A stretch of DNA of 42,316 nucleotides from Polyangia bacterium (GCA_030426845.1 JAUHXR010000038.1:1-42316); one strand, 5' to 3'; shown: positions 1-42,316, numbered from the stretch's first letter. Notes: generated from the letters alone by a model not told the origin. A program made the numbers and translations.

Positions 1-812
1 GCGCCGTCGATCCCGAAGAGGCGGAGCCGGGTCGAGCCCCGGTGGGCCACCGCGACCGCGCTGTCGGACACGAACTGCGCGCCGATCGGCGCGTCGTCGG
101 TGTCGAACTGCGCCAGCTCCCCGTCCTCCGACAGCACGAAGGCCTCGTCCGTCTCCTCGCTCACCGCCGCGACCCGCGTGCGGTCCGGCGACGGGGAGAG
201 CGCGCGCGGGTGGGGGAGCGGGCGCACCGCGCGGAGGGTGCGCGTGGTGGGGGATCCGTCCGCGGTGAGCACGACGTCGATCGCCCCCGCGTCTGCGCCC
301 TCAGCCCGGTGGATCGCGTCGCCGTGCACCTCGATCCGGAAGAGCCCGTGGCCGAGCGAGGTCGCCTCGATCGGATCGTCCGCGCCGAAGCGGGCGGTGA
401 GCCGAGACGCCCCCGGGGCGTGCGCGTAGAAGGTCTGCGCCCGGTCGAGCGAGACGAGCCGCGGGAAGATCGCGGGGGTGTCCTCGAGCGCGATCGCGGA
501 CTCGATCAGGTGGGGGCCTGCGTCCAGCGCCTCGTTCTCGGCGAAGTCGCGCGTGAGCTGCGCGGCGCGCGCGATCGGGGCGGCGGCGAGGACGACCGCG
601 AGGCCGATGGCGAGCCGCGGCTCCAGCCGGCGGCGCGTCGCGTCGAGCGCGCCGAGCAGCGCCCAGGCGAGCAGGTAAGCGACCACGAGGGCGCCGAAGG
701 TGGCGCTCGGATAGGCGGCCCAGAGCGCCCCCGCCACGAGGATCACCGCGAGCTGCAGCCGCCAGCCCGAGAGCGCGATCGTGGCCGGCTCGCCTCGCGG
801 CGCGGCCGCCAT
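1..812 (-). CDS. Membrane-anchored protein of unknown function (3' part beyond window)
   Basis: An open frame runs from an ATG at 810-812 on the minus strand to the window edge without a stop, about 270 residues visible. The start codon abuts the TGA of the oxygenase gene at 813-815, so the two are probably co-transcribed. The N-terminus is short and polar, followed by three hydrophobic stretches (roughly residues 15-35, 36-57 and 67-85, two of them nearly continuous), which I read as membrane segments. The rest is soluble and beta-rich, with regularly spaced segments that resemble propeller blades (for example VAVSEETDEAFVLSEDGELA), similar in style to the BNR-type protein at 4683-6077. I do not recognise the family. 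The membrane anchor and open frame are seen; the propeller idea is inference. Confidence 0.7.
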   Translation of the reverse strand, partial: MAAAPRGEPATIALSGWRLQLAVILVAGALWAAYPSATFGALVVAYLLAWALLGALDATRRRLEPRLAIGLAVVLAAAPIARAAQLTRDFAENEALDAGPHLIESAIALEDTPAIFPRLVSLDRAQTFYAHAPGASRLTARFGADDPIEATSLGHGLFRIEVHGDAIHRAEGADAGAIDVVLTADGSPTTRTLRAVRPLPHPRALSPSPDRTRVAAVSEETDEAFVLSEDGELAQFDTDDAPIGAQFVSDSAVAVAHRGSTRLRLFGIDG

Positions 813-2000
813 TCAGTGGATCTCGACGAGGCCCTCGCGCACGAGCCGCCGGACGAGGACGAGCTTGCCCGCGTCGTCCAGATCGCCCGGCAGGTCGCCC
901 ACCCGGTAGCCCTCGTGGCTGACCGCGTGCTCGAGCGCCTCGGCCGCGTGGATCGGCAGGCTGATCTGCCCGCCGTAGGCCGCGAGCGTGACGCGCTCGT
1001 CGGTCTTGGTGAGGTGGTAGAGGATGTGCGGCCGCGCGCTCGCGACGTCGTCGACGCTGAGCCGGTCGAGCCGCTGGAGCTGCTGCATCTGACCCTCGAG
1101 CAGCGGGTGGCGCGTCGAGACCAGGTCCTCGGCGAAGTGATCGAGCGCTGCGTCGAAGTCGGCGTGCTCCACCACCGACGCGAGCAGCCGCTTGAAGTGC
1201 GCGCGCGCCGCGTCGCGGTCGTAGCCGGGGCGCGCGAAGCCGGCGGGCAGCGAGCGCCGCAGCTCCGCGTTCGACAGGCCGCAGCGCGCGACCGCCTCGA
1301 GCAGCAGGTCCGTCCAGCTGTTGGGGAGCACCCCGAGGGTGATGTGGCAGCTCGCCTCGTCGGTGCTCGCCGCGTCGTGCATCACCCCGCGCGGGACGTA
1401 GACCATGTCGCCCGGTCTGAGGTCGAACTCCATGGTCTTGTCGCCGGGGGTGTGCGTGTCCGGGGTGAACTCCTGGCCGCGGAACGGGACCTCGATCGGC
1501 GTGTCGTAGATCGCCCAGTGCTTGGTGCCCGCGATCTGCAGCACGAACACGTCGTGGGTGTCGTAGTGGGTCTTGAGCCCCTGCGCGTCGGGCGGGGTGA
1601 CGTAGATGTTGCACTGGAAGCGGGTCGAGAACCGCGCCTCCATCGAGCGGCACAGGTCCATCAGGCGGGGCAGCGAGCCCTCGAGGTTGTTGAGCACGAT
1701 GGTCCCGCCGTCCGAGTACTCCTGGTAGAGCCGGGCGGCGTCGATCAGCCCCGACGGGTAGCAGTAGTCGCTCGTCGACAGCTCCGGCTTGGCCGCGTTC
1801 ACCATCCGGACGGCCGGGTGGGAGAGGTGCAGGGTGGTCAGCACCCGATCGATCTCCTCCATCGACAGGAGCGAGTCGTAGTAGCTGGCGTCCTCGCGCG
1901 GGACGTGGAGCACCTTCGACTCGTAGTGGTCGTCGAGGAAACCGTCCGGGGCCTCCGGGTGGATGAGGCGGGCCAGATCCCAGCGTGCGGGGCTGCTCAT
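813..2000 (-). CDS. JmjC/cupin-4 family oxygenase (ROX type, YcfD/MINA53/NO66-like)
   Basis: A 395-residue protein of the JmjC-like cupin family. Characterised members (YcfD/RoxA, MINA53, NO66) are Fe(II)/2-oxoglutarate hydroxylases that act on Arg or His side chains of ribosomal proteins. The iron triad is visible: H145 and D147 in THYDTHDVFVLQ, and H208 in GDMVYVPRGVMHD. The segment between them (GTKHWAIYD) is typical. The C-terminal third should be the dimerisation and winged-helix part. It starts at ATG 2000; there is no Shine-Dalgarno site, but a TAACCT hexamer ends 7 bases upstream, suggesting a leaderless message. The next gene on the strand begins immediately after its stop. Divergent from it, 129 bases away, is a small exported repeat peptide rich in Arg and His, which could be a substrate (inference). 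The family call is firm; the substrate is unknown. Confidence 0.85.
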   Translation of the reverse strand: MSSPARWDLARLIHPEAPDGFLDDHYESKVLHVPREDASYYDSLLSMEEIDRVLTTLHLSHPAVRMVNAAKPELSTSDYCYPSGLIDAARLYQEYSDGGTIVLNNLEGSLPRLMDLCRSMEARFSTRFQCNIYVTPPDAQGLKTHYDTHDVFVLQIAGTKHWAIYDTPIEVPFRGQEFTPDTHTPGDKTMEFDLRPGDMVYVPRGVMHDAASTDEASCHITLGVLPNSWTDLLLEAVARCGLSNAELRRSLPAGFARPGYDRDAARAHFKRLLASVVEHADFDAALDHFAEDLVSTRHPLLEGQMQQLQRLDRLSVDDVASARPHILYHLTKTDERVTLAAYGGQISLPIHAAEALEHAVSHEGYRVGDLPGDLDDAGKLVLVRRLVREGLVEIH

Positions 2001-2007
2001 GTCGCGG

Positions 2008-2013
2008 AGGTTA
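2008..2013 (-). promoter_or_regulatory. -10-like TAACCT, leaderless start of the JmjC oxygenase
   Basis: On the minus strand TAACCT is followed by 7 bases and then the ATG at 2000. It fits TANNNT placed so that transcription would begin at or next to the start codon. Confidence 0.45.
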
Positions 2014-2091
2014 CACCGGCGAACAGGAGATGCGTCCCGGAGAAAAATTCGAATATCATCGGACCCGCTTCGGTCTCAAATCGACCTGAGC

Positions 2092-2107
2092 CGTGCCGTT
2101 GGGCACG
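2092..2107. repeat. Inverted repeat in the leader of the repeat-peptide gene
   Basis: CGTGCC and GGCACG form a perfect 6-bp stem with a 4-base loop, between an AT-rich promoter-like patch (about 2041-2058, containing TATCAT) and the ribosome binding site of the gene at 2130. It could be an operator or a leader hairpin. Confidence 0.35.
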
Positions 2108-2129
2108 TTGCAGCACTGGAGGCGCCCGA

Positions 2130-2459
2130 ATGAGCAATGAGAAGAAGTCGCTGAGCGAGGAGTCCATCGAGTCCGAGCGCAAGGTGGGGCGTCGCTCCGC
2201 CCTCACCGCCATTGGCGCGAGCGTCGCCGGGGCGGTCGGCCTCACCGCGGCGGTCGCGGCCGCGCCGCAGCAGGCGCAGGCACAGACCGACAGCGACACG
2301 GGCCCCAACGCCGACCCGGCGGGGCGCGGTCACACCGGCCGGACCGACAGCGACTCCGGCCCCAACGCCGACCGGTCGGGTCACGGCCGGGGCCGCCCGT
2401 GCAGCGACTCCGACAGCGGGCCGAACTCGGATCCGGCGGGCCGCGGCCGCAGCTGCTGA
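2130..2459 (+). CDS. Small exported protein with three DSDxGPNxD repeats
   Basis: A 109-residue protein. The start at ATG 2130 is fixed by a GGAGG ribosome binding site at 2118-2122, 7 bases upstream; the longer frame in the same phase has no such support. Residues 1-19 are charged. A twin-arginine-like GRRSALTAIGASVAG leads into a hydrophobic stretch and an AQAQ cleavage site, so it is probably a Tat or Sec substrate. The mature part is almost entirely three imperfect repeats of about 18-20 residues, each beginning DSDTGPNAD, DSDSGPNAD or DSDSGPNSD and continuing into Gly/Arg-rich text (AGRGHTGR, GHGRGRPC, AGRGRSC). Two Cys occur, one ending repeat 2 and one at the very C-terminus. The Asp spacing recalls calcium-binding loops but is not a standard EF-hand or TSP3 unit. 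Family not recognised. A modified-peptide precursor is a possibility because of the oxygenase next door. Confidence 0.8.
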   Translation: MSNEKKSLSEESIESERKVGRRSALTAIGASVAGAVGLTAAVAAAPQQAQAQTDSDTGPNADPAGRGHTGRTDSDSGPNADRSGHGRGRPCSDSDSGPNSDPAGRGRSC

Positions 2460-2480
2460 GCCGGTAGCCGAACAGCACGG

Positions 2481-2510
2481 AGCCCGGACCCCCTCGTGGG
2501 GCCCGGGCTT
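2481..2510 (+). terminator. Intrinsic-terminator-like hairpin after the repeat peptide
   Basis: AGCCCGG at 2481-2487 pairs with CCGGGCT at 2503-2509. An inner CCCC/GGGG stem (2490-2493 with 2498-2501) encloses a 4-base loop. A short T-containing tail follows. It lies 21 bases after the stop and before the convergent kinase gene. Confidence 0.65.
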
Positions 2511-2541
2511 CGTCGCGTCTGGCGGGGTGTGCCCCGCGGTG

Positions 2542-4197
2542 TCAGGCGCCGGGGACCATCGCGCGGCAGCCCACCGCGTCGAGGTAAACGTTGCGGGTCC
2601 CGCGGTTCTTGATGCGGATGTAGCGGATGCGCGTGATGTCGAACTGGTCGGCGTCGAGCGCGAGCGAGCCGACCATGTCCGAGCCGACGGTGGTGTAGTC
2701 GTGGGGCGCGGTGCCCACGTCCGCCCGGTAAGGCCCGGAGCGATCGTCGTCGAGCACGATCCAGACGTCCGGCCCCGAGCTGCCGTCGGTCGGGATGCGC
2801 CGGCCCGCCGGGACCTCGAGCACGATCGTCCCCTGGGGGCGGATGACCGCGTGCTCTCCGTCCGGCGCGCCCAGCGCGTTCGACGGTGTCCCCACCGCGC
2901 GCGCGAGCTGCACGTTGCGCAGCCACTCCTCGGGGGTCGGCTCGCCCGGACCGGCGTCCGGGCCGCCCGCGTCGAGCGCGCCCGCGTCGGGCGGGCCCGC
3001 GTCGCCCCCCGCCCGCGCGAGGAAGGGGATGCGGTCGCGGTTCAGGAACACGGTCACGCCGGAGGCGGCGAGGACGAAGGTCCCCGCGAGGAACAGCAGC
3101 GGCAGCACCATCGAGCGCTTGGGGATCGCCAGGGGCGTCGGGGCGGCTCGCGCGGGCTGACCCGAGGGGCGCTCGACCACCGTGGCCGCGACGACCGGCG
3201 GACCGGGCGGCGACGACGCCATCGCCATCGTCGGCGGGGTCAGGGCCTGGCTTGAGCCGGTCAGCTCCTGCGCGAAGGCGCGCGCGCTCGGGGGCCGCTG
3301 CTCGGGGCTCTTGCGGAGGGCCCGGCCGATCGCGATCTGGTAGCGGGCGGGCGCGTGTCGAGTGGCGGGGTAGGCGTCGAGCGTCGGCGGCTCCGCGGTC
3401 GTGTGCCGCGCGGCCCACTCGAGCGGGGTCGTGGCGTGAAAGGGGCGCTGGCCGGTGAGCATCTCGAACGTGATCAGCGCGAGGCTGTAGATGTCGCTCC
3501 GGCCGTCGATCGGGCCGCCCGAGAGCTGCTCGGGGCTCATGTACTGGGGCGTCCCGATGATCGTCCCCTCGATCGTGATCCCGGGCTCGCCGCTGGCCTC
3601 GGTCGCCGCCTTGGCGATCCCGAAGTCGCAGACCTTCACGAAGTCGCGCTCGCCCCCGCGCGTGGTGAGCAGGATGTTGTCGGGCTTGAGGTCGCGGTGC
3701 ACGACCGACTGCTGGTGGGCGTCCTCGAGCGCGCCCGCGATCTGGGCCACGATCCGCTCGACCCGCGCCGGCGGCATCGGGCCCTGGGCGATCTCGTCGG
3801 CGAGCGAGTGCCCGTCGATGTACTCCATGACGATGAACAGGCGCCCGTCCTCGAGCTCGCCGAAGTCGTAGAACTGGATCGTGTGGGGGTGGCTGAGCTT
3901 GATGACGATCGCGCACTCGCGGTGGAAGCGCTGGCGCACGCGCTCGTCGCGGCTGAGCTTCTCGTGCAGGACCTTGAGCGCGACCTGGCGTGTCGCGACC
4001 CCCATCTGCTGCTCGGCGAGGTAGACGCGGCCCATCCCGCCCTCGCCGATCACGCTCGCCACGCGGTAGCGGCCCATCACGAGCCGGCCGATCAGGGGAT
4101 CGGCGCCGCCCTCGAGATCGAGTCGGGAGCCGCAGCGCAGGCAAAACCGTGCGCCGTCCCGGTTCTCGGTCGAGCAGTTCCCGCAGCGGATGGCCAT
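2542..4197 (-). CDS. Serine/threonine protein kinase with N-terminal zinc ribbon, transmembrane
   Basis: A Hanks-type kinase of 551 residues from ATG 4197; an in-frame ATG at 4239 would add 14. I prefer 4197 because the zinc ribbon (C5, C8, C19, C22) begins there. The kinase domain spans about 44-310: glycine loop GEGGMGRVY, ATP lysine K75 in VALKV, catalytic HRDLKPDN (D169), DFG at 191-193, and YMSPEQL activation-segment end. One membrane helix lies at about 363-385. Next comes a DAGPPDAGALDAGG-type spacer and a C-terminal domain of about 130 residues that would be outside the cytoplasm and looks like a small beta-sandwich (discoidin-like at best, not established). The architecture suggests a receptor kinase: an external sensor coupled to a cytoplasmic kinase. 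Such kinases are numerous in myxobacteria. The ligand and substrates cannot be read from the sequence. Confidence 0.9.
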   Translation of the reverse strand: MAIRCGNCSTENRDGARFCLRCGSRLDLEGGADPLIGRLVMGRYRVASVIGEGGMGRVYLAEQQMGVATRQVALKVLHEKLSRDERVRQRFHRECAIVIKLSHPHTIQFYDFGELEDGRLFIVMEYIDGHSLADEIAQGPMPPARVERIVAQIAGALEDAHQQSVVHRDLKPDNILLTTRGGERDFVKVCDFGIAKAATEASGEPGITIEGTIIGTPQYMSPEQLSGGPIDGRSDIYSLALITFEMLTGQRPFHATTPLEWAARHTTAEPPTLDAYPATRHAPARYQIAIGRALRKSPEQRPPSARAFAQELTGSSQALTPPTMAMASSPPGPPVVAATVVERPSGQPARAAPTPLAIPKRSMVLPLLFLAGTFVLAASGVTVFLNRDRIPFLARAGGDAGPPDAGALDAGGPDAGPGEPTPEEWLRNVQLARAVGTPSNALGAPDGEHAVIRPQGTIVLEVPAGRRIPTDGSSGPDVWIVLDDDRSGPYRADVGTAPHDYTTVGSDMVGSLALDADQFDITRIRYIRIKNRGTRNVYLDAVGCRAMVPGA

Positions 4198-4282
4198 GCC
4201 CCCGACCGCGGGGATAGCACGGAGCCGGTAGCCGCCCATCGCCCTTCATGGCGCGGCCCTCGCCGGGCCAAGCGAGGGTCGC

Positions 4283-4294
4283 CCACCCGGGTGG
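4283..4294. repeat. Perfect 12-bp palindrome between divergent genes
   Basis: CCACCCGGGTGG lies between the divergent kinase and glutaredoxin-like genes, upstream of the TATCGT hexamer of the latter. It could be an operator. The G+C-rich background makes chance occurrence possible. Confidence 0.25.
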
Positions 4295-4307
4295 TCCCCC
4301 GGCGCGG

Positions 4308-4313
4308 TATCGT
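4308..4313 (+). promoter_or_regulatory. -10-like TATCGT, leaderless start of the glutaredoxin-like gene
   Basis: TATCGT is followed by 6 bases and the ATG at 4320, with no ribosome binding site between. Confidence 0.45.
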
Positions 4314-4319
4314 GGCGCG

Positions 4320-4673
4320 ATGGCTCGCCTCGTCCTCCCCGCGCTCGCCCTCGCGCTCGCGGCCTGCGCGCCGGCCGTCCCGCCGGCGACCGCGGCCCAG
4401 CGCGCGCAGGTGAGGGTGGTGCTCTACACCACCGGGTGGTGCCCGGTCTGCGCGCGGGCGCGCGCCTGGCTGCACGAGCGATCGATCCCGTTCGAGGAGC
4501 ACGACGTCGAGCACGAGCCGGCGGCCGCGACGCGCTTCCGGCAGCTCAGCCCCTCACGCGTCGTCCCGGTGATCGACGTGGAGGGCGAGATCCTCGAGGG
4601 CTTCGTGGCCGAGGAGGTCCGCCGCGCGATCGACTCCCGCGCCCACGCGGGAGCGGCTCCGCCGGGGGCGTGA
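4320..4673 (+). CDS. Glutaredoxin-like lipoprotein
   Basis: A 117-residue protein starting at ATG 4320, chosen because it gives a complete lipoprotein signal (hydrophobic core, then LALAAC with the lipid Cys at 16). The longer frame from 4248 would bury this signal. A single glutaredoxin domain follows: VRVVLYTTGWCPVCARARAWL carries the redox pair C41 and C44, and SRVVPVIDVEG contains the cis-proline that contacts substrate. Length fits a glutaredoxin plus leader. It should be a membrane-tethered thiol-disulfide protein outside the cytoplasm, which is unusual because glutathione-dependent glutaredoxins are normally cytosolic. Its partner is unknown. It converges with the gene ending at 4683, only 9 bases away. 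Confidence 0.85.
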   Translation: MARLVLPALALALAACAPAVPPATAAQRAQVRVVLYTTGWCPVCARARAWLHERSIPFEEHDVEHEPAAATRFRQLSPSRVVPVIDVEGEILEGFVAEEVRRAIDSRAHAGAAPPGA

Positions 4674-4682
4674 CGGGGCGAC

Positions 4683-6077
4683 TCACTCCTCGTCCGCGGC
4701 AGCGAGCCAGGTGCGCCCGAAGTCGGTGCTGAGGACGACCGCGTCGGGCGCCGACTCGAAGCGCTGGAGGAGCGCGACGACCTTGCCCGAAGGCAGGGAG
4801 CGCAGGCTCGCGATCCCGTTGACCCGGCGGTGCGCCTCGAGCACCCGGAACAGAACGTCCTCGCCCTCGTCCTCCGGATCCGACAGGCGCGAGGTCCAGC
4901 CGTGCGCCTCGCTGCCGAAGAGGGTGAGCGTGCCGAAGTCCGCGAGGAACAGGCTCCGCTCGTCCTCGCCGGGCGCGGCCTCCATCACCAGCGCGCGCGG
5001 CGGGGTCTCGGTCGGCTGGAACGCGACGTCGTCGACGCTCGCCGCGAGGGTCAAGCCGTCCGAGAGGCGCGCGACGAGCTGACCCCGCTCGGCCGCGAAC
5101 AGCGTGGCCCCCGCGTCGACGTCGTGCTCGAGCGGGTAGAGGGCGGGCGGGCCCTCGTAGGGCGGGTAGCGCGCGACCACCCCCCGGCCGCGCTCGTCGG
5201 CGCCGAGCGCCCAGAGCGCGCCGTCGGGGGTCGGCGCGAAGCTCGCCCAGTACGACACGGAGTCCGGCCGCGGGAGCGGGCGCGGCTCCGTGATCTCGCC
5301 GTCCCAGCCGATCGTCTGGACGCTCTCCTCGAAGCAGCTCGGCCGGTTGATGAAGCGCATCTCGCAGGGCACGCGCGGCAGCGCGCTGCGTCGCAGGGCG
5401 ACGACGTGGTCGCTGAGCGGCCAGACCTCGGTGCGGGCGTCCTCGCGGCCGCGCGGGATGGGCGCCAGCTCGATGACCCGGGCGAGCGCGCTCGGGCCGC
5501 GACCCTCGATCGGGAGCTCCTGGACCATCAGCGCGCGCTCGGTCCGCCGCGCGTTGATCTGCTCGGCCATCGCGCGGATCTGCCGCGCGAGCTCGACCGA
5601 CTCCTCCCGGCTCGAGGGCAGGGCGCGCCGGTACCAGCGCTCGGGGTCGTTCATGTCGGGGGGCTGGGCGAGCGCGGCCGGGACCCCGAAGTAGAGGTCG
5701 GTCGACTCCTCGCCCGCCCGCCGCATCAGCGCGCCGAGCGCCTCGCAGCCGCGCGCCGCGTCGGTGGCGAGCCGCCGGAAGCGCGTCCGCTCCGGACCGT
5801 CCGGGGCGTCCGCGGTGACCCGGGCCATCCGCGCCATGTGCTCGAGCGCGCGCTCGAGGCCCCACGGCTCCGGCGCGTCCCCGCGCATCGAGCTGACGCA
5901 GCCGAAGGCGGCCCCGGTGGTCTGCTCGACCAGCTCCGTCTCGAGGGCGGCCCGCCGTCGCTGGAGGAAGAAGTAGATCCCGGCCCCCATCAGCAGCACG
6001 AACGGCACGGTCACGAGCGCGAAGAGCCAGCGGCGGCGCGCGGCGCGCCCGGAGAGCAGCTCTTCGTCGGCGTCCAT
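4683..6077 (-). CDS. Membrane-anchored BNR/propeller-like protein of unknown function
   Basis: 464 residues. A short cytoplasmic segment with RAARRR is followed by one membrane helix (about residues 17-38, ending in FFLQRRR); the remainder would be periplasmic. The first half of the outer part is helical. The second half contains blade-like beta segments ending in VVLSTDFGRTWLA, which matches the Asp-box (BNR) signature S-x-D-x-G-x-T-W found in sialidase-type and photosynthesis-assembly propellers. No catalytic signature was recognised. Start ATG 6077 has no ribosome binding site but is preceded by TATCCT with a 9-base gap. The hydrolase gene at 6118 is divergent. I assign no function. Confidence 0.75.
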   Translation of the reverse strand: MDADEELLSGRAARRRWLFALVTVPFVLLMGAGIYFFLQRRRAALETELVEQTTGAAFGCVSSMRGDAPEPWGLERALEHMARMARVTADAPDGPERTRFRRLATDAARGCEALGALMRRAGEESTDLYFGVPAALAQPPDMNDPERWYRRALPSSREESVELARQIRAMAEQINARRTERALMVQELPIEGRGPSALARVIELAPIPRGREDARTEVWPLSDHVVALRRSALPRVPCEMRFINRPSCFEESVQTIGWDGEITEPRPLPRPDSVSYWASFAPTPDGALWALGADERGRGVVARYPPYEGPPALYPLEHDVDAGATLFAAERGQLVARLSDGLTLAASVDDVAFQPTETPPRALVMEAAPGEDERSLFLADFGTLTLFGSEAHGWTSRLSDPEDEGEDVLFRVLEAHRRVNGIASLRSLPSGKVVALLQRFESAPDAVVLSTDFGRTWLAAADEE

Positions 6078-6086
6078 CCCCGGGCG

Positions 6087-6092
6087 AGGATA
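6087..6092 (-). promoter_or_regulatory. -10-like TATCCT upstream of the BNR-type gene
   Basis: On the minus strand TATCCT lies 9 bases before ATG 6077, in the 40-base divergent gap shared with the hydrolase gene. Confidence 0.4.
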
Positions 6093-6117
6093 CGGGTCGG
6101 AGCCGACCGAACAAAGC

Positions 6118-6798
6118 GTGGCATGCTGCGGCGTGCCCGAGCTGACGGTGGACGGCCTCCCGGTGAGCTGGATCCGCGACGGGAAGGTCGGGGGCCGCCC
6201 GCTGCTCGTCCTGGCCCACGGCGCGGGGGCGCCCTACACGAGCGACTTCATGCGCGAGACCGCGCGCCGCCTGGCCGCTCGGGAGCTCTGCGTGGTGCGG
6301 TTCCACTTCCCGTACATGGAGCGGATGCACCGCGAGGGAGGGCGGCGGCCCCCCGACGGCAAGGCCCGGCTCCTCGCCACGTGGCGCGCGATGCTCGACC
6401 GGACGCGGCGGATGCGCGGGCACGGCCCGATCGTGATCGGCGGCAAGAGCATGGGCGGCCGGATCGCCTCGATGCTGGCCGCCGCGGGCGGCGCGGCCGA
6501 GGCGCGCGGGCTCGTGTACCTCGGCTACCCGCTCCACCCGCCGGGGAGGGTCGACAAGCTCCGCGCCGATCACCTCGGGGCGATCGAGGTCCCGCAGCTC
6601 TTCGTGCAGGGATCGAAGGACGCGCTCGCCGATCGTGGCGAGCTCGCCCGTGTGCTCTCAGGCGTCCGTGGCGCGCGCCTCGTCGAGGTGGAGGGCGGCG
6701 ACCACTCCCTGGCGCGATCGCGGCGAGACCCGATGCGCGACGCGGACGCGTGGATCGACGAGGTCGCGCGGTTCGTGAGCGAGGTCGCGACGCCCTGA
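6118..6798 (+). CDS. Alpha/beta hydrolase, KANL3/TEX30-type family
   Basis: 226 residues from GTG 6118; a GTG at 6133 giving MPELTVDG is an equally good start. The fold is clear: LLVLAHGAGAPYTSDF (oxyanion region), nucleophile elbow GGKSMGGR with the Ser, LFVQGSKDAL with the acidic residue, and GGDHSLARS with the His. The early motif RFHFPYMERM and the GKSMGGR elbow are typical of the small alpha/beta hydrolases related to KANL3/TEX30 and to dienelactone hydrolase-like proteins. Substrate unknown; bacterial members are mostly uncharacterised. No signal peptide, so cytoplasmic. It is followed by a convergent gene whose stop is 9 bases away. Confidence 0.85.
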   Translation: MACCGVPELTVDGLPVSWIRDGKVGGRPLLVLAHGAGAPYTSDFMRETARRLAARELCVVRFHFPYMERMHREGGRRPPDGKARLLATWRAMLDRTRRMRGHGPIVIGGKSMGGRIASMLAAAGGAAEARGLVYLGYPLHPPGRVDKLRADHLGAIEVPQLFVQGSKDALADRGELARVLSGVRGARLVEVEGGDHSLARSRRDPMRDADAWIDEVARFVSEVATP

Positions 6799-6807
6799 TC
6801 GCCGAGC

Positions 6808-7650
6808 TCAGCGCAGAGGCTCCCATCGGATCATCGCGCCGAGCAGCACCGCGACCTCGCCCGCGCGCCGCTCGTGGTGGGTGTAGGCGCCGACGCGGAC
6901 GAACGGCGTGATCGACCCGATCACGTCGAGCGGGCGGTCGCCCGCGAGCATCACCATCCCGCCGACCTGATTGGAGAGCCAGCCCGAGCGCGGGATGACG
7001 CGCAGCTCGTCGTAGGCGCCGAGGCGGAGCGACCAGCGGTCGGGGAGCGGGATCTCGAGCAGCGCCATCGCGTGGCTCCCGAAGATCTGATCGTGCCGCG
7101 CGAGAACCGCGTCGTGCCGGGCCGAGAAGTGGTACGGCGCGTCGCCCAGGCCGAGGTGCTCGACCGAGAGCTCGTCCCACAGGATGAGTCGCGCGTCGTC
7201 GATGGGGAACGCCATCTGGAGCGTCGCGGCCCCGAGCGCGCTGAAGCCGTGGGCCTCGCCCCCCGCGTCGGGCGCGAGGGACGGGACCGCGCCGTTGTCG
7301 CTCCCGTAGTACCCGGCGCCCGGCATGCCGATCGACCACACGTCCACCGAGGTCAGCTGGGCGCGCAGCACGAGGAACGCGAGCGGGCTCACCTCGACGT
7401 AGCCGCCCGACATCGAGTAGATGGGGGATAGATAGTTGACCGCCGCGATCTCGGCGTAGGTGCCCTGGGTGAGCAGATCGGAGCCGTCGCCCAGCTCGAG
7501 CCGCGCGCCCGCCGCGAGCATGTGCTCCCCGCCCATCGGGTTGACGACGCCGACGAGGCGCTCGTGGAGGACGAGGCGGGGCTGAGCCTGGGCGGGGGCG
7601 GCGGAGAGTACGGCGAGCGCGAAGGCGGAGGCGACGGGGGTGAGGCGCAT
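6808..7650 (-). CDS. Exported outer-membrane-like protein of unknown function
   Basis: 280 residues from ATG 7650, chosen because it opens a textbook Sec signal (MRLTPVASAFALAVLSAAPA then AQA). The in-phase frame continues far upstream but without a signal. The mature protein is made of alternating beta segments with aromatic girdle-like residues (GYVEVSPLAFLVLRAQLTSV, RWSLRLGAYDELRV, ITPFVRVGAYTHH) and ends in a strand with Trp, so an outer-membrane beta barrel is likely. It contains no recognised enzyme motif. It is divergent from the START-domain gene. The intervening 72 bases hold a 6-bp inverted repeat (7679-7694), and both genes have CATCCC exactly 6 bases before their ATG. Confidence 0.75.
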   Translation of the reverse strand: MRLTPVASAFALAVLSAAPAQAQPRLVLHERLVGVVNPMGGEHMLAAGARLELGDGSDLLTQGTYAEIAAVNYLSPIYSMSGGYVEVSPLAFLVLRAQLTSVDVWSIGMPGAGYYGSDNGAVPSLAPDAGGEAHGFSALGAATLQMAFPIDDARLILWDELSVEHLGLGDAPYHFSARHDAVLARHDQIFGSHAMALLEIPLPDRWSLRLGAYDELRVIPRSGWLSNQVGGMVMLAGDRPLDVIGSITPFVRVGAYTHHERRAGEVAVLLGAMIRWEPLR

Positions 7651-7678
7651 GGGGCGGGGATGCGCGAGGAGGTCCGTG

Positions 7679-7694
7679 CGGCTCGCGTGAGCCG
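7679..7694. repeat. Inverted repeat in a divergent promoter region
   Basis: CGGCTC and GAGCCG are separated by 4 bases midway between the divergent starts at 7650 and 7723. It could be a shared operator. Confidence 0.3.
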
Positions 7695-7722
7695 TCCGAG
7701 CGCGTCGCTGCATCCCTCGCCC

Positions 7723-8352
7723 ATGACCCAACGCCTCTCCCTCGCCCTCCCGCTGGCGGTCCTCCTCTGGCTCGCCCTCGCCTCGCTCGCCACCGCCACC
7801 GCCTCGGCCCAGTCGCGGGCCTTCTCCGCCGGGGAGCAACGCCGCCTCCTCTCGGGGGAGCTCGTCCGGCGCGACGCCTCCGGCGAACGCGAGGGCCGCC
7901 GCCTCTTCGGCGGCACGAGCTTCATCCGCGTGCGCGCGCCGCTCGACGAGGTCTGGGCCGTGGTCCGCGACCCCGCCCGCTACACCCGGCTCATCCCCTC
8001 GCTCGCTCGGGTCCGGGTGGTGGAGCGCCGCGACGAGCAGGTGCTCCTCTGGATGCAGCACCGCTACGCGCTGAGCACCACCGCGTACCACGCGACGATG
8101 CGCTTCGATGCTGCGGCCCACCGCGTGGAGTTCGAGCTCGACGCGAGCCGCCCCCGCGACGTCGACGGGGGGCGCGGGTTCCTCGAGCTCGCCTCCTACG
8201 AGGGCGACACGATCGTGAGCTGGGGGATGATCGCCGACGTGGGCGACGGGCTCGTCGCGCGGGTGTTCGGGCCGTTCCTGGCCGAGTGGCTGCTCAAGCC
8301 GCCGCGCTGCCTGCGTGACGAGGTCGAGCCGGGGCGGGTGAACCAGTGCTGA
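7723..8352 (+). CDS. Exported START/SRPBCC-domain protein
   Basis: 209 residues from ATG 7723, which opens a signal peptide (hydrophobic stretch LALPLAVLLWLALASLATA, cleavage near ASAQ). The body is a START-like SRPBCC domain: IRVRAPLDEVWAVVRDPARYTRLIPSLARV is the usual opening with the conserved W/V-D-P-x-x-Y pattern, followed by antiparallel strands and a final long helix. Such domains bind lipids or other hydrophobic ligands in a cavity; a periplasmic version suggests lipid handling in the envelope. Its last 7 bases overlap the start of the VTT gene, which in turn overlaps the SDR gene, so the three are very likely one operon. Ligand unknown. Confidence 0.85.
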   Translation: MTQRLSLALPLAVLLWLALASLATATASAQSRAFSAGEQRRLLSGELVRRDASGEREGRRLFGGTSFIRVRAPLDEVWAVVRDPARYTRLIPSLARVRVVERRDEQVLLWMQHRYALSTTAYHATMRFDAAAHRVEFELDASRPRDVDGGRGFLELASYEGDTIVSWGMIADVGDGLVARVFGPFLAEWLLKPPRCLRDEVEPGRVNQC

Positions 8353-8891
8353 GGCGCGCGCTGACGCGTCCCGGGCCGTGGCTCATCGCGGGGTTCCTCG
8401 CGGGGGCGTTCGTGCTCTACCGCTGGGTGGAGGCGTCCGGTGGACCGGCGCCCCTCATCGAGCGCTTCGGGGTCGTCGCTCCGGCGGTGATGGTCGCCAT
8501 CCAGGCCGCCCTGAGCGCCGCGCCGTTCCCGAGCGAGCTCTTCGCGCTCGTGAGCTCGGCGGCCTACGGCTTCTGGATCGGCACCCTGATCACGACGCTC
8601 GGGTGGATCGGCGGCTCGATGATCCAGTACGCGCTCGCCCGCCGCGGCGCGCAGGACCTGGAGCTCGCGCCGAAGCTCGAGCGCCTGCCCGGCTGGCTGC
8701 GGCGCGTGCCGGTCACGAGCCCCTGGTTCCTCGTCACGGTGCGGTGGCTCCCCATGGGCTTCCACCTCGCCAACGCGGTCGCCGGCGCGCGCCGCGTCCC
8801 TCCCCTGCGGCAGCTCTGGGTGGCCGCGCTCGGCTCGCTCCCGGTGGCCGCGTTCTGGGCCGCGGTCGGCGCGGGGATCTCGCCGTGGTGA
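8346..8891 (+). CDS. TVP38/TMEM64 (VTT-domain, DedA-related) membrane protein
   Basis: 181 residues from GTG 8346, overlapping the preceding stop. About five hydrophobic segments are visible. The VTT signature region is present: SAAPFPSELFALVSSAAYGF, where the conserved Pro-rich re-entrant loop sits, then GTLITTLGWIGGSMIQYALAR and, near the C-terminus, VRWLPMGFHLANAVAGARRV. Proteins of this superfamily include lipid scramblases and DedA transporters. With the START protein upstream and an SDR downstream, a role in moving or remodelling a lipid is a reasonable inference. The terminal overlap GTGA with the SDR start supports translational coupling. Confidence 0.85.
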   Translation: MLRRALTRPGPWLIAGFLAGAFVLYRWVEASGGPAPLIERFGVVAPAVMVAIQAALSAAPFPSELFALVSSAAYGFWIGTLITTLGWIGGSMIQYALARRGAQDLELAPKLERLPGWLRRVPVTSPWFLVTVRWLPMGFHLANAVAGARRVPPLRQLWVAALGSLPVAAFWAAVGAGISPW

Positions 8892-9766
8892 GCCTCGATC
8901 TGGCGGAGCGCCGGTTCGTCATCACCGGCGCGAACACGGGGGTCGGCCGCGCGACCGCGGAGGCGCTCGCGGCGCGCGGCGCGGAGGTCTGGCTCGCGTG
9001 TCGGTCCGAGGCGCGCGCGGCCGAGGCCCTCGAGACCATCGCGGCGGGGCCGGGGCGCGGGCGCTTCGTGGAGGTCGACCTGGGCTGCCTCGAGGGCGTC
9101 GCGCGCGCGGCCGACGCGCTGGCGGCGGTCGGTCCGTTCGACGCGCTGATCAACAACGCCGGGGTCGGCGGGGCGCGCGGTCAGACCGTCGACGGCTTCG
9201 AGCTCGCGTTCGGCGTCAACCACCTGGGGCACTTCCTGTGGACGCGGCGCCTGCTCGGCTCGCTCCGCTCGGGCGGGGTCGTGGTGCACCTCGGATCCGG
9301 CTCGCACGAGCGCGTAGGCCGGCCGCGCTTCGACGCGTTCCGACGACCGACGAGCACGCTCACGGGGGTGCGCGAGTACGCCACCTCGAAGCTCTGCGTG
9401 ATGCTCTTTCACCACGAGCTCTCGCGTCGCCTCGACGGCGTGAGCGCGCGGAGCATCGCGGTGGACCCCGGCGACGTCGCCTCGGACGCCTTCCGTCACG
9501 TCCCCTGGCTTCTCCGCGCGATCCTCACGCGCGGCATGCCCACTCCCGAAGCCGCGTGCGTCACCTCGGTGGCCTGCGCGACCGATCCGAGCTTCGCGCA
9601 CGGCGGCCTCTACGCCCACCTCGCGCCGCGGGCGCCCGCGCCCCTGACCCTCGACCTGAACCTGGCGGCGCAGCTCTGGGCGCGCAGCGAGGCGTGGGTC
9701 GAGGAGACGCTCGCGCGCGCCTCCCGCGGGCCCGCCCCGTCGCGTCGATCTCCCTCGGGAGGCTGA
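8888..9766 (+). CDS. Short-chain dehydrogenase/reductase (SDR)
   Basis: 292 residues from GTG 8888, which overlaps the VTT stop (GTGA); an adjacent GTG at 8885 is possible. A classical SDR: nucleotide loop TGANTGVG near the N-terminus, NNAGVGG for the central sheet, a Ser in HLGSGSHERV and the catalytic pair in YATSK. The text GFELAFGVNHLGHFLWTRRLL is characteristic of the retinol-dehydrogenase/WWOX-like branch. It should oxidise or reduce a hydroxyl/carbonyl with NAD(P)H; substrate unknown, but co-location with lipid-binding and VTT proteins suggests a hydrophobic one. The C-terminal 20 residues are low-complexity (RGPAPSRRSPSGG). Confidence 0.9.
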   Translation: MSLDLAERRFVITGANTGVGRATAEALAARGAEVWLACRSEARAAEALETIAAGPGRGRFVEVDLGCLEGVARAADALAAVGPFDALINNAGVGGARGQTVDGFELAFGVNHLGHFLWTRRLLGSLRSGGVVVHLGSGSHERVGRPRFDAFRRPTSTLTGVREYATSKLCVMLFHHELSRRLDGVSARSIAVDPGDVASDAFRHVPWLLRAILTRGMPTPEAACVTSVACATDPSFAHGGLYAHLAPRAPAPLTLDLNLAAQLWARSEAWVEETLARASRGPAPSRRSPSGG

Positions 9767-9818
9767 GCGCCCGCGCGATCGACTTGAGATCGGCGGCCGC
9801 GCGTGTACCTCGACCGGA

Positions 9819-10727
9819 ATGAGCGAACCAGACGACGCGGACAAGGCCGACAAGAACGGAACGAACGGGGCCAACGGCAGCCCGCCGCGCGTGGAGAAGC
9901 CGACCGACGCAGCCGCGTCGCACCCGCGAAAGCCGCCCGGCAAGGGGCGCAAGCGGATCAAGCGGCGCGACTACGAGTCCGAGCTGTCGGTGCTGCACGT
10001 CGAGCTCGCGAAGCTGCAGTCCTGGATCGCGGCGACCGGGCAGCGGATCGTGGTGATCTTCGAGGGCCGCGACGCGGCGGGGAAGGGCGGCACCATCAAG
10101 CGCCTCGTCGAGCCGCTCAACCCGCGGATCGCCCGCGTGGTCGCGCTCGGCACGCCGACCGAGCGCGAGCGGAGCCAGTGGTACTTCCAGCGCTACGTCA
10201 GCCACCTGCCGGCCGCGGGCGAGATGGTGGTGTTCGACCGCTCCTGGTACAACCGCGCCGGCGTCGAGCGCGTGATGGGCTTCGCGACCGAGGACGAGGT
10301 CCGCGAGTTCCTGTTCAGCGTCCCGCAGTTCGAGCGGATGCTCGCGCGCAGCGGCATCCGCATCCTCAAGTACTGGTTCTCGGTGAGCCCCGAGGAGCAG
10401 GAGCGCCGGTTCCAGGCGCGGATCGAGCACCCGACCAAGCGCTGGAAGATCAGCCCGATGGACATCGAGTCCCGCACGCGCTGGGACGAGTACTCGCGCG
10501 CCAAGGACGAGATGTTCGCGTACACCGACATCAAGCAGGCGCCCTGGTACGTGGTCGAGTCGGACGACAAGAAGCGCGCGCGCCTCAACTGCATCCACCA
10601 CCTGCTGAGCATGCTGCCCTACCGCGATCACATCCGACCGCCGATCGAGCTGCCCCCGCGGCGCCAGCGCGAGACCTACCTGCGACCTCCCTACGAGGAG
10701 CAGAACATCGTCCCGCGCCGCTTCTGA
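9819..10727 (+). CDS. ppk2: Polyphosphate kinase 2 (PPK2)
   Basis: 302 residues. PPK2 enzymes move phosphate between polyphosphate and nucleoside mono- or diphosphates. Visible motifs: Walker A GRDAAGKGG (83-91), the lid and Walker B region with VVFDRSWYNRAGVERVMGF (from 138), and the conserved SRTRWDEYSRAKDEM and C-terminal DDKKRARLNCIHHLL segments. The first about 50 residues form a polar, Lys/Arg-rich extension (AAASHPRKPPGKGRKRIKRRDYE) ahead of the kinase core. The single-domain length fits class I or III PPK2; the class cannot be settled by eye. Start ATG 9819 is the first in frame after the upstream gene. It converges with the TPR gene, 10 bases apart. Confidence 0.93.
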   Translation: MSEPDDADKADKNGTNGANGSPPRVEKPTDAAASHPRKPPGKGRKRIKRRDYESELSVLHVELAKLQSWIAATGQRIVVIFEGRDAAGKGGTIKRLVEPLNPRIARVVALGTPTERERSQWYFQRYVSHLPAAGEMVVFDRSWYNRAGVERVMGFATEDEVREFLFSVPQFERMLARSGIRILKYWFSVSPEEQERRFQARIEHPTKRWKISPMDIESRTRWDEYSRAKDEMFAYTDIKQAPWYVVESDDKKRARLNCIHHLLSMLPYRDHIRPPIELPPRRQRETYLRPPYEEQNIVPRRF

Positions 10728-10737
10728 GCGGCTCCGA

Positions 10738-14271
<3,534 letters not shown>

Positions 14272-14276
14272 CGCAC

Positions 14277-15149
14277 ATGCGAGCCATGATCCGTCGCGCC
14301 TCGATCGCCCTCGCCGCCTTGGTCTTCTCGGCTTGCGGCTCGTCGGACGGTGGCCACGCGGCCGCGCCGGCGCCCTCCGAGCCGCCCGTCTCGTCCCCCT
14401 CGGACGAGCCCGCGCCCCGCTCCCCGGACGAGCCTGCGCCGCGCTCCCCGGACGAGCTCGCGCCGGGCGCCTCCGATCCCGGCCGCGCGATCGCCGACGC
14501 GTGGGGCGCGATCCTCGCGGACTACGCGACCGAGGACGGCGGCTTCCGCTACGCGGCGCTGCGCGACGACCGGGAGGCGCGCGCCGCCCTCGACGCGGTC
14601 ACGCAGCAGATCGGCGCAAGCGACCCGTCGCGCTGGAGCCGGGACGCCCGGCTCGCCTTCTTCCTCAACGCCTACAACGCGCTCACCGTGAAGGCCGTGG
14701 TCGACGCGTGGCCGATCGAGAGCGTGATGAGGGTCGACGGGTTCTTCGACGCCGCGACGCACGAGGTGGCCGGCGAAGCGATGACGCTCAACCACCTCGA
14801 GAACACGATCATCCGAGCCGACGAGTTCGCCGAGCCGCGCATCCACTTCGCGGTCAACTGCGCGAGCGCGGGCTGCCCCTGGCTCCGACCGACGCCGTAC
14901 GTGGCCGAGGCGCTCGACGACCAGCTCGCCGAGCAGGCGCAGGGGTTCGTGCGCCGGACCACCCGCGTCACCGATCGCCGCGTCGAGCTGAGCGCGATCT
15001 TCGACTGGTACGCGGCCGACTTCGCGCGCGTCGGCGGCGTCCGCGCGTTCGTCGCCTCGCAGCTCCCGGAGGCCGACGCAGCCCGGGTCCGGGACGAGGC
15101 GCGGACGATCTCCCACGTCGACTACGACTGGTCCGTCAACGCGCGCTGA
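14277..15149 (+). CDS. DUF547 lipoprotein
   Basis: 290 residues. Lipoprotein signal MRAMIRRASIALAALVFSAC with the lipid Cys at 20, then a Pro/Ser/Glu-rich linker with a duplicated DEPAPRSP unit. The remainder is a DUF547 domain, recognisable from FFLNAYNALTVKAVVDAWPI, NHLENTIIR, the HFAVNCASAGCPWLRP segment with paired Cys, and the terminal IFDWYAADF. DUF547 proteins are widespread exported proteins of unknown activity. Start choice: ATG 14277 gives the complete signal; ATG 14286 (MIRRAS) is also possible. The gene lies 5 bases after the DsbA-like lipoprotein; the conserved Cys pair makes a redox relationship between the two conceivable, but this is inference. Confidence 0.87.
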   Translation: MRAMIRRASIALAALVFSACGSSDGGHAAAPAPSEPPVSSPSDEPAPRSPDEPAPRSPDELAPGASDPGRAIADAWGAILADYATEDGGFRYAALRDDREARAALDAVTQQIGASDPSRWSRDARLAFFLNAYNALTVKAVVDAWPIESVMRVDGFFDAATHEVAGEAMTLNHLENTIIRADEFAEPRIHFAVNCASAGCPWLRPTPYVAEALDDQLAEQAQGFVRRTTRVTDRRVELSAIFDWYAADFARVGGVRAFVASQLPEADAARVRDEARTISHVDYDWSVNAR

Positions 15150-15189
15150 GCTGTGAGCTTTCGTGGGCCGGCGCGCCCCTGCTCTGGGG

Positions 15190-15195
15190 TATCCT
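15190..15195 (+). promoter_or_regulatory. -10-like TATCCT upstream of pntA
   Basis: TATCCT lies 24 bases before the proposed ATT start, leaving room for a short leader carrying the GGGGAGG site. Confidence 0.35.
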
Positions 15196-15206
15196 CCGCG
15201 CCGACC

Positions 15207-15213
15207 GGGGAGG
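15207..15213 (+). promoter_or_regulatory. Ribosome binding site GGGGAGG deciding an ATT start for pntA
   Basis: GGGGAGG is one of the strongest Shine-Dalgarno matches in the window. It is followed by 6 bases and then ATT at 15220, exactly where homologous PntA proteins begin. No ATG, GTG or TTG lies at a suitable distance in frame; the nearest in-frame TTG is 12 bases from the site. Confidence 0.6.
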
Positions 15214-15219
15214 TGCGTC

Positions 15220-16803
15220 ATTCGCTTGGGGATCGTTCGGGAGGCCCACGAAGGAGAGAGACGGGTCGCGGTCGCGCCCCACTCGCTCGGCAAGCTCCGC
15301 AAGCTCGGCTTCGAGATCGTCGTCGAGCGCGGCGCCGGCGCGGGGGCGGGCTACTCCGACGCGGACTACATCGAGGCAGGGGCGACGATCGTCGAGCCCA
15401 CCACGGCAGCGTCCTACCGCGAGAGCGGGGAAGCGCCGGCATGGGAGGCCGACGTGGTGGTCAAGGTGCGGCCGCCCAGCGCCGAGGAGGCGGAGCGGCT
15501 GCGCGACGGATCGACCCTGATCTCGCTCATCTATCCGACCGCCAACGAGCCTCTGCTCGAGCAGCTGGCGAAGCGCGGGGTGACGGCGGTCGCGCTCGAT
15601 CGGGTGCCGCGCATCACGCGCGCGCAGTCGATGGACGTGCTCAGCTCGATGGCCAACCTCGCGGGCTACCGCGCGGTCCTCGAGGCGGCGGCGCTCTACC
15701 AGGGGTTCTTTGCGCCGCAGGTGACAGCGGCCGGCACGCTGCCGCCGGCGCGGGTGCTCGTGATCGGCGCGGGCGTCGCAGGCCTGGCCGCGATCGCGGC
15801 CGCGCGCGGGCTCGGCGCCGAGGTGCGGGCCTTCGACACCCGCGCGGCGACCAAAGAGCAGGTCGAGAGCCTCGGCGGGAAGTTCCTCGAGCTCGAGTTC
15901 GAGGAGTCCGGTGAGGGCTCGGGCGGCTACGCCAAGGTGATGAGCAAGGAGTTCATCGAGGCGGAGATGAAGCTCTTCCGGGATCAGGCAAAGGAGGTGG
16001 ACATCATCATCACCACCGCGCTGATCCCCGGCAAGAAGGCCCCGCTCCTCGTCCCCGAGGACGTCGTCGCCAACCTCAAGCCGGGCTCGGTGGTCGTGGA
16101 CATGGCGGCCGAGCAGGGCGGCAACTGCGCGCTGACCAAGCCCGGCGAGGTGGTCGACCACAACGGCGTGAAGATCGTTGGCCACACCGACCTCGTCAGC
16201 CGGATGGCGAGCTCGGCGAGCCGGTTCTTCGGCGCGAACCTGGTGAACCTCCTCAAGGAGCTCGGGGGAGCCCAGCAGTGGGACATCGATCTCGAGAACG
16301 AGATCGTCCGAGGCGCGACGCAGACCCACGCGGGCGAGGTGCTCCCGCCCCCCGAGGTGAAGCCGCCGAGCCCGCCCAAACCGGCGCCCGAGGCGACCCC
16401 GCCATCGCAGAAGGTCAAGCACGAGGCCAAGCCCAAGGGGCCCTCGAGCGCGGGGACGATCTTCGGCCTCCTCGCGATCGGCGCGCTCTTCGCGGCCGGT
16501 CAGTTCGCGCCGACCGAGAGCGGGATCCTCCAGCACATCACGGTGTTCGTGCTCGCGTGCTTCGTCGGCTGGCAGGTCGTCTGGGCGGTCACCGCCGCGC
16601 TGCACACGCCGCTGATGAGCGTCACCAACGCGATCAGCGGGATCATCATCGTCGGCGGCATGCTCCAGGTCGGTTCGGGTGAGCTCGACGTGGCCACCTT
16701 GCTCGGCGCGGTGGCGATCCTCGTGGCCGCGATCAACATCAGCGGCGGCTTCCTCGTGACGCAACGGATGTTGCAGATGTTCGTGAAGGGCGACGACCGA
16801 TGA
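15220..16803 (+). CDS. pntA: NAD(P) transhydrogenase subunit alpha (PntA)
   Basis: 527 residues if translation starts at ATT 15220 ([19 protein letters not shown], the normal N-terminus of the family); a GTG at 15163 would add 19 unrelated residues. PntA and PntB form the proton-translocating transhydrogenase that exchanges hydride between NADH and NADP+ across the membrane. Domain I is present: [36 protein letters not shown], the nucleotide fold [30 protein letters not shown], and AEQGGNCA. A Pro-rich linker (about 390-420) leads to four membrane helices at the C-terminus, so both alpha parts are fused as in E. coli. It overlaps pntB by four bases (ATGA). Confidence 0.93.
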
Positions 16804-18224
16804 GCGAGGGCGTCCTCACCGTCGCGTACCTCGTGGCCGCGGTGTTCTTCATCCGCAGCCTGGGCGGCCTCAGCCAGCAGGAGACCGCGCGGCGCGGCAA
16901 CACCTTCGGGATCGTCGGCATGGCGCTCGCGCTCGTCGCGACCGCGTTCCACCCCCGCCTGCTGGGCGGCGAGGCGGGCCTCAACGCGACGTCGCTCGGC
17001 GTGCTGGTGGGCTGCCTGGTCGTGGGCGGCCTGATCGGGGCGGTGCTCGCCAAGCGCGTCGCGATGACCGCGATGCCCGAGCTCGTCGCGATCCTCCACA
17101 GCTTCGTCGGCCTCGCCGCGGTGCTCGTGGGCATCTCGTCGCATCTCAACCCGGCGGAGCAGCTCACCGGGATCGAGGAGAGCATCCACATCGTCGAGAT
17201 CTGGATCGGCATCGCGGTCGGCGCGCTCACCTTCACCGGCTCGGTGATCGCGTGGGCCAAGCTCCGCGGGACGATGAGCGGCAAGCCCCTGCTCCTGCCG
17301 GGCCGCCACCTCCTGAACCTCGTGGTCGCGCTCGGCATCTTCGGCCTGATGGTCCCGTTCCTCCAGGACCCGCACGGGCCGATGTCGATGACCTACATGC
17401 TCGCGATGACGGGCCTGGCGGGCTTCCTCGGCGTTCACCTGGTGATGGCGATCGGCGGCGCCGACATGCCCGTCGTGGTCTCGCTGCTGAACAGCTACTC
17501 CGGCTGGGCGGCCGCGGCGGCGGGCTTCGTGCTCGAGAACGATCTGCTGATCGTGACCGGCGCGCTCGTCGGCTCGAGCGGCGCGATCCTCTCGATCATC
17601 ATGTGCCGCGCGATGAACCGCTCGATCCTCAACGTCGTCTTCGGCGGCTTCGGGACGGCGGACTCGGGCTCGGGCCCGGTGGACACGCGGGGCAAGGACG
17701 ACGTCCAGGAGACCTCGGCCGACGAGGTGGCGGAGTGGCTCAAGGCGGCCAAGCGCGTGATCATCGTGCCCGGCTACGGCATGGCGGTGGCCCGCGCGCA
17801 GAACTCGGTGCACGACCTCACCCGGAGCCTGCGTGACGCGGGGGTGGACGTGCGCTTCGCGATCCACCCGGTCGCGGGCCGGCTCCCCGGCCACATGAAC
17901 GTGCTCCTCGCGGAGGCGGGGGTCCCCTACGACATCGTCCTCGAGATGGAGGACATCAATGAGGACTTCGAGAGCACCGACGTGGTCCTCGTCATCGGCG
18001 CCAACGACATCGTGAACCCGGGGGCGCTCGACGACGAGACGAGCCCCATCTACGGGATGCCGGTGCTCGAGGCGTGGCACGCGTCGAAGGTCGTCGTGTT
18101 CAAGCGGAGCATGGGCTCGGGCTACGCCGGCGTGCAGAACCCGCTCTTCTTCCACGAGAACACCTTCATGCTCTTCGGGGGCGCCGACAAGACGATGAGC
18201 GACCTTTACGCGGCGGTCCGCTGA
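16800..18224 (+). CDS. pntB: NAD(P) transhydrogenase subunit beta (PntB)
   Basis: 474 residues, the membrane and NADP(H)-binding subunit of transhydrogenase. About eight or nine membrane helices come first, including the proton-channel segments ([21 protein letters not shown] with the conserved His, and [20 protein letters not shown]). The cytoplasmic domain III follows from about 300: [21 protein letters not shown] (NADP loop), [34 protein letters not shown], and [20 protein letters not shown]. All are standard. The start ATG overlaps the pntA stop. Its stop is 18 bases from the convergent MFS gene. Confidence 0.95.
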
Positions 18225-18242
18225 GGCGCAGCGTCGGCGGGC

Positions 18243-19469
18243 TCACCCCTCGCCGACCTCGTCGAGCGAGTCGACCCGGCGCAGCTCCCCGAACCACGCG
18301 GCCCAGAGCCCGGTGACGATCAGAGTCCCGACGCCTCCGAGGACGGTGGCGCGGACCGCGCTGCCGAGCCACTTGGTCGTCAGGCCCGACTCGAACTCGC
18401 CGAGCTCGTTGCTCGCGCCGATGAACATCATGTTGAGGCTCGCCACCCGTCCGCGGAGCTCGTCCGGCGTGCCGAGCTGGATGATCGACTGGCGGACCAC
18501 CACGCTGATCATGTCGGCCGCGCCGAGGATCACGAGGAGGCCGACGCTCAGCGCGAAGCGCTCGCTCAGGCCGAAGCCGATCGTGGCCAGGCCGAAGACC
18601 GCGACGCCGCCGAACATCCAGGCTCCGGCGCGCCTCCGCAGCGGGTAGCGCGCGAGGATCAGCGCCATCGCCGCGGCCCCGATCGCGGGGCCCGCGCGGA
18701 GCAGCCCGAAGCCGAGCTCGTCCACCTGGAGGATGTCCTCGGCGAAGATCGGCATCAGCGCGACCGCGCCTCCGAGGAGCACCGCCGCGAGGTCGAGGCT
18801 GATCGCGCCGAGGAGCGCTCGCTGCGAGCGGAGGAACGCGAGGCCGCCGAGCACGCGCTGCCAGCCCGTCTCGGCGCTCGCCGCGCGGGGCGGCCGGTCG
18901 GGCCGGAGGGTGAGGAAGAGGACCGCGGCGCCCCCGCTCGTCACCGCGCTGGCGACGTAGGCCAGCTCCGCGCCGCCGAGCGCGTAGAGGAGGCCGCCGA
19001 GCGCCGGCCCGCCGATCGTCGCGAGCTGGTAGATCGCCGAGCTCATCGGGATCGCGCGCGGGAGCTGGTCGCGCGGGACGAGCCACGGCAGGAGCGCCCA
19101 GGTCGCGGGCGCGGAGAACGCGCGGGTGGCGCCGAGGAGCGCGAGCACGCCGAGGATCGGCGCGACGCCGAGGCGGTCGGCGCCGGGCGAGAGGACGAGC
19201 GCGGCGAGGGCGAGCGCGCCGAGCGCGAAGACGCCGCTGGTGGTGGCCACGATGCGGCGGCGGTCGTGGCGATCCGCGACGGTGCCGGCGTACGGGCTGA
19301 ACACGAGGAGCGGGAGGAACTGCACCAGCCCGACCCACGCGAGGTCCATCGCGTCGTGGGTCGCGCGGTACACCTGCAGCCCGACCGCGACGCTCTGGAT
19401 CTGGAACGCGACCGTGGCGAGGAGCCGTCCCGCGAGGAACCGCGCGAGGTTGCGGTGAGGCCGCGACAC
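18243..19469 (-). CDS. MFS transporter, EntS/MFS_3-type exporter
   Basis: 408 residues with twelve predicted membrane helices. The early loop motif AGTVADRHDRRRIVATTSGVF is the MFS signature between helices 2 and 3, and GTPDELRGRVASLNMMFIGASNELGEFESG is the equivalent loop of the second half. The opening (FLAGRLLATVAFQIQSVAVGLQVYRATHDAMDLAWVGLVQFLP) resembles the MFS_3 branch that includes the enterobactin exporter EntS and many uncharacterised efflux proteins. Substrate unknown. Start GTG 19469 lies 8 bases after the stop of the acetyltransferase gene, so the two form a pair. Confidence 0.88.
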   Translation of the reverse strand: MSRPHRNLARFLAGRLLATVAFQIQSVAVGLQVYRATHDAMDLAWVGLVQFLPLLVFSPYAGTVADRHDRRRIVATTSGVFALGALALAALVLSPGADRLGVAPILGVLALLGATRAFSAPATWALLPWLVPRDQLPRAIPMSSAIYQLATIGGPALGGLLYALGGAELAYVASAVTSGGAAVLFLTLRPDRPPRAASAETGWQRVLGGLAFLRSQRALLGAISLDLAAVLLGGAVALMPIFAEDILQVDELGFGLLRAGPAIGAAAMALILARYPLRRRAGAWMFGGVAVFGLATIGFGLSERFALSVGLLVILGAADMISVVVRQSIIQLGTPDELRGRVASLNMMFIGASNELGEFESGLTTKWLGSAVRATVLGGVGTLIVTGLWAAWFGELRRVDSLDEVGEG

Positions 19470-19477
19470 CGGAGCGC

Positions 19478-19987
19478 TCAGGCGATCGGCGGGCGCTCGA
19501 AGCGGTGGCGCTCGGGCCCGCCGAGGGGCGTCTCGAGGCCCGCGTCGGTCATGCCCGCCGCGAGCGCGACCTTCTGTGACGCCTCGTTGGCTGGCGAGGT
19601 GAGCGCGAGGAAGGCCCGCCCGGGGACCGCCTGGAGGAGCGCGCGCAGCGCCTCGGTCGCGAGGCCCTCGCCCCAGCGGCGCGGGACGACCGCGTAGAAA
19701 ACCTCGAGCGCGTCGCCGAAGGGGATCGGGTGGAGCGCGACCGTGCCGAGGAATGCGTCAGACGTCTTGTCGGCTACGGTCAGCCCCCACACCGGCTCCT
19801 CGGTGTCGTAGGAGGCGCAGATCGTGTCAAAGACCTCGCCGGCGCCCTGCTTGCTGCGCTGGCGCTCCGGGACGTTGAGGTGCTCGTAGAAGCGAGGGTC
19901 GGTCACCAGCGCGACGAAGTCGTCTCGATCGCGTCGCTCGTGCTTGCGCAGCCGCAGGCGCTCGGTCTCGATCGGCAGCGTCAGCAT
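19478..19987 (-). CDS. GNAT-family N-acetyltransferase (RimJ/RimL-like)
   Basis: 169 residues from ATG 19987; the frame extends upstream without homology. The N-terminal LPIETERLRLRKHERRDRDDFVALVTDPRFYEHL is the usual opening of the RimJ/RimL/acetyltransf_3 branch. FLGTVALHPIPFGDALEVFYAVVPRRWGEGLATEALRALL covers beta4 and the acetyl-CoA pyrophosphate loop (R-x-x-G-x-G/A pattern as RRWGEGLA). FLALTSPANEASQKVALAAGM is the conserved C-terminal helix. It transfers acetyl from acetyl-CoA to an amine; the target may be a protein N-terminus or a small molecule. It is followed in the same direction by the MFS exporter, so joint modification and export of a compound is conceivable. Confidence 0.87.
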   Translation of the reverse strand: MLTLPIETERLRLRKHERRDRDDFVALVTDPRFYEHLNVPERQRSKQGAGEVFDTICASYDTEEPVWGLTVADKTSDAFLGTVALHPIPFGDALEVFYAVVPRRWGEGLATEALRALLQAVPGRAFLALTSPANEASQKVALAAGMTDAGLETPLGGPERHRFERPPIA

Positions 19988-20154
19988 GGGTTGACCATGG
20001 TGTCCGTGGGGCCGACGCGGCAAGGAAAATCGCCGTGAGGGCGGCGCGGCGGTGGCGGCGCTGGGGGTGCGGCGATCGAGGGGGCGCGGAAGCGGTGCGG
20101 GGTTCGCGGGTGCGGGCGGGGCGCGCCGCTGCGAGGACGCTCTCCGCGCCGCTG

Positions 20155-21024
20155 TTAGCGGCGCAGCGCGATCACCTTGGCGCCTCTTGGCGGGGGCTCG
20201 ACGGGGGGCAACGCGAGGGTGAGGTTCTCGATGTGCGGCAGCGCCCGCAGCGCGGGACCCTCGGCGTGGAGCTCGGAGTAGGGGCCGTCGTAGATCAGCG
20301 CGACCATGTAGATCTGCGCGAAGCCCCGCACGAACACGCCCCAGCCGTCCTCGTGGGCGACGTAGCGCTCGGGGGCCTCGCCCTGGCGGCACTCGTTGCG
20401 CGCGTGGCTCACCGCGGCCGCGATCTGCAGGGCCTCGGCCCACTCCGCCGCCGTCCACGTCGGCGCCAGCTCGTGCAGGCGGCGCGCGCGGTGGGTCCAG
20501 CGGCGGGCCATCGTCTCGTCGGGCCCGAGCGCGGCGAGGGTCGCGTCGTCAGGCGCGCCGCGGGCGAGCCAGGCGCTCGGATCGGCGCCCGTGTCCGTCA
20601 CCGCCTCGACCAGGCGATGTGCTTCCTCCATCGCGACGATGTCCCACCCCTTGGCGCGGGGGGCCGAGCAGCCCCAGAGCACCGGGCTGCCCTCGTCGAA
20701 CACCAGGGCGGCGCGCGCGCCGGCGCGCTCGGCCAGGGCGTCCAGCTCCGCGTCGAGCGCGAGCTGCTTCTCCGCGCTCCCGGCCGCGGTCTCCGGCGTC
20801 CGGGCGAGCTCCGCGAACGGCGCGAGCAGCGTGTCGAGCTTCGCCTTCTTGGCCGTGGGATCCGGAGGCGGCGCGTCGAACGTCACCACGACCCGCCAGC
20901 CTTCCCCGAGCCGGCCCACGACGACGCGATCGCCGGTGGGCTCGCGGCCCCCGATCTCCGCCCGCGAGTCGTCGGCTCCGAGCTCACGCCGGACCACCTC
21001 GAGCAACTTGAGGAGCTCGTCCAC
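20155..21024 (-). CDS. Hypothetical protein, possible roadblock/LC7-like region
   Basis: 289 residues from GTG 21024 (MDELLKLLEVVRRELG); the frame stays open upstream to 21765 but that part is antisense to the MYXO-CTERM gene and shows no homology. The protein is soluble with no signal. Its middle (LDALAERAGARAALVFDEGSPVLWGCSA) has the look of a roadblock/LC7 or GAF-like signal module. The end (VFVRGFAQIYMVALIYDGPYSELHAEGPALRALPHIENLTLAL) has alternating strands and helices. Roadblock proteins work with small GTPases such as MglA in myxobacteria, but I cannot confirm the domain by eye. Intergenic 19988-20154 holds nothing recognisable. Confidence 0.7.
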   Translation of the reverse strand: MDELLKLLEVVRRELGADDSRAEIGGREPTGDRVVVGRLGEGWRVVVTFDAPPPDPTAKKAKLDTLLAPFAELARTPETAAGSAEKQLALDAELDALAERAGARAALVFDEGSPVLWGCSAPRAKGWDIVAMEEAHRLVEAVTDTGADPSAWLARGAPDDATLAALGPDETMARRWTHRARRLHELAPTWTAAEWAEALQIAAAVSHARNECRQGEAPERYVAHEDGWGVFVRGFAQIYMVALIYDGPYSELHAEGPALRALPHIENLTLALPPVEPPPRGAKVIALRR

Positions 21025-21083
21025 CGGCGCGGACTCTACCAACCCGCGCTCCCCGTGACTACGTGCGGATGCCGCTGGACGAC

Positions 21084-21150
21084 GGCGCGCGGGGACCGAC
21101 GCGCAGGGACCGACGGGGACCGACGCGCGGGGACCGACGCGCGGGGACAG
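21084..21150. repeat. Intergenic G+C-rich tandem repeat, 14-base unit
   Basis: About five copies of a unit close to GCGCGGGGACCGAC, one shortened and one with a base change, lie between the starts at 21024 and the terminator-like hairpin at 21159. They are upstream of the gene at 20155-21024 and downstream of the MYXO-CTERM gene (both minus). Confidence 0.85.
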
Positions 21151-21158
21151 AATTGAAT

Positions 21159-21190
21159 CGGCCCTCCGCTCGCGTAGCGAGGGAGGGCCG
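21159..21190 (-). terminator. Strong hairpin terminator after the MYXO-CTERM gene
   Basis: CGGCCCTCC (21159-21167) pairs with GGAGGGCCG (21182-21190), and CTCGC (21169-21173) with GCGAG (21177-21181), leaving one bulged base and a 3-base loop. Read on the minus strand it is followed by GATTCAATTCT, a T-containing tail. Confidence 0.75.
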
Positions 21191-21223
21191 CTCAGGGGTG
21201 GTCGGCGCGAGGCCGAAGGTCGC

Positions 21224-23071
21224 TCAGGCGCGCCGGCGGCGCCGGAACAGCGCGAGGCCGGCGAGGCCGACGAGCCACGCGAGGCCGAGCGAGCTGGGCG
21301 CCGCCGGAGCCGCGCTGCAGCCGCCACCGCCGTCGACGGTGCCTGCGTCCGCCGAGCCGCCGTCGGCGAGCACCGGGGGACCTGCGTCGGGCATCGCCAC
21401 GGTCTCCTCGCCGACGATGAACTGCGCGTAGCGGTGCGCGCTGTCGCCGATGCCGTCGTTGACCCAGACCTCCCAGTACCAGAGGCCGGGGGCGAGCGGC
21501 TCGGCCGGCGCCCACGACGTCGTTTCCGTGCCCTCGTCCAGCTCGCCCGAGCCCAAGACGTCGGCGTTGAGGAAGCTGGAGTTCTGCGAGAGCCGGAAGA
21601 AGTAGACGAGGGTGTCGCTGTCCTCATCGACCGCGTTGGTGACGGTGAGGGTCGGGGGGCTGTCCGGCGAGACGTAGGTCCGATCGATCGGCGACATCGG
21701 CACCGGCGCGCTGGGGACGGTGTTCTCGGCCACCGCGATCTCCCACATCTGGAGATCCTCACCACCGTCGCCGTCGTCGATGCGCAGGATCACCGGGAAG
21801 GTCATCGCGCGCTGGCTCTGGTCCGGCGTCCAGGTGATGACGCCGGCCGCGTCGACCGTCATGCCCATCGGGCGCGACGTGAGCACGTAGTTGATCGGGT
21901 CGAGCGCGCCCGCGGGGTCGTCGACCATGAGCTCGTAGCGGTACTCGCGGTTCACCCCGGCCATCAGGGGCGGCGTCGAGACGATCGTCGGCTCGATGTT
22001 CGTGATGTTGATCTCGAGCGTCGAGCGGCGGGTGTTGGTGCCGTCGGACGTCTCGATCCCGACCGGGTACTGGCCGGGGCCGTCGCTCACCCCCATCGGG
22101 ACCGTGATCATCGTGGTGTCGGCCATCTCGCCGAAGGTCCCGTCACCGTCGATGTCCCAGCTCCAGGTCACGGTCGGGTCCATCTCGTAGTCGGTGACCG
22201 CCACCTCGACCGTGATCGCGTCGCCCTCGGGCGCCTCGACCACGGTGGTGAAGCAGGGGATCGGCGCGCCGGCGAGCGCGAAGTTGAGGATGCTGCTGCG
22301 GAGCGCCCCATCCAGGCCGAGCAGGGGATCGGCGCCGCCCGAGGGCACGCAGGCGGGGTTCGAGAGCTGCTGCGAGGTGGTGATGGTGCTCGCGCGATCC
22401 GACTCCTGGATCCCGAAGGTGAGGAGCGAGACCGAGCCGCCGGCCGGCACGGTGATGTCGTAGGTCCAGCCAATGTCCGCGTTGATGCCGCTGACCATGG
22501 CGGAGATCGCGGTGGCCCGCTGCGAGCCGTTCGGGCCCTGCACCACGTAGCCGGTGGGCACGTCGCCGCCGGTGGCCATGCTGTCGTCGACCGTGAACCA
22601 GTTGTCCATCGGGTTGACGGTGGTGTCGCCGGTCGAGGACCCGGTGATCGTGAGGGTCGCGTCCGCGCCGGAGCGCCCGTAGATGCGCACGGTCGCGGTG
22701 ACGGCCGCGCCGGTCGGGTTCCGGAAGGTGTCGATGTAGCGGATCCAGTTGCCGCCCGACGAAGGCACGTAGACGTGCCGCGAGACCTGCAGGGAGCCCA
22801 TCGTGATCTCGGCCATGTCGTACTGGCGTCCGCCGAGGGAGGTCGCCGCCGCGGTGCCGCCGGCCGTGTAGTTCGTCCCGTCCACGCTCAGCCAGAACAT
22901 GAAGTCGTAGGGGTCCTGGGTGGGGTTGGCTCCCGAGACGTAGCCGTTGCCAGTCTCCGTGACGTCGAAGGTGAAGCCTCCCGACGTCAGGAGGTCCACC
23001 GCGTAGGCGGTGCTCAGAGGCGCTAGGGCCGTGAGCGACGCCACGAGAATCCAAGGGAGAGTCCGCTTCAT
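21224..23071 (-). CDS. Exported surface protein with Ig/PKD-like domains and MYXO-CTERM tail
   Basis: 615 residues from ATG 23071, which opens a Sec signal (MKRTLPWILVASLTALAPLSTAYA). The first half is beta-rich with no family I recognise. The middle has PKD/cadherin-like Ig units (VTWSWDIDGDGTFGEMADTT; EPTIVSTPPLMAGVNREYRYEL; GVITWTPDQSQRAMTFPV, the putative-Ig pattern). A fibronectin-like segment with WYWEVWVNDG follows, then an Asp/Gly/Ala linker. The C-terminus is a MYXO-CTERM sorting signal: a Cys in GGGGCSAAP, a membrane helix (LGLAWLVGLAGLALF) and an Arg cluster. The known role of that tail is recognition by a rhombosortase-like/myxosortase CPBP-type protease and transfer to the cell surface. 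A binding or structural surface role is likely; ligand unknown. Confidence 0.87.
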   Translation of the reverse strand: MKRTLPWILVASLTALAPLSTAYAVDLLTSGGFTFDVTETGNGYVSGANPTQDPYDFMFWLSVDGTNYTAGGTAAATSLGGRQYDMAEITMGSLQVSRHVYVPSSGGNWIRYIDTFRNPTGAAVTATVRIYGRSGADATLTITGSSTGDTTVNPMDNWFTVDDSMATGGDVPTGYVVQGPNGSQRATAISAMVSGINADIGWTYDITVPAGGSVSLLTFGIQESDRASTITTSQQLSNPACVPSGGADPLLGLDGALRSSILNFALAGAPIPCFTTVVEAPEGDAITVEVAVTDYEMDPTVTWSWDIDGDGTFGEMADTTMITVPMGVSDGPGQYPVGIETSDGTNTRRSTLEINITNIEPTIVSTPPLMAGVNREYRYELMVDDPAGALDPINYVLTSRPMGMTVDAAGVITWTPDQSQRAMTFPVILRIDDGDGGEDLQMWEIAVAENTVPSAPVPMSPIDRTYVSPDSPPTLTVTNAVDEDSDTLVYFFRLSQNSSFLNADVLGSGELDEGTETTSWAPAEPLAPGLWYWEVWVNDGIGDSAHRYAQFIVGEETVAMPDAGPPVLADGGSADAGTVDGGGGCSAAPAAPSSLGLAWLVGLAGLALFRRRRRA

Positions 23072-23078
23072 GGGCGGG

Positions 23079-23084
23079 AACTTA
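23079..23084 (-). promoter_or_regulatory. -10-like TAAGTT of the MYXO-CTERM gene
   Basis: On the minus strand TAAGTT is followed by 7 bases and ATG 23071; no ribosome binding site intervenes. Confidence 0.45.
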
Positions 23085-23171
23085 CAACTGTTCGGGAAGC
23101 ATGCGAAGGGTCGGTATGTGGAACCCCACGGTTTCCGGGCGAGCGGCCTTTTCCCTGGAGGCTTCACCGGC

Positions 23172-23177
23172 TAGGCT
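23172..23177 (+). promoter_or_regulatory. -10-like TAGGCT of the TSP3/VWA gene
   Basis: TAGGCT is followed by 7 bases and ATG 23185; no ribosome binding site intervenes. Confidence 0.45.
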
Positions 23178-23184
23178 CCGCTCC

Positions 23185-25182
23185 ATGACTCAGGTTCGCT
23201 TTCTAGCAGTGCTGTGCGTCCTCTCGGGCGTCGGCCTCGCGGTGGCCGGCTGCGACACCGGGGGCACGAACCCCGACGGCGGCGGCGACGCGATGGTCGA
23301 CCCCAGCGCCGACTCGGATCTCGACTCCATCCTGGACGTCGACGAGGACCGATTCGACCGGGTGGACACGGACGGCGACGGGATCCTCGACTACCTCGAC
23401 AACGACTCCGACGGCGACGGGATCCCGGACCTGACCGAGGCCGGCGACTCCGACCTCTCGACCTCCCCGATCGACTCGGACAACGACGGCGTCCCCGACT
23501 TCCGCGACCTCGACTCCGACCAGAACGGCCTCCTCGATGGTGAGGAAGGCGCGGGCGACTTCGACCTCGACGGCATCCCGAACTACGCCGACATCGACGA
23601 CGACAACGACTTCGTGCTCGACCGGAACGAGCTCGACGGCATCTTCCCGCCGATCGACACCGACGGCGACGGCTTCCCGAACTTCCGGGACCCGGACAGC
23701 GACGAGGACAGCATCCTGGACGGCGACGAGTTCGGCGCCGACACGGATCTGGATGGCCTCTTCGACCAGGAGGACCTGGACTCCGACCAGGACACCCTGA
23801 CCGACCGCGAGGAGGCGGGCGACGACGACCTGTTCAGCCCGCCGATCGACTCGGACGGCGACTCCATCCCGGACTTCCGCGACACGGACAGCGACAACGA
23901 CGGCCTCTCGGACCGGCTCGAGAACGATCTCGGCACTGACTCGACCGCGATTGACTCCGACGGTGACGGGGTCTCGGACCTGCTCGAGATCGCGGCCAGC
24001 ACGAACCCGAACGATCCCGAGGAGAGCCCGCTCACCCGCGGCGACTTCGTGTTCACCGTCGACTACATGATGCCGCCCGACCCGAGCCAGGACACCCTCG
24101 AGTTCCGCACGAGCATCCAGTTCGCGGACACCTACTTCCTGTTCGACATCTCCGGGTCGATGTTCTCCACGATCACGGGCCTGCGCGACGCGGTCTCGAT
24201 GATCATGGACGACCTGACCTGCATGGACTTCGGCACCAGCTGCCGCACCGACGGCGACTGCGCGGTCGGCCAGGTCTGCAGCCTCACCGGCAGCTGCATC
24301 GAGGACCCCTCGATGAGCTCCTGCGTGGCGAGCCCCTGGACGGGCGGCGGCTACTACGAGATCCCGATGGTCAACCTGCTCTCGCTGCAGGACACCCCGG
24401 CGACCACCGCCTCGGCGCTGAACGTGAGCACCTTCGGCGGCACCGAGCAGATGAACGGGGCCGTCTGGAGCGTCGTCGATCCGGCGGCCTCGCCCATCAT
24501 GGAGACGGGCTGCTCGGCGCCCGCGCCCGACCGCATCGGCTGCGTCGGCTACCGGAGCAACGCGGTGCGGATCCTCGTCACCTTCAGCGACGAGGACAGC
24601 GACGGCGCCGAGACGACGGACCAGGCGGGCCAGGCGCTCCTCGACGCGGGCGTCACCTTCATCGGCGTGTGGGCCGGCAGCGCCGGCTCCACGCAGCGCC
24701 AGGACATGGTCGACCTCGCGATCCGCTCGCAGTCGGTCGACCGCACGCTCGCGCCCCTCGTCTTCGACGGGGTGGGCACCGGCGTCGTGCCGGTCGTCAC
24801 GGGCGCGATCAACGAGGTGGTCGAGGGCATCCCGCTCCGCGTGACCATCGAGGCGACGGACGAGCCCGGCGACGACGGCGACGCGCTTCAGTTCATCGAC
24901 TACCTAGAGGTCGACATCAGCGGCGGCCGCTGCTCCGCCATCCGGCCCATCGAGGACACGGACGGCGACGGCTATGACGACGCCTTCCCGGCCCTCCTGC
25001 CCGGCACCCCCGTGTGCTGGCGGGTCGTCCCGCGCCAGAACGACACCGTCATGCCGATCGTCGACGTGCCGCAGGTCTTCCGGGCCCGGCTGACCGTCTA
25101 CGGCGACGACTCGCCGCTCGACGCGCGCATCGTGTACTTCCTCATCCCGCCGCGGGTCGACCCGCCTGGCGGTCCGGACTGA
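23185..25182 (+). CDS. Surface lipoprotein with calcium-binding TSP3-type repeats and VWA domain
   Basis: 665 residues from ATG 23185 (lipoprotein signal ending LAVAGC, lipid Cys 23); the longer frame from 23101 has no signal. Residues about 40-275 are a run of thrombospondin type-3-like calcium repeats (DTDGDGILDYLDNDSDGDG and variants), roughly a dozen Asp-rich loops. A von Willebrand factor A domain begins near residue 310 with the metal-site motif DISGS in TYFLFDISGSMFS. It is interrupted by a Cys-rich insert of about 45 residues (six Cys, CRTDGDCAVGQVC), and ILVTFSDEDSDGAETTD continues the fold. This organisation suggests a calcium-stiffened stalk presenting an adhesion module at the cell surface. 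It is divergent from the MYXO-CTERM gene with 113 bases between starts, so the pair may be co-regulated. Confidence 0.88.
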   Translation: MTQVRFLAVLCVLSGVGLAVAGCDTGGTNPDGGGDAMVDPSADSDLDSILDVDEDRFDRVDTDGDGILDYLDNDSDGDGIPDLTEAGDSDLSTSPIDSDNDGVPDFRDLDSDQNGLLDGEEGAGDFDLDGIPNYADIDDDNDFVLDRNELDGIFPPIDTDGDGFPNFRDPDSDEDSILDGDEFGADTDLDGLFDQEDLDSDQDTLTDREEAGDDDLFSPPIDSDGDSIPDFRDTDSDNDGLSDRLENDLGTDSTAIDSDGDGVSDLLEIAASTNPNDPEESPLTRGDFVFTVDYMMPPDPSQDTLEFRTSIQFADTYFLFDISGSMFSTITGLRDAVSMIMDDLTCMDFGTSCRTDGDCAVGQVCSLTGSCIEDPSMSSCVASPWTGGGYYEIPMVNLLSLQDTPATTASALNVSTFGGTEQMNGAVWSVVDPAASPIMETGCSAPAPDRIGCVGYRSNAVRILVTFSDEDSDGAETTDQAGQALLDAGVTFIGVWAGSAGSTQRQDMVDLAIRSQSVDRTLAPLVFDGVGTGVVPVVTGAINEVVEGIPLRVTIEATDEPGDDGDALQFIDYLEVDISGGRCSAIRPIEDTDGDGYDDAFPALLPGTPVCWRVVPRQNDTVMPIVDVPQVFRARLTVYGDDSPLDARIVYFLIPPRVDPPGGPD

Positions 25183-25330
25183 TCGACGCGGTCCGGTCCC
25201 CGACGGGATCCTCACGCGCCCCGACGCTCACCCCGTGAGCCCGGGGCGCGCTCAATTCGGCTCGGCCCCCGTCCCGGCGCTTCCTCGATTATCTCTGAGC
25301 CGTCTCCACGACCTGGCGCATCCCCAGCCC

Positions 25331-25942
25331 ATGCTCGCGTTGATCGAGGCCCTCCCGCGGCCCGTCCCCGTCGCCCGCCCCGACGAGATCGGGGACGCCG
25401 CGCTCGTCGAGCGCGCCCTGGACGGGGATCGCTGGGCGATGGAGACCCTCTACCGCCGCCACGTGCGCCGGGTCACCAACGCGGTGACCCGGATGATCGG
25501 CCGCACCGCCGAGGCCGAGGACGTCGTCCAGGAGACGTTCCTGACCGCGTTCTCGCGGCTCGAGCGCCTGCGGGAGCCGGCCGCCTTCCGCGGCTGGGTC
25601 GCCCGCATCGCGGTCAACGAGGTGCGAATGCGGCTGCGCAAGCGCAAGTGGCTTCGGCGCCTCGCCCTGGATCGCGAGACCGACGACGTCAGCCTCGAGT
25701 CCCTCGCCAGCGACGCGGCGTCCCCCGAGGTGCGGGCGGAGCTGGCCCGGATCGACGCGCTGCTCCAGACCCTCGACGTGGATCTGCGCATGGCCTGGAC
25801 GCTGCGCTACGTCGAAGGCTGGGAGCTGACCGAGGTGGCTACCGCCCTGAACGTCTCCCTCGCGACCGCCAAGCGGCGCATCCGGGAGGCGCGCCTCGTG
25901 ATCGACGCGCACGTGGGGGCGCACGAGGGAGACGGACGATGA
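25331..25942 (+). CDS. ECF-type RNA polymerase sigma factor
   Basis: 203 residues from ATG 25331. Region 2 is clear: DAALVERALDGDRWAMETLYRRHVRRVTNAVTRMIG, then AEDVVQETFLTAFSRL (the -10 recognition helix) and PAAFRGWVARIAVNEVRMRLRKRKW. Region 4: DVDLRMAWTLRYVEGWELTEVATALNVSLATAKRRIREAR, a helix-turn-helix for the -35. Being a two-region sigma-70 family member, it directs RNA polymerase to a small set of promoters. The ATG of the FecR-like gene overlaps its stop (ATGA), indicating that the downstream protein is its regulator. The 148 bases upstream hold no clear binding site; CATCCC lies 6 bases before the ATG. Confidence 0.93.
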   Translation: MLALIEALPRPVPVARPDEIGDAALVERALDGDRWAMETLYRRHVRRVTNAVTRMIGRTAEAEDVVQETFLTAFSRLERLREPAAFRGWVARIAVNEVRMRLRKRKWLRRLALDRETDDVSLESLASDAASPEVRAELARIDALLQTLDVDLRMAWTLRYVEGWELTEVATALNVSLATAKRRIREARLVIDAHVGAHEGDGR

Positions 25943-27045
25943 CCCAGCTTCCCGACCCGATCTCGGAGGTCCTCGAGGACACCGCCGATGAGGCCCGCGT
26001 CCAACGGATGTGGCGACACATCGATCGCGCCCCCGCGCCGCGTCGCCGAGGCGCGCGCCTCGCGATGGGCGCGGCCGTCCTGGCCGCCGCGGCCGCGATC
26101 GTCGCGTTCGTGTGGAGCTCGCGCGGGCCTGCGACCGGGGGGCCGCTCGCGCTCGCGGGCGGCGGCCGGCTCCCGGCCGAGGTCGTGGGGACAGTCGAGC
26201 TGACGGACCGCTCGCGGATCCGCGTCTCGGACGGCGGGCGCCTCGCGCTCCTGGCCAACGACGGTCGCGCGGTCGCCTGGCACCTCCACGCGGGCGAGGC
26301 GCGCTTCGAGGTGACCCCGGGTGGACCGCGCACGTGGACGGTGGAGACCGACCTCGCGACGGTCGAGGTCGTGGGGACCGTGTTCACGGTGACCCGCGAC
26401 GAGGTCGGCGTGCGCGTTGCGGTGGAGCGGGGGAGGGTGCTGGTGCGAGGCGAGCGGGTGCCCGACCGCGCGGTCGCGCTCACGCGCGGGCAGTCGGTGG
26501 TCGTACCGGCGGAGCAGCCGACCGAGCGCGCCGAATCCGCGTCGATCGGGTCCGCGTCGACCGGGTCCGCGTCGACCGGGTCCGCGTCGACCGAGGTCGG
26601 GCCGTCCGCGCCGTCCGACGGGCCCGTCGCCACGAGCCCGACCGCCGAGGCGCGCGAGGTCGAGGAGCCGCGTGCGGCGCTCGACGCGGAGGCGCTGATG
26701 GCCCGCGCGGACGAGGCGCGCCGCGGCGGTCAGCTCGAGCGGGCCGCGACGCTCCTCGAGCGCGCCTCGCGGCGACCGGGCGATCCGTCGGCCGGGCTCG
26801 CCGCGTTCACGCTCGGCCGGCTCGAGCTCGGCGCGCTGTCTCGTCCCGACCGCGCGGCGCGCGCGTTCGAGCGCGCGCTCTCGCTGCCCCTGACGCCGCG
26901 CCTGCGCGAGGACGCGGCCGCGCGCCGGGTGGAGGCCCTCCGCCGCGCCGGTCGACCGGACGCGGCGCGGGTGGCGGCCGAGGCCTATCTCCGCGACTAT
27001 CCCGACGGGAGGTTCGCGTCGACGGTCCGCGCATCCACGCCGTGA
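25939..27045 (+). CDS. FecR-domain anti-sigma-like membrane protein with TPR tail
   Basis: 368 residues. A cytoplasmic N-terminus of about 40 residues should hold the sigma factor. One membrane helix follows (LAMGAAVLAAAAAIVAFVW). The periplasmic FecR domain has GGRLALLANDGRAVAWHLHAGEARFEVTP and VETDLATVEVVGTVFTVTRDEVGVRVAVERGRVLV, the standard FecR core. A Ser/Thr/Ala linker with three 15-base repeats leads to TPR-like helices (residues about 250-365: EALMARADEARRGGQLERAA, YLRDYPDGRF). In known systems FecR-type proteins relay a surface signal to the sigma factor; here the TPR part may sense or bind the product of the third gene. It overlaps the sigma gene and the next gene at both ends. Confidence 0.88.
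   Translation: MTQLPDPISEVLEDTADEARVQRMWRHIDRAPAPRRRGARLAMGAAVLAAAAAIVAFVWSSRGPATGGPLALAGGGRLPAEVVGTVELTDRSRIRVSDGGRLALLANDGRAVAWHLHAGEARFEVTPGGPRTWTVETDLATVEVVGTVFTVTRDEVGVRVAVERGRVLVRGERVPDRAVALTRGQSVVVPAEQPTERAESASIGSASTGSASTGSASTEVGPSAPSDGPVATSPTAEAREVEEPRAALDAEALMARADEARRGGQLERAATLLERASRRPGDPSAGLAAFTLGRLELGALSRPDRAARAFERALSLPLTPRLREDAAARRVEALRRAGRPDAARVAAEAYLRDYPDGRFASTVRASTP
26536..26592 (+). repeat. 15-base in-frame tandem repeat in the FecR linker
   Basis: Three full units close to TCCGCGTCGACCGGG plus a partial fourth encode Ser-Ala-Ser-Thr-Gly in the periplasmic linker. Confidence 0.85.
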
Positions 27046-28277
27046 GGCCCGGCGGTCGCGATCGCGAGCGGGCGATCGCGGGGGGCTCCCGCGCGCTCCT
27101 CGTCGGGCTCCTGGTGAGCCTCCTCGCGGGCCTCCTCGCGGGCGTTGCCCCCGCGGCCGCGCGGGCCGACGAGGTGACGCTCGAGGCGCCGCCGTGCGCG
27201 CACCTGCCGTTCGCCCCGCTCGAGGTGCGTCGGCTGCTCGCGCTCGAGCTGGCGCTGGACGGGATCACGCTCGTCGACGGATCGCGCCGGGTGATCGGCT
27301 ACGTGCCGCGCGAGTGCGTGCCGGGCGCCGCCGTCTTCTTGCTGCGTCTCCAGACGGGCGGCGTGGCCCGCGAGGTCGACGTCGACGTCTCCGAGGTCCC
27401 GCTGCGCGGGGTGCCTCGGGCGCTCGCGCTCGAGATGGCCGAGCTGCTGCGCGCGTCGCCCTCGACCCTGCCCGATCCCGCCGCCGACGGCGGCCGCGCG
27501 GCGCCGTCGGACAATGCGGCGCCGTCGGACAATGCGGCGCCGTCGGACAATGCGGCGCCGTCGGACAATGCGGCGCCGTCGGACAGTGCGGCGCCGTCGG
27601 ACAGTGCGGCGCCGTCGGACAGTGCGGCGCAGGGCGCGTCGGTTGCGCCGGCCCGCGAGCCGGCCGTGGCGCCGTTGGGGGAGGGGGCGCGCGCCGAGGG
27701 CTCGTCGGAGGCCGCGCGGTGGGAGGCCGCGCCGTCGGAGGGCGACCCGGCCGACGCGTCAGGCGAGCAGGCACCCTGGGTCACCCCGCAGCTCGGGGCG
27801 GCGCTGGGGCTCCGCAACAGCCCGGACACCGGGGCCGTTCTCGGAGGAGTCGTCGCGTTCTTCGACCTCCTCTTCGCGCCCCAGGTGCCCCTGGTGGCCA
27901 GGGTCGATGTGGTGGCTGCCTTTGGAGGGGCCGCCCAGGATCTGACGCTCGGCTGGCTCGAAGGCGGCCTGTCGGTGTCGGTCTACGCTCGCGCCGTTCG
28001 CGAGCTCGGGCTGCGCTTTGGCCCGCGGTTCTGGGTGGCCCACGGCTGGGTGGTGTCCGACGGCGGACAGACCGTGCGGCGCGAAGGCGCGGACCTTCAG
28101 GTGGGGCTCGGCATCGCGGTCGGCCTCGACCTGGCGATCGCCGACCGCGTCGCCCTCCTCATGGGCGCCGAGGTCGGCACGGCCCACGAAGGGGTCGTGG
28201 TCGTCACTCCGACCGGTCGCTCCGGTCTCGTCGGCGCGTACTGGAGCGCCCAGCTCGGCGTCTCCGTCGACCTCTGA
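27042..28277 (+). CDS. Exported protein with AAPSDN repeats and barrel-like C-terminus
   Basis: 411 residues from GTG 27042, overlapping the FecR-like stop (GTGA). A signal peptide is evident (ALLVGLLVSLLAGLLAGVAPAAARA). Residues about 40-145 are a small domain found before linkers in myxobacterial proteins (APPCAHLPFAPLEVRRLLALELALDGITLVDG). Next come seven AAPSD(N/S) units and more Ala/Pro/Glu text. The C-terminal 165 residues are alternating beta strands (VPLVARVDVVAAFGGAAQDLTLG, GLSVSVYARAVRELGLRFGPRFW, YWSAQLGVSVDL) ending in a hydrophobic strand, which fits an outer-membrane barrel or barrel-like fold. Together with the sigma and FecR genes it makes a three-gene operon of a type common in this group. 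Function unknown. Confidence 0.8.
   Translation: MRPGGRDRERAIAGGSRALLVGLLVSLLAGLLAGVAPAAARADEVTLEAPPCAHLPFAPLEVRRLLALELALDGITLVDGSRRVIGYVPRECVPGAAVFLLRLQTGGVAREVDVDVSEVPLRGVPRALALEMAELLRASPSTLPDPAADGGRAAPSDNAAPSDNAAPSDNAAPSDNAAPSDSAAPSDSAAPSDSAAQGASVAPAREPAVAPLGEGARAEGSSEAARWEAAPSEGDPADASGEQAPWVTPQLGAALGLRNSPDTGAVLGGVVAFFDLLFAPQVPLVARVDVVAAFGGAAQDLTLGWLEGGLSVSVYARAVRELGLRFGPRFWVAHGWVVSDGGQTVRREGADLQVGLGIAVGLDLAIADRVALLMGAEVGTAHEGVVVVTPTGRSGLVGAYWSAQLGVSVDL
27498..27623 (+). repeat. Seven 18-base tandem repeats encoding AAPSDN/AAPSDS
   Basis: The unit GCGGCGCCGTCGGACAAT is present four times and its variant with AGT at the end three times, all in frame. Copy number can change without frameshift. 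Confidence 0.95.
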
Positions 28278-28354
28278 CTCCGGTCGACTTCTGACTCCGT
28301 CGATCGCGGACTGCGTGTCGACCGCCTGCATGTGACCGGCCTCTCACCTGGCGG

Positions 28355-28396
28355 TTGATTCTCATTCTCAGACCCGGTATTGAGAATCAGAATCAA
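28355..28396. promoter_or_regulatory. Fur-like operator: near-perfect 16-bp inverted repeat
   Basis: The arms TTGATTCTCATTCTCA (28355-28370) and TGAGAATCAGAATCAA (28381-28396) are complementary at 15 of 16 positions with a 10-base gap. The sequence is far richer in A+T than anything nearby and contains the GAATC/GATTC and TGAGAAT text of Fur-family sites. It ends 5 bases before the ribosome binding site of the DUF4856 gene, ideal for repression. Fur as the regulator is inferred from the motif and from the genes it precedes. Confidence 0.75.
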
Positions 28397-28413
28397 TGTC
28401 GGGAGACTTGAGC

Positions 28414-30030
28414 ATGGGAAGCATGGGTTCGGGGCGCGCCGTGGGCGCAGCGGGGTCGGAGTCGGGGTCGGAGTCGCGGACGCAGCGCGGGACGTCGCGG
28501 GCCGGGCGCGCGACGCGCTCGGCGTGGATCGGGTTGGCCTCGCTCGGGGTGGCGTCGCTGGGCCTCGCGGTCGGCTGCGACGACGGCGACGTGGAGGTCG
28601 ACGGCGGCGGCAGGGACGCGGGCCCGGTCGTGACCGACGCTGGGCCCCCCGGAGCCGTCCCCTCGGACTACGTGTTCGACAGTCGCTTCAGCCCGGGCAC
28701 CAGCAGCGTGAACCACGGCGGCCAGGCCGCGCGGCACGTGCTCCTCGAGGACATGGAGGGGTACGTCGAGGGGCTCACCCTCGCGATCGACAGCGGCGAC
28801 CCGCCCTTCGCCGACGGCGTGGAGGCGGGTGAGGTGACCGCGGGCCTCGAGTACTTCTTCAGCGTCCCGGGCGCCGACCGCGTTGACGATCCCATCCGGT
28901 TCACCACCGATCCGCCCCTCGCGCAGGCGACCTACGGTGACGTCTCGGGGAGCGCGTTCCTGCTCGAGAAGCTCGCGGGCAACGACACGTCCACGGACTT
29001 CCGCGACTGGTCGACCGACTTCGTGGGCTGGAACGACGCGAGCGTGTTCGCCGCGGGCGCCGACGTGAGCAACCCGACCGGCCTGGTGCGCGCGATGTTC
29101 GCGACGCTCGACGCGGCCGGGGTCGCGCGCGGCGCGGGCAGCCCCGCGATGAGCCCGGTCGCGAGCCCCGAGGCGCTGCCGGTCCACGTCACGCCCGAGG
29201 GCATCGACCTCGCCGAGCTGCTGAAGAAGTTCCTCCTCGGCGCGCTCGCCTTCCACCAGGCGGCCGACGACTACACGGACGACGACGTCGCCGACAAGGG
29301 CCTGCGCGCCGACAACACCGCGGCGGACGGCGACGCCCCCTACACGAGCCTCGAGCACGCCTGGGACGAGGCGTACGGCTACTTCGGCGCGGCCGCGTCG
29401 TACAACCGTCAGACCGCGGCCGAGCTCGCCGCGGGCCCGCCGTACGTCGATCGCGACATGGACGGCGCGATCGATCTGACCTCGGAGATGAACTTCGGGG
29501 TGAGCGTCTACGCGGCGCAGCGCGACAACGGCGCGATGGTCGCGACGGACTTCATGGGCACCGCGGGCGACGCGTTCCGCCGCGGCCGGCACATCATCTC
29601 CACCGCCGGCGGCGCGCTCGACACGGACCAGCAGGCCGCGCTCGTCGTGGAGCGCGACCGCGCGATCGGCGCGTGGGAGGCGGCGATGGCGGCGACGGTG
29701 ATCCACTACCTCAACGACACCCTTCAGGTGATGGCCGACTTCGAGACGCCGGCCTACGACCACGCGCGTTTCCTCGACCACGCCAAGGCGTGGTCGGAGA
29801 TGAAGGGCTTCGCGCTCGCGTTCCAGTTCAACCCGCGCTCGCCGCTGAGCCAGGCCGACTTCGCGATGCTCCACACCCTCCTCGGCGACCGCCCGGTGCT
29901 CGAGGCCGACGGGGCGACCGCCGCGGCCGACTACCGGGTCGCGCTGCGCGACGCCCGCGCGCTGCTCGCGGCTCGGTACGGGTTCGACGCGGCCAACCTC
30001 GGCGACGACGACGGCAACGGGGGGTGGTGA
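28414..30030 (+). CDS. DUF4856-domain lipoprotein of an iron-type operon
   Basis: 538 residues from ATG 28414, preceded by GGGAGA at 28401-28406; an ATG at 28396 in the same frame lies inside the operator and is less likely. A lipoprotein signal is visible after a long N-terminal tail (WIGLASLGVASLGLAVGCDDGD). An Asp/Gly linker follows, then a large helical domain of DUF4856 type: SVNHGGQAARHVLLEDMEGYVEGL, ELLKKFLLGALAFHQAADDY, SLEHAWDEAYGYFGAA and WSEMKGFALAFQFNPRSPL. From memory, DUF4856 genes often stand beside imelysin and TonB-receptor genes; I cannot verify this here. A surface or periplasmic iron-handling role is inferred from the operator and neighbours. Confidence 0.82.
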   Translation: MGSMGSGRAVGAAGSESGSESRTQRGTSRAGRATRSAWIGLASLGVASLGLAVGCDDGDVEVDGGGRDAGPVVTDAGPPGAVPSDYVFDSRFSPGTSSVNHGGQAARHVLLEDMEGYVEGLTLAIDSGDPPFADGVEAGEVTAGLEYFFSVPGADRVDDPIRFTTDPPLAQATYGDVSGSAFLLEKLAGNDTSTDFRDWSTDFVGWNDASVFAAGADVSNPTGLVRAMFATLDAAGVARGAGSPAMSPVASPEALPVHVTPEGIDLAELLKKFLLGALAFHQAADDYTDDDVADKGLRADNTAADGDAPYTSLEHAWDEAYGYFGAAASYNRQTAAELAAGPPYVDRDMDGAIDLTSEMNFGVSVYAAQRDNGAMVATDFMGTAGDAFRRGRHIISTAGGALDTDQQAALVVERDRAIGAWEAAMAATVIHYLNDTLQVMADFETPAYDHARFLDHAKAWSEMKGFALAFQFNPRSPLSQADFAMLHTLLGDRPVLEADGATAAADYRVALRDARALLAARYGFDAANLGDDDGNGGW

Positions 30031-30128
30031 GGTGACGGCACCGCGCGGGGCCTCGACGATGGGCCGAGGGCCGCGCCGCGCGGCCGTCTCACCCGTGGTT
30101 TCCGGTGGTTTCGAGTCGGCGGGCGCTC

Positions 30129-30134
30129 TAGGCT
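30129..30134 (+). promoter_or_regulatory. -10-like TAGGCT before the imelysin-like gene
   Basis: TAGGCT is followed by 8 bases and GTG 30143. It overlaps a perfect palindrome GGCTCGAGCC (30131-30140). It would be an internal promoter in the operon. Confidence 0.4.
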
Positions 30135-30142
30135 CGAGCCTC

Positions 30143-31345
30143 GTGCTTGCCCGATCTCTCGCGCCTGCGATCGCGCTCCTCCTGCTCGTGAGCTGCGACG
30201 GCGGGGACCCCGCGGACGCGGGGCCGCCCGACGGCCGCGCCGACTTCACACGGATGGTGCTCGCGAGCATCGGCGCCAACGTGATCGTCCCCTCGCAGGA
30301 CGACTTCGTCACCGCGGCGGCCGCGCTCGAGGTGGCGACCGCCGCGTTCGCCGCCGACCCGACCGACGCGAACCGCGCGGCGGCCCAGGAGGCGTGGCGC
30401 GCCGCGATCGACGCGTGGGAGCTCGTCGAGGTGATGCAGATCGGGCCCGCGGGCATGGGCGGGATCACGACCGGCATCGTCGGCGGCATGGACGTCCGCG
30501 ACGAGATCTTCACCTACGAGCAGACGAGCGCGTGCCGGATCGACCAGGAGACGGTGGAGGCCGCCCACGGCGATCCGGAGCTGCTCGCGGCCGAGCTCGT
30601 GAACGTGCGCGGGCTCGACGCGCTCGAGTACCTGCTGTTCGTCGACACGGACGAGAACGCCTGCAGCGCGCTCACCCCGATCAACGCCGAGGGGACCTGG
30701 GCCGCGCTCGGGACCGACGGCGTGCGGGCGGCGCGCGCGACCTACGCCGCCTCGGCCGCGACCCTCGTCTCCCGCGAGGCGGTGCGGCTCCAGGCCGCGT
30801 GGGCGCCGACCGGCGGGGCCCACCTCACCACGCTCTCGGAGGCCGGCCTCGACGGCAACGCCTACGTGGCCGCCCAGACCGCGCTCAACGAGCTCGCCGG
30901 CGCGATGCTCTACCTCGACGGCGACACGCGCGACATGAAGCTCGCCGAGCCCGCGGGGATCGCTGGCTGCCTCGAGGCGACGTGCCCCTCGGCGCTCGAG
31001 CTGCCCCACGCGGCGCACGGGGGCGCGGCGATCGCGATCAACATGCGCGCCTTCGCGTACGTCTACTACGGCTCGCGCACCGGGGCGGACACCCTCGGGT
31101 GGGACGATCTGCTCGTCGAGACGGGCAACGCGGCGCTGGAGGTCGAGCTCTCGGCCGCGGTCGAGGCCGCGGTCGCGGCCTGCGACGCGCTCGGGCCCTC
31201 GCTCCAGGACGCGATCGCCACCGACATGCCGGCGGTGATGGCGGCCTACGACGCGATCAGCGAGGTGCTGCGGCTGTTCAAGGGCGACGTCTTCACCGCG
31301 CTCGACGTCCAGCCGAGCGGCCCCAACGACGGCGACAACGACTGA
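30143..31345 (+). CDS. Imelysin-like (M75/IrpA-type) lipoprotein
   Basis: 400 residues from GTG 30143, giving the compact lipoprotein signal MLARSLAPAIALLLLVSC (Cys 18); GTG 30032 would add 37 residues in front and is less likely. Helical imelysin-like protein: AAQEAWRAAIDAWELVEVMQIGP, RGLDALEYLLFVDTDENAC, RLQAAWAPTGG, AFAYVYYGS. The family signature GxHxxE appears as GLDALE, with His replaced by Asp and Glu kept, as in the imelysin-like branch that is not a peptidase. Imelysins are exported proteins tied to iron uptake in several bacteria (for example IrpA). It sits between the DUF4856 gene and the HTTM gene in the same direction, consistent with one operon, perhaps with an added internal promoter. 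Confidence 0.87.
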   Translation: MLARSLAPAIALLLLVSCDGGDPADAGPPDGRADFTRMVLASIGANVIVPSQDDFVTAAAALEVATAAFAADPTDANRAAAQEAWRAAIDAWELVEVMQIGPAGMGGITTGIVGGMDVRDEIFTYEQTSACRIDQETVEAAHGDPELLAAELVNVRGLDALEYLLFVDTDENACSALTPINAEGTWAALGTDGVRAARATYAASAATLVSREAVRLQAAWAPTGGAHLTTLSEAGLDGNAYVAAQTALNELAGAMLYLDGDTRDMKLAEPAGIAGCLEATCPSALELPHAAHGGAAIAINMRAFAYVYYGSRTGADTLGWDDLLVETGNAALEVELSAAVEAAVAACDALGPSLQDAIATDMPAVMAAYDAISEVLRLFKGDVFTALDVQPSGPNDGDND

Positions 31346-31351
31346 GGCGGC

Positions 31352-32719
31352 GTGATCGAGCGTCTCCGCGCGCGGGCCCATCGGCCCACGGACGTCGCGT
31401 CCCTCGCGGCGCTCCGCGTCCTGTTCGGCCTGCTGATGGTCGGCGCGCTCGCGCGCTACTTCGTCAACGGCTGGGTCGACGCGTTCTACGTGCAGCCGAC
31501 GTTCACGTTCCAGTACTGGGGCTTCGGCTGGGTGCGCCCGCTGCCCGAGCCGTTCATGAGCGGGCTCTTCATCGCGCTGATCCTCGCGGCGGCGTTGATC
31601 GCGCTCGGGCTGTTCTACCGGGTGGCGGCGCCCGTGTTCTTCCTCGGCTTCACCTACGTCACGCTCCTCGACGTCACCCGCTACCTCAACCACTACTACC
31701 TCGTCGTCCTCCTCGCGGCGCTCTTCGCGGTCCTCCCGCTCCACGCGGCGTGGTCGCTCGACGCGCGCCGCGACCCGGCGCTCGCCGCGCGCACGGTGCC
31801 GGCGTGGATGCTCTGGGTGGTGCGCTTCCAGGTCGGGGTGGTCTACGTCTTCGCGGGGCTCGCGAAGGTCGGGCCCGACTGGCTGCTCCACGCGCAGCCG
31901 CTGACCATCTGGCTCGGCGCGCGCACCGAGCTGCCGGTGCTCGGGCCGCTCTTCGAGCTGCCGTGGATGCCGCTCGCGATGAGCTGGGCGGGGTGCCTCT
32001 ACGACCTGACGATCGTCGGGTGGCTGTCGTGGCGGCGGACGCGCCCGTATGCGTTCGCGGTGCTCTGCGCGTTCCACCTCACGACGCACCTGCTCTTCTA
32101 CATCGGGATCTTCCCGCTCGTGATGACGGTGGCCGCGACGGTGTTCTTCGAGCCGGACTGGCCGCGCCGGCTCGCGCGCCGCCTCGGCCGCGTGCTCCCC
32201 GACGCGGGGGGCGACCTCGCGGCGCGGTGGCGGGTGCCCGCGTGGGGCGCCGCGCTGCTCGCGGCCTACGTCGGAGCGCAGCTGCTCGTGCCGCTGCGCG
32301 TCTACCTCTACGCGGGGGACCACCTGTGGCACGAGCAAGGAATGCGTTGGGGTTGGCGGGTGATGCTTCACGAGAAGAACGGCACGGTTCGTTACCGGGT
32401 GCGCTTCGACGGACGCGAGCGTGAGCTCCACGTCGCGCCGCGCGACTACCTCACGGTCGATCAGGCGCAGGAGTTCTCCGCGCAGCCCGACCTCATCCTC
32501 CAGCTCGCCCACCACATCCGCGACGACTACGAGGCGCGCGGGCGGACCGGCGTCGAGGTGCGGGTCGACGCCTGGGCGGCGCTCAACGGGAGGCCGTCGG
32601 CGCGGCTCATCGATCCGGACGTGGACCTCGCCCGGGTGGAGGACGGCCTCGCGCCGGCCGCCTGGATCCTCCCCGCGCCGCCGCACACGCCGCGGCAGCA
32701 GCTCGCGGAGGCGCGGTGA
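31352..32719 (+). CDS. HTTM-domain protein, vitamin K-dependent gamma-carboxylase-like
   Basis: 455 residues from GTG 31352, 6 bases after the imelysin-like stop. An HTTM membrane domain occupies about residues 15-270 with several helices: SLAALRVLFGLLMVGALARYF, YLNHYYLVVLLAALFAVLPLHAAWS (H114, which I align with His160 of human GGCX), and VVRFQVGVVYVFAGLAKVGPDWL (K172, aligning with the catalytic-base Lys218). A soluble beta-rich tail follows (GMRWGWRVMLHEKNGTVRYRV), also typical. Human GGCX carboxylates Glu to gamma-carboxyglutamate using reduced vitamin K; bacterial relatives are largely uncharacterised. Its stop overlaps the TonB receptor start (GTGA). Catalytic residues appear kept, so an active enzyme is plausible, acting on a partner in the operon or on a small molecule. 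Confidence 0.85.
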   Translation: MIERLRARAHRPTDVASLAALRVLFGLLMVGALARYFVNGWVDAFYVQPTFTFQYWGFGWVRPLPEPFMSGLFIALILAAALIALGLFYRVAAPVFFLGFTYVTLLDVTRYLNHYYLVVLLAALFAVLPLHAAWSLDARRDPALAARTVPAWMLWVVRFQVGVVYVFAGLAKVGPDWLLHAQPLTIWLGARTELPVLGPLFELPWMPLAMSWAGCLYDLTIVGWLSWRRTRPYAFAVLCAFHLTTHLLFYIGIFPLVMTVAATVFFEPDWPRRLARRLGRVLPDAGGDLAARWRVPAWGAALLAAYVGAQLLVPLRVYLYAGDHLWHEQGMRWGWRVMLHEKNGTVRYRVRFDGRERELHVAPRDYLTVDQAQEFSAQPDLILQLAHHIRDDYEARGRTGVEVRVDAWAALNGRPSARLIDPDVDLARVEDGLAPAAWILPAPPHTPRQQLAEAR

Positions 32720-35298
32720 CCCGCGTGGGTATGGGTTGGCTCGGTGTCGCCGCCTTCGTGGTGGGCCTCGCCTCGGTCGCCTCGACCGCGGCCGCTCAGG
32801 CCGACGCGGGCGTGCCGGACGCGGGCGTGCCGGCCAGCGGGCCGGACGGAGGACCGCCGGACGCCGGACCGCCGGACCGATCGCCGGACGCCGGACCGCC
32901 GGACCGATCGCCGGACGCCGGACCGCCGGGGGACCTGGCCGACGGGGACGGCGCGGGCGAGGACGCCGGTGAGGACGAGGGCGGCGAACACGGCGACGAG
33001 GAGGTCGGGGACTCGCTGTTCGACCTGTCGGACGAGGACGTGCTCGGTGGCGGCGCGGACGACGGTCCGCCCGAGCACTTCGAGGACACGCCGAGCCTCG
33101 GCGAGATCGTCGACGACGAGCGCGACCTCGAGGTCACCGGCGTCGTGGTCACCGCGCGCGCGATCGACGAGGAGCGCGCGCCGGACACCGGCGGCGCGGT
33201 GCAGCGGCTCGACGAGGAGCTGCTCGAGCGCTTCAACTACGACAACCCCGACGCGGTGCTCCAGCAGGTCCCGGGCGCCTATGTGCGACAGGAGGACGGC
33301 TACGGCCTGCGGCCCAACATCGGGCTCCGGGGCGTCTCGAGCGAGCGCTCGAGCCGGATCACCCTGATGGAGGACGGCATCCTCTTCGGGCCCGCGCCCT
33401 ACGCGGCGCCGGCGGCCTACTACTTCCCCGTGATGACCCGGATGACCGGCGTCGACGTGTACATGGGCGCCGCCACCGTGCCTTACGGCCCGAACACGGT
33501 CGGCGGCGCGATCGACCTGCGCAACCGCGACATCCCGCGCGACGCGGACGGCGCGCTCGACCTCGCGCTCGGCGCGAACTTCTTCGGGCGGGCGCACGGC
33601 TGGGTCGGCGCCTCGAACGACTGGGGCGGCTTCGCCCTCGAGGGCGTCTACCTCCACAGCGACGGCTTCAAGCACATCCGGCTCGCGCCCGACGCCGACA
33701 CCGGCTTCGATCGCGGCGAGATCGTCCTGCGTGGAGAGCTGCACGGTTCCTTGCCAGGCGACGCGTACCAGCGGCTCGAGCTGCGCCTCGGCTTCGCGGG
33801 CGAGTCGAGCCGCGAGACCTACCTCGGCCTCACGGACGCGGACTTCGCCGAGGACCCGTACCAGCGCTACCCCGCGAGCCAGCTCGGGCACATGAGCTGG
33901 TGGCGCACCCAGCTCCAGCTCCGCCACACCCTCGAGGTCGGCGAGGGCTTCGTGCTCCGCAGCGCCGCCTACCGGCACGACCTCGACCGCTCGTGGCTCA
34001 AGGTGAACGCCATGGGCAGCCTGCCGCTCCCCGGCGTGCCGCAGTCGCGGGTGGATCTGTTCGACGTGCTCAACGAGGCGGATCGCGGCGTCAACGCGCT
34101 GTACGCGAGCGTGCTGCGCGGGGTCGAGGACGGCGGGCTCGATCCGACGGCCGAGGACTACGTCCTGATCGGGACGAACGCGCGCTACTTCGGCGCGACC
34201 GGCGTGCAGTCGGTGGGCACCGGGCGCTTCGAGACGGGCCCGCTCTCGCACGTCATCCAGGTCGGCGCGCGGCTCCACCACGACGCGGTGGATCGCAACC
34301 ACACCGAGGACGCCTACAGCACGATCGGCGGCGAGCTCGTGCGGGCGACCGACGAGAGCTACACGACGCGCCTCACCCACGCCGAGTCGCTCGCGTTGAG
34401 CCTCCACGCGGCGTACACGCTCACGCTCTTCGACCGGGTCACCCTGACGCCCGGCGTCCGCGCGGAGCTGATCTGGACGCGCTTCGAGGATCTTCAGAGC
34501 GGCGATCGGCAGCCGCAGCAGTTCCGCGCCGCGGTGCTCCCGGGGGCGAGCGCCGAGTGGCGGATCATCGACGAGCTCGCGGTCTTCGCCGGGGTGATGC
34601 GCGGCTTCGCGCCGGTGGCGCCGGGGCAGGCCCCGTCGGTCCAGGCCGAGGACTCGATCAGCTACGAGGCGGGGGCGCGCTTCACCCACGCGCCGTCCCG
34701 GACGAGCGCGCTCCTGACGGGCTTCGTCAACGACTACTCGAACTACCTGCAGCAGTGCTCGTTCTCGTCGGGCTGCGCCAACGACGACATCGACGATCAG
34801 GCCAACGGCGGGCGGCCCCTCGTCGCCGGCTTCGACGTCCGGGTCGGCGTCGAGCCCCGGGTGGGCAGCCTGCGCTTTCCGCTCCGCGCCTCCTACACCT
34901 TCACCTTCAGCGAGTTCCGCGAGGACGTCCTCGACTCGCCGAGCCCGCTCTTCGCGGGCGCGACGGAGGGGGACGCGCTGCCCTACCTGCCGCAGCACCA
35001 GGTGGCCGCTCAGGTGGGCCTGGAGCACGACGACGTCGGGGTGAACGTCGGGGCGACCTACGTCACCGAGATGCTCGAGCAGGCCGGCCGCTTCGGCGAG
35101 GACGGGGTGGTGCACACCGACGCGCAGTTCCTCCTGGACGCGACCGTGTACCTCCAGGTCTTCGACAACCTCCGGCTCTACGTGCGCGGCGAGAACCTCA
35201 CGTTGACGCAGGTGGTGGCGGCGCGCCGGCCCTTCGGCGCGCGCCCGAACCGGCCCTTCCAGATCCAGGGCGGCCTGCGGATCACCGCCGACCGCTGA
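32716..35298 (+). CDS. FecA-like TonB-dependent outer-membrane receptor
   Basis: 860 residues from GTG 32716, overlapping the HTTM stop. Signal peptide (WLGVAAFVVGLASVASTAAAQA), then an unusual N-terminal extension of about 110 residues. It begins with DAGPPD repeats and becomes strongly acidic (GEDAGEDEGGEHGDEEVGD). A plug domain follows (VTGVVVTARAIDEE, then VLQQVPGAYVRQEDGYG, RPNIGLRGVSSERSSRITLMEDGI, PYAAPAAYYFP, YGPNTVGGAIDL), with the text of the ferric-dicitrate FecA branch. The beta barrel extends to GENLTLTQVVAARRPFGARPNRPFQIQG at the C-terminus. It imports a ferric chelate or other ligand using TonB energy. The substrate is inferred from FecA likeness and the Fur-type operator. A terminator hairpin overlaps its stop. 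Confidence 0.93.
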   Translation: MTRVGMGWLGVAAFVVGLASVASTAAAQADAGVPDAGVPASGPDGGPPDAGPPDRSPDAGPPDRSPDAGPPGDLADGDGAGEDAGEDEGGEHGDEEVGDSLFDLSDEDVLGGGADDGPPEHFEDTPSLGEIVDDERDLEVTGVVVTARAIDEERAPDTGGAVQRLDEELLERFNYDNPDAVLQQVPGAYVRQEDGYGLRPNIGLRGVSSERSSRITLMEDGILFGPAPYAAPAAYYFPVMTRMTGVDVYMGAATVPYGPNTVGGAIDLRNRDIPRDADGALDLALGANFFGRAHGWVGASNDWGGFALEGVYLHSDGFKHIRLAPDADTGFDRGEIVLRGELHGSLPGDAYQRLELRLGFAGESSRETYLGLTDADFAEDPYQRYPASQLGHMSWWRTQLQLRHTLEVGEGFVLRSAAYRHDLDRSWLKVNAMGSLPLPGVPQSRVDLFDVLNEADRGVNALYASVLRGVEDGGLDPTAEDYVLIGTNARYFGATGVQSVGTGRFETGPLSHVIQVGARLHHDAVDRNHTEDAYSTIGGELVRATDESYTTRLTHAESLALSLHAAYTLTLFDRVTLTPGVRAELIWTRFEDLQSGDRQPQQFRAAVLPGASAEWRIIDELAVFAGVMRGFAPVAPGQAPSVQAEDSISYEAGARFTHAPSRTSALLTGFVNDYSNYLQQCSFSSGCANDDIDDQANGGRPLVAGFDVRVGVEPRVGSLRFPLRASYTFTFSEFREDVLDSPSPLFAGATEGDALPYLPQHQVAAQVGLEHDDVGVNVGATYVTEMLEQAGRFGEDGVVHTDAQFLLDATVYLQVFDNLRLYVRGENLTLTQVVAARRPFGARPNRPFQIQGGLRITADR
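32860..32928 (+). repeat. 27-base tandem repeat encoding DAGPPDRSP
   Basis: Two full copies and a partial third encode DAGPPDRSP-DAGPPDRSP-DAGPP at the start of the receptor extension. Confidence 0.9.
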
Positions 35299-35318
35299 GC
35301 CTCAGTGCTTCGGCTCAG
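35295..35318. terminator. Hairpin between convergent genes
   Basis: CTGAGCC (35295-35301) and GGCTCAG (35312-35318) form a 7-bp stem with a 10-base loop, overlapping the TonB receptor stop and lying 2 bases from the stop of the convergent membrane gene. It could serve both strands. Confidence 0.55.
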
Positions 35319-35320
35319 AG

Positions 35321-36199
35321 TCATCCCATCAGCCGGAGCGCGGCCACGCCGCCGAGGGCCAGCGTGACGAGCGCCGCGTGGGCGATCGCGCCGGCCGGGC
35401 TGGGCGCGCCGCTCGCCGGCGGGCGCTTGAACACGAGCGCGGCGAGGACCGGCAGCGCGGCGCCGAGCGCGACCGTCGCGCCGGCCCCCCAGAGGATGGC
35501 CATCGCGACCACCCACATGGCGCCGTAGCCGACCTGGTCGGCCCAGCTGAAGGCGAGCGCGATCGTCGCCGCGACGCTGAGGAGCGAGCCGAGGTACGCG
35601 AGCAGGCCCCAGGTGCGGGTGCGGCTGAGGCCGACGACCCCGAGCACGAGCAGCACCGGGGAAGCAAACATCGTGATCCGCGCGAACAGCGTGGCCGGCG
35701 TGGTCCACATCATCGGGTTCAGCACCTCGTGGCTCACCATCTCGGTCACGACCGCGGTGACCGTGAAGACGTGGGCGACCGACAGGCCGACCACCATCAT
35801 GGTGAGGAGGCTGCGGCGCATCGCGACCGGCGCGAAGCCGCCACGCTCGGAGGTGAGGCCGCGGCTCCCGAGCGCGAGGAGCGCGACCCCCGAGCCGACG
35901 GTCATCGCGAGCCAGGCCCACTTCTCCGTGGGGGCTTCGTGGAGCACCTCGCTCGTGTTCAGGCCCCCGAACGCGAGGGTCCCCCAGAGGATCGCGCGCA
36001 CGAAGACGTGGAAGTCCGGTCGGTCGATGACCATGACCAGGCCGGCCAGGATCACAAGCGCGCCCTCGATGTAGCCCAAGGTCGTGTTGAACTGGAGGGT
36101 CGCGGCCGCGACCGCTCCCACCGCGATCAGGCTGACGAGGTAGCGCGCCCACTCGGAGCGGCTGCGGAAGGCCCACGGGCCAGTGCGGGGAGTGTCCAT
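35321..36199 (-). CDS. Polytopic membrane protein of unknown function
   Basis: 292 residues with seven or eight hydrophobic segments (for example YLVSLIAVGAVAAATL, YIEGALVILAGLVMVI, WLAMTVGSGVALLALGS, WVVAMAILWGAGATVALGAALPVLAALVF). No transport or enzyme motif was recognised. The loops carry few charges; a short Pro/Ser/Gly stretch precedes the last helix. It starts at ATG 36199 with TAGGCT ending 5 bases upstream and no ribosome binding site. It converges with the TonB receptor. No function can be offered. Confidence 0.8.
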   Translation of the reverse strand: MDTPRTGPWAFRSRSEWARYLVSLIAVGAVAAATLQFNTTLGYIEGALVILAGLVMVIDRPDFHVFVRAILWGTLAFGGLNTSEVLHEAPTEKWAWLAMTVGSGVALLALGSRGLTSERGGFAPVAMRRSLLTMMVVGLSVAHVFTVTAVVTEMVSHEVLNPMMWTTPATLFARITMFASPVLLVLGVVGLSRTRTWGLLAYLGSLLSVAATIALAFSWADQVGYGAMWVVAMAILWGAGATVALGAALPVLAALVFKRPPASGAPSPAGAIAHAALVTLALGGVAALRLMG

Positions 36200-36204
36200 G
36201 CCGC

Positions 36205-36210
36205 AGCCTA
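36205..36210 (-). promoter_or_regulatory. -10-like TAGGCT of the membrane-protein gene
   Basis: On the minus strand TAGGCT is followed by 5 bases and ATG 36199. Confidence 0.42.
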
Positions 36211-36286
36211 CTGCCCGCGCGAGCGCGGTATTCCTCGGGCCGCCTCGGCCGCGGGGTTCTTTGCAGGCCCTTTACAGCGGGCCCGG

Positions 36287-37312
36287 TCAGGCGTCGGGGT
36301 AGCGCCCGTCCACGAGGACCGGGCGACCGTCGATCGTCGCGCTCGCGCGGCGCTGGAGCAGGTTGACGAGCAGGCCCCCGCACCAGCCCGCCCGGGTGCA
36401 CTGCGGGGCGGTGAAGCCGAGCGTCAGGTGGAAGCCCGGGAGCTTCGAGTCCTGGGCCACCACCCCGATGGTCGCGAGGACGTCGGTGTTCGTGCCGAAG
36501 CTGATCTGCCCGACGCGCCGGCCGTCGCGGTCGCCGTCGAGGTGCTCCGTCAGCCGCCGCGCGGCCTCGGCGGGCCCCTCGACCCGCGTCACCCGGCCGC
36601 CCTCAAGGTGGACGCGGAGGCGGGCTGCGTCGGCGCGGTCGAACAGCGTTCCGTCGGTGAGGCACACCCCGCCGTCCGGCGCGAACACGCCGTCCACGCT
36701 CGCGGGGCAGGTCGCCAGCTCGCCGGAGGGGAGGTTCGTCCAGCCGGGGCCGCGCAGGATCCCGCTCTGGTTGTGCCAGACGCAGGTCGGGTCCGGGCGC
36801 GCGGTCAGCGCGGTGCCGCCCGGGCTGGTCACGCGGATCTCGCTGCTCGGGCCGAGCCGCGAGAGCAGCCGCGCGCCCAGCGCCTCGATCGCCTCGAAGT
36901 CGGCGCGCAGCCCCTGCCGCACCACTGCGTCGTTGATGCCCAGCAGGTGCGCGTGACGCCGGGCGCTCCCGTCGATCTCGGTGAAGCAGGTCCGCAGCTC
37001 GCGCACCGTGCCGCGGCCGCAGATCAGGATCGAGCGATCCGCGAGGGCGAGGCGGGCCCGGGCCTCGTCGATCAGGGCCGGGGCGCTCGAGCGCTCCGGG
37101 GCCACGCGCATCACCGAGCAGGGGATCTGTCGCCCGTCGAGCGCGGCGAGCGCGGCCGCCGCGAGCCCCTCGAAGGCCGGCTCGTGCGCGAGGAGGACGC
37201 GGCTCGACGAGGCGACGCGCAGGCAGTCGTCGAGGATCCGAGCGGCCGCGTCCGCGAGGTGAGGCGCGGGGCTCACGTCACGCAGGCGAACGACGTCGGC
37301 CGTGGAGTCCAT
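36287..37312 (-). CDS. M29 aminopeptidase/NicX-like protein
   Basis: 341 residues, no signal peptide. The layout resembles peptidase family M29 and the related dioxygenase NicX: an N-terminal alpha/beta part (LRVASSSRVLLAHEPAFEGLAAAA), a nucleoside-like middle (EIRVTSPGGTALTAR), then the hallmark GWTNLPSGELATCPASVDG with the first metal-ligand Glu, GVCLTDGTL, VGQISFGTNTDV and PGFHLTLGF. In typical members the segment before GTN reads GE; here it is GQ, so one metal ligand seems replaced, and the downstream His/Asp ligands are also not obvious (QCTRAGWCGG instead of a simple His-Asp). An enzyme with changed metal site, or a non-peptidase branch, is therefore likely. The ATG at 37312 has CATTCT 7 bases upstream, a one-base variant of the leaderless hexamer. 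Confidence 0.75.
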   Translation of the reverse strand: MDSTADVVRLRDVSPAPHLADAAARILDDCLRVASSSRVLLAHEPAFEGLAAAALAALDGRQIPCSVMRVAPERSSAPALIDEARARLALADRSILICGRGTVRELRTCFTEIDGSARRHAHLLGINDAVVRQGLRADFEAIEALGARLLSRLGPSSEIRVTSPGGTALTARPDPTCVWHNQSGILRGPGWTNLPSGELATCPASVDGVFAPDGGVCLTDGTLFDRADAARLRVHLEGGRVTRVEGPAEAARRLTEHLDGDRDGRRVGQISFGTNTDVLATIGVVAQDSKLPGFHLTLGFTAPQCTRAGWCGGLLVNLLQRRASATIDGRPVLVDGRYPDA

Positions 37313-37414
37313 CCCCGGGAGAATGGCAACCGCGGCCGCGCTCGTCGAGGCCAGGGCGCGCCGCGCGGCGTCGAGCGCGCGAGGAGCGGCCGACGCCGCG
37401 GCGTCACTCCCGGC

Positions 37415-38713
37415 TCAGGCGCGCGCGCGGGCGAGGAACCAGGCCTTCGCCGCGTGGGTGACCGCCCGACCCACCGCCTTCCACTCGAGGCCGGCGGCCG
37501 CGAGCGCGTCGCCGCTCTCCGCGCGCACGTCCTGGCCGATCCACTTGAGGAAGGCCCCGAGGGCCTTCGGGCTCGCGCCGTCCGGGCAGGCTTCGGCGAG
37601 GCCCTGCTCGAGGCGCGCGTCGGTGACGAAGGTCTCCACGAGCTCCTCGATCGAGCGCGCGACCGCGGGGTCTACCTCGACCGCCGCGCCCGCCTTGCGG
37701 ACGCGGTGGCGCTCACCCTTGGCCTTGAACATCAGCGACGTGATCGCGTCGCGGTCCGTCGCGCGCTCCCCGCCGAGCGTCGGGTAGAGCACGAGCCCCT
37801 CGCCGACGCCCTCGAACCCGAAGGTCTCGCGGACCCAGGGGTCGATCGACTCGATGGCCTCGACCTCCGCGTTGAGCTTGGCGACCGCGGTCTCCGGATC
37901 GGCGAAGTCGATCGCGATCGGCGCGCCGTGCCACGGGAGCACGAACACGTCCGGGTGCGTGGGCGCCAGCGCGGCGAGCGCCTCGGGCTCGATGACGAGG
38001 GTCGCCGCCTCGCGCGCCGGGTCCCCGAGCATCGCCGCGAAGATCACGAACACGCGCCGGTCGAGCCGGGTCACCGCGACCCCGCGCTGCACGCCGGGCC
38101 CGCACCACTCCCCGTAGAGCGTGAGGTGTCGATCGCGGGCGAGCGCCGCGAACGCGGGCTCGTTCGCGAGCACCCACGCGGCGAAGCCGAGGTTGTCCTC
38201 CGCGGGCGTGATCACCCGGTTGCGCGCCTGTGCGATCACGCCGCCGTCTGGCGTGACCTGGACGCCGGAGTTGGTCCCGTGGAGCTTCACCTTGGCCCGG
38301 TAGGTGACGACCGGCGGGGGCTCGCCGAGGGCCTCCGCACGCGCGAGCGCCTCGCCCCGCACGTTGTGGAGCAGCTCGATCTTGGTCCACTTCAGGAGCT
38401 GGCCGTCGGCGAGCGAGCGCTCCGGCTGGCAGCGGCCCTCCGACAGGTCGGTGCCCGGCGCGGCGTCGACCGGACCCATCGCCATGCCGCGCGAGGAGAC
38501 GCCCCGCAGCTTCACCGGGCGGATCGCGGTGCCGTCGAGGAGGGTCGTTCCCGCCAGCGCCACCATCGCCACGTCGCCCACCGCGTAGGTGTGCTCCTGG
38601 TTCGCGACCACCTGCACGGCGGCGCGTCCCGGCGCCTCGAGCGTGTACACGCGCAGGCTGTCGGCGTTGGGGTGGTCGGCGACCGCGGTCACCTTCATCG
38701 CGAGGATCGGCAT
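37415..38713 (-). CDS. RNA ligase, Rnl5/DraRnl-like, with N-terminal OB domain
   Basis: 432 residues from ATG 38713 (GGAG 7 bases upstream). The N-terminus (MKVTAVADHPNADSLRVYTLE, KLRGVSSRGMAMG) is an OB fold like the tRNA-binding domains. The nucleotidyltransferase domain follows with motif I KLHGTN (K143 the AMP-bound Lys), YGEWCGPGVQRGVAVT (motif III region), GVGEGLVLYP (motif IV) and LMFKAKGERHRV (motif V, Lys pair). A helical tail ends the protein. OB-first order matches the Deinococcus RNA ligase DraRnl (Rnl5), which seals nicks having a 3'-OH RNA end. The gene likely works in RNA or mixed RNA/DNA repair. Its leader is unusual: a possible 29-residue ORF followed by a terminator-like hairpin lies between msrA and this gene. 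Confidence 0.87.
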   Translation of the reverse strand: MPILAMKVTAVADHPNADSLRVYTLEAPGRAAVQVVANQEHTYAVGDVAMVALAGTTLLDGTAIRPVKLRGVSSRGMAMGPVDAAPGTDLSEGRCQPERSLADGQLLKWTKIELLHNVRGEALARAEALGEPPPVVTYRAKVKLHGTNSGVQVTPDGGVIAQARNRVITPAEDNLGFAAWVLANEPAFAALARDRHLTLYGEWCGPGVQRGVAVTRLDRRVFVIFAAMLGDPAREAATLVIEPEALAALAPTHPDVFVLPWHGAPIAIDFADPETAVAKLNAEVEAIESIDPWVRETFGFEGVGEGLVLYPTLGGERATDRDAITSLMFKAKGERHRVRKAGAAVEVDPAVARSIEELVETFVTDARLEQGLAEACPDGASPKALGAFLKWIGQDVRAESGDALAAAGLEWKAVGRAVTHAAKAWFLARARA

Positions 38714-38779
38714 CGGAGTTCTCCAGGGGTCGGGTCGAGAGAGACAGACAAACAAGGGAAAGAGACAGAGAAACGAAGC

Positions 38780-38810
38780 GAGCCCCCTCTGGCGTCGCCG
38801 GAGGGGGCTC
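38780..38810 (-). terminator. Perfect 10-bp hairpin with pyrimidine tail in the RNA-ligase leader
   Basis: GAGCCCCCTC (38780-38789) pairs perfectly with GAGGGGGCTC (38801-38810); the 11-base loop has an inner GGCG/CGCC pairing. On the minus strand it is followed by about 40 bases almost purely of T and C. It could end msrA transcripts or act as an attenuator for the RNA ligase gene, whose ATG is 66 bases further on. Confidence 0.7.
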
Positions 38811-38836
38811 GAGAGCGAAGGCTCGTGGAGGACGAG

Positions 38837-38926
38837 CTACTCGGGCCGCCGGCGCAGGCGCACGTCTCCGTGCCTCTCCACCTGGGAGGCGCGGGCGTTC
38901 GCGGAAGGCCGGGGTTGGACGAGCAC
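38837..38926 (-). CDS. Possible 29-residue leader peptide upstream of RNA ligase
   Basis: GTG 38926 opens a 29-codon frame (MLVQPRPSANAR..., ending ERHGDVRLRRRPE) that stops at TAG 38837. The hexamer TACTCT at 38936-38941 lies 9 bases before it, the same leaderless arrangement as other genes here. The stop is 26 bases before the terminator-like hairpin. The peptide is strongly basic near its end (five Arg among the last eight residues). The small size and the G+C-rich background leave a real chance that it is not a gene. Confidence 0.3.
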   Translation of the reverse strand: MLVQPRPSANARASQVERHGDVRLRRRPE

Positions 38927-38991
38927 GAGACCGCAAGAGTAGCAGCGCGTGCGCGCCGCTCAACCCGGGACGGTCGCTTCCCTGGAGGCGA

Positions 38992-39642
38992 TCACTCGGC
39001 GTCGAGGCCGACCGGGCAGCTGACCCCCGTGCCGCCGAGGCCGCAGTAGCCGTTCGGGTTCTTGTGGAGGTACTGCTGGTGATAGTCCTCGGCGAAGTAG
39101 AACGTCGGCGCGTCGAGGATCTCGGTGGTGATCGTGCCGTGGCCGGCCGCCCGCAGCTGGGCCTGGTAAGCTCGCTTGCTCGCTTCGGCGGCCTCGCGCT
39201 GGGCCGCGTCGTAGACGTAGATCCCCGAGCGGTACTGCGTGCCGCGGTCGTTGCCCTGGCGCATCCCCTGGGTCGGATCGTGGTTCTCCCAGAACACGCG
39301 GAGGAGCGCCTCGTAGGAGGTGGCGCTCGTGTCGAAGGCCACCCGCACGACCTCGTTGTGGCCGGTGAGGCCCGAGCAGACCTCCTCGTAGGTCGGGTGC
39401 GGCGTGTAGCCCGCCGCGTAGCCGACCGCGGTCGAGTAGACCCCGCGCGCCTGCCACAGCTTCCGCTCGGCGCCCCAGAAGCAGCCCATGCCGAACATCG
39501 CGAGCGCGACGCCGTCGGGGAACGGACCCTCGAGCGGGTGGCCCAGCACCGCGTGGGCGGGAGCGACCGGCATGGGGGTCTGCCGCCCGGGCAGGGCGTC
39601 CTCGGGGCGCGGCATCTCGAGCTTCTTGGACGAGAAGAACAT
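38992..39642 (-). CDS. msrA: Peptide methionine sulfoxide reductase MsrA
   Basis: 216 residues. MsrA reduces the S-form of methionine sulfoxide in proteins and free Met. The catalytic GCFWG motif is at 53-57 (C54), and the substrate-pocket text follows: [59 protein letters not shown], and [26 protein letters not shown] with the resolving Cys region. About 45 extra residues precede the core ([10 protein letters not shown], typical of the longer MsrA type). No signal peptide, so cytoplasmic. TAGATT ends 6 bases before ATG 39642, and a large nested palindrome covers its promoter. Confidence 0.95.
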
Positions 39643-39648
39643 CGACCG

Positions 39649-39654
39649 AATCTA
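39649..39654 (-). promoter_or_regulatory. -10-like TAGATT of msrA
   Basis: On the minus strand TAGATT is followed by 6 bases and ATG 39642. Three of its bases are part of the outer arm of the palindrome at 39652-39711. Confidence 0.45.
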
Positions 39655-39711
39655 GGAGCTTGATTCGCTACGGGCCAGCGGCGCTGGCCCGGGCGCTCAC
39701 CAAGCTCCTAG
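39652..39711. repeat. Nested double palindrome between the AlkB-type gene and msrA
   Basis: The outer arms CTAGGAGCTTG (39652-39662) and CAAGCTCCTAG (39701-39711) are perfectly complementary over 11 bases. Inside, CGGGCCAGCG (39671-39680) and CGCTGGCCCG (39682-39691) form a 10-bp palindrome around one base. The right arm contains the stop codon of the AlkB-type gene and the left arm overlaps the msrA hexamer. Read as RNA it would terminate the upstream gene or control msrA. Confidence 0.85.
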
Positions 39712-40352
39712 GGCGCGGCCGCCACGGTCACCACCCGGAAGGTGAGGTTGAGGCGCGGGCCCACCGGCCGGCGGGTCTTCGGCACGTGATGGACGAAGCC
39801 CTCCTGCAGGCGGCCGCCCATCACGAGGAGCGAGCCCTCGCCGAGCGACCACTCGCGCCGCGCGCTGCCGTCGCGCGCGCGGAGCACGAACCGCCGGGGC
39901 GCGCCGAGCGAGATGGACGCGATGCGCTTGTCGTCGGGCCGCGGGCCGAGCTCGGGCTCGTCGTCCGCGTGGGCGCCCATCGAGTCGGCGCCGTCCCGGT
40001 AGAGGTTGGCGAGCGCGGAGTTGAACGCGACGCCGGTGCGCGCCTCGAGCCGGTCGCGCAGCGAGGCGAGGGTCGGGGTCCAGGGGCTCGGCTCGAACGT
40101 GCGCCCGGAGTAGCGGTAGCGGGCCCCCGGGTCGCCGTGCCACGAGGTGAGGCGCGGCGTCGCGACCGGGCGGCCGAACAGGACGAGCGACTCCTGGCGG
40201 AGCGGCAGCTCGTCGACGAGGCGGGCCATCCAGGCCGCGTGGTCCTCGACGAACGCCGGATCGAACGCGACCCAGCCGTCGCCCAGCGCCTCGCGGGCCA
40301 TCGCGGGAGCAGCGCCCCCGCGGTCGGGATCGAGGTGGGGGATTCGGCCCAT
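39708..40352 (-). CDS. AlkB-type 2-oxoglutarate/Fe(II) dioxygenase
   Basis: 214 residues. AlkB-family enzymes remove methyl groups from alkylated bases by oxidation. Visible residues: YRYSGRTFEPSPWTPTLASLRDRLE, FNSALANLYRDGADSMGAHADDEPELG with metal ligands H128 and D130, SISLGAPRRFVLR, the second His in FVHHVPKT (H188 or H189), and the 2-oxoglutarate Arg in RLNLTFR (R200, R206). The arrangement matches the ALKBH2/3-like bacterial branch. Likely substrates are N1-methyladenine and N3-methylcytosine in DNA or RNA. GGAG lies 5 bases before ATG 40352. It is divergent from the SRPBCC gene at 40404 and ends inside a large palindrome that leads into msrA; with the RNA ligase beyond, the strand carries three nucleic-acid or protein repair genes in a row. 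Confidence 0.92.
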   Translation of the reverse strand: MGRIPHLDPDRGGAAPAMAREALGDGWVAFDPAFVEDHAAWMARLVDELPLRQESLVLFGRPVATPRLTSWHGDPGARYRYSGRTFEPSPWTPTLASLRDRLEARTGVAFNSALANLYRDGADSMGAHADDEPELGPRPDDKRIASISLGAPRRFVLRARDGSARREWSLGEGSLLVMGGRLQEGFVHHVPKTRRPVGPRLNLTFRVVTVAAAP

Positions 40353-40389
40353 GGAGACTCCAGCGTCGTGGCGCCCGCGCCGACTCTGC

Positions 40390-40395
40390 TACGCT
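40390..40395 (+). promoter_or_regulatory. -10-like TACGCT of the SRPBCC gene
   Basis: TACGCT is followed by 8 bases and ATG 40404, without a ribosome binding site. Confidence 0.42.
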
Positions 40396-40403
40396 CGCCC
40401 GCC

Positions 40404-40934
40404 ATGCGCATCCACAGCGAGTCCGTGATCAGCCATCCGCAGCCCGTCGTGTACGAGGCCTACCGCGATCGCCTCTCCGAGATCGCCGCGTACATGTCGG
40501 ACGTCAAGGAGATCCAGGTCGAGAAGCGCGAGCCGGTCGACGGCGGCGTGAAGATCCACAACGTCTGGATCAGCGACTCCGACGTCCCCGTCTTCGCGCG
40601 CGCGTTCATCAAGCCCGAGATGCTCCGCTGGGACGACTTCGCCGACTGGCGCGACGACGAGGGCAAGGTCTACTGGAAGCTCCGCCTGCGCGTGTTCACC
40701 GACCAGGTCACCTGCAGCGGGACGAATTCGTTCGTGGCCGCGGGCGACGACCGCACCAAGGTCGTGCTCGAGGGCGACCTCGACATCGACCTCAAGAACA
40801 TCCCCGGGGTCCCGCGCCTCCTCGCGGGCGGGCTCAAGCCCAAGGTCGAGAAGTTCATCGTCGGGCTGATCACGCCCAACCTCGAGAAGGTCAACGAGAG
40901 CCTCCAGACGTTCCTGGACGAGCAGGTCGGCTGA
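40404..40934 (+). CDS. SRPBCC-family protein (DUF2505-like)
   Basis: 176 residues from ATG 40404; the frame extends upstream only as antisense to the AlkB-type gene. The SRPBCC/START-like pattern is present: HSESVISHPQPVVYEAYRDRLSEIAAYMSDVKEIQVEKREPV opens the ligand cavity, WISDSDVPVFARAFIKPEMLRWDDFADW and KVYWKLRLRVFTDQVTCSGTNSFV are strands, and VEKFIVGLITPNLEKVNESLQTFLDEQV is the long C-terminal helix. Ligand unknown. Its 3' end overlaps the convergent RibD-like gene by 44 bases. Confidence 0.82.
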   Translation: MRIHSESVISHPQPVVYEAYRDRLSEIAAYMSDVKEIQVEKREPVDGGVKIHNVWISDSDVPVFARAFIKPEMLRWDDFADWRDDEGKVYWKLRLRVFTDQVTCSGTNSFVAAGDDRTKVVLEGDLDIDLKNIPGVPRLLAGGLKPKVEKFIVGLITPNLEKVNESLQTFLDEQVG

Positions 40935-41670
40935 CCCACCGGCTGAAGCTCCAGTCGCCGTCCACGCGCCCGCCGACCCGGGTGAGGCTCGCCGCGAGGG
41001 TGGCTTCGTCGGGGAAGGGCGCCCCTTCGGCGCGCGGGTCGAGCGCGCCGCGGTAGACGCTCAGCGTCAGCTCGTCGATCGCGGCCGGGGTCTCGTAGAG
41101 CGGCACGGCCACGCTCGGTCCGGCCTCGACGCTGATCGCGCGGGCGCCCCGCTCGCGGCGCAGCCAGGCGAGCACGGCCCGCGGCCGCGTGTCGTCGACG
41201 CCCACCACCTCGACCCGGTCGGGCAGGCTCGCGCGCGCCGCGGGCGCGGCGTCCGGCGGGACGACGACGACGAGGCGGGCCTCGCTCGACCACACCGGGT
41301 GCTGGGCGGGGAGCGCGCCGCGGCTCAGGACCACGAGCGTGGGCGGCTCGGGGCGGCGCCGGGCGCGCCAGGCGCGCAGCGGCGGCGGCAGCTCGTAGCG
41401 GAGGGTCGGCTCGTCGCGCAGCACCTGGCCGCTCACCAGGATCGCGTCGACCCGTGCCCGCGCGAGGTGGAGGCAGAAGAGGTCGAGCGCGCTCTTGGGG
41501 CTGTGCTGCCCGATCTTGATCACGCGGCGCGCGCCGCGGACCTCGGCCACCGCGGTGACGTGGAGCACTCCGTCGAGCGCGGGCGGGGGCGCGCCGTAGA
41601 GGGCGGCCGCGAGCGCGTCGACGTCGTCGGCGGAGCGGAGGTCAGAGGGGGAGGGGGGGGCGTCGGGCAC
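40891..41670 (-). CDS. RibD C-terminal (DHFR-like) reductase-domain protein
   Basis: 259 residues from GTG 41670. A stand-alone RibD_C/dihydrofolate-reductase-like domain: HVTAVAEVRGARRVIKIGQHSPKSALDLFCLHLARARVDAILVSGQVLRDEPTLRYELP contains the usual strand-loop-helix with the D-x-x-x-x-L and R-x-x-A/V-D-A-I-L-V-G pattern, LVVLSRGALPAQHPVW follows, and GARAISVEAGPSVAVPLYE carries the G-G/A-P-S loop that holds the cofactor. The deaminase half of true RibD is missing, so this may be a riboflavin-type or other NADPH-dependent reductase; substrate uncertain. It overlaps the end of the SRPBCC gene on the other strand, which is uncommon. It is divergent from miaB. Confidence 0.78.
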   Translation of the reverse strand: MPDAPPSPSDLRSADDVDALAAALYGAPPPALDGVLHVTAVAEVRGARRVIKIGQHSPKSALDLFCLHLARARVDAILVSGQVLRDEPTLRYELPPPLRAWRARRRPEPPTLVVLSRGALPAQHPVWSSEARLVVVVPPDAAPAARASLPDRVEVVGVDDTRPRAVLAWLRRERGARAISVEAGPSVAVPLYETPAAIDELTLSVYRGALDPRAEGAPFPDEATLAASLTRVGGRVDGDWSFSRWVSRPARPGTSGGSR

Positions 41671-41720
41671 CGCCTCGGTTTGCCAGCCCGGATCGCGAAT
41701 GCAAACGTCCGACCTCGGCC

Positions 41721-42316
41721 ATGAAGCGCTACCTCGTCCAGACGATGGGCTGCCAGATGAACGTCCACGATTCGCGTCGGATCGAGGAGGTGCTGCGCGC
41801 GGCCGGCTGGGAGGCGACCGACGACAGCCAGCTCGCCGACCTGGTCGTCTTCAACACCTGCTCGGTGCGCGAGAAGGCCGAGCACAAGCTGATGAGCGCG
41901 CTCGGCACCGCGCGGCCCCTCAAGGAGGAGCGCCCCTCGGTGGTGATCGCGGTCGCCGGCTGCGTCGCCCAGCAGGAGGGCGAGCGCCTGATCAAGAAGG
42001 CGCCCTACATCGACGTGGTCATCGGGCCCGACAACATCGGCGAGCTCGCCGGCCTCGTCGAGGACGCGCGCGCGGGCGCTCGGCCGGCGACCCGCACGGT
42101 GTTCGACGTCCACGCGCCTTCCTTCCTCAACGCGACCCCGGCCGCGGGGCGCCTCGAGACGACCGCCTTCGTGACGGTCATGAAGGGCTGCGATGAGCGC
42201 TGCACCTACTGCGTCGTGCCGCACACCCGCGGACCCGAGCGCTACCGGCCGGCCGACGCGATCGTGGGCGAGGTCCGGGCGATGATCGCGGGCGGGGTCC
42301 GCGAGGTCACGCTCCT
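41721..42316 (+). CDS. miaB: tRNA-2-methylthio-N6-dimethylallyladenosine synthase MiaB (partial)
   Basis: 198 residues visible before the window ends; the frame is open. MiaB is a radical-SAM enzyme that adds a methylthio group to i6A37 of tRNAs reading UNN codons. The N-terminal UPF0004 domain is complete: YLVQTMGCQMNVHDS (first cluster Cys), VFNTCSVREKAEHK (second), and VAGCVAQQEGERL (third). The radical-SAM cluster Cys follow in TVMKGCDERCTYCVVPHTRG (CxxxCxxC). The text is that of MiaB rather than RimO or MtaB. Start ATG 41721; no clear ribosome binding site. Confidence 0.95.
   Translation, partial: MKRYLVQTMGCQMNVHDSRRIEEVLRAAGWEATDDSQLADLVVFNTCSVREKAEHKLMSALGTARPLKEERPSVVIAVAGCVAQQEGERLIKKAPYIDVVIGPDNIGELAGLVEDARAGARPATRTVFDVHAPSFLNATPAAGRLETTAFVTVMKGCDERCTYCVVPHTRGPERYRPADAIVGEVRAMIAGGVREVTL

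What the first reader, a model, noticed from the sequence alone, without database searches (positions are those of the whole stretch)
28355..35298. Iron-type operon: Fur-like palindrome, DUF4856, imelysin-like, HTTM, FecA-like receptor
A near-perfect 16-bp inverted repeat (15 of 16 paired, A+T rich, Fur-style text) sits directly before the ribosome binding site of the first gene. Four genes follow in one direction, with a short overlap between HTTM and receptor. Imelysins and FecA-like receptors are known from iron uptake; DUF4856 and HTTM proteins are poorly characterised. The set reads as a complete surface uptake unit with an unknown chelate as cargo.
Basis: partly seen in the sequence, partly recalled or inferred. 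Interest (0 to 1): 0.75.

Follow-up and report, generated by a model that had tools for sequence, protein, structure and literature searches.

The report
Iron-uptake operon with vitamin-K carboxylase homologue
This is a Fur-controlled bacterial iron-uptake operon that carries a close relative of the human vitamin-K-dependent carboxylase, and it shows that such bacterial carboxylase relatives mostly sit beside an imelysin whose last residues are Asp-x-Asp, which makes the unknown job of these enzymes testable.

Summary
A 15-of-16 inverted repeat (28355-28396) lies directly before a four-gene operon: DUF4856 lipoprotein, imelysin lipoprotein, HTTM protein and TonB-dependent receptor. The Fur reading holds computationally. 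The best genome-wide matches to the repeat's arms sit upstream of hmuY/receptor, bfd-bfr/FecCD, tonB/chaN and feoAB genes, and relatives carry perfect Fur boxes before the same operon. In Riemerella an operon of this composition is iron- and Fur-regulated (PMC5609570).

The HTTM protein is a vitamin-K-dependent gamma-carboxylase (VKGC) homologue with the catalytic Lys218, Asn159 and His160 equivalents intact (157 of 157 relatives). In an unbiased phylum sample, 65 of 76 such genes lie directly downstream of an imelysin. Those imelysins end exactly in Asp-x-Asp-COOH (123 of 124; 1 of 40 imelysins without an enzyme in the operon). In sister operons the VKGC is replaced by a membrane fatty-acid-hydroxylase-type oxygenase, fused to the receptor or to the imelysin, and the tail stays.

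I propose that the enzyme acts on, or docks to, the imelysin's C-terminal tail. The partnership is well supported; the chemistry is inference. "FecA-like" is weak. The cargo is unknown.

The parts
28355..28396 (.). Fur-box-like inverted repeat, two arms each matching TGAGAATNAGAATCA
   Evidence: 15 of 16 pairs, 38% G+C; arms are the best matches in the 9.4-Mb genome, and the other best sites lie at hmuY/receptor, bfd-bfr/FecCD, tonB/chaN, feoAB and a second imelysin operon
28414..30030 (+). DUF4856 lipoprotein (alternative ATG at 28396); ends in Trp-COOH
   Evidence: PF16148 3e-14; AlphaFold2 model pLDDT 91.5, all-helical, no clear PDB match; C-terminal W in 57 of 59 relatives of the phylum set
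30143..31345 (+). Imelysin lipoprotein (signal ends LLVSC); last residues NDGDND, i.e. Asp-x-Asp-COOH
   Evidence: PF09375 2.6e-25; fold matches IrpA 4ecg Z 33.9, ICMP 7xrx 33.8, 3pf0 31.7; tail counts
31352..32719 (+). HTTM + VKGC lumenal domain: vitamin-K-dependent gamma-carboxylase homologue (455 aa)
   Evidence: PF05090 1.2e-85, PF22777 1.6e-42; human GGCX residues 50-504, E 1e-36; K172, N113, H114 correspond to human K218, N159, H160
32716..35298 (+). TonB-dependent receptor with acidic, Pro/Asp-rich N-terminal linker; start overlaps the VKGC stop by 4 bases
   Evidence: PF00593 1.2e-26, PF07715 8e-12; nearest solved structure FecA, plug region only

Best explanation
A Fur-repressed iron-acquisition operon. 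In iron-replete cells Fur sits on the 28355-28396 box and blocks transcription; in iron shortage the four genes are made together. The receptor brings an iron source across the outer membrane. The imelysin and the DUF4856 protein are membrane-anchored, helical accessory proteins that receive or hand over the iron. The VKGC-type enzyme, in the inner membrane, is a dedicated partner of the imelysin: using menaquinol and O2 as the human enzyme does, it modifies the flexible Asp-x-Asp C-terminus of the imelysin, most likely by adding a carboxylate to an Asp side chain to make a metal chelator. In sister operons a membrane oxygenase of the FA_hydroxylase family takes the same role and could hydroxylate the same Asp. 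My own layer-by-layer estimates: Fur-controlled iron operon 0.9; enzyme and imelysin are functional partners 0.75; the tail is the site of modification 0.35. Shown here: sequence, gene linkage, catalytic-residue and tail conservation, genome-wide Fur sites. Inferred: substrate, chemistry, cargo, direction of iron flow.
For: Fur: best sites genome-wide are at iron genes, with 17 hits against 0 for the reversed control pattern (the pattern was built from four of these sites). Ten relatives carry a perfect 14/14 Fur box before the same operon. Riemerella RNA-seq. Linkage: 65 of 76 VKGC genes in an unbiased phylum sample and 71 of 79 in named genomes follow an imelysin directly. Catalysis: human K218, N159, H160 invariant in 157 of 157; W223, F286, F299 invariant and F294 nearly so (residue roles from PMC12589487). 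Tail: Asp-x-Asp-COOH in 141 of 142 imelysins directly followed by VKGC or FA_hydroxylase, against 6 of 45 others, 5 of which have the enzyme elsewhere in the operon or fused. The tail is flexible in the model (pLDDT about 55). Swap: FA_hydroxylase in frame with the receptor or with the imelysin itself; about six VKGC/FA_hydroxylase changes on the imelysin tree with the tail kept.
Against: No Glu column in imelysin or DUF4856 is specific to VKGC operons, so classical Glu-to-Gla marking of these proteins finds no support. Several human substrate-recognition residues (N158, K217, Y425, R436) are replaced. Carboxylation of Asp by this enzyme family is recalled from memory as weak, and my library search found no paper on it. 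Typical FA_hydroxylase active sites face the cytosol (general knowledge), which fits poorly with a periplasmic tail. The tail-enzyme association rests on few independent gains or losses (3 changes on the tree). 11 of 76 VKGC genes are not next to an imelysin, and their neighbours lack the tail.
Confidence: 0.55

Rival explanations
1. The membrane enzyme does not modify a protein. It acts on the imported iron chelate or on a membrane quinone or lipid (for example breaking or altering the chelate to release iron), and the Asp-x-Asp tail of the imelysin only docks to the enzyme or binds metal.
For: Human Glu- and propeptide-recognition residues are not kept while the quinone and base residues are. 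Two unrelated O2-using membrane enzyme families occupy one slot, as expected if a shared small substrate matters.
Against: The tail is tied to the enzyme and absent from other imelysins, including paralogues in the same operon; a generic metal site would be expected there too.
Confidence: 0.3
2. Classical gamma-carboxylation: the enzyme converts Glu residues of the imelysin, DUF4856 protein or the acidic receptor linker to Gla, which then bind iron.
For: Enzyme family, intact Lys218/His160 equivalents, acidic receptor linker in the window.
Against: No Glu conserved specifically in VKGC-linked partners; several Glu columns are better conserved in FA_hydroxylase-linked partners. Propeptide-binding residues are missing.
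Confidence: 0.12
3. The operon serves another metal, and the box belongs to another Fur-family regulator; the genome has a second Fur-family gene.
For: Two Fur-family genes; imelysins are not proven ferric-iron binders (PMC3143127).
Against: Sites with this motif lie at feoAB, bfd-bfr, hmuY and FecCD genes. The Riemerella operon of the same composition responds to iron and Fur.
Confidence: 0.07
4. The tail is a lineage relic of one imelysin subfamily and says nothing about the enzyme; gene order is kept only by operon inheritance.
For: Few independent changes on the tree (3 each).
Against: The tail is kept to the last residue while the rest of the protein falls to 21-25% identity. It is kept in two paralogous operon types and through repeated enzyme swaps.
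Confidence: 0.12

Closest known systems
Riemerella anatipestifer RAYM_09779-09794 (TonB-dependent receptor, vitamin K-dependent gamma-carboxylase, imelysin lipoprotein, hypothetical protein), PMC5609570
   Same: Same families in the same order; raised under iron shortage and in the fur mutant by RNA-seq.
   Different: Listed only in a table there, not described as a system; Fur binding to this promoter was not among the four tested; identity of RAYM_09794 as DUF4856 is my inference.
Human gamma-glutamyl carboxylase GGCX (PDB 9wfn, 9bum and others)
   Same: Aligned over residues 50-504; Lys218, Asn159, His160, Trp223, Phe286, Phe294, Phe299 kept.
   Different: No counterpart of the C-terminal third; propeptide, Gla-backbone and disulfide residues (Y425, R436, K217, C99, C450) not kept.
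Pseudomonas aeruginosa PA4370-PA4373, Fur-regulated imelysin operon (PMC3143127)
   Same: Imelysins in a Fur-regulated operon; the window's genome has a similar imelysin / di-haem oxidoreductase / imelysin operon on contig C200, followed by a second VKGC gene and preceded by a Fur-like box.
   Different: PA4370-4373 is described with imelysins and a di-haem enzyme; a VKGC is not mentioned there.
EfeUOB/EfeM ferrous-iron transporter
   Same: EfeO/EfeM share the imelysin fold (Z 21-22).
   Different: No EfeU permease or EfeB peroxidase in this operon; instead a receptor and a VKGC.
MbnH/MbnP (di-haem enzyme that modifies a copper-binding partner; from memory)
   Same: Works-like parallel only: an oxidative enzyme paired with a metal-binding surface protein near a TonB-dependent receptor.
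   Different: Different enzyme, partner and metal; not tested here.

Membership tests
Fur box | Match to the 7-1-7 consensus TGATAATNATTATCA near the start of iron genes | tested here: met
   Each arm matches 11 of 14 positions of the plain consensus (3 mismatches); position directly before the start; shared motif at other iron genes; perfect boxes in relatives
Fur box | Binding by Fur protein and iron-dependent repression | not testable with these tools
   Only indirect: Riemerella RNA-seq of an operon of this composition (PMC5609570)
Vitamin-K-dependent gamma-carboxylase (GGCX/VKGC) family | HTTM membrane domain plus VKGC lumenal domain | tested here: met
   PF05090 and PF22777 far over cut-off
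Vitamin-K-dependent gamma-carboxylase (GGCX/VKGC) family | Catalytic base Lys218 with Asn159/His160 and the quinone pocket | tested here: met
   Invariant or nearly so in 157 relatives
Protein gamma-glutamyl carboxylase of the animal type (narrower claim) | Propeptide/Gla recognition residues of the animal enzyme (Y425, R436, K217) | tested here: not met
   V, E and A in the window protein; so a member of the VKGC family, but not shown to be a protein gamma-glutamyl carboxylase
Vitamin-K-dependent gamma-carboxylase (GGCX/VKGC) family | Carboxylase and quinol epoxidase activity | not testable with these tools
   Sequence only; needs enzyme assay
Imelysin superfamily | Two four-helix-bundle imelysin fold | tested here: met
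   Model pLDDT 91; 4ecg Z 33.9 rmsd 2.6 over 319 residues
ICMP and IrpA families within the imelysins | GxHxxE motif | tested here: not met
   Window has GLDALE, the GxxxxE variant that PMC3143127 assigns to the IPPA/PA4372 family
FecA ferric-citrate receptor | FecA equivalog score and N-terminal signalling domain | tested here: not met
   70 bits against cut-off 1100; no signalling domain by Pfam
EfeUOB | EfeU permease and EfeB peroxidase in the operon | tested here: not met
   Neither family in the four operon proteins
DUF4856 (PF16148) | Pfam gathering score | tested here: met
   53 bits against 22.3

The most novel reading that the evidence does not exclude
Bacterial vitamin-K-dependent carboxylase homologues mainly serve iron uptake: they (or an interchangeable FA_hydroxylase-type oxygenase) convert the C-terminal Asp-x-Asp of a partner imelysin into a built-in iron-chelating group (beta-carboxy- or beta-hydroxyaspartate), a protein modification not known to me in iron acquisition.
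Probability: 0.25. Interest if true: 0.92.

Novelty: new variant of a known kind. Interest (0 to 1): 0.72.

Why it matters
Vitamin-K-dependent carboxylase is known for blood clotting, and the role of its bacterial homologues has been unclear; one in Leptospira was put down to horizontal transfer (PMC4555120). Here most such genes in a large bacterial phylum, with catalytic residues intact, sit next to an imelysin in an iron operon. That gives them a probable function and a concrete substrate candidate, the Asp-x-Asp tail. It also gives imelysins, whose biochemical role is unsettled, an enzymatic partner and a defined end to test. The repeated replacement of the enzyme by an unrelated membrane oxygenase with the tail retained is a natural experiment on what the enzyme is for.

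Tried and rejected
Gla hypothesis on conserved Glu of imelysin/DUF4856: no VKGC-specific Glu column. DUF4856 as a diverged imelysin: profile comparison negative; fold searches gave only middling helical matches such as vinculin and alpha-catenin, which leaves its fold relation open. Tail as a tag for all VKGC enzymes: VKGC genes outside imelysin operons follow TamB-like, Fic-like and other genes whose products do not end in Asp-x-Asp. Trp-COOH of DUF4856 as a universal mark: holds in the Myxococcota set, not in Bacteroidota. First imelysin tree had some rows read in a wrong frame; redone with frame check. Independent-pairs test for tail against enzyme: only 2-3 pairs, no power. Searching Bacteroidota as a separate centre failed for lack of a handle. 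Paper searches for imelysin with HTTM or DUF4856, for Asp carboxylation by VKGC, and for fatty acid hydroxylase together with imelysin or TonB-dependent receptor found nothing on this system beyond the Riemerella table; the library holds open-licence papers only.

Full report
What is there. The window is contig C48 of a 9.4-Mb genome; the window is 73% G+C and its closest VKGC relative among named genomes is from a Sandaracinaceae MAG (63% identity). The inverted repeat at 28355-28396 is real, 15 of 16 pairs with a 10-bp spacer, in the most A+T-rich stretch of the window. An ATG touches its right arm at 28396; a GGGAGA site and an in-frame ATG at 28414 follow. Four + strand genes then run to 35298: DUF4856 lipoprotein, imelysin lipoprotein (true start probably GTG 30143, signal ending LLVSC), an HTTM protein and a TonB-dependent receptor whose GTG start overlaps the HTTM stop.

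Fur box. The genome has a strong Fur homologue and a second Fur-family frame. The arm TGAGAATGAGAATCA has only four other matches with up to two mismatches: the second arm, two overlapping registers at C317 and one at C137. C317 separates a HmuY lipoprotein from a divergent receptor; C137 separates bfd-bfr from a divergent FecCD permease. A wider pattern built from these sites gives 17 hits against 0 for the reversed control; the additional ones include tonB/chaN (C33), feoAB (C457), an Rrf2 regulator (C145) and some without an evident iron gene. A second imelysin/VKGC operon at C200 carries TGAGAACGACTCTCA in an A+T-rich island just before its first imelysin. Upstream of the related operons the best 7-1-7 match averages 10.5 of 14 against 8.7 in shuffled sequence; ten loci have a perfect match such as TGATAATCATTATCA. 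Fur control is therefore the best reading, and RNA-seq of Riemerella shows iron/Fur regulation of the same set: receptor, vitamin K-dependent gamma-carboxylase, imelysin, hypothetical (PMC5609570).

Co-occurrence. DUF4856 occurs in 61 of 282 phylum genomes. Of 40 such loci read with flanks, most carry imelysin and receptor on the same strand in the order DUF4856-imelysin-(HTTM)-receptor; several of the exceptions are at contig ends.

The HTTM protein is a VKGC homologue. It has both VKGC domains and aligns with human GGCX 50-504 at E 1e-36. Lys218, Asn159 and His160 equivalents are invariant in 157 of 157 relatives. By the residue roles in PMC12589487, the quinone pocket (Trp223, Phe286, Phe294, Phe299) is kept, but residues that hold the animal substrate (Asn158, Lys217, Tyr425, Arg436) are not. 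So the quinol-driven base chemistry is probably intact and the substrate different. The genome also encodes VKOR-family proteins.

VKGC goes with imelysin. A search for the VKGC lumenal domain in 282 phylum genomes, blind to neighbours, found it in 68. Of 76 VKGC genes with readable upstream sequence, 65 follow an imelysin directly on the same strand; in 79 genes from named genomes of several phyla it is 71. There are three layouts: DUF4856-imelysin-VKGC-receptor (this one); imelysin / di-haem oxidoreductase / imelysin-VKGC, as in the genome's own C200 operon; and receptor-imelysin-VKGC.

The tail. VKGC-linked imelysins end exactly in Asp-x-Asp-COOH (single-imelysin operons: 97 of 98; second imelysin of two-imelysin operons: 25 of 25). 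The first imelysin of two-imelysin operons, not next to the enzyme, does so in 1 of 27, and that one is in an operon with the enzyme further on. In the full tally, 141 of 142 imelysins with VKGC or FA_hydroxylase directly downstream have the tail; the exception, L117, ends in an unrelated sequence and appears frame-shifted. Of 45 others 6 have it: three have VKGC elsewhere in the operon, two have FA_hydroxylase fused to the imelysin, one (L057) is unexplained. Fisher P is 1e-32, but genes are related by descent: on a tree of 110 imelysins, enzyme presence and tail each change about three times, too few for a paired test. The strength lies rather in the tail being kept to the last residue while sequence identity falls to 21-25%, and through about six enzyme swaps. 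In the AlphaFold2 model the tail is flexible (pLDDT about 55) beyond an otherwise confident imelysin fold.

Enzyme swap. In DUF4856-imelysin operons without VKGC, an FA_hydroxylase-type domain lies in one uninterrupted frame with the receptor in 13 loci (Pfam-checked in two, PF04116; the rest by the same histidine-rich sequence), with a signal-peptide-like stretch between them. In two further loci it is fused to the imelysin itself. Both enzyme families are integral-membrane and use O2 (established knowledge of the families). This argues that the slot needs an oxidative membrane enzyme acting with the imelysin.

Mechanism. Steps supported here: Fur site, operon, family identities, intact catalytic residues, enzyme-imelysin partnership. 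Steps inferred: that the enzyme modifies the tail, that the product chelates iron, and the route of iron. The alternative that the enzyme works on the imported chelate or a lipid is nearly as likely. Classical Gla formation on conserved Glu is disfavoured.

Limits. Many loci are from metagenome assemblies. Frames were read stop to stop, so fusions are sequence-level claims. No biochemical claim is tested. The literature library is open-licence only; prior description elsewhere cannot be excluded.

Noticed in passing
L236 (contig C200 of the same genome) 5769-10765: Second imelysin/VKGC operon: imelysin, di-haem oxidoreductase (DHOR), imelysin, VKGC, with a Fur-like box TGAGAACGACTCTCA just before the first imelysin.
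   Followed up: yes
L039, L041, L043, L045, L046, L047, L054, L063, L064, L068, L069, L071, L075 (L070 interrupted): FA_hydroxylase-type domain in one uninterrupted frame with a TonB-dependent receptor, an inner-membrane enzyme joined to an outer-membrane protein with an internal signal-like stretch.
   Followed up: partly
L305 1432-3558 (-), L307 394-2523 (+): FA_hydroxylase fused to the N-terminus of an imelysin that ends in Asp-x-Asp.
   Followed up: partly
window 28414-30030 and relatives: DUF4856 proteins of the Myxococcota set end in Trp-COOH (57 of 59); those of Bacteroidota do not.
   Followed up: partly
L233, L267, L273: VKGC genes without imelysin follow directly after a gene that looks like tamB (C-terminus YWRWRF/YLRWRF), a second possible context for bacterial VKGC.
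   Followed up: no
L284 (contig C408:10307): Fur-like site TGAGAACGATTCTCT directly before a lipoprotein-like gene of unknown family, a possible further Fur target.
   Followed up: no
window 38779-38810: G+C-rich inverted repeat GAGCCCCCTC...GAGGGGGCTC, probably a terminator hairpin.
   Followed up: no
window 37418-38755 (-): Protein with RNA_ligase and tRNA-binding domains (PF09414, PF01588).
   Followed up: no
window 32840-32930: Short tandem repeats coding a Pro/Asp-rich linker between the receptor's signal peptide and plug.
   Followed up: no
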